Positions 1 through 64,000 of a stretch of DNA of 64,000 nt are shown one piece after another. The notes under the pieces were generated by a model. That model did no database searches and was not told the origin of the DNA. It worked only from the letters and a program-made list of their open reading frames with translations. The first letter of the stretch is position 1. Every line of letters begins with the position of its first letter. Both the position numbers and the translations under genes were made by a program. The stretch lies in the NCBI GenBank assembly GCA_964036195.1, contig OZ038450.1:26848794-26912793 (forward strand), in the 5' to 3' direction. The DNA comes from Sphaerolaimus hirsutus (lineage: Eukaryota; Nematoda; Chromadorea; Monhysterida; Sphaerolaimidae).

Positions 1-571
1 GGTTTACAATGGTCAGAATGAAAAAATCGAAGAAAAAACATGACGAATCAAATTGTATCAGACAAACAAAAATTGGTAGATACAACAATTCATACTTATA
101 ACCCAATTGTTTAAGGGCATGTTGCAAAAAAGCAGCATATCAGCATTTTCTGGCTTCAAATATGAGGTAGGTAGTTCAGTAGGTATGTGGCCAAACCAAA
201 TACAAGAAATGTGGAGTAAGCACTCCAACAAAGATAACATTAAATACTTTACTTTTACTCATCAACTTAGATACTATAAGCAAATCAAATTAATCACAAA
301 TATCTCAAAACAAAAATAATAACTCAATTAAGGACATTATACAGGTTTGATATATCGAAAATATGGTCGATATTCGATATCGATATTCAATATTTTTTCA
401 AAATTTTCGATATCGATATTCGATATTCGATATTTTTTCAAAATTTTCAATATCGATATTCGATATTCGATATTTTTTCAAAATTTTCGATATCGATATT
501 CGATATTCGATATTAAAAAATGGTCGATATCCGATATTCGATATTCGATACGATATATCGTTTGAACCCTA
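1..571. mobile_element. CGATAT-array hAT-type element, right end
   Basis: The right terminus reads CGTTTGAACCCTA (ends at 571), the inverse of the TAGGGTTCAAACG end seen on related copies. Positions 346-571 are an array of CGATAT/ATCGAT motifs in both orientations. Positions 1-345 are a non-array segment repeated at about 1985-2325 and, diverged, at about 1386-1620. The left terminus lies outside the window, so no TSD can be tested. Confidence 0.6.
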
Positions 572-610
572 CTTATGGATTATAGAGGTCTACCTAAGAG
601 GACCTAAGCA

Positions 611-721
611 GGGACGTATTCAGGATTTTTGAGCGGGGGGCTGCTTGTTTACGGGGGCCGGCGCCCCCCCCCCCTAAAATGTAACCTACAGAGGGGCGGA
701 ATGGCGCCATTAGTAGGGTCA
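611..721. repeat. Fragment of CAGGGACGTAxCCAGGA repeat with poly-C/G and GGCGCCAT motifs
   Basis: The segment reads CAGGGACGTATTCAGGATTT, then a G-run, a C-run and GGCGCCAT. The same end is recognisable at 3848-3945, 8993-9060 and (inverted) 10800-10845, 20900-20940 and 46380-46410. It looks like the end of a common short DNA transposon, but no TSD was identified. Confidence 0.4.
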
Positions 722-3009
722 TAGGGTTGGAAAAAAATCAATTTTTTTAAAGGCCATGATTTTTTTAAATTCAAATCAGATTTTTTTTAAAATCGCCCAA
801 AATGGGGGTATAGAGAAAAAATATGTCTATGTTAAGTGTCAGACAATGTATTGTTATGTCTATTGTGGTCATATTATGACTGTGGAGTCATAGGATAGTA
901 TTATAAACAATGATTTCATTCAAAAATATCCATTTTACATCGACTTATTACGTATATCACCTTTTGTCGAATGTTCGTGACTTCAATTGAAGTTGAGCAT
1001 GGAATTGTGCCTCAATAAGGCTGTAAGAGAAGGCTAATAAATTGACAGTGATGCTACACACAGTAGAAGTATGTGGGAGCACATTGGATGGGTATCATAT
1101 ACTACACTAGTAGGGTTCAAACGATATGACTTTTCGATATCGATATTCAATATTTTTTTCTGAAACTCGATATTCGATATCGATACGATATGGAACCTCG
1201 ATATCGATATTCGATATTGAAAAATGGTCGATATTCGATATTTCGATATTTTCGATATTCGATATTGCGATTTGCTTTTGGTATAGCAAGGCATATTTCA
1301 AGTGGCATATTGTATTTTCATGTGGTTGCACACATCGTTAATCATCTCTTTACTGAAAGGTGAATCGTACAAGTGATTTTAACAAGGTTTACATCACTCA
1401 AAAGTAGAAAATGGAAGAGAAACATGATGAATCAAAGTGTATCAGACAAATAACAATTGGTAGATATTACAGTTCATACTTATAACCTAATTGCTTAAGG
1501 GCATGTTGCAAAAAATAGCATATCAGCATTTTCTAGCTTCAAATTTAGCACTCCAACAAAAATTACATTATAAATACTGTACTTTTACTCATCAAATACA
1601 ATACTATAAGCAAATCAGATTAGGGTTCAAACGATATCACTTTTCGATATCGATATTCGATATTCGATATTTTTTCAAAATTTTCGATATCGATATTCGA
1701 TATTCGATATTTTTTCAAAATTTTCGATATCGATATTCGATATTCGATATTTTTTCAAAATTTTCGATATCGATATTCGATACGATATGGACCCTCGATA
1801 TCGATATTCGATATTCGATACTAAAAAATGGTCGATATTCGATATCGATATTTCGATATTTTCGATATTAGATATTTAGCTTTTGGTATAGCAAGGCATA
1901 TTTCAAGCAGCATATTGTATTTTCATATGGTTGCAAACATGGTTGATTATCTCTTTACTGAAAAGTACAATTGATTTTTACAAGGTTTACAATGGTCAGA
2001 ATGAGAAAATCGAAGAAAAAACATGACGAATCAAATTGTATCAGACAAACAAAAATTGGTAGATATTACAATTCATACTTATAACCCAATTGATTAAGGG
2101 CATGTTGCAAAAAAGCAGCATATCAGCATTTTCTGGCTTCAAATTTGAGGTAGGTAGTTCAGTAGGTATGTGGCCAAGCCAAATACAAGAAATGTGGAGT
2201 AAGCACTCCAACAAAGATGACATTAAATACTTTACTTTTACTCATCAACTTAGATACTATAAGCAAATCAAATTAATCACAAATATCTCAAAACAAAAAT
2301 AATAACTTAATTAAGGACATTATACAGGTTCGATATATCGAAAATATGGTCGATATTCGATATCGATATTCGATATTTTTTCAAAATTTTCGATATCGAT
2401 ATTCGATATTTTTTCAAAATTTTCGATATCGATATTCGATATTCGATATTAAAAAATGGTCGATATCCGATATTCGATACGATATATCGTTTGAACCCTA
2501 AATCAGATCAATCATAAATATCTCAAAATGAAAATGATAACTTGATTTAGGGAAACTATGCAGGTTCGATATATCGAAAAAAATGGTCGATATTCGATAT
2601 CGATATTCGATATTTTTTCAAAATTTTCGGTATCGATTTTCGATATTTTTTCAAAATTTTCCATATCGATATTCGATATTCGAGATGAAAAAATGGTCGA
2701 TATCCGATATTCGATACGATATATCGTTTGAACCCTATACACTAGCATATCACGGCTTATTATCACACCGTAGCATGAATAATTACATCTTTTACACTAA
2801 AAATGCTCCAAAACCCATGAAAACACCACCGATGGTAATGTGTATTAGAAATTGCGCGCTTGTGCGCAAAAATTGCAAAATACCTAGTGCAAGTCTACCA
2901 GAAATTTTTCATTTTGATTTTTTAAAATAAAATCAGTTTCCATCCCTTGATTTTTTTTTAAAAATCAGTTTAAAAAAATCCTAGGCGCCCTAAATAAGTG
3001 CCAACCCTA
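722..3009. mobile_element. TAGGGTTGG hAT-type element, interrupted by a second element
   Basis: The left end is TAGGGTTGGAAAAAAATC (722) and the right end is GTGCCAACCCTA (3009). The body is a diagnostic 700-bp repeat (ATATGACCATATAATGGCTG-type segment, then CACACAGTAGAAGTATGTGG). Relatives are at 6677-7340, 8225-8480 (inverted), 48733-48835 and 56440-56900 (inverted). It is split by the 1111-2737 insertion. The flanking 8-mers do not match, so the outer limits are uncertain. Confidence 0.45.
1111..2737. mobile_element. Composite CGATAT-array hAT-type element with perfect TSD
   Basis: It starts TAGGGTTCAAACGATAT and ends with the inverse CGTTTGAACCCTA. It is flanked by a perfect 8-bp duplication TACACTAG (1103-1110 and 2738-2745), as expected of the hAT superfamily. 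The interior alternates CGATAT arrays (1111-1270, 1625-1875, 2326-2500, 2561-2720) with two copies of a GGTTTACAATGGTCAG-containing segment, so it appears to have grown by internal duplication. No transposase ORF: non-autonomous. Confidence 0.85.
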
Positions 3010-3260
3010 GGCGCAACGACACGGCGCCATTGGCGTTGGCACCAGCACCATGGAACGTTGTATATGTATGTAAATATACATACAAATACAGCAAAAAACA
3101 CACCGTTGAGTATGTTTATAACGGGCTGCAGCCCCCCCCCCCCGCCCCCCTGGATACGGCCCTGGCCCTAAGAGAATTATGACGCGCAACACACTGAAAT
3201 TTATGCGTTAAAATGGTTTTCGATGCGGAAGCGGGACGAATATTTCCAAAAAGTCTAATT
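3010..3260. repeat. GGCGCC-type and poly-C repeat fragments
   Basis: The segment holds GGCGCCATTGGCGTTGGC-type motif (3025-3045), a TATATGTATGTAAATATA microsatellite-like stretch, and an inverted poly-C/G element end at about 3125-3170 (GGATACGGCCCTG). I see no gene here. Confidence 0.4.
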
Positions 3261-3277
3261 TTTGGATGAAAAAAAGT

Positions 3278-3626
3278 TTAACATTTTTGCAAAATCAATT
3301 TTCTTATCTGGAAAAGGTTCAAATCACGATAAATTCCTACTCTATAAACCCACACTGACCGGAGAAAACTGGTGCGCGCACGTTCTTGGCTATTCAAACT
3401 CTCGAAATCAGGACCCATATCCAAATCAACCATTTGATCCTGAACATCACCACCATTTCGATCAGTTTTGCATGGTACTGAAGCAAGTGTTTCCTTCGGT
3501 TTTGAATTTGTCGGGTTGCTTTTTGGCTCTTTGCCATAGACTTGTTCGTGCCAACCAGGGGCGCCAACTGGTAGTGATGTTGGTTTTGATTCCTGCGCAT
3601 TTCCGTACAGCGAATACCGATTAATT
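3278..3626 (-). CDS. Possible host exon (open frame, unknown product)
   Basis: A minus-strand frame is open from about 3626 to the TAA at 3278-3280. It encodes a polar, Ser/Pro/Lys/Asn-rich segment followed by an acidic patch (VDLDMGPDFESLN). The composition looks like a disordered region of a real protein, not a repeat shadow. A candidate splice acceptor (GCGCAG) precedes it near 3600. It lies downstream of the headcase-like exons on the same strand, so it could be a later exon of that gene. No motif identifies it. Confidence 0.25.
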
Positions 3627-3640
3627 GAAAATCATACGTT

Positions 3641-3845
3641 TAGTAGGGGGTTGCCCCCCCCCCAATCCGCCAACTATCTATCCCGGTGGCAAAATTTTGG
3701 GCTACTATCCCCTGAACCCTCCCCCCCCAAAAAAAAAAAAAATCGGACACATATCGATCTATCTACTGGAGCAATTTTTGATCAATTTTGCCTCAATTTT
3801 CGCTCATAATCGCTAATTTTCGTACCTTTTAAATTTTTCACCTTT
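3641..3845. repeat. Fragment of CAGGGGTCTC hAT family
   Basis: Poly-C followed by CTATCTATCCCGG, a CAAAATTTTGGGCTACTA segment and a Y-rich tail matches the interior of the complete elements at 6075-6569 and 7691-8212. Both termini are lost. Confidence 0.6.
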
Positions 3846-4140
3846 ATCCAGGACGTATCCAGGATTTTTGAGCGGGGGGCAGCCTGTTTACGGAGGCCGG
3901 CGAACGGGGGGGCTCAGCCCCCCCCCCTAAAATTTTACCTACATGGTAGCGGAATGGCGTCATGGCGCTGGCGCCATTCGTAGGGGCTACGCCATGGCGC
4001 CATTGGCGTTGGCGCTGGCGCCAAAAATAGCTGACATTGATGTAAAATACATACAAATAGAGAGAAAGGCACAAATTCAGTGTATTTTACAGCGATTTGA
4101 GCTTACAGGTACGGAATTTTTGATAAATACCGCGTACGGG
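3846..4140. repeat. CAGGACGTATCCAGG repeat end plus GGCGCCA motif cluster
   Basis: The end CAGGACGTATCCAGGATTTT is followed by G- and C-runs, then by a cluster of GGCGCCAT/TGGCGC motifs at 3955-4025 in both orientations. The same motif recurs at 5100-5145, 9240-9285, 10675-10725 and 55157-55345. Confidence 0.5.
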
Positions 4141-4170
4141 GGATAAATGCGCGCTCGCGCGCAAAAATTT

Positions 4171-4370
4171 NNNNNNNNNNNNNNNNNNNNNNNNNNNNNN
4201 NNNNNNNNNNNNNNNNNNNNNNNNNNNNNNNNNNNNNNNNNNNNNNNNNNNNNNNNNNNNNNNNNNNNNNNNNNNNNNNNNNNNNNNNNNNNNNNNNNNN
4301 NNNNNNNNNNNNNNNNNNNNNNNNNNNNNNNNNNNNNNNNNNNNNNNNNNNNNNNNNNNNNNNNNNNNNN
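4171..4370. other. Assembly gap (200 N)
   Basis: A run of exactly 200 N. The left edge is the palindromic GCGCGCTCGCGCGC, and the right edge is a fragment of the CAGGGGTCTC family (4371-4430). Repeat content probably caused the gap, and the N count may be nominal. Confidence 0.98.
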
Positions 4371-4605
4371 CTTTTTTTCCTTCTATACCGTGGAAAAGGC
4401 TAAATATTGAAACCCCGCCACCCCCCCCCCCCCGTGGGGGTCCAAATATACAAAGCACCTGTTGAAAAAGATTTATAGAAGTGAACAAGTTAATGAAAAA
4501 TACAATGAAAAACGACCAGAAATTTTTTGCGCAGACGTTATTTGCAGACACGTATAAAATCAATTGGGAGGGGTTTGGTTTCATTGTTTGATACCTTAGA
4601 ACTAG

Positions 4606-4875
4606 GGTTCAAACGGGATCCCGACACTTTTCGGGATTTTGCAGCCCAGAAAAGTCAATTAAGTTTGAATCTAGGGTTCAAACGGGACCGCGGTCCCGGT
4701 ACATGGTTCGGCAAAAAGTCGGGACTGGGGCGGTCCCGGTCCCGGTCCCGACACCCCAGTCCCGGTCCCGGTCCCGGTCCCGACAATTCAAAAAAGCCAG
4801 TCCCGGTCCCGGTCCGGACCACCCAGTCCCGGTCCCGGTCCCGGTCCGGGAATTTTGTAGTGGTCCCGACAAGGG
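4606..4875. mobile_element. TAGGGTTCAAACGG element with GGTCCC array, truncated
   Basis: Two left ends, TAGGGTTCAAACGGGATCCC (about 4602) and TAGGGTTCAAACGGGACCGC (about 4672), lead into an array of GGTCCC/GGGACC (4680-4870). No right terminus follows. The first end continues into a GGGATCCC variant, so two related lineages abut here. Confidence 0.6.
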
Positions 4876-5292
4876 ATGAAGAAAAATGTATTTTTAATGA
4901 CCTTTTCAATAAATTTGCCAGAAATGCCACTTTTCTAAAGATTATGTAGGCACATCTAAAAAAAATTTGTGCGCGAGCGCGCAAATACCCACCCAATGAT
5001 TACATGTATTTTTCTGTAATAAAACAGCGTTAGAAAGGTCCCAACACGATTCTAGTATGAAATATTTATAGGTATATAAAGATACCTAGATAGTAGACAT
5101 TGGCGCCAATGCCAGCGCCAATACTGCCATGGCGTTGGCGCCTACAAATGGCTCTATTTCTTAACTATGGGGCCAAAATTGAGGGGGGGTGCATTACTTG
5201 AATAATGTTCCAAGAAAGGGCTAATACATTGAGCGTGGTCCTTCACACAGTGGAGGTGTGTGGAACAACATTGGCCGGATATTATGTACCAA

Positions 5293-5515
5293 TAGGTTCA
5301 AACGAGACCGTGGTCCCGGTACATGGTCCGGCAAATCCAGTCCCGGGACCGACCCCCCAGTCCCGGTCCCGGTCACGGTCCCGACAATTGAAAAACGCCA
5401 GTCCCGGTCCCGGACCCGGTCCCGACCCCCCAGTCCCGGTCCCGGTCCCGACATTCGAAAATTTCTGGTCCCGGTCCCGGTCCCGGTCCGAAAAACTGGT
5501 CCCGTTTGAACCCTA
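5293..5515. mobile_element. GGTCCC-array hAT-type element
   Basis: It runs from TAGGTTCAAACGAGACC to GTCCCGTTTGAACCCTA. The interior is almost entirely CGGTCCC repeats in both orientations. One G of the left terminus is missing. The flanking 8-mers do not match, so the TSD has decayed or the ends are misplaced. Confidence 0.6.
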
Positions 5516-5529
5516 TTTGAATCCTACTT

Positions 5530-6060
5530 AAACCGAAATGACCGCATTCTCTAAGTTAGAAGCGGGCCGTCAAACTTTTCATTTCATACTTCCGAAGTTT
5601 TACCTCTCAAATTTCTAATTTTTTCTTAAATTTTTACTGGCAAAATTTCCGAATTTTTGGCAATTTACATGCAGATTCCTGTTTTCCAGCATTTCATTTT
5701 CAAGTGCAAGATTTTCACGCCTAAGTTTTCCAGCACCCTTTACGACACCCTACAAAAAAACTACAAAAAAACCTAACAAAAAATATTAACCCAAACTCGA
5801 ACCTGTTCATTCGCGAATGCGCGCCCAACACTATCCTGGATGGAATCGCAAACACTTTGAAAAGTTCGGCCCTGCAGAGATTTGACGCCAGGACCCTTTC
5901 TCCAGGACGCTCTCAACTTTGTGGGGTTCTTGTGGGGTTCTTTGTGGGGTTTCACTGGGGGTGCCGGTTGACCGGCTGTTCGAACCTGCGCAATTTTTTT
6001 TCACGTTCAGAGAGGGGTTTTTGTTGGGGGGGGGGGGGGTTGGCGTCTGTAGTTAAAATA
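5530..6060. other. Unassigned interval
   Basis: This stretch is AT-rich up to 5790. A GTGGGGTTCTTGTGGGGTTC micro-repeat lies at about 5918-5955. A 60-codon minus-strand frame at 5773-5955 has no recognisable motif and is not called as a gene. Confidence 0.3.
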
Positions 6061-6074
6061 TGTGAACCATACAG

Positions 6075-6569
6075 CAGGGGTCTCCTAGGGGGGGGGCTGG
6101 GGGGGGGGCTGCCCCCCCCCCAAATCGGCCAGCTATCTATCTATCCCGGAGGCCACTCAGCTATCTATCTATCCCGAGGCAAAATTTTTGGCTACTACCC
6201 CCAAAGACCCCCCCCCAAATCGCTCAGCTATCTATCTATCTGGAGTGGTTTTTGAGAAATTTTGCCCTAATTTTCGCACAAAATCACCAATTTTCGCACC
6301 TTTTTATAGTTTTTCACCTTCAAAATTGTGCTTTCCGGCTATATACATGGTTATATACCCATTTTTAGCCATTTTATACCTACTTTTGGCTACTTTTTAC
6401 TGATTATTAGCGATTTTTTTCCCTTTCTGCCTTCTTAACCTTGAAAAAGCCTATAAATTGTGCCCCCGCCAGCCCCCCCCCAGAAAAATTTACCAGCTAT
6501 CTATCCCTCCGGAGGAGCGATTTGTGATCTATCCAGCCCCCGCGAGGGCCAAAATCCTGGAGACCCCTG
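6075..6569. mobile_element. CAGGGGTCTC hAT-type MITE with perfect TSD
   Basis: The termini are CAGGGGTCTCC and GGAGACCCCTG, flanked by a perfect 8-bp TSD CCATACAG (6067-6074 and 6570-6577). The interior carries the CAGCTATCTATC motif several times, next to G- and C-runs, in both orientations. There is no coding capacity. A second complete copy is at 7691-8212. Confidence 0.88.
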
Positions 6570-6577
6570 CCATACAG

Positions 6578-7350
6578 TGGTGGTCTCCAAGATTTTGGCC
6601 CTCGCGGGAGCTGGATAGATGGAAAATCGCTCCTCCGGAAGGAAAGATGGCTGAAAATTCCTCTGGGGGCTGGGGGTAGGGTTGGAAAAAAAAACGTTTT
6701 TTTTTAACTCGATTTTTTTTTTATAAAAAAAACGCTTAAAAAAAAAACGTTTTTGTTTAATAAAAAACGTTGTTTTTTTTAAAGCTCCCAGATATGACCT
6801 TGTGTCAACATATATAGGTATATCAGACAGTGGCAATACTCTGTGATGTTATATATGACCATATAATGGCTGTGGAGCCATGGGATAGCATTATAAGTGA
6901 TGATTTGTGTCAAAAATATCCATTTTTCATCGACATATCATTCGTATATCACCTTATAGTAATCTTATCTTCGTGACTTCAGGTAAAGTTTGGCACTTAA
7001 TAGTGATCAAACAAGGTTATAAGACGAGCTTGTTACTTTGGGAGTGAAGTTACACACTGTGGAGGTACATGGAAGCATATTACCTCAACAATATATAGTA
7101 CAGCAGCATATGACGGCTTATTAAACCATGGTAGCACATAGAAATGGATACTTTGATACTAAAAATGCCACAAAACCAATGAAAACAACCACCAATGTCA
7201 ATTTGTGTGTGAAATTGCGCACTTGCGCGCAAAAATTTTGCAAAATACCTAGTGTTTAGTACTAAAAATTTTGGTCGAAGTTTTTTTTAAAAAAAAAACA
7301 TTTCGGACGTCATGTGTTTTTTTAAAACACGTTTTAAAAAAAACATTGGG
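6578..7350. repeat. Inverted CAGGGGTCTC fragment and TAGGGTTGG element
   Basis: 6578-6666 repeats the end of the preceding element in inverse (GGTCTCCAAGATTTTGGCCC). 6677-7340 starts TAGGGTTGGAAAAAAAAACG and carries the same 700-bp body as 722-3009. Its right terminus merges with the next fragment. Confidence 0.55.
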
Positions 7351-7690
7351 CTTGGGGAGGGGCTGGCGGGGGGGGGGGGCAAAATATGTGGGCCTTTTCA
7401 GTGCATAGCAGGCAAAAAGGGGCAAAAATCGCTAAAAACAAATTAAAAGTAGCAAAAAGGCTAAAAACAGATATATAAACATGATTATAGGCGAAAGCCA
7501 CGATTTTGAAGGTGAAAACTATAAAATGGTGTGGAAATTAACAATTTTGATCAAAAATTGGGCCAAAATTTCTCAAAAATCGATAGGTAGGTAACTGAGC
7601 GATTTGGGGGAGCGATTTGGGCACACTATTCCATGCCCAACCTCACTTGAAATTTTGAATGTTTGACAAAAGGTTATATACACAATAAGT
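7351..7690. repeat. Inverted partial CAGGGGTCTC family copy
   Basis: It carries the reverse complement of the 6240-6470 body (CAAAAATCGCTAAAAAC, GGTGAAAACTATAAA, GATAGGTAGGTAACTGAG). The terminus is degraded. Confidence 0.5.
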
Positions 7691-8212
7691 CAGGGGTCTC
7701 GAATGGGGGGGGTGGTGGGGGGGGGGGGGTTACCCCCCCCCAAACTGCCCAGCTATCTATCTATCCTGGAGGCCGCTCAGCTATCTATCTATCCCGGAGG
7801 CAAAATTTTGGGCTACTACCCCCTAAACCCCCCCCAAATCGCCCAGCTATCTACCTATCTGGAGCGATTTTTCAGAAACTATACCCCAATTTTCGCTCAA
7901 AATCGCTATTTTTCATACCTATATATAGATTTTCACCTTCAAAATCACTAGTTCATGCGTCTAACTGCCTATTTTCAGCTATTTTAAGTACTATATGCTC
8001 TTGTATACTCATTTTAAGCTATTTTACACCTACTTTTAGCGATTTTTCTCCCTTTTCCTCCTTCTATGCCCCGAAAAAGCCTATATATCGAACCACCACA
8101 ACCCCCCCCCAAACCCCCCCCCCCCAGAAAATTTTTCAGCTATCTATCCCTCCGGAGGAGCGATTTGCTATCTATCCAACCACTCGGAGGGTCAAAATTC
8201 AAGATACCCCTG
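7691..8212. mobile_element. CAGGGGTCTC hAT-type MITE with perfect TSD, second copy
   Basis: The left end is CAGGGGTCTCGAATGG and the right end is CAAGATACCCCTG. The 8-bp TSD CAATAAGT is perfect (7683-7690 and 8213-8220). The interior matches 6075-6569, with CAGCTATCTATCTATCC motifs and poly-G/C blocks. Confidence 0.88.
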
Positions 8213-8220
8213 CAATAAGT

Positions 8221-8550
8221 TGACATAAAACAGATACTTTTGACATAAATCACCACTTATAATGCTATCCCATGGCTCCACAGCCATTATATGGCTATAT
8301 ATAACATCATAAAGCTCTGCCACCTGTCTGATATACCTGTACATGTTGACTCATAACCATATCTGGAAGCTTTTGAAAAAACGGGTTTAAAATAACGTTT
8401 TTTAAAAGAAAGAAAAAACCGTTTTTTTATTTTTTTTAACCAGGTCGTTGAAAAAACTTTTTCGGTCATCTCTACCCCCTACCTGAAAAAAGTTTAAGAT
8501 ATCTACCCAGCCCCCAGGATTGTCAAAAACCTGGAGACCCTTGCTCAATT
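8221..8550. repeat. Inverted TAGGGTTGG body and CAGGGGTCTC end fragment
   Basis: 8225-8460 is the reverse complement of the 6780-6930 body. 8490-8545 ends CCTGGAGACCCTTG, a decayed terminus of the 6075-type element. Confidence 0.5.
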
Positions 8551-8557
8551 TTCCATT

Positions 8558-8753
8558 TTAAAAACCGACATTTTCCAAGGCTCGTTCCTTCGCCGCCTCC
8601 ACTTTGGCAGCTTGTGCGTCGTAAAACATGTGCCCCATGCACCCCTCCTGAGGGCACTTCAATTCCTTGCGCACTACCACCAATGTTTGACATTTTCGAT
8701 TCCATAAATTGGCTCGAGCCATACTTGGGGTCCAGTGTTGCGAGCGGCCAGTT
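8558..8753 (-). CDS. Headcase-like gene, exon C
   Basis: The minus-strand frame is open from a candidate acceptor (TTCTCAG, exon from 8753) to a TAA at 8558-8560. It encodes a GR....W....ANLWNRK stretch followed by C-x4-C-x2-H. In the headcase/HECA family, a GRA..W....NLW.KK block followed by a Cys-rich CxC..GH block lies just after the CxxxxC..HxxCF motif. Exon B provides that motif about 2.3 kb upstream on the same strand, so the order fits. Headcase proteins are cytoplasmic regulators of progenitor/imaginal-cell maintenance in Drosophila; human HECA is a reported cell-cycle regulator. Family members are longer, so either further exons follow or the TAA truncates this one. Confidence 0.45.
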
Positions 8754-8989
8754 CTGAGAATTGGTGGAAATGTGTAGAAATGGAAAATCGTAAATTTTAG
8801 AGGTAAATTTGTATAGATCGGCTGAGTGTGTTCTACATTTTTAGCTAAATTTTGCTATGGTACATTTTCCAATTTCGACAAAAACCAAGGTATGCATTGC
8901 GCGGAAAAAACAGCTAAGCAAAATATCCGAAAAAATGTCGGGTTTTTAATGTCGGAAAAGTCAAATTAGGTTTCTCAAATGATAAAGTC

Positions 8990-9350
8990 AAGGACGTAGC
9001 CAGGGGGGGGGGGCGGGGGGGCGGCCGCCCCCCCCCCTTCCCGGGCCGGACCAAAAAATGTGCCAGAAATGGCACTTTCAGACGACGATTTTGTCGACAG
9101 TTTGAAAAATTTTTGCGCGCAAGAGCGCATTCTCCCTTCACAACATATCTTTTTGGCTGACCAGTCTCTGCGGCCTAAAAGCCAGTGAAAATGGACTCAT
9201 TTCTGTCCATGTCGCTGTATATGCCTGTAAAATACAGACATATACTGCTGTTTTGGCGCCAATGCCAACGCCAGTGGCGCGGCTGGGTGTAGTTACCATC
9301 CCAATGGAAACAGACGCCAACACACGCGCACTCAGTACCGGGAACGTTTT
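8990..9350. repeat. GGACGTAGCCAGGGGGG repeat end and GGCGCCAA cluster
   Basis: GGACGTAGCCAGG plus G/C runs lie at 8993-9045. Two palindromes, GCGCGCAAGAGCGC (9115) and GGCGCCAATGCCAACGCC (9244), follow. All of this is intronic to the headcase-like gene. Confidence 0.45.
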
Positions 9351-9424
9351 TATGTATTGATTCAGATCGACCTAAGTTGAACGTGCGTACGCACGCAATT
9401 ACGAATTATTATGCCAATTCCAAT

Positions 9425-10536
9425 CGGATTATCTTACATTGTCTTTGCGTGAACTTTTAGGGCACAGGCGTGACATTGAATGACATTTATTTGTGTGTGT
9501 GTATTTGCGGCAGTTTGTGGTGCGTACTGAAATTACAAAATATTACAAATACGGTAATTTACATAATGTACATAAATGTTCAAATACATTTGGAGTGCCA
9601 TTTGGATGTCATGAATTAAGTATACTCGGCGGACATTACACTTAGTATGGAAACCTACCATAATACATCTGAATAATGAACCAAAATTGATACAGTTTTT
9701 TCATCATAATATTTCGTTTTTGCTATGGAATAATTACGAAATTGATCACAAGATTTCATTCATCAAATCATGGTCCGCCGAGTATACACACAACAAAATG
9801 CCACAAAATAAATACACAAATGGAGGAAAACCCGATATTTAACCACAGCGGTTCGTAACCCTTCCATTCGTAAACCAAACTATGTCGGTTGTAAAGCCAA
9901 AGTACCTCGTTTGTGAAGCCTCAAACTATTTTTTTTCTTCATTCTTTTCGTAACCCGTAGTGGGTCGTTATTTAACCCTCCTGGTTTGATATTTAAGCCA
10001 CAGTTATTTTTAGGCAGATGCACATATTTATGATGCCAAAAACGTCTGTCATCTCACAGCCACATCTAAATATTTTCCTCTACCTTCATATTTACATGTA
10101 TACTGAGTGGAGCGCATACTTTGTGCAGAATCTTACCATAATTTAATGAATAAAATTTGTGATAAATTTCGTTATTTATTATTCCGTAGTAAAAACGATG
10201 ATTATTTCGATGGGTTATGGTAGGTTCTCATACTAAGTGTGATATGCACAGAGTATATATTGGTCCTATTTATGTATATTTGTATTGCGGCTTACGAAAC
10301 GACACATTGGCTTTTTTACCGACATACATTGGGTTAAATATCGATGCACTTTTAGAAGTTCAATGGGGCTTAATTAATGACATACTTCGGCTTACGAACC
10401 GAGGTACTTTGGCTTTACAACCGATGGGTTAAATATCGGGTAGGTTAAATATCGCTATACTCTCACACAAATGTCACTCAAATATGCCTGTACACTAAAG
10501 TTCACGTAAATGCAATGTAAGATAATCCTACCAGAA
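9425..10536. repeat. Nested inverted-repeat elements in a headcase-like intron
   Basis: Three inverted pairs nest or abut. The outer pair is GGATTATCTTACATTG (9424) with CAATGTAAGATAATCC (10512). The TATACTCGGCGGACA end (9618) pairs with TGGTCCGCCGAGTATA (9771). CCCGATATTTAACC (9829) pairs with GGTTAAATATCGGG (about 10426). The last pair encloses a TTACGAACC-rich body. No clear TSD was found for any of them, and no ORF. Confidence 0.5.
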
Positions 10537-10669
10537 GCGGCCCTTGATGCACGCCGCTGCTGACCTCTCAAATGCAAGAGTAATTAAGGCGGAGCAAAAA
10601 CTGTTGCAAATCCCAGGTCCTAAGTGGGCGTGTGCGCTTGGGTCTGTCATTGGGATGGTAAGTGGAATA

Positions 10670-10850
10670 TGCCAGTGGCGCCATGGCGTGGCGCCTACGA
10701 ATGGTGCCAGCGCCATGGCGCCATTCCCCTACAACAGGGGTAAAATTTTAGGGGGGGGGCGCCGCCCCCCCCCCCCCCCGTTCGCCGGGCTCCGTATACA
10801 ATCCGCCCCCCCCCCGCTCAAAAATCCTGGCTACGTCCCTGTATAAAGTT
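10670..10850. repeat. GGCGCC cluster with poly-G/C element end (inverted)
   Basis: GGCGCCATGGCG-type motifs are followed by G/C runs and CCTGGCTACGTCCCTG, the inverse of the CAGGGACGTAGCCAGG end. Confidence 0.5.
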
Positions 10851-11049
10851 ATGATAGTTATCATTAAAATACTCTTCGAACGTGTTCAACAAACGGTCCT
10901 AATCCCCAATGAAAAGGTTTGAAAACCGATCGAAAAATACATATTCGGCGGCTCCACTCGCTTTGATGCTTTAAAATGCTTAAAAACAGCACCAAACAGA
11001 AAACGCAAAACTAAATGAGCCAACGCTGCATGTTTGTAAGAAACGTTGA

Positions 11050-11229
11050 CAAGTTCTTCTTCCAGTCGCTCGAAGCACTCAGCGTGAACGTAGGGCACCC
11101 CTGGACATTTTTGCGAGTCGCATGTCATTTTGACGGCGCCCTCGGGAAGTTTTGTGGCCCCCGCGGGTATGGGGGTGCCTGAAGGAAGTTTGAGTTGTTT
11201 ATTGCCGGAGGGGGGGGCCGAAAATTGCA
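11050..11229 (-). CDS. Headcase-like gene, exon B
   Basis: The minus-strand frame has a Pro/Gly/Ser-rich lead, then C-x4-C-x6-H-x2-C-F followed by an acidic ERLEEEL segment. This is the layout of the headcase/HECA N-terminal domain (CNNExC..x..MHxxCFxxWE in the family); the family Trp is Leu here. The start at 11229 follows CTCAAAG, which keeps phase with exon A (phase 1) but is a non-preferred AAG acceptor. The 3' limit is uncertain: the frame stays open to about 10886, and no strong donor was found near 11050. A hAT terminus (TAGGGTTCAAACG, about 11249) sits only about 20 bases upstream of this exon. Confidence 0.45.
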
Positions 11230-11248
11230 CTTTGAGAAGCATTAGATT

Positions 11249-11290
11249 AGGGTTCAAACGACGCATAAACATTGTTTTTGGAGATATGTT
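11249..11290. mobile_element. Solo TAGGGTTCAAACG terminus
   Basis: The terminus TAGGGTTCAAACGACGC has no matching right end nearby. It is a remnant of the element class described at 1111-2737. Confidence 0.5.
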
Positions 11291-11586
11291 GCACGAAAAC
11301 AGAAAATGTTGGATACGCATTCGAATATTTTTTTGTTGCGCGGAAATAATATCTTAATGCTTGATATCTGATAATTTGTGGACTATCCAAACAGCTTTTT
11401 GCGTGTAAAACTATATGTGAATAAACAGTAAACCAAATGGCCCTCGTTCTGGGAAACTTGGCACAGTTCCAAAAACTCAACGCACAACACAAACATCAAA
11501 TCAGCTTCTCAAAAAGCAAGAATACTATCTGAAGTTTTAAAATTTATCATCCGATTAGCATCGGTCAATCAAAAACTCAAAATTAC

Positions 11587-11755
11587 CAATCAAACACCCT
11601 TTCGGCCCGGGAACATTGCATCCTGGCTTACGTTCTTTTTCTGTTTCATGCATCTGATGATGATTATTTTCTGAATTTCCATGCCCGCGATCTTTGTGCG
11701 CTTGGATAAACTTTTTCGCCGATTTCTTCGACTCGGGGTGCTTTTTCTTGGGCAT
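11587..11755 (-). CDS. Headcase-like gene, candidate first coding exon
   Basis: The ATG at 11755 opens a basic, His-rich segment (MPKKKHPES...) that ends in a short Cys-containing GCNVPGPKGC motif. An in-frame upstream ATG exists at 11764. The donor GATTG|GTAATT gives exon 11587-11755, ending in phase 1 and matching the phase of exon B 357 bases away. Basic N-termini with a CxVPxxC-like motif before the CxxxxC block are consistent with headcase proteins. The call depends mainly on exons B and C. Confidence 0.35.
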
Positions 11756-11764
11756 TTTTCGCAA

Positions 11765-12500
11765 TTTGTGCGGGAAATTGAACTTTTTCTTTTTATAAAA
11801 TGTTGGGAATTGCGTACCGTAACCGCGAATGTGCTGTCATTCAGCGAGAGGACATTTTTGACAATTTGGGACTTTCTGGTAAATTTTTCTCAGACTACAG
11901 AGCAAATTTGTTGAAAAATTCTTTAATTCTCATCCAGCCACGATTTTCCACCGGCAATATTTTTACCACACAATATTATCACACGCAAAGTTCTAAAAAC
12001 TTATGTTTATGCGTTGTTATGTACGTCTGTTTCTACTACTTTCAAATTTCGAAAGAAAAGCCGGTGAATGAACGTATTTAGACTTGGCACCCGGCCAAAG
12101 CAACTTTTTTAATACACCCATTTGTACGCATACATCACATGGGGAGTTCCATTCCAAAAGTTCACAAGCGCCAAATCCAGAAAAATCGAGTTAGGCCTGG
12201 ATTTGACCTCCACGTATAGTTTTTCACGTTTTAGAAAGAAAATCAGTGTTATAGTCCATTTCGTTTCCGAGATATTCACAGTGGTACCGATTTTCAAAAA
12301 ATCGCAATTTTCACATCGAAAGTTCACATATCCATGAGTCATGATTGGAACAGGACTTTCACGTCGAAAATGCATAAATCCATCTCAGACCGCCGGAGTT
12401 TCATATCGAAAATGCATATATCCAAAAAAAAGTTTCATCTCCAAAAATGCATACGTGAATTTCCAAATCTATTTTGCACTATAAATCAAATATGTGTGTA
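11765..12500. other. Unassigned interval upstream of the headcase-like exons
   Basis: No recognisable gene or element ends were found. It could hold the promoter or 5' UTR of the minus-strand gene. A TTTCA.ATCGAAAATGCATA motif recurs four times at 12313-12465. Confidence 0.3.
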
Positions 12501-12502
12501 TA

Positions 12503-13317
12503 CCGTATTTCTTCGATTTTATTGACTGTTCATTTACATTGGCTTGCTCGTTTACTTTGCCGGGTCTGTGGGGCATCCGAAAAATACATTGCCGTGTTCA
12601 AATACATTGGCGTATGAAAATATCGATGTATTATTATCCCATTTATCATTTTATGTTTGCCGCTTTAGGAGTCTGACAACTCCACCGCTGCGACAATTTA
12701 CCGTATTACCTCGAATTATCCCCCCTTGAATAAACCCCCCCCTCGAAATACCCCCCCTAAATTTTGGCTGAGGAAATAATAAACCCCCCCTCGAAATACC
12801 CCCCCCCTAAAATTGAGTGTAACGTGAACGTACATGACAAATACCGCAGTTTGTGATCTGTACAATGCAGAACACACGTTAACACTGATGATTAAGTGAC
12901 GTTAGGGAAGGGTTTTTGTGTATATACAGTAATATATGCCTATCAACACATAAATCTATGTGGTTGTTCGATTTTTCTACGTCTGCGTATGGGGAATTTC
13001 CGAAAATTTCTGGTGAAATAATAGACCCCCTCGAATAAACCCCCCCTCGAATTATCCCCCCCTCAAATTTTGCTGGCGAAATAATAAACCCCCTGGAGGT
13101 ATTTCGAGGTAATACGGTACCTAACTTATGAAGAATGTAACGTGGAGTTTACATTAAACATATTTCATATTCATATTTACTTTACAAATGCACTTGAAAA
13201 ATAGACTCTGGAATATACATTGCCATGCTCATTCACTTTGCCATGCTCATTTACATTGCCCCCAAAAATAGCTTACGAAACAATACATTGACAGTCAATA
13301 AAATTGAAGAAGTACGG
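12503..13317. mobile_element. TA-target MITE, CCGTATTTCTTCG family
   Basis: It runs from CCGTATTTCTTCGATTTTAT to the inverse (AAATTGAAGAAGTACGG) between TA dinucleotides (12501-12502 and 13318-13319). CATTTACATTGGC-type motifs recur inside, in both orientations. A TA target is typical of Tc1/mariner-related elements. It is interrupted by the 12701-13117 element. A cleaner copy with an empty site is at 26352-26806. Confidence 0.7.
12701..13117. mobile_element. TA-target MITE, CCGTATTACCTCGAATTATC family, nested
   Basis: The termini are CCGTATTACCTCGAATTATC and CGAGGTAATACGG between TA dinucleotides. The interior has CCCCCCTCGAA(T/A) blocks at both ends. The unit 2 copy is at 21627-22047. Confidence 0.8.
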
Positions 13318-13728
13318 TATATTGATCTGAAAATTTAGGTAGAGGTACTTTTAAACACGGGCTTTGCAGCTGTGTAATTCGTTTTTGCCTACGATGCACC
13401 GTTAAGAAGTTATTTGACATTTAATTTCAAATGTTCAGATTTGTTTCCCAATTTTGGGTGATTTACAAAATCTCACATAACTCCCTAAATATTCCCCGGC
13501 CAACAAAATTTGTGGTTACAAAAATTGTAGAGAAATGTCAGATCTATCTGAAAAGTGCAAGGCAAGCTTCGTCGCCCAAACATAGCGCTGTCGGGCCATC
13601 GTCAAACATTAAAATGCGATTTTGAAAAATTGAAAATTGTGGATATATGCGTTTTTGGAATGAAACTCCCCACATACATGTGTCAACTAGTGTGTGGGCC
13701 GCCATTAGCAACCATTTCCGGTGGTATA

Positions 13729-14596
13729 CCGTATTACCTCGAAATACCCCCATGGGGGTTTATTATTTTGCCAGCAAAATTTGAGGGGGGGTTTATTCGA
13801 GGGGGGGTTTTATTATTTCGTCAGAAATTTTCGTAAGGATCGTAGTAAATAGTAGGCATTAGCATACCCAAAACAGGTAGTAAATATGTCCAAACAGGAT
13901 ATATTTAAACATTAAAATGTAGATACCGTATTTCCTTGAAATACCCCCGGGGGGTTTATTGTTTCAGAGTGAGAATTTTGAGGGGGGGTTAAACGAGGGG
14001 GGGGGGTATTTCGAGGGGGGGTTTATTATTTCGCCAGAATTTTTTTGAAATCCCAGTACTAAAATGTAGTCTGAAACGTACGCAGACGTCGAAAAATGCA
14101 ACAAAAATCGCCATTTATAAGACTCTAAAGACATTTATAAGTGTGTAGACGTACAAACACTGTTCTCACATAACATCGTTTTTAACGTGTATTCTGCATT
14201 GTCGGGATGACAAACCACAGCCTTTGTCATTTACGTTATCTATACAGTAAATTTAAGGGGGGGGGGTATTTCGAGGGGGGGGGGGTTTATAAGTTCATAG
14301 TGTCCATTTTGAGGGGGGGTATTTCGAGGGGGGGGGGGGTATTCCGAGGGGGGGGGTATTTCGAGGAAATACGGTAGCTACACAAACTAGTCCATGTGTA
14401 GCTGCAATGCAAATTGACAGTAATATACATCATGTACATTGCATACATGACGTATTTCTTATGTACATGACGTACATCATTCCGAATGGGGGGGGGGGTA
14501 TTTCGAGGGGGGGGGTTATTATTTCCCCAGCCCATTTTGAGGGGGGGTTAATTCGAGGGGGTTTAACTCAAGGGGGGATAATTCGAGGTAATACGG
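13729..14596. mobile_element. TA-target MITE, CCGTATTACCTCG family (outer), unit 1
   Basis: The termini CCGTATTACCTCGAAATACC and CGAGGTAATACGG lie between TA dinucleotides. It contains the later insertion 13926-14374. The unit 2 counterpart, 22659-23083, lacks that insertion. Confidence 0.75.
13926..14374. mobile_element. CCGTATTTCCTCG MITE inserted after the duplication
   Basis: The termini CCGTATTTCCTTG and CGAGGAAATACGG are flanked by TA (13924-13925 and 14375-14376). The duplicate unit has the uninterrupted site GTAGATAGCTAC (TA at 22856-22857), which proves both the TA target duplication and an insertion younger than the segmental duplication. Confidence 0.92.
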
Positions 14597-14892
14597 TAAT
14601 CGCATTCTGGGGTCAATATAGGTGACGCGAACTGAAATCCTGTGTATTTTACTCTCATTCTTACAATATCCAATTGTATCCAACCGTACCCAATACAAAA
14701 TCGGACATGGGCCAAGTCTAAATACGTGCAACGAACAGAAAAGACTTACAATGCCTATTGGATTGCAGTTTTAAGTAGATTTAGGATATCTGCATATTTT
14801 TGTCAAAAAAAATCAAATATCAAACTGTCATAAAAATGAATTTAAGATTATTTCAGCGCTTCACAACAATGTTGGTATCACAGCAAAAAAAT

Positions 14893-15215
14893 GGGTGTGT
14901 GGATATGCGGTGAAGCGTCGGGAAGTGTCTTCACACAGACACTTCCCGATGCTTCACCAAGCATGCCGGCGCTTCCACATACATCACGAAAATCTGTGTG
15001 AAGGCACTTCACGCTTCTTAATATGGCGCTCCCCGCAAATGTGTGCATGGGGGAAGCGTGTGGAAGCGCCAGCGCTGTGAAGTGTCTTCCACATTTTCGA
15101 TGCGCGGTGAAGCTAGGTGAAGCGTGTGGAAGACACTTCACTGAGATTTTCGTGATGTTGGTGGAAGCGCGTGGAAGCGCGCATCCAGCCCGCTTCCACA
15201 CGCTTCTCGGATTTA
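14893..15215. repeat. GTGAAG/CTTCAC motif cluster
   Basis: Dense GTGAAGCG, GGAAGTGTCTTCAC and GCGTGGAAGCGC motifs occur in both orientations. Copies are in unit 2 (about 23390-23690), in unit 3 (48892-49020 and 49558-49660) and, as a different cluster, at 57515-57945. The long open frames here are by-products of the motif periodicity. Confidence 0.6.
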
Positions 15216-15558
15216 TCTTCTCTTCTCGCTTCTCACACCCATTTTTTGATGTGTATACTTTCTGCACTTTCTCGATTGCAATAAGTAACTTGGAAAATTT
15301 TATATTGAAACAACTTTTTGCCTGTGGCACTGGACCAAAGATCTGGAAAAGAGCCCATTTGAACATCGTTTCAATAGAATGTCTAGCTGTTAGCAAGTTC
15401 ATTTGATCATTTTCAAATGTCAAAATTTACATTCTATTTGTTTCACTCGTTTTAAACATTGAAATCATTCCAAAGGAATGAACAATCGAAAACTACCTAT
15501 CACAATTATCACGTATCATCTGTCACTCTCAATAGCTTTTTAGTTTCTAAGGCCTAAG

Positions 15559-16179
15559 TAGGGTTCAAACGGGATCCCGATCCCGATCCCGGATCCCGTG
15601 AAATTCCGGGATTTACCAGTCCCGATCCCGATCCCGATCCCGAAACCCCAATCCCGATCCCGATCCCGATCCCGAAATCTCAAAAATACCAATCCCGATC
15701 CCGATCCCGATCCCGAAAGTTTTCAAATCCCGATCCCGATCCCGAGAAACTCCCAAGTCCGGGATCCCGATCCCGGAAAGATTAGTGGAAATTATAAAAA
15801 ATGAAATAATGACGTTTTTGCATGCAAAAAAGTGGATGCAAACCCCCAGCGTCAATTTTATGCCACTTTTCTGGCATCCAACAGTGTTTTGAGACCTTTA
15901 TGAACAACTGTGAATGCCAGAAAAATGGCCAAAATCTCTATCCCTAGAACCCAATCCCGATCCCGGAAAAATGCCTATCCCAATCCCGATCCCGATCCCG
16001 TGACCCCAATCCCGGCCAATCCCGATCCCGATCCCGATCCCGAAATCTCAAATTACCAATCCCGATCCCGATCCCGATCCCGAAACCCCAATCCCGATCC
16101 CGATCCCGATCCCGAAATCTCAAAAAGTGAATCCCGATCCCGATCCCGATCCCGAAAAGTCAATCCCGTTTGAACCCTA
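15559..16179. mobile_element. GATCCC-array hAT-type element with perfect TSD
   Basis: It runs from TAGGGTTCAAACGGGATCCC to ATCCCGTTTGAACCCTA, with an 8-bp TSD GGCCTAAG (15551-15558 and 16180-16187). Two CCCGATCCCGAT arrays flank a short unique centre (15780-15950). The same site in unit 2 (near 24038) is empty. It lies just downstream of the secreted-peptide gene. Confidence 0.9.
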
Positions 16180-16218
16180 GGCCTAAGGCCGTATCTCGGA
16201 TAGTTTGTCGTATCTTTA

Positions 16219-16561
16219 CTAAGGCTTTTGTGCTTGCAATCGTCTCCATTCTGCTACATTCTCCTCCATCTCAAATTTTTTGCGCCGTGCTTCTGCCTTA
16301 GCACGGATACTCGGAGCCATCTGAGCGCGCATACCCTGCCCAGATTTTAGTTTGTCCAAGCGCTCATTTCGACCCCTCTCTACTTCCCCTGCTGGGTCAC
16401 TTGGGTTTCCTGTTGAATTTTTGGAAAATTTTGCAAATTTTGGAATTTTTTGGGGGTTTTCTACAGATGTTTCTTGGTGTGAGACAGAACCGAGGCGGCT
16501 CACCTTGCACAGCGACGATGCCCACGATGAGAAGGAGTACAGTTATTGTTTTGAAGTCCAT
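16219..16561 (-). CDS. Small secreted basic peptide gene, copy A1 (two exons)
   Basis: Exon 1 is 16504-16561 (58 nt): ATG, then a signal peptide (MDFKTITVLLLIVGIVAVQ), ending at a strong donor CAAG|GTGAGC. Two acceptors fit. CAACAG at 16410-16415 gives a 94-nt intron and exon 2 of 16219-16409 (82 aa). CTGTAG at 16461-16466 gives a 43-nt intron and 99 aa in the same frame. I prefer the longer intron, because the C-run between the two acceptors varies by one base between copies and would break the frame if it were exonic. The mature part is about 63 aa, hydrophilic and Arg/Lys/Glu-rich, with no cysteines (RAQMAPSIRAKAEARRKK). No family recognised; secretion is inferred from the signal peptide. 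A TATA box lies about 50 bases upstream. Confidence 0.6.
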
Positions 16562-16610
16562 TTTGATTTATTGTTTCCGAAGGGAATGAAAGTGATGTGT
16601 TTCTCCATTG

Positions 16611-16618
16611 CTTTTATA
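16611..16618 (-). promoter_or_regulatory. TATA box of copy A1
   Basis: TATAAAAG on the minus strand, 50 bases upstream of the ATG. The same sequence and spacing occur at copies A2 and A3. Confidence 0.6.
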
Positions 16619-16662
16619 CTCTGAGTTCACAGACCAGTCTTTTGTTCCAAAACAAATGTCCC

Positions 16663-17337
16663 TAGGGACGGCTGAAAAAGGTGTTTTTTTCAACGACAGG
16701 GCGATTTTAAACTGTTTTTTCCAAATACGGTTTTATTTAAAAAAAACATTTTTTTCAAAAGCTCCCAGATATGGTCATGAGTGAACATATACAGGTAAAT
16801 CAGGTGACTGTACTTTGTGATGTTATATATAGCCATAGAATGGCTGTAGAGTAATGGGATAGCATTATAAGTGGTGATTTCTGTCAAAAGTATCTGTTTT
16901 ATGTCGACTTTTTTGTATATCGCCTTTTGTCAAACATTCATGATTTTAAGTGAAGTTGGGCATGGAAAAGTGCTCAAATAAGGTTAAAAGAGTAGGCTCA
17001 TACATTGTCAGTGGTGTTTCACACTGTACAAGTATGTGGGGGCACATTGGCTGTATATTTTTATACTACACTAGCATATCTTGGCTTATTACATAATAGC
17101 GCAAACAAATGGAAGCTTTTACACTAAAATTGCCTCAAAATCAATGAAAACCACCACAAATGGTAAAGTGCGGGTGAAATTGCACGATTTCATGCAAAGA
17201 AATTGCAAAATACCTAGTCCTTAGTTCTAAAAATTTAGTCCAAGCTTTAAAAAAAGTTTTGATGGTCGGGTTTTTTTTAAATAAAACGTTTTTTTATATT
17301 TTAAAATACCTTTAGTAAAAAACTCAGGCCATCCCTA
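16663..17337. mobile_element. TAGGGATGGCC hAT-type element, unit 1 copy
   Basis: It runs from TAGGGACGGCTGAAAAAGG to CTCAGGCCATCCCTA. The right flank GTTGTCCC and left flank AATGTCCC agree at 6 of 8 positions; the copy at 50822-51498 has the perfect TSD. The body resembles the TAGGGTTGG family (CAGATATGGTCATGAGTG, CACACTGTACAAGTATGTGG). It sits in the upstream region of the secreted-peptide gene in all three units. Confidence 0.8.
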
Positions 17338-17650
17338 GTTGTCCCAGTGAACAAAGATACACATGCTGCATGTTTTTATTGCACCCTTGACAGTTTTCCC
17401 TTTGTGCTTTCATTCAAACTGAAAAGTAATGAGTAGTCAAATGGATAACATTTGAAAAAGATGCATTGTCTTTTAAGGGTACCATTATTATTTTTACAGC
17501 TTCTCTCATTCACACTATGGTTTGTGTACCATTTCAGCTGATGCTACAATAACAGTTTGCACCAGCTGGGGCTCTTCACACTTTCCCTGCTTGAGAGATT
17601 TTCAAACTACAGATTTTGGGTGCTTATATCAAGGTATCATCATTCTTGTT
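17338..17650 (+). other. Candidate cysteine-bearing exon, conserved between units
   Basis: A short segment (about 17537-17630) reads CTSWGSSHFPC....C in one frame. It follows TTTTTACAG and CATTTCAG and ends at TATCAAG|GTATCA, a plausible donor. It is repeated at about 27435-27550 and 51695-51790. I could not find a consistent start exon: the third copy has TTTGAG in place of the acceptor. Function unknown, possibly non-coding upstream DNA of the divergent peptide gene. Confidence 0.25.
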
Positions 17651-18001
17651 GTAAACTTGCTGCTCACCAGTCTTTGTTTGATGGCGGTTTTCTGCTGCTC
17701 AAGGCAGCATTTAACGACGCCAGCCATCATAAGAGGTATTGGCAGATGGCCAAAACCGTGTTTTCTTGAATAAGGTTGATTTCGGCCGGTTTTAGAGCCT
17801 TCGGTCTTGGTTTTCTTCGTTTTTCACTTCAACGGTTTTTGATCCCAAGTCAACGGTTGGTGTGCTTTAGATGGCAGCAGGCACTCTCGTCACTGCAGAA
17901 CATCATGTGTTTTCTTTAACCGTGAGTAGGGCATTTGGGCCACCTAAAAAGGCAAATAACTCGATACATTAACCCCCCATAAAAATGAGTAAAATCAAGT
18001 C
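17651..18001. repeat. Inverted-repeat arm paired with 20100-20470
   Basis: CTGCTCACCAGTCTTTG...GATGGCGGTTTTCTGCTGC recurs reverse-complemented at 20100-20470 and 45545-45910, and directly at 41185-41545. Unit 1 is therefore itself a diverged inverted duplication around its centre. Confidence 0.75.
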
Positions 18002-18095
18002 ATGTAAAGTTGAAAAGTCGTAACAATAATGTTTTCTTTACAGACATTACGGCATGTGAAGGACAGATCTGAACGGCAGACCAACACCTGGCAGC

Positions 18096-19031
18096 TAGTG
18101 ATGTAAAGGCACCGGGGCACCGGTGCCCCGGTGCTGGGCACCGAAGGGCACCAGCACCGGTGCTGGTGCGGTGCCATTGCAATCTTCAGGGGTGCCATGC
18201 CGGTGCTGGTGCCATTTTTTTCAGAATAGCACCGGTGCCGGTGCGGTGCGGTGCCATTTTTTTGCCGGTGCCAAAGGTGCTAGCACCGGGCCAAAGTAAA
18301 AGGCACCGGGAAAGGCACCGGCCAAGGCTTCATGTGCTGTGCAATTTTGTCCATAGTATGTGCTTATTCGTACTTCAAAAAACAGCAATATATTTACCCA
18401 ACCGTTTTTGCCTTTTTTGTAAACCTCCCATCAAATAAATATACTTACTGTGAAATCCATTATACCCAATACGTGATCTGATGAACAAATCTAAAATTTT
18501 GTTGAATTTTAAATCATTTTTATATTTTATATTTATCTTACTTGTTTGTTCAAAATTTGTTGTCAGTTTATGACAGAGATAGTTCCATTCTCTGTACAGC
18601 AACGACTCCGATCAGTAGACAATAGTGGCTATGAACATTGCAGTGAATTAAATATTTTATCTTTCATTTGTAATCATTGTAATTGCTTCATAAAAGTGAT
18701 TGCCACATCATTCTGATCATTTTAAGTGCTCAACCATCAAAATCGGTTGAAAATTCATGGAAATATGCGCTTCCAAAAGTGAGACCACTGAGAAACTGCC
18801 CGATATTATCTTCAGAAATTCCAGCCCGGTGCGGTGCCTTTCGGTGCTAGCACCGGCAACCCGCCGGTGCCCTTCGGTGCCGGTGCCATTTTTTCCAAAA
18901 GGCACCGGTGCCGGTGCGGTGCGGTGCCATTTTCTGGCCGGTGCCCCAGGGTGCCAGGTGCCCTTTTCATGTGTTGGCAAAGGTGCCGGTGCGGTGCGGT
19001 GCCATTTTTCCCGGTGCCTTTAACATCACTA
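18096..19031. mobile_element. GGTGCC-array hAT-type element with perfect TSD
   Basis: It runs from TAGTGATGTAAAGGCACCGG to GGTGCCTTTAACATCACTA. The 8-bp TSD CTGGCAGC is perfect (18088-18095 and 19032-19039). GGTGCC/GGCACC arrays sit at both ends (18105-18330, 18825-19020) around a roughly 490-base AT-rich centre. It is nested in a larger block (about 18002-19127) that is absent from unit 2. Confidence 0.9.
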
Positions 19032-19129
19032 CTGGCAGCCGTGCGCGCGGATACAAATTGTGTGTGATACATTTTTACACTCGTATTATCCGTGCACTCA
19101 GAAATGCATGAAACAACAACAACAACTCC

Positions 19130-20830
19130 AATTTTTTTTGAACGAAATAGTCATATTTAGTTCCTGGATTAAGGCATTTGTGTGACGACAGTAGATCTTA
19201 CTCGTCACAGACCGTTTTGTGATGACAAATCTATTTTTTAGCAGATTTTCAGAGTGTGACGACTGGTCGGCCTCGTTATTGGCGACAAGTAGCGACCCTT
19301 TTTTTACCATGCTCATTGTGACAACTAGATCAAATATTTTACTTGTCGTCACACTCGCCCAATGTGACGACCAATTTTTTTTTAATGTCGGCACACCTGT
19401 CGGGCTCCGAGCATAGCTGGAATCGAGGGTGGCATTTTAGGGGTGGGGGGGGGGGTCTCCAAAGAGTGGCACCTTCCCATGCTGGTGTATGTCAGCCGAT
19501 TTTGATGTTCTTTGAGTATGTTGGGGTTTGGGGTCAGGGCTACAACCAATTTTTTTGTTTCCTCGAATAATCCCCCAGTCCCGAGATAAAGAAGGTCTAT
19601 AAAACATGGTCATTTTCCTTTAAATTCCATTTTTATAGTCGGCTTAGTGATATCTATTTTCCTAATGCCGATTTGATCCGGCTTTCAAGCATGAAAAATG
19701 AATTTGTCTGAACATGCTATCATAAACTTGAGACAACGAGGATTCATATATACCAAAGAAATGAGTTCTATATCTCTTTCCGATCAAAAGTTATGGTACT
19801 TAAAACTTTCTCCTCCCATCCACATAAAACACCTGCATGGAGAATGATGTGTGCAACTTCAACACCGCATATCTCTACCATTTCTCAGCCGATTTTCACC
19901 AATGAACACTTAAAATGATCAGAATAACCTGACGATATCATTCCCATGCTCAGGTGATCTCTATGCATTCTCATAATGATAATTTCATACAAAAGTTCAC
20001 ATCATATTATTGTATAGGAAAACTTTTTCATGTGTTGTCGGAGTCGTCACAAAAATGCAGTGTGAACGCTGTCTAAGCGTTTTTTATTTAAAAAATTTGG
20101 ACTTGATTTTACTCATTTTTATGGGGGGTTAATGTATCCAGTTATTTGCATTTTTTGGTAGCCCAAAACCCCCCTCACAAAAAAACCCCCTAAAGCCTTG
20201 GAGAAAACACATGGCAGAAGGCACTCGCGCCAATGCACACCATCCATCTAAAGCACACAAACCGTTGACTTGTGAACAAAACCCATTGAAGTGAAAAACG
20301 AAGAAAAAACAAGTCCAAAAGCTCTAAAAACGGCCAAAATCAGCTGTATTCATGAGTACACGATTTTGGCTATCCGCCAATACTTCATAAGATGGCTGGT
20401 GGACCTAAATGCCACCTTGAGCAGCAGAAAACCACTGTCGAACAAAGACTGGTGAGCAGGCCCCAAAGGACAAAAAAAATACTCTTTGATTTCAGCATTT
20501 AAAAACCGGGTCAAATCTGCATAAGAAATATAGACATCACTAACGCGACCCCAAAAATGGAACTTACAGCTTATGCCAATCATTTTAAGTGTTCAACGGT
20601 TTAAATTGGCCTAGAAATCACCAAGTTACTGAGCTCCCAAGTCAATCGGCCTGATCGGCCATGCAAAATGACCATGTTTTTATAGACCACCCTTATCTCA
20701 GGACTGGGGGATTAGTTGAGGAAAAAATTTTTTTTTGTCGTAGCCCCGCCCCCAAACTCCAACATACTCGAAGGGCATCAAAATCGGCTAATGTACGCTG
20801 GAATGGGACGAGACGAAAGTCTGGAGACCC
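19130..20830. repeat. Interior repeats of unit 1, with element CTCCAAAGAGTGGC (direct and inverted)
   Basis: 19140-19400 matches 41545-41815 and contains TGTGACGAC motifs. 19430-20010 is a repeat whose ends read GGTCTCCAAAGAGTGGC and which carries TCTCTTTCCGATCAAAAGTT. Inverted partial copies lie at 20560-20835, 43165-43815, 46010-46290 and 58270-58850. No gene was recognised. Confidence 0.6.
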
Positions 20831-20949
20831 CCCCCCCAAAATGCCACCTCCGATTTATTGTATGGGCGCGGCCCACCCCCCATTCACCAGGCTCCATACA
20901 CAATCCCGCCCCTGTTCAAAGATCCTGCCTATGTCCCTTCCCTGAATGC

Positions 20950-21455
20950 ATTTAAAAGAAAATGTTATCCATTTGACTACACATTACTTTTCAGTTTCAA
21001 AGAAAACACAGAATTAGATCTGTCAAGGGTGCAATAAAGCATGAAGCATCTGTCTGTGTGTTTAGATGAGCCGACTCAGTTCTGTCTAACACAAAGAAAC
21101 ATCTGTAGGAAATACAAGAATTTCCAAAATTTGCAAAATTTCCCCAATAAAATCTGCAGTTTACTCAAGTAACTCAGTAGATTACCGAAAAAGCGAAATA
21201 GAGAAGCGAGACCACTAGAAAAATGCCTTTCTGGCCAAAAAGAAAAAATCTCAAAAACAAGGCGGAACAGGAATAATATGTGAAGGAAGCCAAATACGAA
21301 CAACAAACTACCGCGAAGTGATCGTTATGGTAAATTGTTAGGATGGAGTGTGCTAGGTATAAGTGATAATTAATTATGATATCTTTCAATTGTTTTTTCC
21401 TTTGGAATGATTTTAACATTAAAAACACGTCATTCGAATGCTTATTCACTTAATT
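20950..21455 (+). pseudogene. Inverted paralogue B1 of the secreted-peptide gene
   Basis: On the plus strand this repeats, with divergence, the upstream region (GTTATCCATTTGACTAC), the intron (GAGCCGACTCAGTTCTGTCT, CATCTGTAG), part of exon 2, and then the 3' flank (CATTCCAAAGGAA inverted). The TATA box and signal-peptide exon are missing, the exon 2 frame meets a TAG, and similarity is patchy. It looks like a 5'-deleted old duplicate. Confidence 0.5.
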
Positions 21456-21626
21456 TTAAACCATAAAATTCGAATTTTTGTAAAATTGTATACAAATTGT
21501 ATCCGAAAAATACATTGCCGTGTTCAAATACATTGGCGTATGAAAATATCGATGTATTATTATCCCATTTATCATTTTATGTTTGCCGCTTTAGGAGTCT
21601 GACAACTCCACCGCTGCGACAATTTA

Positions 21627-22047
21627 CCGTATTACCTCGAATTATCCCCCCTTGAATAAACCCCCCCCTCGAAATACCCCCCCTAAATTTTGGCTGAGGA
21701 AATAATAAACCCCCCCTCGAAATACCCCCCCCCCCTAAAATTAAGTGTAACGTGAACGTACATGACAAATACCGCAGTTTGTGATCTGTACAATGCAGAA
21801 CACACGTTAACACTGATGATTAAGTGACGTTAGGGAAGGGTTTTTGTGTATATACAGTAATATATGCCTATCAAGACATAAATCTATGTGGTTGTTCGAT
21901 TTTTCTACGTCTGCGTATGGGGAATTTCCGAAAATTTCTGGCGAAATAATAGACCCCCCTCGAATAAACCCCCCCTCGAATTATCCCCCCCCTCAAATTT
22001 TGCTGGCGAAATAATAAACCCCCTGGAGGTATTTCGAGGTAATACGG
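21627..22047. mobile_element. CCGTATTACCTCGAATTATC MITE, unit 2 copy
   Basis: Duplicate of 12701-13117 with the same TA flanks. Differences are mainly in the lengths of the C-runs. Confidence 0.8.
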
Positions 22048-22658
22048 TACCTAACTTATGAAGAATGTAACGTGGAGTTTACATTAAACATATTTCATAT
22101 TCATATTTACTTTACAAATGCACTTGAAAAATAGACTCTGGAATATACATTGCCATGCTCATTCACTTTGCCATGCTCATTTACATTGCCCCCAAAAATA
22201 GCTTACGAAACAATACATTGACAGTCAATAAAATTGAAGAAATACGGTATATTGATCTGAAAATTTAGGTAGAGGTACTTTTAAACACGGGCTTTGCAGT
22301 TGTGTAATTCGTTTTTGCCTACGATGCACCGTTAAGAAGTTATTTGACATTTAATTTCAAATGTTCAGATTTGTTTCCCAATTTTGGGTGATTTACAAAA
22401 TCTCACATCACTCCCTAAATATTCCCCGGCCTACAAAATTTGTGGTTACAAAAATTGTAGAGAAATGTCACATCTATCTGAAAAGTGCAAGGCAAGCTTC
22501 GTCGCCCAAACATAGCGCTGTCGGGCCATCGTCAAACATTAAAATGCGGTTTTGAAAAATTGAAAATTGTGGATATATGCGTTTTTGGAATGAAACTCCC
22601 CACATACATGTGTCAACTAGTGTGTGGGCCGCCATTAGCAACCATTTCCGGTGGTATA

Positions 22659-23083
22659 CCGTATTACCTCGAAATACCCCCATGGGGGTTTATTATTTCG
22701 CCAGCAAAATTTGAGGGGGGGGGGTTTATTCGAGGGGGGGTTTTATTATTTCGTCAGAAATTTTCGTAAGGATCGTAGTAAATAGTAGGCATTAGCATAC
22801 CCAAAACAGGTAGTAAATATGTCCAAACAGGATATATTTAAACATTAAAATGTAGATAGCTACACAAACTAGTCCATGTGTAGCTGCAATGCAAATTGAC
22901 AGTAATATACATCATGTACATTGCATACATGACGTATTTCTTATGTACATGACGTACATCATTCCGAATGGGGGGGGGGGGGTATTTCGAGGGGGGGGGG
23001 TTTATTATTTCCCCAGCCCATTTTGAGGGGGGGTTAATTCGAGGGGGTTTAATTCAAGGGGGGGATAATTCGAGGTAATATGG
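22659..23083. mobile_element. CCGTATTACCTCG MITE (outer), unit 2 copy
   Basis: Counterpart of 13729-14596 without the nested insertion. The right terminus carries one substitution (AATATGG for AATACGG). Confidence 0.8.
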
Positions 23084-23389
23084 TAATTGCATTCTGGGGT
23101 CAATATAGGTGACGCGAACTGAAATCCTGTGTATTTTACTCTCATTCTTACAATATCCAATTGTATCCAACCGTACCCAATACAAAATCGGACATGGGCC
23201 AAGTCTAAATACGTGCAACGAACAGAAAAGACTTACAATACCTATTGGATTGCAGTTTTAAGTAGATTTAGGATATCTGCATATTTTTGTCAAAAAAATC
23301 AAATATCAAACTGTCATAAAAATGAATTTAAGATTATTTCAGCGCTTCACAACAATGTTGGTATCACAGCAAAAAAAATGGGTGTGTGG

Positions 23390-23690
23390 ATATGCGGTGA
23401 AGCGTCGGGAAGTGTCTTCACACAGACACTTCCCGATGCTTCACCAAGCATGCCGGCGCTTCCACATACATCACGAAAATCTGTGTAAAGGCACTTCACG
23501 CTTCTTAATATGGCGCTCCCCGCAAATGTGTGCATGGGGGAAGCGTGTGGAAGCGCCAGCGCTGTGAAGTGTCTTCCACATTTTCGATGCGCGGTGAAGC
23601 TAGGTGAAGCGTGTGGAAGACACTTCACTGAGATTTTCGTGATGTTGGTGGAAGCGCGTGGAAGCGCGCATCCAGCCCGCTTCCACACGC
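23390..23690. repeat. GTGAAG/CTTCAC motif cluster, unit 2 copy
   Basis: Near-identical to 14893-15215. Confidence 0.6.
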
Positions 23691-24069
23691 TTCTCGGATT
23701 TATCTTCTCTTCTCGCTTCTCACACCCATTTTTTGATGTGTATACTTTCTGCACTTTCTCGATTGCAATAAGTAACTTGGAAAATTTTATATTGAAACAA
23801 CTTTTTGCCTGTGGCACTGGACCAAAGATCTGGAAAAGAGCCCATTTGAACATCGTTTCAATAGAATGTCTAGCTGTTAGCAAGTTCATTTGATCATTTT
23901 CAAATGTCAAAATTTACATTCTATTTGTTTCACTCGTTTTAAACATTGAAATCAATCCAAAGGAATGAACAATCGAAAACTACCTATCACAATTATCACG
24001 TATCATCTGTCACTCTCAATAGCTTTTTAGTTTCTAAGGCCGTATCTCGGATAGTTTGTCGTATCTTTA

Positions 24070-24413
24070 CTAAGGCTTTTGTGCTTGCAATCGTCTCCAT
24101 TCTGCTACATTCTCCTCCATCTCAAATTTTTTGCGCCGTGCTTCTGCCTTAGCACGGATACTCGGAGCCATCTGAGCGCGCATACCCTGCCCAGATTTTA
24201 GTTTGTCCAAGCGCTCATTTCGACCCCTCTCTACTTCCCCTGCTGGGTCACTTGGGTTTCCTGTTGAATTTTTGGGAAATTTTGCAAATTTTGGAATTTT
24301 TTGGGGGGTTTTCTACAGATGTTTCTTGGTGGGAGACAGAACCGAGGCGGCTCACCTTGCACAGCGACGATGCCCACGATGAGAAGGAGTACAGTTATTG
24401 TTTTGAAGTCCAT
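24070..24413 (-). CDS. Small secreted basic peptide gene, copy A2
   Basis: Exon 1 is 24356-24413 and exon 2 is 24070-24260, giving 82 aa as in A1. The intron is 95 nt, one base longer than in A1 because the C-run has six instead of five. That length change is harmless under the long-intron model and disruptive under the short one. The signal peptide, donor CAAG|GTGAGC and TATA box (24463-24470) are identical to A1. The unspliced frame would stop 60 codons after the ATG. Confidence 0.6.
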
Positions 24414-24462
24414 TTTGATTTATTGTTTCCGAAGGGAATGAAAGTGATGTGTTTCTCCATTG

Positions 24463-24470
24463 CTTTTATA
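24463..24470 (-). promoter_or_regulatory. TATA box of copy A2
   Basis: TATAAAAG, 50 bases upstream of the ATG. The 24478-26075 hAT-type insertion begins only 8 bases further upstream and separates this core promoter from the upstream region seen in A1. Confidence 0.6.
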
Positions 24471-24477
24471 CTCTGAC

Positions 24478-26075
24478 ATGCATTCGAAAAAATCACCAAT
24501 TGTTTGGAAAATATATATAAATATATCACCCCAAACTTGGAAAAAATATAAATATATATAAATCACTCAAGGCCTTCAGAAAATATAATTAAATCACTGA
24601 AAAAATAACTCTAAGCTCAAAAAAAATCACAAAAAATCACTTGCGGTTTATTTCAATTACAAGCAAAATTGTGGGCTATTGCAGGCTTAATTTACCATTT
24701 GCAAGCACAAAAATGTACTCTAACATCCCACAATCTAGTTATTGTTGTTTCACAAGCAGTATTCATTTCATACAATATTGACAAGTGAAAATATCACGCA
24801 AATATCACAACAGAAAAATTCAACCTACAACCTCAATGCCAACTTCAAAAACATTTTGCACTGCAAACATGTTGCACTTAACCTATAGTGCCTGGTTGTG
24901 GTGTGATGTTTGACTAAATAGGTGCTTAGTACTTGCAGCAGTGCCAGGTATGCTGAGGAAGTTTAGTGCAAATTCACTTACCATATTTCCTCAAAATACC
25001 CCCAGGGGGTTTGTTTTTTTCAGAGTGAGAATTTTGAGGGGGGTTAAACCAGGGGGGGGGGGGTTATAAATTCATAGTGTCCATTTTGAGGGGGGTATTT
25101 AGAGGAAATGCAGTAGTTCATGCAATCATCTTGTGTTTTAAAAAGCTACTTTTTCAACAGTGGTGAGCTGTGAAAACTCATGGCACATGGCTACATGTTT
25201 GGCAAAATTTTGGTGACATTTTGGTGACACCATGGTGACAGTTTTCCACAGTTGTCCCCATATTTAATAACTGGCAACATTGGTGGATGTCACCAAGTGT
25301 TGCCAGCTTTCAAAAGTGGTGAAGTGAGTTTTCAATTACTGTAGATCATTTTTGATGACATCACGCGGGTATTTTTGATTCAATGTTATGTTTTATTTCA
25401 GAAAAGTATGTTATAAGATAGAGAGATGCTTTGTACACTGAACGTGACAATACAATTCATAGCAGGATGACATAAAAAGTTACTTGAACATTGTTAGCTG
25501 TTTACATCTTTGTCACACACATAATGAAGACTAAGTGATGGTGATATCACCATTTGTCATCATTTGAGTTTTCACATTAGGTAAACACAGTGGCAAACTA
25601 GTGACTTGCCAAAACAACCCCACTGAAATCCACGCTATTTGTGAAAATTGAACATCTACAGCATTCTATTGTGGAAAACTGGATGGTGACATGTCACCAT
25701 TTTTGGCCATTTCAGTTTTCAAAAAAGTCATGGTGAAAACTAGTGTGTGTAGGCACAAATTTTACCTGCTTCAAATGCTATTTGTACTCAATAATGCTCT
25801 ACATGAGCAGATAAGAGATTTTCAGGAGAAAATTCTCTTGCAAAATTCAAAATTCTCTTGCACAAATTACATGTTTTAGTCATGAAGTGCAATATTTGAA
25901 CCACAATGTATCTAGTATGAGTGATTTTCTCAGTGATTTTTTTTTGAATTTAAAAAAATATATATAAATATATCACTCAGAATTTGAAAAAAATATAAAT
26001 ATATATAAATCACGGGTTATTTATATTTATTGTGATTTTCAAAAATATAAATCACGGGTTATTTTTTGAATGCTA
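24478..26075. mobile_element. ATGCATTC hAT-type element with perfect TSD, next to the A2 promoter
   Basis: It runs from ATGCATTCGAAAAAATCACC to TTATTTTTTGAATGCTA, with an 8-bp TSD ACTCTGAC (24470-24477 and 26076-26083). Unit 1 shows the near-intact empty site at about 16616. The interior has AAATATATATAAAT and TGGTGACA motif clusters in both orientations, and a decayed CCATATTTCCTCAAAATACC MITE at about 24983-25113. No ORF of note. Confidence 0.85.
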
Positions 26076-26120
26076 ACTCTGACTTCACAGACCAGTCTTT
26101 TGTTCCAAAACAAATGTCCC

Positions 26121-27253
26121 TAGGGACGGCTGAAAAAGGTGTTTTTTTCAACGACAGGGCTTTTTTAAACTGTTTTTTCCAAATACGGTTTTATAAAAAC
26201 AACAACATTTTTTTCAAAAGCTCCCAGATATGGTCATGAGTGAACATATACAGGTAAATCAGGTGACTGTACTTTGTGATGTTATATATAGCCATAGAAT
26301 GGCTGTAGAGTAATGGGATAGCATTATAAGTGGTGATTTCTGTCAAAAGTACCGTATTTCTTCGATCTTATTGACGTGTTCGATTACATTGGCTTGCTCG
26401 ATTACATTGGCGGGTCTGTGGGGCATCTGAAAAATACATTGCCCTGCTCGAATACATTGCCGTATGAAAAAAATTGGCGTTGCATGATCCGCTTTATCTT
26501 TTGATGTTTGCCGCCGTATCCACACTGTCGGTCTATTTGCCTTTTGCAGTTAACCACTTTGCTTTGCTATGTTGAAATCAAATGCATAATGTGGTAAATG
26601 CGGATATATAGGTATTTATGTATTTACATCATCAAATGTGCATACATATTTATCTACAAATTGCACATAAATAATGAATATTATCTGAAAACGATATGAA
26701 AAATATATTGCCGTGCTCGTTTACATTGACGTGTTCGTTTACATTGACCCCCCAAAACCGCTTATGAAACAATACATTGGCGGTCAATATGATCGATGAA
26801 ATACGGTATCTGTTTTATGTCGACTTTTTTGTATATCGCCTTTTGTCAAACATTCATGATTTTAAGTGAAGTTGGGCATGGAAAAGTGCTCAAATAAGGT
26901 TAAAAGAGTAGGCTCATACATTGTCAGTGGTGTTTCACACTGTACAAGTATGTGGGGGCACATTGGCTGTATATTTTTATACTACACTAGCATATCTTGG
27001 CTTATTACATAATAGCGCAAACAAATGGAAGCTTTTACACTAAAATTGCCTCAAAATCAATGAAAACCACCACAAATGGTAAAGTGCGGGTGAAATTGCA
27101 CGATTTCATGCAAAGAAATTGCAAAATACATAGTCCTTAGTTCTAAAAATTTAGTCCAAGCTTTAAAAAAAAGTTTTGATGGTCGGGTTTTTTTAAAATA
27201 AAACGTTTTTTATATTTTAAAATACCTTTAGTAAAAAACTCAGGCCATCCCTA
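26121..27253. mobile_element. TAGGGATGGCC hAT-type element, unit 2 copy (interrupted)
   Basis: Counterpart of 16663-17337, enlarged by the nested MITE 26352-26806. The right flank is GTTGTCCC. Confidence 0.8.
26352..26806. mobile_element. CCGTATTTCTTCG MITE with empty site in unit 1
   Basis: The ends CCGTATTTCTTCGATCTTAT and GATCGATGAAATACGG are flanked by TA. Unit 1 has the uninterrupted AAAAGTATCTG (TA at 16891-16892), so this insertion is younger than the duplication. The interior carries CGATTACATTGGC and GTTTACATTGAC motifs. Confidence 0.9.
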
Positions 27254-27553
27254 GTTGTCCCAGTGAACAAAGATACACATGCTGCATGTTTTTATTGCAC
27301 CCTTGACAGTTTTCCCTTTGTGCTTTCATTCAAACTGAAAAGTAATGAGTAGTCAAATGGATAACATTTTAAAAAGATGCATTGTCTTTTAAGGGTACCA
27401 TTATTATTTTTACAGCTTCTCTCATTCACACTATGGTTTGTGTACCATTTCAGCTGATGCTACAATAACAGTTTGCACCAGCTGGGGCTCTTCACACTTT
27501 CCCTGCTTGAGAGATTTTCAAACTACAGATTTTGGGTGCTTATATCAAGGTAT

Positions 27554-29031
27554 TGTAGGTGGAAATATGGCTAGCCAGTCATGCGTAAAAACGTAATGAC
27601 CATCTTGTGCAGACACTCCGACGACTCGAGAACAACCATGTGTGACCGAATGACGGCCCGCGGTGCACAGGGAAATCACAGTGAACGCGAGGTTCGCTGT
27701 GCACTGCAAATCCGCCAACGAGGCCGCAGCCCCAGGACGGTACGCCCAAATGGACACTACTGCAGCCATGAAATTTATTAAGTATTTCTCTTTCCGTTAA
27801 TTACGTAACTATTCCCGTGTGATTTTGATTGTTTCATTTCCTGTTTCATTTAATTAAGCTAATTAAGTTACCCGCATTTTAAGTTAATTAAGTGATTACT
27901 CTCGTTTTTCTTTTGGACATGTAATTTCGAATTTTAATTTTTAAGGTTTCTATTAAGTTTACATAGTTGATCAAAAGGGTGCAGTGTCTGGGAATGGGTT
28001 AGAAAAGCTTTGAAGTTTCTTGTTAAGCTAAAGGTGTCGACTCTGTTAAACACCTTGGCGCCCCAATAGATAACATTCAGAAATTTCCCCGACCAAGTGT
28101 GTTTTTAGTTAGGACTAGGTAATGGGTGGAAAAGTGGCAAAACGGCAATTATTGTCGACATGCGACTGCAAGACACACGCAGAGCACAGTCTAAAGTGAA
28201 GAGCACAGCAGTGCCGACTAATTATTCCCATCACCCAGGGTGATTGGTGAACTCACAAGTGCTAGTGTCTTTGTAGCGCGTGTACATGCCCGAAGTTCCA
28301 ACCCTTACCCGGCAATGCAATAACCTTGAGTAAACCCCCGCAAATGAGCGTTTGTTCTGTGGCCTTGGTCGGGCGCGCTATAAAATATTTCACCTAAAGG
28401 GGCGCAGGGTGATAACACGTGTCACACCACCTGTTCTAAATTGTACCGTAACCTCTGAGTAAAAACCCAGTTTATGACACTCACCTCTGAGATAATTTGT
28501 ATTTTAATTATGTCAGATTAATCACCGTTACCTTATTTTTGGTTTAATTCCCGTTTGCATTTTTATCATTTTCCCGCATTCATTTAATTTTCCCGTGCCT
28601 TGTACACTATATTATTTGTTTTCCAGTGAGCATTGTTTTTGCTTTGTAATCTTCTAATTACGGTTAATTGTTGTGTCTCAGATTTAGTATTCATTAATGT
28701 TATGGTAGACTTTTTGTGATTATAAAACGCGCTGATTTTACGTTTTTTCACCCACTAGAGGCTTTACGACTCACTTGTGCTATTGTGAAAGTGACTCTGA
28801 CTATATTGCTAAATAAAGTTCCCGTGAATCCAACTTGGTCCCCCTGAAGCATACTAACTGCTTGTATTTTAATTTGATTTTTATTAATTACGGCTTTATT
28901 TTATTTACGGCTTATTAACAGTTAATCGAAGTAAACCGCCGGCTGCTGTTACGAAAGGGATTGGTAAGTTGCCGTGTCCGTCCTCGGGAACTTGTCAGGA
29001 CCCCAAGGGGTACTGGCGCTGTTCCTGATTT
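27554..29031 (+). repeat. 5' LTR, 3' end deleted
   Basis: It matches 39532-41008 and then stops. The last roughly 170 bases of the LTR (41009-41176 in the 3' copy) are missing and the sequence jumps straight into ORF1. TATAAAA is at 28721-28727 and AATAAA at 28812-28817, which places a short R region between about 28750 and 28835. Confidence 0.9.
28721..28727 (+). promoter_or_regulatory. TATA box of the 5' LTR
   Basis: TATAAAA in the LTR, about 90 bases before AATAAA. The 3' LTR equivalent is at 40694-40700 (AATAAA at 40785-40790). Confidence 0.6.
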
Positions 29032-30351
29032 GTGGTGGCGCCATTTGAAAAGGCAGTGATTCGAAGCGTCAGACAAAAAAGAGCGCAAGGTCGACCCACG
29101 TTAGGGATAGTGAGCGCAGGACAATTGGCAGCCAGCATGCAGGCGGTATATGAAACAGCAGAACAAACCATGCGTGCACAGGCAGTGGCCACTTGCAAGA
29201 ACGTGCAGCACTTCCAAGAATTTGTGCGCCTGGCTATGAATGAACATGCGACTACGACAGCCCGTTGGTACATGAACGATAATGAAATAATTGCTAAACC
29301 CGCGCCAGATGGATTTTTGGTTCACAAATGTTTTGCGGTCAAGACATACGAGATAATGAAAGAGGAAAAGTCCCCAGAATGTTATGAAACAGTACCTGTA
29401 CAAGTACGTGTGCATGGGCAGAATGTGACGTTGCACATGAACAGGCTGACGAACATTTTGCACTTTCAAGCGATCCCAGGATCATGCACCAATGCGCACA
29501 ACCGTGTGGTAATGTTAAATGGACAATGGTACAGATACCTGCCGAAGGTGGGCGGCTTGGAACATTTACCCATGTATAACACACACAGCTTCCCGCAGAA
29601 ATGGCAACAGGAAAAGGTTAAGGATGTACACCATCAGATTTTTGCCGCCACGACCATGTACAATTTGTCAGAACTATTGCCGACGACCACCTTGAATGAC
29701 GTGTGGCATGCATATTCAATTGTGCGGCAAATTACGCAGGGGGCGGAGCCGAAGGTGGAATCACACATGCAACGGCATCGAACTTTGGCAAAGTCGGTAT
29801 TGGCGCTAGGATGGTGGGATTTTGACACATGGCGCACCTGGTTACAAGTATGGATTTACCTGATATGTACTCTGGTTACCATGCAATACTTACTAGCCGC
29901 GCTCATGGCTGCAGCGCCGGAAACGGCTGTGACTTTGGTGAATCGAGCAAAGGAAAAAATCAAGAAACGACCAAAGAAAGAAGAAAAGCTGAACATGATT
30001 GTCGAACTGGCTGAGGATCGTCCTAGCGAACAGATGAAGGTACAAACGGTAATTAACCCGTGCGTGGGAATGCCAAGTGGCATGCCCGCACTCACGGGCG
30101 CGCGTCGTTTTCCCGCTATTCAATACAGTATAAACAGAAAATGTGATCTGGAGGAAGAATCGGTGTGCATGATTACATTCTCACCGGAAGAGAGGGATAA
30201 TATACGTCAAGTGGCCAATCGACGTGAAGAAATTGTGCATGTGTACTACAGCCCATCCATTACCATAATCATCGATGGGAGAGAATATCAAAGGTGCCTA
30301 CTGGACACAGGCGCCATGCATTCATTGTGTAACAGAGATGTGTTGATGTGA
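29032..30351 (+). CDS. Membrane-spanning protein fused to aspartic protease (5'-truncated ORF1)
   Basis: The frame opens exactly at the LTR deletion junction (29032, first codon GTG), with a stop two codons upstream, so the true N-terminus is lost; the first ATG comes about 35 codons in. The N-terminal two thirds has spaced cysteines, N-glycosylation-type sites and a P-x-W-Y-like segment (LNGQWYRYLPK). A roughly 25-residue hydrophobic stretch (WLQVWIYLICTLVTMQYLLA, about residues 273-298) and a very basic segment follow. The last 30 residues hold the protease active site LLDTGA (DTGA at 30304-30315). A TGA (30349-30351) cuts the protease; the flap and GADVL part continue in frame to a TAA at 30570. 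An ectodomain-TM-tail layout suggests an envelope-like or membrane-anchoring protein, but no family could be assigned. Confidence 0.6.
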   Translation: MVAPFEKAVIRSVRQKRAQGRPTLGIVSAGQLAASMQAVYETAEQTMRAQAVATCKNVQHFQEFVRLAMNEHATTTARWYMNDNEIIAKPAPDGFLVHKCFAVKTYEIMKEEKSPECYETVPVQVRVHGQNVTLHMNRLTNILHFQAIPGSCTNAHNRVVMLNGQWYRYLPKVGGLEHLPMYNTHSFPQKWQQEKVKDVHHQIFAATTMYNLSELLPTTTLNDVWHAYSIVRQITQGAEPKVESHMQRHRTLAKSVLALGWWDFDTWRTWLQVWIYLICTLVTMQYLLAALMAAAPETAVTLVNRAKEKIKKRPKKEEKLNMIVELAEDRPSEQMKVQTVINPCVGMPSGMPALTGARRFPAIQYSINRKCDLEEESVCMITFSPEERDNIRQVANRREEIVHVYYSPSITIIIDGREYQRCLLDTGAMHSLCNRDVLM

Positions 30352-30572
30352 CACAAAGAAAAGGCTACCAAGCACGATGAGGTATCACCCATTGGAGCCC
30401 TCAGATGTGCAGCCGACTCGAAACTTTTGGTATTGGGACAGATGGAAATACCTGTAACGATGGGGAACCACACCTTTGGGATTGTGTTTCAGGCAGTGAA
30501 TGGATTAGCTGGTGAAATTCAAATTGGCGCCGATGTATTGCGGCATATGGTAGTGGATTTACCGGCAATTTA
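30352..30572 (+). pseudogene. Protease C-terminal half after in-frame TGA
   Basis: Same frame as ORF1. It encodes the expected second half of a retropepsin (a GAEIQIGADVL-type segment near the end) and terminates at TAA 30570-30572. The next ORF continues in the same frame from 30586. Confidence 0.55.
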
Positions 30573-30585
30573 ACTACGAATCCCC

Positions 30586-31482
30586 ATGGCTCACGCGATA
30601 ATTCCATTTGATAACCCAGACCCAGAAGTTCAGCAGCGCAGAATTTACGCCATTGTGAACGAAAAAATAGAAATTCTGGCTAGACATGAAGCGCTAGTGA
30701 CAGCAAAATTATCTGCCCCTTTGGACGAAACTTTATTCACTGTTGTGGGATTGGATACGGTAGGCGAACGCTGTGGAGTTATGGCTGCTTCAGCGGCCTA
30801 TGAAACCAGTGCCCCCGTGTTTCAGGTGAGATGTGCAAATGTGCGAAATCAACCTGTGGTGTTACAGGTAGGACAGCGCATTGCTGTGGTCGAGCCAGTG
30901 GACTGCCTACTGAAGGTGAAGCCTGGAGACCCCCCTGTAGAATGGGTGAAGCAATGTTATGACAGAGATGTGTGTCAGCAAGTTCAAGCGACCAAACCTC
31001 CCCCCAAAGTAGCTGAAGACAAACTGGGGCCCCCACTGCAAGTTGTGTGCCCAGATGGACACATAATGGAATTTACAGTACCAGAAACTTTGACGGACGA
31101 ACGACGGGAGGAACTGAAAAAGGTGATTTTGCAATATAAAGAAGCTTTTGCACGACATAAGTATGACATTGGCTACAGCGAATTAGTAGACTATCGGCTG
31201 CAATTAGTGGATAAAAAACCAATTGCCTGTAGAATGTACCGATTGAGTCTGGATGATCAGCAATACTTAGAAAATCATTCGAGATGCCTCATTGAGCACG
31301 ACATCGTGGAACCCAGTACGAGCCCGTACTGTGCTCCCACGCTAGTGGTATCCAAGCCGGATGGGTCAAAGCGGATGGTAATTGATTACAGACGCCTGAA
31401 CGCTGTTTTGCACGCTCCCCAATTTCCATTACCCCGCTTAGATGAAACAGTCGAATCTTTATGTAGCTGCAAGTATTTTTAG
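30586..31482 (+). pseudogene. Reverse transcriptase, N-terminal part
   Basis: A linker region is followed by the RT fingers: TVEPST-like strand (VEPSTSPYCAPTLVVSKPDG), KRMVIDYRRLN and FPLPRLDE, as in Ty3/Gypsy RT. The frame ends at a TAG (31480-31482) caused by one extra T in a T-run; the homologous ADINQAFYNIAL stretch continues in the +1 frame. Confidence 0.85.
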
Positions 31483-31486
31483 CAGT

Positions 31487-31828
31487 GCCGACATAAATCA
31501 AGCTTTCTATAACATTGCTTTGCATCCAGATGATCGACACATTACGTCATTTAGAAATGTTTTTGGGCAATTTCAACTGAAACGTTTACCAATGGGATTA
31601 AAATGCTCCCCCAGTTTAGCGCAACGTTGTTTCAAATTAGCTATGGCCGGATTAATACATTGAAATGTGTTATTATACATTGATGATTTATTAATTTACA
31701 GTGCAACATGGGAGACACATTTATACGACATAGGGCAAGTGTTGGAACGGCTAATAAAAAATAATGTCAAAATTAGCCCAAAAAAGTGTTTTTTCGCACG
31801 CGTCACAGCCATACGTTTTTTGTGATTT
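31487..31828 (+). pseudogene. Reverse transcriptase, palm (YIDD) part, frameshifted
   Basis: It continues the RT in the shifted frame: SSADINQAFYNIAL, LKRLPMGLKCSPSLAQ, then TGA (31661-31663), then LLYIDDLLIYS with the catalytic YIDD at 31676-31687. A second TGA lies at 31823-31825, just before the next ORF. The catalytic residues survive but the frame is broken three times. Confidence 0.85.
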
Positions 31829-34201
31829 ATGATTGGACGTGACGGCGTGTGCGTACCGGATGATAAACGGCACATAATTCAGGACTGGCCGGTACCCATT
31901 ACCGTAAACGAGGTTAAGGGTTTCCTAGGAGCTATAGGTTTTTTTAGACGCATGATTCACAGATGTGCAGAACTGGCCGTACCCCTGTCAAATCTCACGC
32001 GTACGGGACCGAGGGAAAATTACAACAGTGACACCCCAGTGGATCTGACATCGAAACCCAAGGCGTTGGAAGCTTTTCATAAGCTCAAGGAAGCATTGCT
32101 AGGAAGCCTGTGTTTGCAATTTCCCGATCCCAAGCGTATGTTTATAATTATTACAGATGCCTCTAAAATCACTGTTGCAGGCATGTTAGCGCAACGAGCA
32201 GAGGATGAAAAAATACTGCATGCTTGTGCCTTTTACAGCCGGAAGTTAGGTGCAACCCAAAGCAAGTGGCCAGCAATTTCACTGGAAGCGTGTGCGATTT
32301 ATGAAAGTATACGTAATTGGCATTGTTATCTGGCGGGACGACCCTTTGAAGTCTGGACCGACGCCAAGAGTATATCATGGGTAAAGAATCCCAATTTAGA
32401 GACCACCCCGCACGCCATGCTACATAAGTTTGCCTTAGCAATTACGCCATATCAAATCACGTTCAAGCATTTGAGGGGAAAAAGCAATGAATTGGCAGAT
32501 GCGTTATCTAGAAGACAGGACGCGCCAGTGGTATTCGATGAGAAAAAGGACCTGGATGAAGCCTTTGAGCAGTTTGCACAAGTTACGTGCCGTGAAATTG
32601 CTATTCCGCACGACAAACAGGTTACGGTAGCTGCGGCGAGCAGAGCAGCGTACCAGCCAATCAGCGAGCGAGGCAGCGTAAATGAGGAGGCGGAGTTACT
32701 GCGACCAATCAGCGACCGGACGCGCGGGCGAAAAGAGGCGGAGTCTCCTGGGTTGCGAGAATGGCAGCGGAATGCGGAAGCACCTGGAACTGGAACAATG
32801 GCTGGTGGTTCAGGAGCCGGAAATGAAGTTGCTCCGGGTTTAACGAGTGTAACCAAGCGCAGTACGATAATGGCGCTACCTCCCATGACCCCAGTTGATA
32901 AGTTGAAACAATTGCAAGCGGAGGAACCCTATATAGCCGCAACAATAGAAGTGTGTCGCGCAGATAATTTTTACAGTGCTGCACCATATTTTATTGATCA
33001 ATACGGTCTCCTACGTCGCCAGGCAGGAACGTCCCAGATCCCAGGTATACAGTTATATGACCCAGTGTGTATTCCGTCGGAATTAGTTCCATTCGTATTA
33101 GAATTAGCTCACAATCACCCCACGGCGGGCCATTTAGGAATAATAAAAACATTTGAAAGATTGCAGGAGTTCGCGTGGTTCCCAGGAATGCGGCCGGAAA
33201 GTGCGCACTGGGTGGCTACTCGCCCTTCGTGCAACGCCAAGAAAGGTCTCAGAGCGGCAATGCGAACTCAAATGGTGTGCCGCCAGGTAGCCAAAAGGCC
33301 AGGTGATGTGATAGCAGTAGACACAATAGGACCTTTATTAACCACGAAACGCAGAAACCGACATGTGTTAGTGTTTGTTGATCAGTGTACTCGTTTTGGA
33401 ATTGCTGTGCCCGTTCCCGACATAAAACAAGACACGGTATCATTTGCATTCTCATTGCACATTTTGCCCATATTTAGTGTGCCAGCTATTATACTCAGTG
33501 ATAACGCCCCTAGCTTTACCGAGGGCACTTTTGCCAAGCTTTTACAATATTTGAACGCGACCCAACATACATCTTTTGCGTACACCCCCAAGAGTAACGG
33601 AATGGTGGAACGTAGGAATGGTGTTCTGATGGAAATAGTGTCCCACTATGTAAATCGTACACATGACGATTGGGACATACATTTAGGAGCCGCTGTACAT
33701 GCGTACAATACATCGAAACACCCGTCTCTGCTAACCACCCCCTATGCGTTGCTATTTGGCAAGCCTGCTGCGTCTATGTGGGAGCGTATGATTGAGCCTC
33801 CCTCTGACACTGAGGCATTGCCATCATTGCCGCATAAGCACGCCCTTATAAATGAGTTAGGTGCGCGTTTGACTACAGCACGCGAAGCTGCGCACACCGC
33901 TTTAGCAAGGGCGCAGCAAAAGGAACAATTTTACGCCAATCGCCGTGCACGCCGATTAAATGTGCAACACGGGCAAGCGGTACGCGTGTACATGCCGCGT
34001 ATTACACAGTTGACGGGCCCTAGTAAGAAATTCGCGCCTCGTTTTATAGGCCCATATGAGTGTATTGATTATGCCCACCCATTAGTGACTTTATTCAATA
34101 ATATTAATAGGAAAATATATGTAGTTCATGCAGATCGCTGCAAGGCAACCAGTGAATATTTAATTCCCCCTTCTTACAGTGAATTATACAACGACGACTA
34201 A
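31829..34201 (+). CDS. RT connection, RNase H and integrase (790 codons)
   Basis: Residues 1-100 are the RT thumb/connection (VKGFLGAIGFFRRMI). RNase H covers about 105-240 (ITDASK, LEACAIYE, WTDAKS, LADALSR). An Ala/Gln/Arg-rich linker of about 110 residues follows. Integrase has an HNHPTAGHLG zinc region (about 427), then VDTIGP (D about 497), LSDNAPSF (D about 557) and NGMVERRNG (E about 592): a complete DDE triad. The zinc finger keeps only one of its two cysteines (RPSC where CPxC is usual; a TGC-to-CGC change would explain it). The C-terminal part has the GPYECID chromodomain-free tail typical of simple Gypsy integrases. The stop at 34201 is followed by a 224-base spacer. Confidence 0.9.
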   Translation: MIGRDGVCVPDDKRHIIQDWPVPITVNEVKGFLGAIGFFRRMIHRCAELAVPLSNLTRTGPRENYNSDTPVDLTSKPKALEAFHKLKEALLGSLCLQFPDPKRMFIIITDASKITVAGMLAQRAEDEKILHACAFYSRKLGATQSKWPAISLEACAIYESIRNWHCYLAGRPFEVWTDAKSISWVKNPNLETTPHAMLHKFALAITPYQITFKHLRGKSNELADALSRRQDAPVVFDEKKDLDEAFEQFAQVTCREIAIPHDKQVTVAAASRAAYQPISERGSVNEEAELLRPISDRTRGRKEAESPGLREWQRNAEAPGTGTMAGGSGAGNEVAPGLTSVTKRSTIMALPPMTPVDKLKQLQAEEPYIAATIEVCRADNFYSAAPYFIDQYGLLRRQAGTSQIPGIQLYDPVCIPSELVPFVLELAHNHPTAGHLGIIKTFERLQEFAWFPGMRPESAHWVATRPSCNAKKGLRAAMRTQMVCRQVAKRPGDVIAVDTIGPLLTTKRRNRHVLVFVDQCTRFGIAVPVPDIKQDTVSFAFSLHILPIFSVPAIILSDNAPSFTEGTFAKLLQYLNATQHTSFAYTPKSNGMVERRNGVLMEIVSHYVNRTHDDWDIHLGAAVHAYNTSKHPSLLTTPYALLFGKPAASMWERMIEPPSDTEALPSLPHKHALINELGARLTTAREAAHTALARAQQKEQFYANRRARRLNVQHGQAVRVYMPRITQLTGPSKKFAPRFIGPYECIDYAHPLVTLFNNINRKIYVVHADRCKATSEYLIPPSYSELYNDD

Positions 34202-34425
34202 AATTAATTAATTACACGTTAATTAGCTGTTACGACGGCCACCGTCACGCCGCGCCGCCCGGACCAAGGTATAAAAAGCGTGATGTGTGTGTGAGAGTGT
34301 GTGTGTTCGTAGGAAGCTCGTGCACCCCTTTTGCCCACGGGTAACTGGACCGCACGAGTTTTTATTACTTTCCCCGTTCATTAAAATTTCGCAATTAATT
34401 ATTTTATAACATTGACATAATTATA
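34202..34425 (+). promoter_or_regulatory. Intergenic spacer with internal TATA box
   Basis: GGTATAAAAAGCG (TATA at 34270-34277) is followed by a GT-rich stretch and TTCGTAGG, then an AT-rich leader to the helicase ATG at 34426. This arrangement would suit a separate transcript for the helicase ORF. A splice acceptor is an alternative explanation. Not proven. Confidence 0.4.
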
Positions 34426-36984
34426 ATGGCCTCGGCCTCTTGCAAACGCCCATTCGAAGGTGCAGACGTCCCGCCCATCAAATCCAAGGAAACAAATACG
34501 CATGGTGCCTGCGGCGGCGGAACCGTTCCCCCGCGACAACTTTACCGCGCGCTGCAGATGCAAAACGGACCGGAAATCTACCCCAGCAGAGGGAAATTCG
34601 AAGGTTGGGTAGACCAAGTGTACATTGATACGGGTACCGACGGGCATGTTGAGTATCAGTGCCATGTGAAAATTTCTGAGCAAACTATGGCAATACTCAG
34701 CGAAAATGAGCAATGGGTGAACGCGGATGAGGCATATCCGTACTTTTATTACTCGACAAAACGGGCGAAGGCGGCCAGAGACAAAAGGACCACCCAGTTG
34801 GTGGATCTGTGTTCAAGAATTCAGAAACAGCACCCCTCGATGTTTTTGCCCCTGGTGCGCCACGGAATGCGTTTTTCGGCGACCACGATTGCACAGAAAA
34901 TAGAAAACCCGCGGTACTGGGAGTTTACCGGTGTTGTGATATGGGGTAACCAGACCAAATGCCCCCTAAACATTGCCGCCCCGATTGTAGTGAGTACGCA
35001 GGGCACGCGGCGCATCACTCAGGCGGCGCGCACGTTGACACGTGGCGACACTTCCGGTTACCAGCCGTACACAAGCGACTGGAAAACAGCGCGGCTGCGA
35101 GCGGCCTTCATGCCTTCAAATTACAAGAACCTGGACCCGCTGGGCGCGGCGGAGCGAGGCGATGCCGGGCCGGAAAAGTTGGTCATTTTACACCACGAAT
35201 ATGTGAGTGACCCCAGAGTGGAAACTTTGAGTGCTGGGCAGTTGGGGCTGGCCCATGTCAAGTATCACGACCTGAACGACTTAGATGTGTTTGGTGACGA
35301 ATTTTACGGCCATGCATACGGGCTGCAGATCGCCATGGCCGAGGACATCAGCACAACGGGCGTTCAGCCGGACACAGAGAACCGAGACAACATGGACATA
35401 TTTTTGAGGTACAAAATGAGTATTTTAGCAGCGGCCCACTGCTACAACGAGTCATTTTTGCGGTTTCGGGCGAAACGCGCAACGGACGTGTGCGCAAATG
35501 TATTCTGGGAGCACACGCCGCAGGGCACTGCATGCGACATTATGGTGCGCCGCCCGGACCCAGAGGAATTACAAGCGGACACTTTTGAGGGACCAGAAGA
35601 GCAGCGCGTCTGTTTACTGGAGCAGGTGAATACACAGACACAGCTGCTGAACCAGGCGATGCCCATGTCAGTTGTGAGCTTGGTGCAGGCCCGACCTGAT
35701 GAAGACAAACCAGCTGCAGGCAGCCCCAATTTGTCAGTGAGAATTACCAGTGTGGAATCGGAGCCAGCCACTACAATGCTGCGTGCGAAATTGGACACGA
35801 CAGCGTCGCAGTCAGTGCTGCCCCGTACCCTGGAGGATGGACGGTACATGGTGCGCGGCTCCAACGACTCGCCCAATTATGACCGAACCATGTGGTCACT
35901 GCAGGCCGCCCTGAACAAGGCGCCGGTCGGCTGGGTGCCAAAAGTGGTTCAGGGGTCAAAAGTACTCACCCTGGAGGCGCAAATCCAATTAGCTGTGATA
36001 TTGAATTTGCGTCTGCTGGATGACGAAACTGACTGGGCGCTAATTAGCTGCGAGGCTAATGAGCAGTATGAATCATTGTTCAGGGGAAGAAATGAACAAA
36101 TGATTCAGGCCAAACTAGGTGAGTTTCTGCCACAACAAGGACAGGTAGAAGTTTTAGGAGCTGTGATCACAGCCGTGCGCATGCGCAAACCCCTTTTGAT
36201 TATGTGTGACTCGCCTTTCGGGTCTGGGAAGACGACCACACAAAATCAACTGGCGTATGTGTGTTCGCGCGGCTATAATTATTACAACGCGAGACCCAGG
36301 GTACGCGCGGGCTCTGACTTGCCGTCTGACAAGCAGCCGAACGCCAAATACCACTCAAGGCTCATCACGTGCACCGTCAACTCGGCGGCCAACAAAGGAG
36401 CGCGCAGAGCGCTGACCAACCTGAAAAAATTAGGGCAGCGGGACATTTTTGGGGCTTTGGAAGTTTTGTTGCGGGAACGCGCAAAATGGACCGCCATGGC
36501 TGATACGCCATTTTCTGAAATGCAAAAACTGGAGGGTTTTGAAGACTTTTTGAAATTGAGAGCGGCATTTCTGGTGCGCGTTTTGAGCCCCATGTGGGAA
36601 AGTGATGCCACTTATGGCACCACTCCCGCGACCCAATTACCAACCCTGCACACCCTAGCACAGCAAACCGGCCACAACATTGTCCGTCTCAGCCCCAAAT
36701 GGACAGCAGCGCTGGAAAAGTACGACGGCGCCAAAAAGGACTACGAGCTGGTGGATGAGATCATCAACAACTGCACGGATGATGCCGTTATCCGCGCGCA
36801 GCTGACCGAGCAAGTGCCCTTTCTCACCGCCGAGGATGGGGACGAACAGCCATTTGACGACTTCGAGGGAGGTGTGGCGGGCGCCCGGGCTGGAGAGGCT
36901 AGTTTAGCTGACCAGGGGTTCTGGGGTAAGGTGCTGCGTAGGGCGCTGTCTAAATATGTCAGGGCTACGGTCAGGCTGCACTGA
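34426..36984 (+). CDS. SF1 (UPF1-like) helicase, N-terminal region and motifs I/Ia
   Basis: The 852-codon ORF starts at an ATG in an AT-rich context. Residues 1-590 match no family I recognise: a basic start, a folded-looking middle, and a polar 440-500 stretch. The Walker A loop MCDSPFGSGKTT is at about residues 594-604. A motif Ia-like ITCTVNSAANKGA follows, in the position of the UPF1-type xxNxAxD segment. An acidic linker precedes the TGA at 36982-36984; the helicase continues in the same frame. ATP-dependent nucleic acid unwinding is inferred from the motif set. The ORF is visibly more GC-rich than the pol ORFs and flanks, which points to a different origin. It lies inside the LTRs and on the same strand as pol. 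Confidence 0.8.
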   Translation: MASASCKRPFEGADVPPIKSKETNTHGACGGGTVPPRQLYRALQMQNGPEIYPSRGKFEGWVDQVYIDTGTDGHVEYQCHVKISEQTMAILSENEQWVNADEAYPYFYYSTKRAKAARDKRTTQLVDLCSRIQKQHPSMFLPLVRHGMRFSATTIAQKIENPRYWEFTGVVIWGNQTKCPLNIAAPIVVSTQGTRRITQAARTLTRGDTSGYQPYTSDWKTARLRAAFMPSNYKNLDPLGAAERGDAGPEKLVILHHEYVSDPRVETLSAGQLGLAHVKYHDLNDLDVFGDEFYGHAYGLQIAMAEDISTTGVQPDTENRDNMDIFLRYKMSILAAAHCYNESFLRFRAKRATDVCANVFWEHTPQGTACDIMVRRPDPEELQADTFEGPEEQRVCLLEQVNTQTQLLNQAMPMSVVSLVQARPDEDKPAAGSPNLSVRITSVESEPATTMLRAKLDTTASQSVLPRTLEDGRYMVRGSNDSPNYDRTMWSLQAALNKAPVGWVPKVVQGSKVLTLEAQIQLAVILNLRLLDDETDWALISCEANEQYESLFRGRNEQMIQAKLGEFLPQQGQVEVLGAVITAVRMRKPLLIMCDSPFGSGKTTTQNQLAYVCSRGYNYYNARPRVRAGSDLPSDKQPNAKYHSRLITCTVNSAANKGARRALTNLKKLGQRDIFGALEVLLRERAKWTAMADTPFSEMQKLEGFEDFLKLRAAFLVRVLSPMWESDATYGTTPATQLPTLHTLAQQTGHNIVRLSPKWTAALEKYDGAKKDYELVDEIINNCTDDAVIRAQLTEQVPFLTAEDGDEQPFDDFEGGVAGARAGEASLADQGFWGKVLRRALSKYVRATVRLH

Positions 36985-37830
36985 GTGTTTTTGGAAGTGG
37001 TGCAGCCCGGTCAAATCCATGTCACTTTAGACTCCGCCCACGACACCCGTATAAAAAGTGTGACTGCGTGCGCGGTAATTATTGACAAAGCGTCATTGGC
37101 GTCTGACGCTGCAGTGATTAGTGTGGTTCAGGCGGCCCAGCTCCCAGTAAACGGCATGCTACTTCTATTTGGAGACAGTAAACAATTGACGCGTATGATT
37201 CGCGTGCAAGACTGGGTGGAGCCCGTCCTGAAACCCGAACCCACCCTCATTGATAGGCTCACACAGTACCAACTATGCCCTGTGGTTCACTTGGAAACAG
37301 TGTTCCGCGGGCATCGCCAGCTCATTCAGGCCAACTCTGTGGCAGCGTACCATGGATTGCTGCGCGCCTACAACGACAAGGCAGCGCACGGCGCCACCAT
37401 GTTGCCCGCGCCCGGCGACTCCGAGGACGGCGTCACGCTGTTGTCCACACTGGTGCACCAGGGCTGCGAGTCAAAAGAGGGCATGTCAATCATCAACAAG
37501 ACCAAACTGCGAATCATCCTGCACCTCTACGACTACTTCGTGGCCACTGTGAAAGAAGATCCCACCCTACCCTGGGCGGATTTAACGGACCCCGCTAGTT
37601 TACTAATTGTGTGTTTCTACGCGCCGCAGGCGCGCACCCTAATTAGTAGGTTAACAGCCCATACAGAACACGACGCGGCCTACTGGGCCACCCGTGTAAT
37701 CACTGCCGACAAAGCCCAGGCCCGTGAAGCGGAAGTGGTCATTGTTTCCTGCGTGCGCGGCAGCCCGCCAACCGACTCCGCCCAGCTGGATGCCGACCCC
37801 AGGAAGGCGTACGGTAGAGTTGGATTTGTG
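36985..37830 (+). pseudogene. SF1 helicase, motifs II-V (after TGA, before hAT insertion)
   Basis: It continues the helicase frame. Motif II appears as VIIDKAS (37078-37095), where the family has D-E-A-S/D; a single GAA-to-AAA change explains the Lys. Motif III is LLFGDSKQL (37165-37188). The HLETVFRGHRQL segment matches motif IV. Motif V/Va is ADKAQAREAEVVIVSCVRG, with Ala where the family has Gly after Gln. The frame then runs into the 37831-38382 transposon just before motif VI. Loss of the catalytic Glu suggests the protein was inactive or decaying. Confidence 0.8.
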
Positions 37831-38382
37831 TAGGGTGTCAAATTTCCATTTTCCGTTTTCCGTTTTCGTTTTCCGCAGGCAAATTTTTTCCGTTTTCCGT
37901 TCCGTTTTCCGGCCGGTGAAATTTTTTTTCCATTTTCCGTTCCGTTTTCCGGCCACCTTTTTTTCCGTTTCCGTTTTTCCGGCTCATTTTCCGTTTTCCA
38001 GTTAAATTTTCAGTTTTTCTGCCTTTTTTCCGTTTTCCGGCTCAATATCCAGTTTTTCCGCCTTTTTTCCGTTTTCCACCTCAATTTTCTGCTTTCCGCC
38101 TCATTTTACCCTTTTCTGGCTCAACTTTTGGCTTTCTGTTCCAGCCAAACTGGTAAACAGTCATGCAGATTGTCAATTATGTACAAAAAAAATTCTGTTT
38201 CCAGCAAAATTTCCGTGAATTTTATTGTTTTTTTGGCAAAATTTCAGCAAATTTTTCCATTTCCATGCGAATTCCATTTTTCCGTTTCCGTTTTTCCGAC
38301 CCCTTTTTCCGTTTTCCGGCCGCTGAAATTTTTTTTCCGTTTCCGTTTCCGTTTTCCGTAAAAAATTTTTTTTGACACCCTA
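37831..38382. mobile_element. TTCCG-array hAT-type element inserted in the helicase ORF
   Basis: It runs from TAGGGTGTCAAATTTCC to TTTTTTTGACACCCTA. The 8-bp TSD GATTTGTG is perfect (37823-37830 and 38383-38390). The interior is a TTTTCCGTTTCCG array (AAACGG on the other strand) with a CATGCAGATTGTCAATTATG core. It is the youngest visible event in the helicase ORF. Confidence 0.95.
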
Positions 38383-38957
38383 GATTTGTGGCAGAATTGC
38401 CCCGGGGAAACGTAGCTACCTCCCGCGCCAAATGTGTACGTGTGGTGGTAGCCAACACCGAGACCATGTTGTGGTCAACTTTCTTTCACCGGTTTCTGAC
38501 AGTCGAAAGCATGACTGAGAGAATTTACACTTACGAGTCGGGCCAGATCTGGGGAAACGTGCTGGGGTACTGGCCACATGAGTGGCGCCCGCGGGCCGAC
38601 TTGAAAGAACTAGTCGGACCTGAAAAATACCCGGCACTCGAAGAAGACCTGAAAGCGGAAATTCAGCCCGATATTGAAACCGCTACCTCAAGCTCTGACT
38701 CCTCCGCGGACGTGTGGGAGGAGGTCGTGCCGGTGGTAGAGGAGGTTGTGCCCGTAGTTGAGCCAGTTTACTGCCCTAATGAAGACTATTCCCCCATTAG
38801 CAACAACATGGCGGCCATGGCACTGCAGAACGTGGCCGAGCCCCCCTCGCCGCCGCCCGAGCACAACGACGCGGTCGATGCCATCCCGCTGCCACCGGAG
38901 GACGCTCCAGCGCAGCAGGTAGAACACCTCATGGAAAATGGTAATTGTGAAAATTGA
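38383..38957 (+). pseudogene. SF1 helicase, motif VI and C-terminal tail
   Basis: Right after the TSD comes a motif VI-like RGNVATSRAKCVRVVVAN (family: R.NVA.TRAK), which completes the helicase core. About 160 further residues follow: an aromatic segment, a Ser/Asp-rich acidic patch, a Val/Glu repeat (EEVVPVVEEVVPVVE) and a Pro-rich tail ending at the TGA near 38957. The tail has no recognised domain. Confidence 0.75.
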
Positions 38958-39531
38958 TAGGAGACAATTTTTTAATTAGAATAAAATATAAGGTTTCAAA
39001 GTGCGATATTTTATGCACAACTTTTTTGTCTTCAGGAGAAACAGACAACTTTGTAACAGAAAACGAATGGTCAAACATACATGTTAATATTCCATGAAAA
39101 TAATTAGAAAATCTTGTTGACGATCAATTTTCACACACACGAATTGCGACATGTCGGTCGAGCAGGTAACTTGAATGTTGATCCCAAATTGCCCGTCCAG
39201 CAGTGGCACAATGCTGCGAAGTGACCCAATTAGAGTTCTATTTAATTAGTCTTTGTAAAATAAAAAATAAAACTTTTTCTCACATCGAGCCCTGTGCGGG
39301 AACCAAAATTTCGAAGTTTCGGGCACAAAAAGCTGGCACAGCAGAAAGCTGATGCCATAGTTCGAATGAAGACAAGCCATATTTGCACCCCCAGGGCATG
39401 TGACTGCCACGGCCATCCACCGAAAAATGCAGAGAAGTCATGATTTTTGAATAACCGAAAAACGGTGCAAAACACTTTTTCTGAACATGTCGTTTTTAGC
39501 CCAGAGGTAAAAAATTAATGGCTGGTGGGAT
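38958..39531 (+). other. 3' untranslated region of the LTR element
   Basis: AT-rich, with no ORF of note. The bases before the 3' LTR (AGAGGTAAAAAATTAATGGC) contain only a weak purine run, so the polypurine tract is poor or decayed. Confidence 0.5.
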
Positions 39532-41176
39532 TGTAGGTGGAAATATGGCTAGCCAGTCATGCGTAAAAATGTAATGACCATCTTGTGCAGACACTCCGAC
39601 GACTCGAGAACGACCATGTGTGACCGAATGACGGCCCGCGGTGCACAGGGAAATCACAGTGAACGCGAGGTTCGCTGTGCACTGCAAATCCGCCAACAAG
39701 GCCGCAGCCCCAGGACGGTACGCCCGAATGGACACTACTGCGGCCATGAAATTTATTAAGTATTTCTCTTTCCATTAATTACGTAACTATTCCCTTGTGA
39801 TTTTAATTGTTTCATTTCCTGTTTCATTTAATTAAGCTAATTAAGTTACCCGCATTTTAAGTTAATTAAGTGATTACTCTCGTTTTTCTTTTGGACATGT
39901 AATTTCGAATTTTAATTTTTAAGGTTTCTATTAAGTTTACATAGTTGATCAAAAGGGTGCAGTGTCTGGGAATTGGTTGGAAAAGCTTTGAAGTTTCTTG
40001 TTAAGCTAAAGGTGTCGACTCTGTTAAACACCTTGGCGCCCCGATAGATAACATTCAGAAATTTCCCCGACCAAGTGCGTTTTTAGTTAGGACTAGGTAA
40101 TGGGTGGAAAAGTGGCAAAACGGCAATTATTGTCGACATGCGACTGCAAGACACACGCAGAGCACAGTCTAAAGTGAAGAGCACAGCAGTGCCGACTAAT
40201 TATTCCCATCACCCAGGGTGATTGGTGAACTCACAAGTGCTAGTGTCTTTGTAGCGCGTGTACATGCCCGAAGTTCCAACCCTTACCCGGCAATGCAATA
40301 ACCTTGAGTAAACCCCCGCAAATGAGCGTTCTTTCTGTGGCCTTGGTCGGGCGCGCTATAAAATATTTCACCTAAAGGGGCGCAGGGTGATAACACGTGT
40401 CACACCACCTGTTCTAAATTGTACCGTAACCTCTGAGTAAAAACCCAGTTTATGACACTCACCTCTGAGATAATTTGTATTTTAATTACGTCAGATTAAT
40501 CACCGTTACCTTATTTTTGGTTTAATTCCCGTTTGCATTTTTATCATTTTCCCGCATTCATTTAATTTACCCGTGCCTTGTATGCTATATTATTTGTTTT
40601 CCAGTGAGCATTGTTTTTGCTTTGTAATCTTCTAATTACAGTTAATTGTTGTGTCTCAGATTTAGTATTCATTAATGTTAGACTTTTTGTGATTATAAAA
40701 CGCACTGATTTTACGTTTTTTCACCCACTAGAGGCTTTACGACTCACTTGTGCTATTGTGAAATTGACTCTGACTATATTGCTAAATAAAGTTCCCGTGA
40801 ATCCAACTTGATCCCCCTGAAGCATACTAACTGCTTGTATTTTAATTTGATTTTTATTAATTACGGCTTTATTTTATTTACGGCTTATTAACAGTTAATC
40901 GAAGTAAACCGCCAGCTGCAGTTACGAAAGGGATTGGTAAGTTGCCGTGTCCGTCCTCAGGAACTTGTCAGGACCCCAAGGGGTACTGGCGCTGTTCCTG
41001 ATTTGCGTGTAAAATCCCTGTACCATAAAAACAAACATTTGTTTAATTACGCACGCAATTAAAAGCGCAAAGGGACCGGAATTTACAATTCTCTGCCGCG
41101 GTAACTCGACGAGTGGCGTATTTGTGTGGTAAAAACGGAAACTAGTAAAATTAGTAAAAATGTAAAATATCTGACA
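39532..41176 (+). repeat. 3' LTR, full length (1645 bp)
   Basis: It begins TGTAGGTGG and ends CTGACA before the TSD GTAT. TATAAAA is at 40694-40700 and AATAAA at 40785-40790. It contains about 170 terminal bases that are absent from the 5' LTR. Confidence 0.92.
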
Positions 41177-41955
41177 GTATCATCATTCTTGTTGTAAACT
41201 TGCTGCTCACCAGTCTTTGTTTGATGGCGGTTTTCTGCCGCTCAAGGCAGCATTTAACGACGCCAGCCATCATAAGAGGTATTGGCAGATGGCCAAAACC
41301 GTGTTTTCTTGAATAAGGTTGATTTCAGCCGGTTTTAGAGCCTTCGGTCTTGGTTTTCTTCGTTTTTCACTTCAACGGTTTTTGATCCCAAGTAAACGGT
41401 TGGTGTGCTTTAGATGGCAGCAGGCACTCTCGTAACTGAAGAACATCCATGTGTTTTCTTTAACCGTGAGTAGGGCATTTGGGCCACCTAAAAAGGCAAA
41501 TAACTCGATACATTAACCCCCCATAAAAATGAGTAAAATCAAGTCCAATTTTTTTTGAACGAACCTGGATTAAGGCCCCTTACTCACTGCATTTGTGTGA
41601 CGACAGTAGATCTTACTCGTCACAGACCGTTTTGTGATGACAAATCTATTTTTTAGCAGATTTTCAGAGTGTGATGACTGGTCGGCCTCGTTATTGGCGA
41701 CAAGTAGCGACCCTTTTTTAACCATGCTCATTGTGACGACTAGATCAAATATTTTACTTGTCGTCACACTCGCGCAATGCGACGACCAATTTTTTTAAAT
41801 TGTCGGCGCACCTGTCGGGCTCCAAGCATAGCTGGAATGAGGGTGGCATTTTAGGGGTGGGGGGTCTCCAAAGAGTGGCGCCTTCCCATGCTGGTGTACG
41901 TCAGCCGATTTTGATGTTGTTTGAGTATGTTGGTGTTTGGGGTCGGGGCTACGAC

Positions 41956-42571
41956 TAGGGTGTCAAAAAAATTTTTTACGGAAACGGAAACGGAAAAAAA
42001 ATTTCAGCGGCCAGAAAACGGAACGGAAAACGGAATAAAATTTGCACTTGGCAGAAAACAGAAACGGAAATGGAAAAAAATATCAGTGGCCGGAAAACGG
42101 AAAAAGGGGTCGGAAAAACGGAAACGGAAAAATGGAATTCGCATGGAAATGGAAAAATTTGCTGAAATTTTGCCAAAAAAAACAATAAAATTCACGGAAA
42201 TTTTGCTGGAAACAGAATTTTTTTGTACATAATTGACAATCTGCATGACTGTTTACCAGTTTGGCTGGAACAGAAAGCCAAAAGTTGAGCCAGAAAAGGG
42301 TAAAATGAGGCGGAAAGCAGAAAATTGAGGTGGAAAATGGAAAAAAGGCGGAAAAACTGGATATTGAGCCGGAAAACGGAAAAAAGGCGGAAAAACTGAA
42401 AATTTAACTGGAAAACGGAAAATGAGCCGGAAAAACGGAAACGGAAAAAAAGGTGGCCGGAAAACAGAATGGAAAATGGAAAAAAAATTTCACCGGCTGG
42501 AAAACGGAACGGAAAACGGAAAAAATTTGCCTGCGGAAAACGGAAACGGAAAACGGAAATTTGACACCCTA
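41956..42571. mobile_element. AAACGG-array hAT-type element with perfect TSD
   Basis: It runs from TAGGGTGTCAAAAAAATTT to GGAAATTTGACACCCTA. The TSD GCTACGAC is perfect (41948-41955 and 42572-42579). It is the inverted counterpart of 37831-38382, with arrays of GGAAAACGGAAACGG. It is absent from unit 1 (near 19550). Confidence 0.94.
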
Positions 42572-43900
42572 GCTACGACCAATTTTTTTCTTTTCCTCAA
42601 ATAATCCCCACTCCCGAGATAAAGAAGGTCTATAAAAACATGGTCATTTTACATGGCCGATCTTGTCGATCGACTTTGGAGATCAATAACTCGACCATTT
42701 CTGGGCCGATTTGGACCGTTCAACACTTAAAATGATCGCGACAACCTGTAGATTCCATTTTTATAGTCGTCTTAGTGATATCTATATTCCTAATGCCGAT
42801 TTGACCCGGCTTTCAAGCATGAAAAATGAATTTGTCTGAACATGCTATCATAAACTTGAGACAACGAGAATTCATTTACCAAAGAATTGAGTTCAATATC
42901 TCTTTCCGATCAAAAGTTATGGCACTTAAAACTTTCTCCTCCCATCAACATAAAACACCGCATGGAGAATGATGCGTGCAACTTCAACACTGCATATCTC
43001 TACAATTTCTCAGCCGATTTTCACCAATGTATACTTAAAATAATCAGAATAACCTGACGATATCATTCCCATGCTCAGGTTATCTCTATTCTCTATGCAT
43101 TCTCATAATGATAATTTCATACAAAAGTTCACATTATATTATTGTATAGGAAAACTAAAAGAATACACAGCTAACCTGAGCGTAGGAATGATATTTTCAG
43201 GTTATTCTGATCATTTTAAGTGTTCATTGATGAAAATCGGCTGAGAAATGGTAGAGATATGGATATTTGAAGTTCCACGCATTGTCCTCCATGCTGTGTT
43301 TTATGTGGATGGGAGGAGAAAGTTAAAAATACTATAACTTTTTGTCGGAAAGAGATATTGAACTCATTATTTTGGTATATGAATTCTCGTTGTCTAAAGT
43401 ATATGATAGCATGTTCAGAAAAAATCATTTTTCGTGGTTGAAAACTGGGTCAAATCGGCATTAGGAATATAGACATCACTAAGCCGACCATAAAAATGGG
43501 ATCTACAGGTTGTCGCGACCATTTTAAGTGTTGTACGGTCCAAATCAGCCCAGAAATGGCCGAGTTATTGATCTCCAAAGTCGATCGACAAGATTGGCCA
43601 TGTAAAATGACCACGTTTTTATAGACCCCCTTTATCTCGGGACTGGGGGATCATTCGAGGAAACAAACAATTTGGTCGTAGCCCCGACCCGAAACCCCAA
43701 CATACTCTAAGGGCATCAAAATCGGCTGACGTACACCAGCATGGGAAGGCGCCACTCTTTGGAGACCCCCCCCACCCCTAAAATGCCACCCTCGATTCCA
43801 GCTATGGCTCTCACAGTGGCAAATTTGATTATAAACATGTATAACTCTTGAGCAGCAACATACACGATTCATCTGAAATGTGACCTAGGTGCATATACAC
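42572..43900. repeat. Direct and inverted copies of the CTCCAAAGAGTGGC repeat
   Basis: 42600-43150 continues the unit 2 copy of 19560-20030. 43165-43815 is an inverted copy of the same repeat and is unit 2-specific. Together they form a long imperfect hairpin. No gene. Confidence 0.65.
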
Positions 43901-44346
43901 TAGGGTGTCAAATTTCCGTTTCCGTTTTCCGTTTCCGCCTTTCCGCAGGAAAAATTTTTACCTTTCCGTTTTCCGGCAGTTGAGATTTTTTTACCTTTCC
44001 GTTTTCCGTTCTCCGGCAGCCAAAATTTTTTTACCTTTCCGTTTCCATTTTCCGGCAGCTGAAATTGTTTTACGTTTCCGTTTTTCCGGCCCATTTTTCC
44101 GTTTTCTAGCTGAAATTTTTTACCTTTCCGTTTCCATTTTTCCAAGCCATTTTTCCATTTTCTGGCTCGATTTTCAGTTTTCTGGCATGTTTCCATTATT
44201 TTTTCCAATCTGTATTTATTTTTTTCCACTATGGTGTTTTTAACTACCAGGTTCTTGTGTCGTTCAGAATTTTTATCTGTATCCAAATCTGCAAAAAACA
44301 CAAAGTAATTTTGGACACGTACTTAGCAGTCCGCTGAGTATACTTT

Positions 44347-44562
44347 TTACTGTTCAGTTACATCAAAGTTCACTTTTGCTAAATTCTTATTGTTGTTGTA
44401 GTGTATTTTTGCTATCTTTTGATGATTTTTTGTTGGTTCAGTTAACCTTGAACTACAAGTGAAGTTACTGGCATGATCCATAGTTGCAGAATGTACAGCT
44501 ACCACAATCAAAGCCAAACAGGCAAACCAGCATGCAGGTTTTCCTTCTGCAAATTTGCCCAT
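44347..44562 (-). CDS. Signal-peptide-like ORF inside a hAT element, copy 1
   Basis: 71 codons: a basic start, then CWFACLALIVVAVHSA, a good secretory signal with a likely cleavage after HSA. A short polar mature part has one further Cys. The plausible donor TTCAAG|GTTAAC inside the frame suggests a captured first exon of a secreted-protein gene rather than a complete gene. Expression unknown. Confidence 0.35.
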   Translation of the reverse strand: MGKFAEGKPACWFACLALIVVAVHSATMDHASNFTCSSRLTEPTKNHQKIAKIHYNNNKNLAKVNFDVTEQ

Positions 44563-45016
44563 TTACGTGCAAATTTCACTTTATTTTTTTTCTGTTTCCG
44601 TGAAAATTTTGCTTTCCGTTTTCCATTTTCCGGCATTTCATTTTTCTGTTTTCCGGACAATAATTTTGTTTTTACCTTTCCGTTTTCTGTTTTCCGCTGA
44701 GTGAAATTTTTTACCTTTCCATTTTCCGTTTTCCGGCAGAATTTTTTTTTACCTTTCCGTTTTCCGTTTTCTGTAAAGTGAAATTTTTTTACCTTTCCAT
44801 TTCCATTTTTCCAGGCCATTTTTTCATTTTCTGGCTCGATTTTCAGTTTTCTGGCATGTTTCCATTATTTTTTCCAATCTGTATTTATCTTTTTCCACTA
44901 TGGTGTTTTTAACTACCAGGTTCTTGTGCAGTTCAGAATTTTTATCTGTATCCAAATCTGCAAAAAAACACAAAGTAATTTTGGACACGTACTTAGCAGT
45001 CCGCTGAGTATACTTT

Positions 45017-45232
45017 TTACTGTTCAGTTACATCAAAGTTCACTTTTGCTAAATTCTTATTGTTGTTGTAGTGTATTTTTGCTATCTTTTGATGATTTTT
45101 TGTTGGTTCAGTTAAGCTTGAACTACAAGTGAAGTTACTGGCATGATCCATAGTTGCAGAATGTACAGCTACCACAATCAAAGCCAAACAGGCAAACCGG
45201 CATGCAGGTTTTCCTTCTGCAAATTTGCCCAT
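45017..45232 (-). CDS. Signal-peptide-like ORF inside a hAT element, copy 2
   Basis: Same length and frame as 44347-44562, differing at two residues (Trp/Arg in the signal region, Arg/Ser further on). Both copies are open, with few differences, so the internal duplication is recent. Confidence 0.35.
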   Translation of the reverse strand: MGKFAEGKPACRFACLALIVVAVHSATMDHASNFTCSSSLTEPTKNHQKIAKIHYNNNKNLAKVNFDVTEQ

Positions 45233-45489
45233 TTACATGCAAATTTCACTTTATTTTTTTTCCATTTCCGTGAAAATTTTGCTTTCCGTTTTCCATTTTC
45301 CGGCATTTCATTTTTCCGTTGTCTGGCCAATAATTTTGTTTTTACCTTTCCGTTTTCTGTTTTCTGCTGAGTGAAATTTTTTTACCTTTCCGTTTTCCGT
45401 AAAAAATTTTTTTTGACACCCTAACATACACCTAGGTGGTATGTATACTTTGCCACATTCACTCACAAATATGGAACTTTTCACTCGAC

Positions 45490-46300
45490 TTATGGAACTT
45501 TTTTAAGTGTTGTCAGAGTAGTCACAAAAATGCAGTGTGAACGCTGTCTAAGCGTTTTTTATTTTAAAAAAATTGGACTTGATTTTACTCATTTTTATGG
45601 GGGGTTAATGTATCCAGTTATTTGCATTTTTTGGTAGCCCAAATACCCCCCTCACAGTTGGAGAAAACACATGGCAGAAGGCACGCGCGCCAATGCACAC
45701 CATCCATCTAAAGCACACAAACCGTTGACTTGTGCACAAAAACCATTGAAGTGAAAAACGAAGAAAAAACAAGTCCAAAAGCTCTAAAAATGACAAAAAT
45801 CAGCTGTATTCATGAGTACACTATTTTGGCTATCCGCCAATACTTCATAAGATGGCTGGTGGCACTAAATGCCACCTTGAGCAGCAGAAAACCACCGTCG
45901 AACAAAGACTGGTGAGCAGACCCCAAAGGACAAAAAAATACTCTTTGATTTCAGCATTTAAAAACCGGGTCAAATCTGCATAAGAAATATAGACATCACT
46001 AACGCGACCCCAAAAATGGAATCTACAGCTTATGCCAATCATTTTAAGTGTTCAACGGTCTAAATTGGCCCAGAAATGGCCGAGTTACTGAGCTGCCAAG
46101 TCAATCGGCCTGATCGGCCATGCAAAATGACCATGTTTTTATAGACCACTCTTATCTCGGGACTGGGGGATTATTTGAGGAAAAAAATTTTTTTGTCGTA
46201 GCCCCGCCACCAAACCCCAACATACTCGAACTACATCAAAATCGGCTAATGTACGCTGGAATGTAACGAGACAAAAGTCTGGAGACCCCCCCCCCAAAAT
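45490..46300. repeat. Unit 2 counterpart of 20030-20840
   Basis: GTCACAAAAATGCAGTGTGA to CTGGAGACCCCCCC, colinear with unit 1. It contains the inverted arm of the 17651-18001 repeat. No gene was recognised. Confidence 0.7.
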
Positions 46301-46404
46301 GCCACCTCCGATTTATTGTATGGGCGCGGCCCACCCCCCCCCCCCCATTCACCAGGCTCCATACACAATCCCTCCCCTGCTCAAAGATCCTGCCTATGTC
46401 CCTT

Positions 46405-46925
46405 CCCTGAATGCATTTAAAAGAAAATGTTATCCATTTGACTACACATTACTTTTCAGTTTCAAAGAAAACACAGAATTAGATCTGTCAAGGGTGCAAT
46501 AAAGCATGAAGCATCTGTCTGTGTGTTTAGATGAGCCGACTCAGTTCTGTCTAACACAAAGAAACAGCTGTAGGAAATACAAGAATTTCCAAAATTTGCA
46601 AAATTTCCCCAATAAAATCTGCAGTTTACTCGAGTAACTGAGTAGATTACCGAAAAAGCGAAATAGAGAAGCGAGACCACTAGAAAAATGCCTTTCTGGC
46701 CAAAAAGAAAAAATCTCAAAAACAAGGCGGAACAGGAATAATATGTGAAGGAAGCCAAATACGAACAACAAACTACCGCGAAGTGATCGTTATGGTAAAT
46801 TGTTAGGATGGAGTGTGCTAGATATAAGTGATAATTAATTATGATATCTTTCAATTGTTTTTTCCTTTGGAATGATTTTAACATTAAAAACACGTCATTG
46901 GAATGCTTATTCACTTAATTTTTAA
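46405..46925 (+). pseudogene. Inverted paralogue B2 of the secreted-peptide gene
   Basis: Unit 2 duplicate of 20950-21455, with the same loss of the signal-peptide exon and the same exon 2 stop. Only a few bases differ. Confidence 0.5.
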
Positions 46926-46927
46926 CC

Positions 46928-47740
46928 ATTAACTGCACACTCACCATATGAAATCTACTGTATCACATCCAGGGTAAATCTCAGAAAACAATAAAAATAA
47001 AATAAAAATAAAATGGAAAATTGAAGAATAAAATAAAATAAAATAAAATTGAAAATTTCAAAATGAAAATAAAAATTGTATAAAGTTCAAATTTTTGTAA
47101 ATTTTTTGTAAAATTGTATAAAAATTCATTTTTTTTGTAGATTTTTTTCTCTGTTGTTTATGTACAACCTGTTCATTCGCGGAGCTGGGGCAGGGCCAAG
47201 CCATGTCAAGTGTCAAAATGACATATGAAATGGAATGGAAAGTGTCAATTTTCATGAAAATGTTAAGTAAAGTGTCAATTGTCATGACAAATATAAATTA
47301 AAGTGGAAACTGTAAAGCAAATTGTATCCAAATCTTATCTTTTGTATCCAAATCTTATCTTTTGTAACCAAATCTTATGTGAACATTTGGATACAAAAAC
47401 ATAAGATTTGGATACCAAAATATAATGTTTGGATACCAAAACATAAGATTCAGATACACAATTTACACTCTGCATGACATTTGTCATGACAATTATACTT
47501 TGCTTTACAGTTGAGATGCCAATTGACTCTTTACTACATTTGTCATGACAATTGACACTTTGCATGTTTGTTGTTTTCTTGATCTATCCGTTTTATCAGA
47601 CAATCGGGTCACACAGTAATTTATTTTGTGGTGAAAAAAAATAAATACAAGTACTCATCTATTTCTTACAATTTCTTATAAAGGACCAATTTGAAATTTT
47701 TTCCGCCAGTGCACAAGCAGTGCACTTTTCCGCCACTGTT
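46928..47740. repeat. AT-rich block with AAAATAAAAT microsatellite and TGTCATGACA inverted motifs
   Basis: An (AAAATA)n stretch lies at 46985-47050. 47200-47580 is a palindromic cluster of AGTGTCAATTGTCATGACA and ATCCAAATCTTAT/ATAAGATTTGGAT in both orientations. No TSD resolved. Confidence 0.45.
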
Positions 47741-47756
47741 CACCCATTAGAAAAGG

Positions 47757-48241
47757 GAGGATCCCATGAAACATACAAGCCCACGAAACATACAAGTCCA
47801 TGTACACGCATGCAGTGTTATAGCAATGTATGTGCACGCGTCATATAACTTCTCACTTTTTAATAATTCCCATTGAAAAGCAAGTAAAAAGTTGATAATT
47901 ATAATGGAAATATTACTCCCAGGGTGTTTATTCAGGTAGCAAAGTACCGTATTTGCTTGATTTACCCATGTTAGACACATGAGGAAGAAATAATCCTTGA
48001 ATAATTCCCCCTCTTAATGCACATGATCAATTTGGTCCGTCAAATTTGAACAAAAATGGAATGTTATTTGGCGAAAAAAGCATATTTCTTGATCGTGGTA
48101 TGACTTGATAGAAGTCGCTTATATGCCAATCATTATAATCATCGCTACTCTAATTATCAGATTACCAGTACACACATTGCAGCACTCATGCATTGCTATA
48201 ACACTGTGTGCGTGTATGTTTCATGGGCTTGTATGTTTCAT
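47757..48241. mobile_element. Element with roughly 60-bp inverted repeats (CATGAAACATACAAGCCCA)
   Basis: CATGAAACATACAAGCCCA...GTGTTATAGCAATG at the left pairs with CATTGCTATAACAC...TGGGCTTGTATGTTTCATG at the right. The 47940-48000 part resembles the start of a CCGTATTT-type MITE. The TSD is unclear. Confidence 0.6.
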
Positions 48242-48735
48242 GTAGCACTCTCATAAGAAAACATTCCCGACACTACTGCGGCATTTCCCTTGAAGTAGGT
48301 GTGATGATTTTCCCATAGCACATTCGCATTTTGCACAGTCAAATTTGCGCAAACTGTGGCTCTAAGCTAACGATGGCTAAATATTCTTTTAGACTTTAGA
48401 AAAGTCAGTTTAGAAAAAACACTTATAAATTTAAATACTTTTTCACGAGGGTTTCCCATCGTTACTCTAATCTAAGCCCGATTGGCACAGTGGTTTTCAC
48501 ATGGAATTTCGAAAACTCATAAATGAGCTTTGAACGTGTTTGAGTTTTCCACGAGTCATTTTTAATCTCCTCCAACTGTAGTTGACGGCCACCTCATTGT
48601 AGAAAACTCAAAAGCGTTCTAAGCTGATTTGTGAGTGTTCGAAATTTCGTGTGAAAACTAGTGTACGCACGCAAGCACAGTGGCTCAGCGCACCTGGCCA
48701 CACGTCATTTATACCTATTGCACACGTGTGAGTAG
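48242..48735. other. Unassigned interval
   Basis: A short palindrome around GAAAACTCAAAAGCG and GTGTTTGAGTTTTCC lies at 48500-48660. No gene or complete element was seen. Confidence 0.3.
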
Positions 48736-49030
48736 GGTTGGAAAAAATCGATTTTTTTAATGACCGCGATTTTTTTTGTTGATTTTTTTTAAATCGCTTG
48801 GGTCAAAATTTGTCCTTTTTCCCTCAAAAATCGCCTCTGAGGGTAATAAAAGACAGGTGAATTGATAGGCACTGCACGATTATTAGCATGCCGGCGCTTC
48901 CACATAAATACGAAAATCTGTGTGAAGGCACTTCACGCTTCTTAATATGGCGCTCCCCGCAAAGCGTGTGGAAACGCCAGCGCTGTGAAGTGTCTTCCAC
49001 ATTTCCACACTTCCACAAGTGTGTGGTGAA

Positions 49031-49555
49031 TAGGGTGTCAACTTTCCATTTTCCGTTTTCTGTTTCCGCTTTCCGAAGCCAAATTTTTTTTCTGTTTCTG
49101 TTTTCCGGCTGCCAAATTTTTTTCTCTGTTTTTCCGGCTCATTTTCAGTTTTCCGGCTAAATGTTGAGTTTTTCCATCTTCTTTCCGTTTTTCGCCTCAA
49201 TTGTTTGTTTTTCCAACGTTTTTTCCTTTTCAGAATAAATTTTCTGTTTTCTGTTTCAGCCACACTGATAAACATGCATGCAGGTTCTCAATTATGTGAA
49301 TTTCTTCTGTTTCCAGCCAAATTACTACAGTTTTTGCATTTCCAGAAAAAATCTTCCGTTTCCGGCAAAATTTCAGCAAATTTTTTTCCGTTTCTTGCAG
49401 ATGTTCAGCAAATTTTTCCATTTCCGTTTTCCAGTTTTTCATTTTTCCGTTTTCCGGCAGTTGCAAAAATTTTTCCGTTTCCGTTTTCCGGCAAGTGCAT
49501 AAATTTTTCCATTTACATTTCCGTTTTCCGTAAAAAAGTTTTTGTTGACACCCTA
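49031..49555. mobile_element. TTCCG-array hAT-type element in unit 3
   Basis: It runs from TAGGGTGTCAACTTTCC to TTTGTTGACACCCTA. The flanks GTGGTGAA and GCGGTGAA differ at one of 8 positions. The core CATGCAGGTTCTCAATTATG matches the other family members. Confidence 0.85.
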
Positions 49556-49854
49556 GCGGTGAAGCGTATTGAAGCGTGTGGAAGACACTTCACCGAGATT
49601 TTCGTGATGTTGGTGGAAGCGCGTGGAAGCGCGCATCCAGCCCGCTTCCACACGCTTCTCGGATCCATTTTTTGCTGTGTATACTTTCTGCACTTTCTCG
49701 CTTGCAATAAGTAACTTGGAAAATTTTATATTGAAACAACTTTTTTCCTGTGGCACTGGACCAAAGATCTGGAAAAGGACCCATTTGAACATGTTTTCAA
49801 TAGAATGTCTAGCTGTTAGCAAGTTCATTTGATCATTTTCAAATGTCAAAATTA

Positions 49855-50281
49855 CTGTAAATCCTCGAATAAGTCCCCCGGGGAGTTATTTTTTCGTCAG
49901 AAGTTTTTGAGGGGGAGTTATTCGAGAGGGGGGAGTTATTCGAGGGGGGGAGTTATTTTTTCATCAGTATTTCCAGTAAAATGGTTGATAAATTGACTGC
50001 ACAAATGGATTAAATTTGGTAACATAAATGATTTGTAAGAATACAAAATTCGCAATTCAAGCAATGAAAGCAATGTTAGTGAATCTAGCTGCAAGATATT
50101 ACATATTAAATACATAATACGTTTTTTGTAAATGTGAAATGTTATGAAATGTTTCTACCCATCAAAGTGGGGGGGGAGTTATTCGAGGGGGGAGTTGTTT
50201 ATTACTCACACTCACAAGAGGGGGGACTTAATCGAGAGGGGGGAGTTATTCGAGAGGGGGGACTTATTCGAGGATAATCGG
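49855..50281. mobile_element. TA-target MITE, ATCCTCGAATAAGTCCCCC family
   Basis: The right end GGGGGACTTATTCGAGGATA...CGG pairs with the left CTGTAAATCCTCGAATAAGT, between TA dinucleotides (49853-49854 and 50282-50283). Unit 1 has the uninterrupted AAATTTACATTC at about 15425. Confidence 0.8.
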
Positions 50282-50382
50282 TACATGGTATTTGTTTCAC
50301 TCGTTTTAAACATTGAAATCATTCCAAAGGAATGAACAATCGAAAACTACCTATCACAATTATCACGTATCATCTGTCACTC

Positions 50383-50717
50383 TCAATAGCTTTTTAGTTT
50401 CCTCTGATCTTTACTAAGCTTTTGTGCTTGCAATCGCTTTCGTCTCCATTCTGCTACCATCTCATCTTTTTTGCGCCGTGCTTCTGCCCTAGCACCGATA
50501 CTCGGAGCATTTCGACCTCCCCTCTCTACTTCCCCTGCTAGGTCGTCACTTGGGTTGAATCTCCCTGTTGAATTTTTGGAAAATTTTGCAAATTATGGAA
50601 TTTTTTGGGGGGTTTTCTACAGATGTTTCTTGGTGTGAGACAGAACCGAGGCGGCTCACCTTGCACAGCGACGATGCCCACGATCAGAAGGAGTACAGTT
50701 ATGGTTTTGAAGTCCAT
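50383..50717 (-). CDS. Small secreted basic peptide gene, copy A3
   Basis: Exon 1 is 50660-50717 (same signal peptide) and exon 2 is 50383-50564, separated by a 95-nt intron (CAAG|GTGAGC ... CAACAG); 79 aa. Against A1 the exon 2 changes include several indels, all keeping the frame: an insertion before the conserved NPSD, loss of an internal RLDKLKSGQGMRAQ-type stretch, and a changed C-terminus. Frame conservation despite indels supports a real coding gene. The TATA box is at 50767-50774. Confidence 0.6.
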
Positions 50718-50766
50718 TTTGATTGATAATTTCCGAAGGGAATGAAAGTGATGTGTTTCTCCATTG

Positions 50767-50774
50767 CTTTTATA
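50767..50774 (-). promoter_or_regulatory. TATA box of copy A3
   Basis: TATAAAAG with the same spacing to the ATG as in A1 and A2. Confidence 0.55.
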
Positions 50775-50821
50775 CTCTGACTTCACAGACCAGTCTTTTG
50801 TTCCAAAACAAATGTTGTCCC

Positions 50822-51498
50822 TAGGGATGGCCGAAAAAGGTTTTTTTCAACGACAGGGTTTTTTTAAACCGTTTTTTTCAAAAACGGTTTTATTAATAAA
50901 AAAACATTTTTTTAAAAAGCTCCCAGATATGGTCATGAGTGAACATATACAGGTAAATCAGGTGACTGTACGTTGTGATGTTATATATTACCATAGAATG
51001 GCTGTAGTCATGGGATAGCATTATAAGTGGTGATTTCTGTCAAAAGTATCTGTTTTATGTTGACTTTTTTGTATATCGCCTTTTGTCAAACGTTCATGAT
51101 TTAAAGTGAAGTTGGGCATGAAAAAGTGCTTAAATAAGGTTATAAGAGCAGGCTCATGTGGTGTTTCACACTATACAAGTATGTGGGGGCACATTGGCTG
51201 TATATTTTTATACTACACTAGCATATCTTGGCTTATTATGACATAATAGCACAAACAAATGGAAGCTGTTACACTAAAAATGCCTCAAAATCAATGAAAA
51301 CCACCACAAATGGTAAAGTGCAGGTGAAATTCCATTATTTCATGCAAGGAATTTGCAAAATACCTAGTGCTTAGTTCTAAAAATTTAGTCCAAGCTTAGC
51401 CAATTTAGTTTAAAAAAAAGTTCTGATGGTCGGGTTTTAAAAAAAACAACGTTTTTTATTTTAAAAAACCTTTGGAAAAAAAACTCAGGCCATCCCTA
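50822..51498. mobile_element. TAGGGATGGCC hAT-type element with perfect TSD
   Basis: It runs from TAGGGATGGCCGAAAAAGG to CTCAGGCCATCCCTA. The TSD GTTGTCCC is perfect (50814-50821 and 51499-51506). It marks the family's true termini and shows that the insertion predates all three units. Confidence 0.9.
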
Positions 51499-51906
51499 GT
51501 TGTCCCAGTGAACAAAGAGACACATGCTGCATGTTTTTATTGCACCCTTGACAGTTTTCCCTTTGTGCTTTCATTCAAACTGAAAAGTAATGAGTAGTCA
51601 AATGGATAACATTTTGAAAAGATGCATTGTCTTTTAAGGGTACCATTATTATTTTTACAGCTTCTCTCATTCACACTATTGTTTGTGTACCATTTGAGCT
51701 GATGCTACAATGCACCAGCTGGGGCTCTTCACACTTTCCCTGCTTTAGAGATTTTCAAACTACAGATTTTGTGTGCTTATATCAGGGTATCATCATGCTT
51801 GTTGTAAAGTTATTCAACCAGATGATGGAAATAGAACTGCATGATGGAAAATGGGCTGATGTTAAATTGGCCTGGCCTTGGGTGGTGCCACTACTAGGGT
51901 TGGCAC

Positions 51907-52117
51907 TAGGGTTCAAACGGGACCAGTTTTTCGGACTGGGGCCGGGACCAGAAATTTTCTAATGTTGGGACTGGGACCGGGACTGAGGTATCGGACCGGG
52001 ACTGGGACCGGGACTGGCTTTTTTCAATTGTCGGGACCGGGCCAGGACTGGAGGCTTGGGACTGGGACTGGGAATTGCCGAACCAAAATCCGGGACCGCG
52101 GTCTTGTTTGAACCCTA
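51907..52117. mobile_element. GGGACT/GGGACC-array TAGGGTTCAAACGG element
   Basis: It runs from TAGGGTTCAAACGGGACC to GTTTGAACCCTA. The interior is mostly GGGACCGGGACTG. The flanks (GTTGGCAC and TTGGTAAA) do not form a clean TSD. It is a diverged relative of 5293-5515. Confidence 0.6.
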
Positions 52118-52870
52118 TTGGTAAACTCGGGTTACTTTATGCCATACAATTCTGCTGACCGTACCCGTGCATGACGTCATTTTTGGAATTTGGCCAAAAA
52201 TGAAAAATGGGTTAAATACAATGCGTAACGAAAATGATGAAATCGCGCTCTACTCGCGTGCTGACGGCACGCCGATCCGACGGGCTGCACACTAGTTGAC
52301 ACAAGGTCTGTGTCAACTCAGATTTCGGCTTAACGTGAAAAAAAATCAAAATCAAAGATTTCTGTCCAAAAATCACGAACGTTCCGTCAGGCTCGTCTTT
52401 TTTGTGTGTGAGCTCAATAACGACAGTTAAATTTCTACGATTTCTTACATTTGACAGAGAAGGCACATAAGTTTAGCCCCCTGTGCACATAAGTCAAACA
52501 AAACTGCATAATACTGCACTTTCGGTTTTCTGTTCCAGCCAAACTGGTAGACATTCATGCAGATTGTCAATTATGTAAATTTTTTCTGTATCCAGCAAAA
52601 TTTCTGCTAATTTTTTCCACTTCCAGCAAAATTTCAGCAAATTTTATCCATTTTCCAGCAAAATTTAAGCAAATTTTTTGTTTCCGTGCAAATTTAATTT
52701 TTCTGTTTCCGTTTTTCCGGCCCATTTTTCCGTTTTCTGGCCGCTGAAATTTTTTTCCATTTCCGTTTTCCGCCAAGTGCAATTTTTTTTCCGTTTTCCA
52801 TTCCGTTTTCTGTCTGCTGAAAAAAGTTTTCCGTTTCCGTTTCCCGTAAAAAATTTTTTTTGACACCCTA
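52118..52870. repeat. Unassigned block, then truncated TTCCG-array element
   Basis: 52118-52500 has no recognisable gene; it includes the palindrome GTTGACACAAGGTCTGTGTCAAC. 52500-52870 is the right part of a TTCCG-array hAT-type element ending TTTTTTTGACACCCTA, with the left end missing. Confidence 0.55.
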
Positions 52871-52895
52871 TTCCACACACCTCCACAGTGTGAAG

Positions 52896-53717
52896 CAGAG
52901 TTGTTATAATACCGGTATTTTTGGAAAGCGTAAGCGTAAGCGTAAATACACTTTCCAAATTTTGAGTATGGATACTGTAAGCGTACGGTATTTTTAAAAT
53001 ACCTAGGAAAGCGTAAAAAAAAGCGTAAGCGTAAATTTCTTTTAGAAAGTGCTCTTGCATTTGAGCGGCATAAAACACCCTTGCTTTCACTATTAGATGA
53101 ATCTATTCACCATTGTCTTTCATATTTTCACATTAAATTACTACACAGTTGCATACTTATTATACATTAAGATTATGTATGCATTCACAATCAAGTAAAT
53201 ATGCATACCAGGTGAATATTTACTCACATACAGTGGCGGCAAAGGTAATGCATCCGGGATTCTGTGTGTTTTTGTTCAGTGAACTGTTTCCAAAAAAAGC
53301 TCTCAGCAACAGTTTTTGGAATCCATTTTCAGCCCCAAAATTCCTAATCTGAAGCTACTATCTTGCTAGGCAACACAATTTGAACGAGACATTTGTATTT
53401 CAACAAAATTTGTACATTTGCAGCTGTTGTAAGTGTGATACTTTTTTCAGTCAGTTTTTTACCTTTTACCAAGATACCTAGTCAGTTTTTTTTGTACACG
53501 TTTTTGTTCATTTCTTTTTTTGTTGTTTTACACTTTTTCAAAAGTATAAAACTGGACCATGTGAAACGTTTTTTACGCTTTTAGTACCCGGGTAATTCGG
53601 CTGGGAAAGCGTAAAAAAGCGTATGGGTATTTTACGAAAGCGTAAGCGTAAGTGTAAGTATAAATACCCATTTACCCAGGTATTTCGGGCAAGCGTAAAT
53701 ACGCTTTCGCAACTCTG
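52896..53717. mobile_element. AAGCGT-array hAT-type element with perfect TSD
   Basis: It runs from CAGAGTTGTTATAATACC to CGCTTTCGCAACTCTG. The TSD GTGTGAAG is perfect (52888-52895 and 53718-53725). GGAAAGCGTAAGCGTAA arrays sit at both ends (52923-53040 and 53600-53712), with a non-array centre. Confidence 0.92.
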
Positions 53718-53830
53718 GTGTGAAGGACCACTCTCAATGTATGAGCCTTTTCTTATAACATTATTCAAGCACTATTCCATTCCCATCCTCACTTGAAGTC
53801 ATGAATATTTGATAAAAAGCAATGTATTTA

Positions 53831-55818
53831 CCGTATTTCCTCGAAATACCCCCCGGGGGGTGATTGTTTCATAGTGGTCCCGAGAGGGGGGGGGGGTTAA
53901 ACGAGGGGGGGGTATTTTTTCACAAGAAAATTTTTGAAAACCAAGTACGAAATTGTCGTCTGAAACGTACGCACACGTCGAAAAATGCAACAAAAACTGC
54001 CATTTATAAGGTTCTGTAGACTAATATTAGTATGTAAACAGGGTGCACGCCAGGTCCGCCACCCAAATTCTGAGTCGGTGCCGGACGCCATATCTCCAGT
54101 TGTAGTGGGGGGATTTATTCGAAATTTTGAGGGCATATACTCGAAACCCACCCACTACTATATACGGGCTGGGGAAGGTCGGCGACCCACCTGAGTGTGG
54201 GTCACCGTATAAATGAATAGTTTTTTGGAATAAATCGCTGTCCACGCGAGGTCCGCCACCCGTTGTTTTTTTTGATATAACGGGCTGCCAAACTAAAACT
54301 GTTGGGGGGAATTGATCGAAATTTGGAGGGGGTGTACACGACACCCCCCACTACTTTTCACGGAAGGTTGAGCCCCCTGGCGACCCCCCTGAGAGTGGAC
54401 CGCTGGAAAATAATATGATATTTTTGAGAATTCGCTGTCCAGGTTTGGCACTGGACAACAAAAATAAAAATTACATAGAATGTCCCTTGGAGGACAATGT
54501 ATACCACTGTAAAAAGTGTGTATTCAAAAAGCAAATTTTAAAATGAAGATTTGATCTGGTTCGAAAGTGTATTTGACACCCATACACAAGTTCCAGATAT
54601 AAATTTCGATTTAAGCATTTTTAATAGCGCCAAAAAAGCGCCAACCATTATTATACAATTCTTATGATTCAGTTAAAATGGACAAGCCAGTTGATAAATT
54701 TTGAGATTAACTGAATAAATATTGATAAATATAAGGGTGTAAGGGGACATTTATATTAATTATAAATATTGATTAGGTAATATTTGGGGAAAATGAATAT
54801 ACCGTATTTCCTCGATATACCACCAGGGGGTTTATTGTTTCAGAGTGCAAGTTTTGATGGGGGTATTTCAAGCGAAGGGTTTATTATTTCGTTAGGGATT
54901 TTCATAAGTATCATGTAAAGAATAAGTATTTACATACCCATAACTGGTAAAAAACATGACTAAATGGGATATAATATTGAGGATCTGTCATCGCATGACT
55001 GTTTGGCTGAAAAATAGGTGTATCCCTTGGGATGTTAACGATGTAGTGGTTGATTGAACTTTAATGGCAAAAGTTAAATCGACTACTGCGACATCAGCGG
55101 TATGTCACAATTACGAATTGATTATTCTACAAACGAATTGCAGAAAAGTTTTTTGGCGCTGGCGCTATTGGCGCTTGGCGCCATCACTCTCTGGCGCCAT
55201 TGGCGCTTGGCGCTGAGGTTTAGAAAGCGCCATGGCGCTTTTGGCGCTTGGCGCTATTTTGCTCTGGTGCCACTGGCGCTTGGCGCTGGGGGTCGGAAAA
55301 GCGCCATGGCGCTTTTGGCGCTTGGCGCCAAAAGTCTGGCGCTTTTTCCATCACTAGTGGCGGACCTCGCGTGGACAGTGATTTGTTCAAAAAACCTATT
55401 CATTTATACGGCGACCCACACTCAGGTGGGTCGCCGACCTTCCCCAGCCCGTATATAGTAGTGGGTGGGTTTCGAGTATATGCCCTCAAAATTTCGAAAA
55501 AATCCCCCCACTACAACTGGAGATATGGCGTCAGGCACCGACTCAGAATTTGGGTGGCGGACCTGGCGTGCACCCTGTTTAGATGGTATGTACACTGTTC
55601 TAACGTGACACCGACATTGTTTTAACGTGTGTTCTGCAGTACACAGAACACAAACTACAGTTATTGTCATGTACGTTCCCTTTACACTCAATTTGGGGGG
55701 GGGGTATTTCGAGGGGGGGGGGGGTGATTGTTTCATAGTGGTCCCGAGAGGGGGGGGGGGGTCAAACGAGGGGGGGGGGGGTATTTCGAGGGGGGGGGGG
55801 TATTTCGAGGAAATACGG
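53831..55818. mobile_element. CCGTATTTCCTCGAAATACC MITE, expanded by nested insertion
   Basis: The termini CCGTATTTCCTCGAAATACC and CGAGGAAATACGG lie between TA dinucleotides. The outer arms (53831-54034 and 55582-55818) match the compact element at 60422-60870. A second CCGTATTTCCTCGATATACC end lies inside at about 54802. Confidence 0.8.
54037..55579. mobile_element. Fold-back element with roughly 220-bp inverted arms
   Basis: It runs from AACAGGGTGCACGCCAGG to CCTGGCGTGCACCCTGTT between TA dinucleotides (54035-54036 and 55580-55581). The arms 54037-54260 and 55357-55579 are near-perfect inverse copies. The uninterrupted site is visible in the related MITE at 60646-60647. The centre has a GGCGCTTGGCGC cluster (55157-55345) ending CCATCACTAG. 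Confidence 0.85.
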
Positions 55819-56440
55819 TAAACTCGGCGGACATGAAACGAATCAGCGATTCGGCCCTTCGTTACCAATGACGAATGTTTTTTAATTCGAACTTGAATGG
55901 ACGGATTCCATTCGGTTCACGATAAATTTGATTCAATCCTACTTTTTATGCGAGAACGATGTGAATTTGATAGACAAATCATCATAGAAAGTCGGATTGT
56001 TAGGTCTTAGGTAAGATCTTATCGTCCCAGTCCCGATAAATTCATTCAAAAAATTACGTATGAACTTACCGCTGCGTCCAAGTTACTGTTGCGTTTTATA
56101 CGAACGAAGTAAAAGACGCATGATTTCCGTTCGCGTCAACAATAATGACCGCAGGATGCAATGAAGTCAACACAAGTGTCAACTCGTGTGTGGGCTGCCA
56201 TTAGCGACCAATTGCGGTCGCTTAATCGCATTCCGCAGCCATTTTTGTTGACGCTGACGGAGATCCGGCGTCTTTCATACTTGGTAACATTCTCGCAAAC
56301 GGTAACTTGGACGTGTGCCAACTGAGAATATACGCAGTTGTACGAAAATTCCTTAGACCATTGACTTCTATAATGTCCGTCGAGTTTATGTAACAAGTTC
56401 GACAAGACACTTGTATTGTAACAACACCTAAAATAAATTC
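55819..56440. other. Unassigned interval
   Basis: An ACTCGGCGGACA end at 55824 resembles the 9618 repeat. CAACTCGTGTGTGGGCTGCC at about 56178 resembles 13685. A 107-codon minus-strand frame at 56136-56459 has no recognised motif and is not called. Confidence 0.3.
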
Positions 56441-57070
56441 TTTTGGCAGGAATCACCACTTATAATACTACAACATGGCGCCACAACCATAATATTGCTA
56501 TATATGACATTATAAGATACTGCTATTTGTCTGACATATTTACGTGTATATGTTGACCACATTGTAACTAGGTATATTTGGGAGCCTTTGAAAAAAAACA
56601 TAATTCTTTTAACCCAGGTCATTGAAAAATACGGTTTTCCATGCCTTGTCGGGACCGCTGCTGTGTAACATCACTGTCAATGTATTCGCCTTCTCTTACA
56701 ACCTTATTTAATTTAACCTTTTTCCATGCTGAACTTCACTTGAAGTCATGAATGTTAGACAAAAGGCGATATACGTAATAAGGTGATGTAAAAATGGATA
56801 TTTATGGAGGAAATCACCGTTTATAATGCTATACCATGACTCCACAGTCATAATATGATTACAATAGACATAACAATACATTGTCTGACACCTAACATAC
56901 AGTCCCGGCCGATATAAATGAAACATGAAAAAATTAATTTTTGCATGCCTGTAAATCGGCGCAAATGCAAGGGAGGCAGTTGATACCTGAGGTAGGGGTG
57001 CGCGCAAGGGGACCCCCCTGCAGTCATCAATCCAGCTGTGGCTGTCCGCGCAATGTTTCCCTCTCAATTT
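56441..57070. repeat. Two inverted TAGGGTTGG-family fragments
   Basis: 56440-56660 and 56690-56900 both carry the inverse of the 840-1000 body (TGACTTCAAGTGAAG, CACTTATAATGCTATCC-type). No termini are intact. Confidence 0.5.
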
Positions 57071-57515
57071 TCAGCTGATGAATAAAGATGGAAAGTAAAT
57101 GCAGCTGCACACTGTGTGTTCTAGCAGCGGTTTGTCATCTGGGTAATGCAAAACACACGTTAAAAACGATGACTCTGTTATGTGATAACAGTGATCATAC
57201 ATATACACACTTATACACTACCGTGCAGAATAGTTGAGACTTTTTGCGCTGCGTGATTAATGTTGCCAGAATTTTGAAATGGTTGATATGCAAAACAATT
57301 GGATACTATTCATGGGTACCCTGGGGGGTTGACTACACATGCCCAGGATGTCCGCCCCTCAAATTCAAATCTGCGTATATTCTTAGTGTACAAACATATT
57401 AACTCAGTTTGTTCATGTTTCAGAATAGTTGAGATTTTTCTTGTTTTGGGCAGTAGCCATCCAGTATCTCACTTTAAAGTCTATATCCACCTCCTATCAC
57501 AGCAAATAAAACGCT
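57071..57515. other. Unassigned interval with CAGAATAGTTGAGA repeat
   Basis: GCAGAATAGTTGAGACTTTT (57232) recurs at 57420 (CAGAATAGTTGAGATTTTT). No gene was recognised. Confidence 0.3.
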
Positions 57516-57950
57516 CGTGAAGTGCACTGAAGCGGTTGGAAGTGCCTCTCGTGATCACACTTCAGAGCCTGATCAAGCCTGATCACCGGGCACTTCACCG
57601 CTCGTGATCACACTTCCAACCCTGATCAAGCCTGATCACCATTGGAATGCACTTCACGAGTGCTTCACGAATGCCGTTTGTGAAGGCACTTCACAAACGC
57701 CGCCTATTTCAGGGAAGCGCTTCTTATTTCGTGAAGTGCCTTCACTGCAGATTTGCATTACATGTTATTGCACGTCACATCGCTTGCACCATCCGTGAAG
57801 ACACTTCACACATGCATAACAATTTTTTTAAATGCCTGGCCATCTGTGAAGTGCCTTCACGAGAAATTTCGTGAAGCGTTTGGAAGTGCTTTGGCACCCG
57901 TGAAGTGCGTTGAAGTGACTCGTGAAGACACTTCACCGCAGATCACGGCA
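57516..57950. repeat. GTGAAGTGC / GTGATCAC motif cluster
   Basis: A dense cluster of CGTGAAGTGCCTTCAC and CGTGATCACACTTC motifs in both orientations, related in motif but not in order to 14893-15215. The termini were not resolved. Confidence 0.55.
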
Positions 57951-58269
57951 GATCACCAGCGCTGTTTTTGCTGTGTATGTTCATTTTTTAACAAAATTTT
58001 CACCACGGCAACTGCTTGCCTGCATCGCTGAGCTCTGTGTGCCGCAAGAAACATTCTAAGCATGAACAGCATATGGTGATGCATATGTGGAAATGTGGCA
58101 TTTATTAATTTTTGCTGCAGTTTTGCATCCATTGCCAGCAACTCTGAAATGAGGGTAGGCATACTACTGGGTGGGGCTATTTGGTGTGTAAATTTGAGGT
58201 TTTGGCCTTGCTCTATTAGGGAGAAAAGTTGGCCCAACTATGAATGAGTAATGTGCAATTATTTTGTAT

Positions 58270-58850
58270 GGAATGAAGATAGAAGTTTGTAAGTGCTATA
58301 ACTTTTGATTGGAAAGAGATATTGAAAAAACGTCTTTGTCATATTAATTCTCTCTGTCTAAAGTATGTTTAAGACTGTTCAATAACAAAATTTTCATGCT
58401 GCAAACCCCAGTAAAATAAGCATAAAGTATTTAGACAAATTTGAAGTGCCATAACTTTTGATTGGAAAGAGATATTGAACTCATTTCTGTTTTAAATGAA
58501 TCCTCGTTGTCTAAAGTATATGATAGCATGTTCAAAAAAATTATTTTTTCATGTTCAAAAACTGGGTCAAATTGACATACGGAATTTATACATCACTAAA
58601 CTGACCACAAAAATAGAATCTGCAGGTTGTCCCGATCATTTGAAGTGTTAAATGATTCAAATCAGCCCTGAAATGGTTGAGTTATTAAGCTTCAAAGACA
58701 CTCATCCAGGTTGCCAATTTTTTGTATATTTATTGACCATCTTTTTATAGACCCCTTTCATCTCAGGCCTGGGGGTTTATTTGAGCAAACAAAAATTTTG
58801 TCGTTGTAGCCCCAGCATCAAGCCCCAACATACTCAAACAAATTATGCAA
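58270..58850. repeat. Inverted CTCCAAAGAGTGGC-repeat fragment
   Basis: TTTTGATTGGAAAGAGATATTGAA and TTGTCTAAAGTATATGATAG-type segments match the inverse of 19680-20000; part of it is repeated twice (58290 and 58445). Confidence 0.55.
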
Positions 58851-58901
58851 TGCAAATTAGCAGTAATGCAAATTAGCAGTAATGAATACATCATGTACAT
58901 G

Positions 58902-58945
58902 GTCGGGCTGAAAAGTCCCCGGGCAGTGCTCGCCATTCGCGCTAG
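58902..58945. repeat. Mariner-like terminus
   Basis: GGTCGGGCTGAAAAGTCCCCG resembles the conserved end of mariner transposons (GGxTGxCTGAxAAGTCCCxGG type). No transposase ORF or matching second end was found, so this is a solo terminus. Confidence 0.4.
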
Positions 58946-59335
58946 GGGTAAGCTACGGTTATAAAATTTCAACACGTTAATCTATCAGGTGTTTTGAGTT
59001 TTCACCCAAAATTTCACCCCTCTAGCTCCACCCACTGCGGAACTGTGGGGGTTACAATTTCGGTCATTTTGTACAAATGTCAGATCAGAAGTGGACAATG
59101 TTTATTGCTTTGTTCATTGTACCGTCACGAGTAGTCGAACCCCACAGCTAAATATCAAAGAAACAGGAAAATACACACAAGCACATATCCAACATCGATC
59201 CCCCTCCAGCACGATCCAAATATCAAAAAAACAGGGCGGAAAAAGCATAACACAACAAGATAAAACATCAAAAATCGAACAACATCATGCAATCATACAC
59301 AAAAACACATCCTTCTCTCCAATTTTCCCCTACCC

Positions 59336-60147
59336 TCAGTGGTCAGAATCAGAATAGCGGCGAGAACGACGCTTGTCATTAGGATAACGAGACAAGCGTG
59401 AATGTGCACTTTTACGTCTTTTCGGGGCGTTACGCCTACTGGTTCGATGGCGGCGTTGAAAATGGTGATAACTACGCGGAGCCGGTGTTAAATGGCGGTC
59501 ACGCATGGCCATAACACATGCAGAGTTGCGCACAGGGACTACACAAGACGACAATCAGTTTTGTACCTGGTCAGACTGTGTACTGCACCCGGGTTGGTTG
59601 TCTTCCGAGGCTGCATACAGAGACTCAGGGATTTGAAATCGACTGTCGCGTATTTCACGAGGATTTGCTGAAGTGGTGCGAGAATAATTCACAGATGGTC
59701 CAAACTCTTTGCGGCGGTAAAATTTCGAAGAGTCGATATCCACCCGGCCTGCCTGCGCCATAAACAGAAATGTTAGGGAACAAGGCAAGGTCGATATGTC
59801 CAACAAAATATGGACATGTAACCATGCACTTTCAAGAATGGCACAGTGCCTGTGATTATCAGAATGTCAAACGTCTCAGAAATAACGAGCAATAGAAAAT
59901 TAAACCCCATTAAAGCAGCATTAATTTTACAGGCTAGTAAACAGCTGACCGGGGGGAAAAATGTGGTATCCGTTTGACTGGAACCATCATTTCCACTCGG
60001 ATGCCGCACCACATTCAAGTCCGACTCTAGCTGCAAAATGGCGCTCGCCTGACGTGCTATCGTAGCAGCATGCTTGTTGACCAACCGATCACTTTTGTTG
60101 AGGGCTTCACCAAGGATTTTCCACCTGACCAAAATAATTCCGATCAA
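59336..60147 (-). pseudogene. Downstream part of the minus-strand element's third ORF
   Basis: Three minus-strand frames follow each other. 59773-60147 is coiled-coil-like at its start (heptad-rich up to a QLESDL segment), then hydrophobic. 59555-59806 is polar. 59336-59554 is in the same frame as the previous one across a TGA and is extremely basic (RRHRTSRRNAPKRRKSAHSR), ending RRYSDSDH. It could be the tail of the preceding signal-peptide ORF, broken by stops or joined by an intron (acceptor-like TTTTGGTCAG near 60128). No family recognised. Confidence 0.35.
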
Positions 60148-60153
60148 GAAACG

Positions 60154-61075
60154 TCAAAGATTTGAGTCAAATGGGAACTGAACCCTAAATCCAACAATGG
60201 TTCGATGGCTATCCTCATTCTGGTTCCGGGTAGTATCCAAATCAGCCTTCAAATCCTTGTACTTGTCCCCCAAGGTAGCGAAGTCCCGGCTCAACTTTTC
60301 GCAGATCTCCTTGACGGCTTTATACTTTGCTTCGAATGGGGCCGCACCAGACCCAGTAGAGCGATTACTGCCCATTTCTTCATCAGAAACATTTTGTGCC
60401 GCGGTGGCGTCAATTTGAGTACCGTATTTCCTCGAAATACACCCCCCCTTGAAATACCCCCCCCTCGTTTGACCCCCCCCCTCTCGAGACCACTATGAAA
60501 CAATCACCCCCCCCCTCGAAATACCCCCCCCCAAATTGAGTGTAAAGGGAACGTACATGACAATAACTGTAGTTTGTGTTCAGTGTACTGCAGAACACAC
60601 GTTAAAACAATGTCGGTGTCACGTTAGAACAGTGTACATACCATCTACATACTAATATTAGTCTACAGAACCTTATAAATGGCGGTTTTTGTTGCATTTT
60701 TCGACGTCTGCGTACGTTTCAGACGACAATTTCGTACTTGGTTTTCAAAAATTTTCTTGTGAAACAATAACCCCCCCCCCCTCGAAATACCCCCCCCCTC
60801 GTTTAACCCCCCCCCTCTCGGGACCACTATGAAACAATCACCCCCCGGGGGGTATTTCGAGGAAATACGGTAGTAGTGTTCTGAATCGCTGGAACTGTAG
60901 CGGAAGTGGACGGAGCTTCACAATCTTCTTCAGCATAGTCTGGCGTTGACGGAGTTGGGGTGCCTTGTGTCGGAGTCCGTGGTGGAGTTGGCGTCGTAGA
61001 ACGGCAAGGTGGCCTTCGTGAACGGCCAGCATGAACGGCAACAAAAAACAGAATAACAATCCAATAAAATTGCAT
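60154..61075 (-). pseudogene. Third ORF of the minus-strand element: signal peptide, Thr/Pro-rich, coiled coil (env-like?)
   Basis: The ATG at 61075 is followed by a strong signal peptide (MQFYWIVILFFVAVHAG), then RSRR, then a Thr/Pro-rich stretch. The frame is interrupted by the MITE 60422-60870. On the far side it resumes in phase, because the TA duplication preserves it, with a roughly 65-residue charged heptad region (KEICEKLSRDFATL), and stops at 60154. It lies about 240 bases after pol on the same strand, the place of env in errantivirus-like elements. A secreted N-terminus plus coiled coil is compatible with that, but no fusion-protein motif is certain. Confidence 0.4.
60422..60870. 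mobile_element. CCGTATTTCCTCG MITE inserted in the third ORF
   Basis: The ends CCGTATTTCCTCGAAATAC and GTATTTCGAGGAAATACGG are flanked by TA (60420-60421 and 60871-60872). The arms carry CCCCCCTCGAAATACC and CCCCCTCTCGAGACCACTATG blocks. 449 bp, no ORF. Confidence 0.9.
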
Positions 61076-61314
61076 AGCGTCACTTTGTTTAGCTGTTTTT
61101 TTATATAGATTTAACGTGTTTGTTTACATCCACAAAATGTCACTCATGGCACCGCGCCAGGGAAAAAGGGAAACGAAGTTAGTGTTGACAGGATCGCGTA
61201 TGCATGCGTCAATTGTTGGGGTTGCGCAAGAAATGTTATTTTAAGCGAATGGTATACAGGAATAATGATAGAGAAATGTAAAACCAGTAATGACAATAAA
61301 ATTTTAACGACAAT

Positions 61315-63306
61315 CTACTCATTGACCTTCCAGCAGTACCGTGATGGGACTTTTAAAATAGAATCGCCCACGTTGATATATAACTCAGCCCCTAAAATTT
61401 CGGCGACGATATGTGGACCAGAAAACCGGGGTAGTGTTTTATCTGCTGCAAAACTCCGCAGCATAATTCGGTCTCCAACTGAAATTTGCACTTTGTGTTT
61501 TGAGTCTAAATACTGTTTGTATTTGGCGCGGTTTTTGTCACTGTTTGACTTAGCGACCATTCTAGCGTAACTCGGTTCCAGGTGCCTGGCAGCCACAAAA
61601 AACAGGTTCCAATGTGGCAAATGTCCAAACACCAAAAAGAATGGACAGCAGCCAGTGTTTTTATTTGACGACATGTTATGTTTCAAAATTACTAGTGGTA
61701 ATAATTCTTTCCAATGTGTCCCAGGGTGCTGCTTTTTTACCAGTGAATAAATCTCGCGTATCCTCCCGTTGACCTGTTCCACCATCCCGTTTGCGGCGGG
61801 ATTATGCGACATTACGGGCGAATGTTTCACACCAAACTGTGTGCAAAGCGCTCGAAATTCAGAATTTATATATTCAGTGCCCTGGTCGGTGATAATCAAC
61901 CGTGGTGCCCCATATATCAGGAAAATATTCTTCAAAATTGCCTTGGCAACTGTCCCCGCGCGTAACGAAGGTGTGTGGAAAGCTATGGTGTAACGCGTCA
62001 GGGAGTCAACCGCTACGACTACTTTTGATTTTGGATTAGAATGCTCAAACTGCATCGTGTCTATGTGCAACACATCAAAGGGTTGGCTAGGCGTTTCAAC
62101 CTGGCCCAGTGGTCCGGGATGAAGGCGATGTCGTTTAAAGTGCATACAATCCGAACAGTGTTTGCAGAATGACAAAACATCTTCTTTCAAAGTCGGCCAT
62201 GAAAAATATTCACATAGTAATTTTATTGTCTTTTCTTGGCCACCGTGACTTGCATAAATTCCCATATGCGCCTGTGCCGAACAAGCTTGTTGCCACGGTC
62301 TTGGCGGCCAAATCGCAAACGAATTTTGGGTACCCGGGAGTGCAAAATAAAGTACACTTTCGATTAAAACTGCCCCGGGATAACTATCTGGATTATCTTC
62401 CAGCTGTGAAGTCACCCTAGACAATTCTGGGTCGTTTAACTGAATTTGGCGCCAATCTATCTCAGAATGCAATGAAAGTAACTTCTTGCTGTGGGTATCG
62501 GTGGGTATATTGTAGCCATCTGCCACTCTAATCCCTGCTAGCCCTCTGATCAACTTAGAAGGTTTATCCAACTCATTTTCACCAAATTGTTCCTCTACGA
62601 TTGGGTTCCTAGAAAGTGTGTCTGCTACACAGTTAAATTTTCCAGAACTATGTATGAACTGTGCCACTTTGTCACTCACAAAGAGTGCCCAACGTTCTAA
62701 TTTAGAATGCGATGCGCTTTTCAAAATTTGTTGTATACCACTATTATCCGTTATCACAATTAATTTCTGTCCTTCCACGTAATCAGCCAGGCGGCGGATT
62801 GCCCAGGCTATACACAGGCTTTCAAGTTCTGCGGCTGAAAAATTTTTGTGTGGGTGTGAAAGTCGTTTAGAAATGAAAGAAATTGGGTGTAACAAATTGT
62901 CATCGCCATACTGTGAGAGCACCGCTCCCAAAGCAACTGCACTCGCATCTGTTTCTAGGTAAAATGGCCGTCCGTCACGGTTGGGGTGAATTAACACAGG
63001 TGCGGTGGACAGACAATGTTTCAAAGTGGCCCATGAATCCAGCATCTCGTCAGTCCAGGTGAATGAGGTAGTACCGTGTTTTGCAACATGTCCCTTAAGC
63101 ACAGCGTACAGCGGTGCTGCGATACGGCTGAAGCTCGGAATAAAATGAGAATAGTATACGCATTTTCCCAAAAATCTGCGTAAATCCTGTTTGCTATGTA
63201 CTTTAGGTTGATCTGTCATAGCGGCTGTGCGGGACGGGGCCGGTGAAATGCCTTCTGCGCTGATCTGGTGCACAAATATTTCAAAGTTGAAGTGAAAAAA
63301 TGGCAC
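61315..63306 (-). CDS. Gypsy-type pol: RT thumb, RNase H, integrase (second element)
   Basis: 663 codons on the minus strand. RT thumb: RRFLGKCVYYSHFI. RNase H: LETDASAVALGAVLSQ, SAAELESLCIAWAI, VITDNSGIQQ and VADTLSRNP. Integrase zinc finger: AHMGIYASHGG...CKHCSDC, with both His and the Cys pair present. Catalytic core: HIDTMQF (D near 62058), ITDQGTEYIN (D near 61893) and NGMVEQVNGR (E near 61784), a complete DDE triad. A GPHIVAEILG-type C-terminus ends in a stop at 61315. The ORF joins the RT ORF 63216-63983 through a one-base shift in a T-run near 63300. It is better preserved than the plus-strand element and clearly a different lineage. Confidence 0.92.
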   Translation of the reverse strand: MPFFHFNFEIFVHQISAEGISPAPSRTAAMTDQPKVHSKQDLRRFLGKCVYYSHFIPSFSRIAAPLYAVLKGHVAKHGTTSFTWTDEMLDSWATLKHCLSTAPVLIHPNRDGRPFYLETDASAVALGAVLSQYGDDNLLHPISFISKRLSHPHKNFSAAELESLCIAWAIRRLADYVEGQKLIVITDNSGIQQILKSASHSKLERWALFVSDKVAQFIHSSGKFNCVADTLSRNPIVEEQFGENELDKPSKLIRGLAGIRVADGYNIPTDTHSKKLLSLHSEIDWRQIQLNDPELSRVTSQLEDNPDSYPGAVLIESVLYFALPGTQNSFAIWPPRPWQQACSAQAHMGIYASHGGQEKTIKLLCEYFSWPTLKEDVLSFCKHCSDCMHFKRHRLHPGPLGQVETPSQPFDVLHIDTMQFEHSNPKSKVVVAVDSLTRYTIAFHTPSLRAGTVAKAILKNIFLIYGAPRLIITDQGTEYINSEFRALCTQFGVKHSPVMSHNPAANGMVEQVNGRIREIYSLVKKQHPGTHWKELLPLVILKHNMSSNKNTGCCPFFLVFGHLPHWNLFFVAARHLEPSYARMVAKSNSDKNRAKYKQYLDSKHKVQISVGDRIMLRSFAADKTLPRFSGPHIVAEILGAELYINVGDSILKVPSRYCWKVNE

Positions 63307-63983
63307 TTTCCGGGCTGCATTTTCAAGTTAGCCCAGCGCAAACGACCAAAAAGTCTGCGTAAATGTTCCAAGTGTTCCTCCACGGTGTCACTAGAACACA
63401 AAATGTCATCAATATAAGCCCGTATCCATGCCCTCGTGAGGTCCTCGTTGAGATCGACGAGCATCAGGTTGACGAGCCTCTGGAAAGTAGCGCCAGCGTT
63501 GCAGGTACCGAACGGCATTCTCGTATATCTGTACTGTCCCAAGCTGCAGACAAAGCTGGTTTTCTCCTTGGAGTCCTCGTCAGCCAGCGGTACATTGTAA
63601 TAGCCGTGCCTGATGTCAATAGCTGTAAAAATTTTCCGCCCAGAGAACTCTGCCAAAATTTCTCCAATGCGAGGCAACGGGTATGAGTCTATTTTCGTTA
63701 TCAAATTAACCATTTTAAAATCGACACAGAATCGAAAATTGTCGGGCCCCTTCGGAGCTATTGTGATCGGTGACGCCCAGGGCCCATCTGACCTTTCAAT
63801 GATACCCTCTTGCAACAAGCTGCGAATTGTCTTTTGGATAAATTCCCGCTTATTCGGGGGTTCATACCGCGGGGCCTGTTTGATAGGTGGATGTTCTGGA
63901 TCTGTTAAAATTACGTGTTTCACTAAAGGTGTCTTGCCCACGTCGTACTCTCCACAGCTAAACACATCATTAAACTCACACAA
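63216..63983 (-). CDS. Gypsy-type reverse transcriptase (second element, runs off the right edge)
   Basis: The frame is open to the window's right side. Motifs in order: IKQAPRYEPPNKREF, EGIIERSDGPWASPI, FRFCVDFKMVN, YPLPRIGEIL, FTAIDIRHGYYNVPL, MPFGTCNAGATFQRLVN and the catalytic AYIDDIL (about 63400-63420), a typical Ty3/Gypsy RT. Near 63300 (GTGAAAAAATGG on the plus strand) a one-base indel shifts the frame, and the RT end and RNase H continue in 61315-63306. Protease and any gag lie beyond the window. Confidence 0.92.
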   Translation of the reverse strand: MCEFNDVFSCGEYDVGKTPLVKHVILTDPEHPPIKQAPRYEPPNKREFIQKTIRSLLQEGIIERSDGPWASPITIAPKGPDNFRFCVDFKMVNLITKIDSYPLPRIGEILAEFSGRKIFTAIDIRHGYYNVPLADEDSKEKTSFVCSLGQYRYTRMPFGTCNAGATFQRLVNLMLVDLNEDLTRAWIRAYIDDILCSSDTVEEHLEHLRRLFGRLRWANLKMQPGKCHFFTSTLKYLCTRSAQKAFHRPRPAQPL

Positions 63984-64000
63984 TAAATTTTGAAAATCGG

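What the first reader, a model, noticed from the sequence alone, without database searches (positions are those of the whole stretch)
34426..38957. LTR retroelement with its own superfamily 1 (UPF1-like) helicase
Seen: inside one TSD-bounded LTR element, on the pol strand and downstream of integrase, lies an ORF with SF1 helicase motifs in order: GSGKTT (I), a VNSAANKGA motif Ia, DKAS (II), GDSKQL (III), FRGHRQ (IV), an AQAREAEVV motif V and RGNVATSRAK (VI). Known: LTR retroelements usually carry gag, pol and sometimes env; I know of no Ty3/Gypsy group with an SF1 helicase. Inference: the element captured a cellular or viral helicase. Higher GC than pol and the roughly 590-residue unknown N-terminus fit a separate origin. 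This is the strongest candidate for an undescribed system.
Basis: partly seen in the sequence, partly recalled or inferred. Interest (0 to 1): 0.92.

Follow-up and report, generated by a model that had tools for sequence, protein, structure and literature searches.

The report
Giant retrovirus-like element carrying a helicase
A genome that is probably an animal's holds well over a hundred copies of a large retrovirus-like jumping element that carries its own helicase-type gene, kept intact by selection, which may help it handle an unusually long RNA genome; the copy seen here is a broken one.

Summary
The window holds a dead copy (27554-41176, GTAT duplication, empty-site paralogue at 17634) of an LTR element whose third gene, after integrase, is a UPF1-like superfamily 1 helicase. 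Here that gene is broken by a stop (36982) and a 552-bp insertion (37831-38382), and motif II is altered.

It is not a one-off. The genome (348 Mb) gave 138 scored helicase matches of 455 candidates, 93 of 138 in open frames of 1300 codons or more. Chosen by integrase instead, 106 of 107 scored copies have helicase sequence downstream. Sampled copies are young (1-7 LTR mismatches per ~1675 bases, 8 of 8) and the helicase is under purifying selection (dN/dS about 0.09).

Less damaged copies are about 17.5 kb: gag, a glycoprotein-like region in frame before protease, pol with a conserved +1 shift, then a ~1322-codon helicase. Planarian Burro shares the in-frame glycoprotein; the section I read mentions no helicase. 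Source, close relatives and the ~590-residue N-terminus are unknown. The mechanism (unwinding the element's own long RNA or RNA-DNA hybrids) is inferred. New variant of a known kind.

The parts
27550..27553 (.). left target-site duplication GTAT
   Evidence: same 4 bases at 41177-41180; paralogous empty site at 17634-17637
27554..29032 (+). 5' LTR, starts TGTAGG, truncated: lacks the last ~171 bases present in the 3' LTR
   Evidence: 97.9% identical to the 3' LTR over 1484 columns, 26 mismatches
29033..30348 (+). remainder of ORF1: second half of fusion-glycoprotein-like region, membrane anchor, start of protease
   Evidence: Pfam PF24664 E=1.4e-6 here, 8.4e-8 for the whole region in L034; RVP 0.029, below cut-off
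30586..31479 (+). ORF1 end: protease remainder and N-terminal part of reverse transcriptase, ends ..SCKYF at TAG
   Evidence: no Pfam match of its own; read from the translation and the corresponding part of L034
31483..34198 (+). ORF2 region: reverse transcriptase palm (interrupted here before 31826), RNase H, integrase
   Evidence: 31829-34201: RT_RNaseH_2 4.2e-26, RT_RNaseH 2e-23, Integrase_H2C2 1.9e-11, rve 3.5e-9
34202..34425 (+). inter-ORF leader with an AG/GAAG stretch at 34311 that looks like a splice acceptor in relatives (inference)
   Evidence: TTTT-AG before it in 9 of 10 relatives, TTCGTAG here, absent from L022
34426..36981 (+). helicase ORF3, first part: ~590 residues of unknown ancestry, then motif I GSGKTT and motif Ia
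   Evidence: no family match above cut-off
36982..36984 (+). in-frame stop that breaks ORF3 in this copy
36985..37830 (+). helicase ORF3, second part: motifs II-V, AAA_12 domain
   Evidence: PF13087 E=3.5e-17; 138 scored matches in own genome
37831..38382 (.). secondary insertion, terminal inverted repeats TAGGGTGTCAAA, TTTTCCG-rich inside, 8-bp duplication GATTTGTG on both sides (37823-37830, 38383-38390); not part of the element
   Evidence: absent from 10 of 10 fetched relatives
38391..38954 (+). helicase ORF3, last part: motif VI RGNVATSRAK and acidic, proline-rich tail
38958..39531 (+). 3' untranslated part ending in purine-rich GGCTGGTGGGAT before the LTR
39532..41176 (+). 3' LTR, TGTAGG..TGACA
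41177..41180 (.). right target-site duplication GTAT

Best explanation
The helicase is the regular third gene (about 1322 codons) of a ~17.5-kb, recently active, glycoprotein-bearing Ty3/Gypsy-type element, not a chance insertion. The window copy is an older, dead member. In less damaged copies the order is LTR - gag with zinc knuckle - glycoprotein-like region - protease - RT (+1 shift) - RNase H - integrase // helicase - LTR. I infer that ORF3 is made from its own (probably spliced) message as a separate UPF1/SEN1/IGHMBP2-like superfamily 1 enzyme with a private N-terminal domain, and that it unwinds or strips the element's own long RNA or RNA-DNA hybrids during the copying cycle (for packaging, reverse transcription, or escape from host RNA surveillance). 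Shown: structure, copy number, constancy, youth, purifying selection, helicase motifs. Inferred: activity, message, substrate and step. Probabilities: integral and selected gene 0.95; catalytically active RNA/RNP helicase 0.8; main role in handling its own long RNA during reverse transcription or packaging 0.4.
For: Copies: 138 scored matches of 455 candidates, 92-100% identical, 93 of 138 in open frames of at least 1300 codons. Constancy: of 107 scored integrase matches (1811 candidates), 99 have a listed helicase 3.87-3.95 kb downstream, 3 have one at 4.6, 5.0 and 8.0 kb, and 4 of the 5 left over show it when fetched. Structure: 10 of 10 downstream pieces run helicase - UTR - 3' LTR without break, 9 of 10 with integrase just upstream. 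Youth: LTR pairs differ at 1-7 of 1672-1686 bases, plus one gap in 1 of 8, in 8 of 8 copies; 4-bp duplications in 7 of 8, 5-bp in 1 of 8. Selection: window lineage against copies, dN/dS 0.092, 0.086 and 0.094 in the three main helicase parts, 0.171 in the tail, 0.024-0.060 in pol and ORF1 parts; among copies, helicase dN 0.0015-0.0065 against dS 0.07-0.14. Enzyme: AAA_12 88 bits; IGHMBP2-family model E=3.6e-14, though far below that model's cut-off; nearest solved chain 8ftm (named 5'-3' RNA helicase-like protein) E=1.5e-5, then UPF1 0.015; all seven motifs in 10 of 10, motif II in two forms.
Against: No expression, splicing or biochemical data. The N-terminal ~590 residues match nothing; AAA_11, the first RecA half, stays below its cut-off (19.8 and 13.4 bits against 27). 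Motif II is altered in the window and in 1 of 10 relatives with an otherwise open frame. The ten helicase stretches and eight front stretches were taken from matches with long open frames, so dN/dS and LTR ages are of well-kept copies. With the 8-row profile A1 the match to 8ftm is weaker (E=0.0013) and UPF1 is not significant (1.4). 1 of 107 integrase copies (C38) lacks helicase sequence at the expected place; the next listed one lies 16.5 kb on. L022 has no integrase and no matching first ~36 codons upstream. AlphaFold models of ORF3 and the glycoprotein-like region failed (mean pLDDT 27 and 31), so no fold supports either assignment. No relative species could be searched.
Confidence: 0.65

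Rival explanations
1. The helicase is a weapon against host surveillance rather than a copying enzyme: a UPF1-like decoy that protects the long multi-ORF RNA from nonsense-mediated decay, or a suppressor of RNA silencing as proposed for the insect LINE helicases.
For: UPF1-family match; the RNA would have stops far from its 3' end (inference); the need of retroviruses to avoid decay is discussed for Cer1 (PMC10309623, passages); viral SF1 helicases of insect LINEs showed a weak ability to suppress silencing in a plant system (PMC6338049, part 1 of 4 of the text).
Against: Motifs for catalysis are kept in the sampled copies (9 of 10 with the usual motif II), which a mere decoy would not need; identity to an exon of the host's UPF1-like gene is only 28% over 96 positions.
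Confidence: 0.3
2. One-off insertion of a helicase gene or fragment into a single LTR copy.
For: The window copy does hold one secondary insertion, 37831-38382.
Against: 138 scored copies with the helicase; 106 of 107 scored integrase matches have it downstream; no boundaries of its own in 9 of 10 fetched copies.
Confidence: 0.01
3. Neutral passenger: a transduced host gene carried along without function.
For: LTR elements can capture ORFs after pol (PMC6431247, passages).
Against: dN/dS near 0.09 between lineages at dS 0.3-0.5, and dN 0.0015-0.0065 at dS about 0.1 among young copies; intronless frame of about 1322 codons; 28% identity to the host UPF1-like exon.
Confidence: 0.03

Closest known systems
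Burro giant Ty3/Gypsy elements of planarians (PMC6431247: section 7 read in full, and passages)
   Same: large Ty3/Gypsy-type element; long ORF1 with gag and zinc knuckles and a mononegavirus-like fusion glycoprotein in frame between gag and protease, described there as the first such case
   Different: Burro exceeds 30 kb and carries MATH, BIR, BCL2, ankyrin and dUTPase-like parts, none found at E<=1 in ORF1 of L034; that section mentions no helicase; here ~17.5 kb, a +1 shift inside RT and a separate helicase ORF. Sequence relationship not tested
Insect LINEs (TRAS, Jockey) and Ty1/Copia fusions with viral SF1 helicase (PMC5563155 passages; PMC6338049 part 1 of 4; PMC4686597 passages)
   Same: superfamily 1 helicase carried by retroelements, kept over long times
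   Different: those are virga/tobamovirus-like helicases fused to LINE proteins or to Copia RNase H or integrase; here Viral_helicase1 is below cut-off (13.5 against 21), UPF1-type AAA_12 fits instead, and it is a free ORF3 of a glycoprotein-bearing Ty3/Gypsy element
Bdelloid rotifer LTR elements with extra ORF3 enzymes (PMC5408684, abstract and passages)
   Same: an enzyme ORF in the place after integrase
   Different: GDSL esterase or DEDDy exonuclease; the word helicase occurs there only in a reference title
Anakin, BEL-Pao elements with chuvirus glycoprotein (PMC7642597, passages)
   Same: mononegavirus-type glycoprotein in an LTR element
   Different: BEL-Pao, not Ty3/Gypsy; the word helicase does not occur in the text; the exact place of its glycoprotein was not in the passages seen
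UPF1 / SEN1 / IGHMBP2 helicases
   Same: AAA_12 domain, motif order (motif labels recalled)
   Different: 26-28% identity in the comparisons made, no recognisable N-terminal domain

Membership tests
Ty3/Gypsy LTR retroelement | protease - RT - RNase H - integrase order | tested here: met
   protease models match below their cut-offs (16.0, 15.7 and 14.5 bits)
Ty3/Gypsy LTR retroelement | LTRs TG..CA with short target duplication | tested here: met
   4 bp in the window and 7 of 8 copies, 5 bp in 1 of 8
Ty3/Gypsy LTR retroelement | gag of the Retrotrans_gag type with zinc knuckle | tested here: met
   PF03732 27.6 bits against 24.1; zf-CCHC 17.3 against 20.8, below cut-off, but CX2CX4HX4C is readable
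Ty3/Gypsy LTR retroelement | RT tree placement | not tested
   no tree built; 39 protein hits, 23-32% identical
UPF1-like SF1 helicase | AAA_12 domain above curated cut-off | tested here: met
   63.1 bits window, 88 bits in two relatives, cut-off 27
UPF1-like SF1 helicase | motifs I-VI in order | tested here: met
   10 of 10 copies, motif II DEAS in 9 of 10 and DKAS in 1 of 10
UPF1-like SF1 helicase | AAA_11 domain above cut-off | tested here: not met
   19.8 and 13.4 bits against 27; so called UPF1-like, not a UPF1 orthologue
UPF1-like SF1 helicase | 5'-3' ATP-driven unwinding | not testable with these tools
   needs protein
Burro | glycoprotein in frame between gag and protease | tested here: met
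   (L034); ORF1 open through this region in 5 of 8 copies
Burro | BIR, MATH, BCL2, dUTPase-like domains, internal region up to 25 kb | tested here: not met
   no such Pfam match at E<=1 over ORF1 of L034; ~17.5 kb in all
Burro | sequence homology to Burro | not tested
   no Burro sequence held
Viral helicases captured by insect retroelements | Viral_helicase1-type (virga/tobamovirus) domain | tested here: not met
   13.5 bits against 21 in L028, not listed for L021

The most novel reading that the evidence does not exclude
A distinct retrovirus-like lineage in which a gag-glycoprotein-protease-pol polyprotein is paired with a self-made UPF1-type helicase, so that a reverse-transcribing genome of about 16 kb of RNA is handled in the way nidoviruses handle theirs: the helicase is what permits the large size, an independent parallel in reverse-transcribing elements.
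Probability: 0.3. Interest if true: 0.9.

Novelty: new variant of a known kind. Interest (0 to 1): 0.78.

Why it matters
No retrovirus or Ty3/Gypsy group with its own conserved helicase gene appeared in the listings of the literature searches made (open-licence PubMed Central papers only, and only the top rows are listed). In nidoviruses, the RNA viruses with the largest genomes, a zinc-binding superfamily 1 helicase is an invariant part of the copying machinery (PMC6211748, passages). A young, multi-copy retroelement with a selected UPF1-like helicase lets one ask whether long genomes copied by reverse transcription need one too, and what such an enzyme does for a parasite whose RNA should be a target of host decay. 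The in-frame glycoprotein adds a case of an arrangement that the one review read describes only for planarian Burro.

Tried and rejected
Protein searches: the 852-residue window piece gave no hit at E<=10 among 7994 candidates scored; residues 580-1200 of the L028 helicase gave two weak hits among 7993, a trypanosome UPF1-like protein E=0.27 and an unnamed protein E=0.87. These searches need shared 5-residue words, so distant kin can be missed. IMG/VR scans with helicase, pol and glycoprotein queries found no relative. AlphaFold models were useless, so no fold search was run. A 3C-protease-like match of helicase residues 294-382 (E about 1; 0.26 for the window piece) was set aside as chance. 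One-off insertion and neutral passenger were rejected on counts and dN/dS. Whether other glycoprotein-bearing families exist in this genome stayed open: that search did not complete. Rfam and tRNA scans of the window were empty. The model name SEN1 for 8ftm could not be confirmed in the library.
Full report
What was checked. The window carries a 13.6-kb LTR insertion, 27554-41176, flanked by GTAT on both sides. A paralogous repeat at 16890-18001 continues straight through the site, so it shows the locus without the element. The LTRs in the window are 97.9% identical over the part they share. The gene is broken in this copy: a stop at 36982, an inserted inverted-repeat element at 37831-38382 with an 8-bp duplication, and a lysine in motif II. 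The 5' LTR is cut short and about 4.4 kb of the element's front is missing.

Other copies. The genome search found 138 scored matches to the helicase piece out of 455 candidates, all 92-100% identical; 93 of 138 lie in open frames of at least 1300 codons. A Pfam AAA_12 search scored 150 of 454 candidates: two exons of a host UPF1-like gene (177.7 and 146.6 bits; the label UPF1 is mine) and 148 others at 89.7-97.8 bits, the range of this helicase. Only best candidates are scored, so these are lower bounds.

Is the helicase constant? I fetched ten stretches around helicase matches with long frames and eight stretches from the front of other copies with long frames. In 10 of 10 the helicase frame (1327-1338 codons, stop to stop) runs unbroken to the same 3' untranslated part and 3' LTR; in 9 of 10 the integrase end lies just upstream. 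In L022 integrase and the first ~36 codons were not found. To avoid choosing by helicase I searched with integrase: 107 scored matches of 1811 candidates. Against 162 helicase places typed, 99 of 107 have a helicase 3.87-3.95 kb downstream and 3 more at 4.6, 5.0 and 8.0 kb. Of the other 5, 4 show helicase sequence after integrase when fetched; one (C38) does not, and its next listed helicase is 16.5 kb on. So 106 of 107.

Anatomy of less damaged copies. All eight front stretches hold a ~1675-base LTR followed by AC-TGGTAGC, a plausible primer-binding start. ORF1 is open for 2217-2228 codons in 5 of 8 and broken in 3 of 8. In L034 it carries, in order: about 560 residues rich in Ala, Ser and Gln; Retrotrans_gag at 594-673 (27.6 bits, cut-off 24.1); a zinc-knuckle motif at 818-834; a methionine at 1136 with a signal-peptide-like segment 1143-1161; a cysteine-rich region with sequons; an anchor-like segment at 1689-1707; protease; and the first part of RT. 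The glycoprotein-like region matches Monjiviricetes_fusion at E=8.4e-8, 31.1 bits, cut-off 27, over 192-450 of 605 residues; the match is real but modest and no fold model supports it. RT continues in ORF2 in the +1 frame after TTT TAG C in 8 of 8 copies, and the window has the same letters. ORF3 is the helicase. One copy measured by coordinates (L031 and L039) spans 17.56 kb.

Age and selection. LTR pairs of eight copies differ at 1-7 of 1672-1686 bases, with one gap in 1 of 8. Between the window lineage and the sampled copies, dN/dS is 0.086-0.094 in the three main helicase parts, 0.171 in its tail and 0.024-0.060 in pol and ORF1 parts. Among copies, mean synonymous distances (0.05-0.23) far exceed replacement ones (0-0.014) in every part tested, including the glycoprotein-like region (dN/dS 0.03-0.05) and the first 321 codons of ORF1, which hold no methionine. 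Copies that are young by their LTRs thus differ from one another mainly at silent sites, so several lineages stayed active with all genes under constraint (inference).

What the helicase is. From its MASAS start ORF3 is 1320-1323 residues in 9 of 10 copies; L022 lacks that start (that call counts to the end of the frame). Its C-terminal core matches AAA_12 (88 bits) and the IGHMBP2-family model (E=3.6e-14, far below that model's cut-off). Nearest solved chains are 8ftm, 8fth and 8ftk, named 5'-3' RNA helicase-like protein (I recall these as a fungal SEN1; a paper search did not confirm it), E=1.5e-5, then UPF1, 0.015; with the 8-row profile the values are 0.0013 and 1.4. Identity to the host UPF1-like exon is 28% over 96 positions, while that exon is 37-41% identical to the two weak database hits, so the element's gene is not a recent copy of host UPF1. 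The N-terminal ~590 residues match nothing.

How it probably works. Shown: a selected, catalytically plausible SF1 gene that belongs to the element. Inferred: a separate message, because ORF3 starts about 225 bases after integrase behind a T-run and AG kept in 9 of 10 copies; and a role on the element's own RNA, because that RNA would be about 16 kb and UPF1/SEN1-type enzymes act on RNA and RNA-DNA hybrids (recalled). The main rival is protection from decay or silencing.

Comparison. The listings of the paper searches led to helicases of viral type in insect LINEs and two Copia fusions, enzyme ORF3s in rotifer elements, and planarian Burro with a glycoprotein in frame between gag and protease, but to no Ty3/Gypsy element with a UPF1-type helicase gene. 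The paper that first described Burro (Grohme et al. 2018) was not held under the number I tried, so a helicase there cannot be excluded.

Verdict. Real, integral, selected, and unusual; origin and role open. New variant of a known kind.

Noticed in passing
L034 5723-7537 (ORF1 residues 1136-1740) and the same part of L035, L036, L038; window 29033-30348 holds its second half: A fusion-glycoprotein-like region with its own signal-like segment and anchor sits in frame between the gag zinc knuckle and protease; dN/dS 0.03-0.05 among 8 copies.
   Followed up: partly
window 31470-31482; L031-L038 near 8990-9010: RT is split by TTT TAG C at which the frame changes by +1, same in 8 of 8 copies and in the window: probably programmed frameshifting inside the RT domain.
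   Followed up: partly
L034 2318-3280: First 321 codons of ORF1 hold no ATG yet show dN/dS 0.125 among 8 copies, so translation may begin at a non-AUG codon or after splicing.
   Followed up: no
window 37831-38382 and 42054-42559: TTTTCCG-rich element with TAGGGTGTCAAA inverted ends and 8-bp duplication (hAT-like, recalled); an inverted stretch 97% identical over 508 columns lies at 42054-42559.
   Followed up: partly
window 61318-63998 (-): Pol of another Ty3/Gypsy-type element, 26% identical to this one in two stretches, reaching the window end.
   Followed up: no
window 10889-11353 (-): Weak match to Headcase N-terminal domain, E=1.9e-5, 25.2 bits just below the cut-off of 27; fits an animal host.
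   Followed up: no
G000:C65:86011-86712 and C14:4125120-4125530 (L047, L048): Two nearly identical UPF1-like exons, either a duplicated gene or uncollapsed haplotypes.
   Followed up: no
G000:C274:22152-24639: Two helicase matches 1.6 kb apart in the same orientation, a rearranged or tandem copy.
   Followed up: no
L022: A copy with an open helicase frame and 3' LTR but no integrase match or usual ORF3 start upstream.
   Followed up: no
window 360-2740 and 4700-5470: Arrays of GATATCGATATTCGATA-type and GGTCCCGGTCCC-type short repeats.
   Followed up: no
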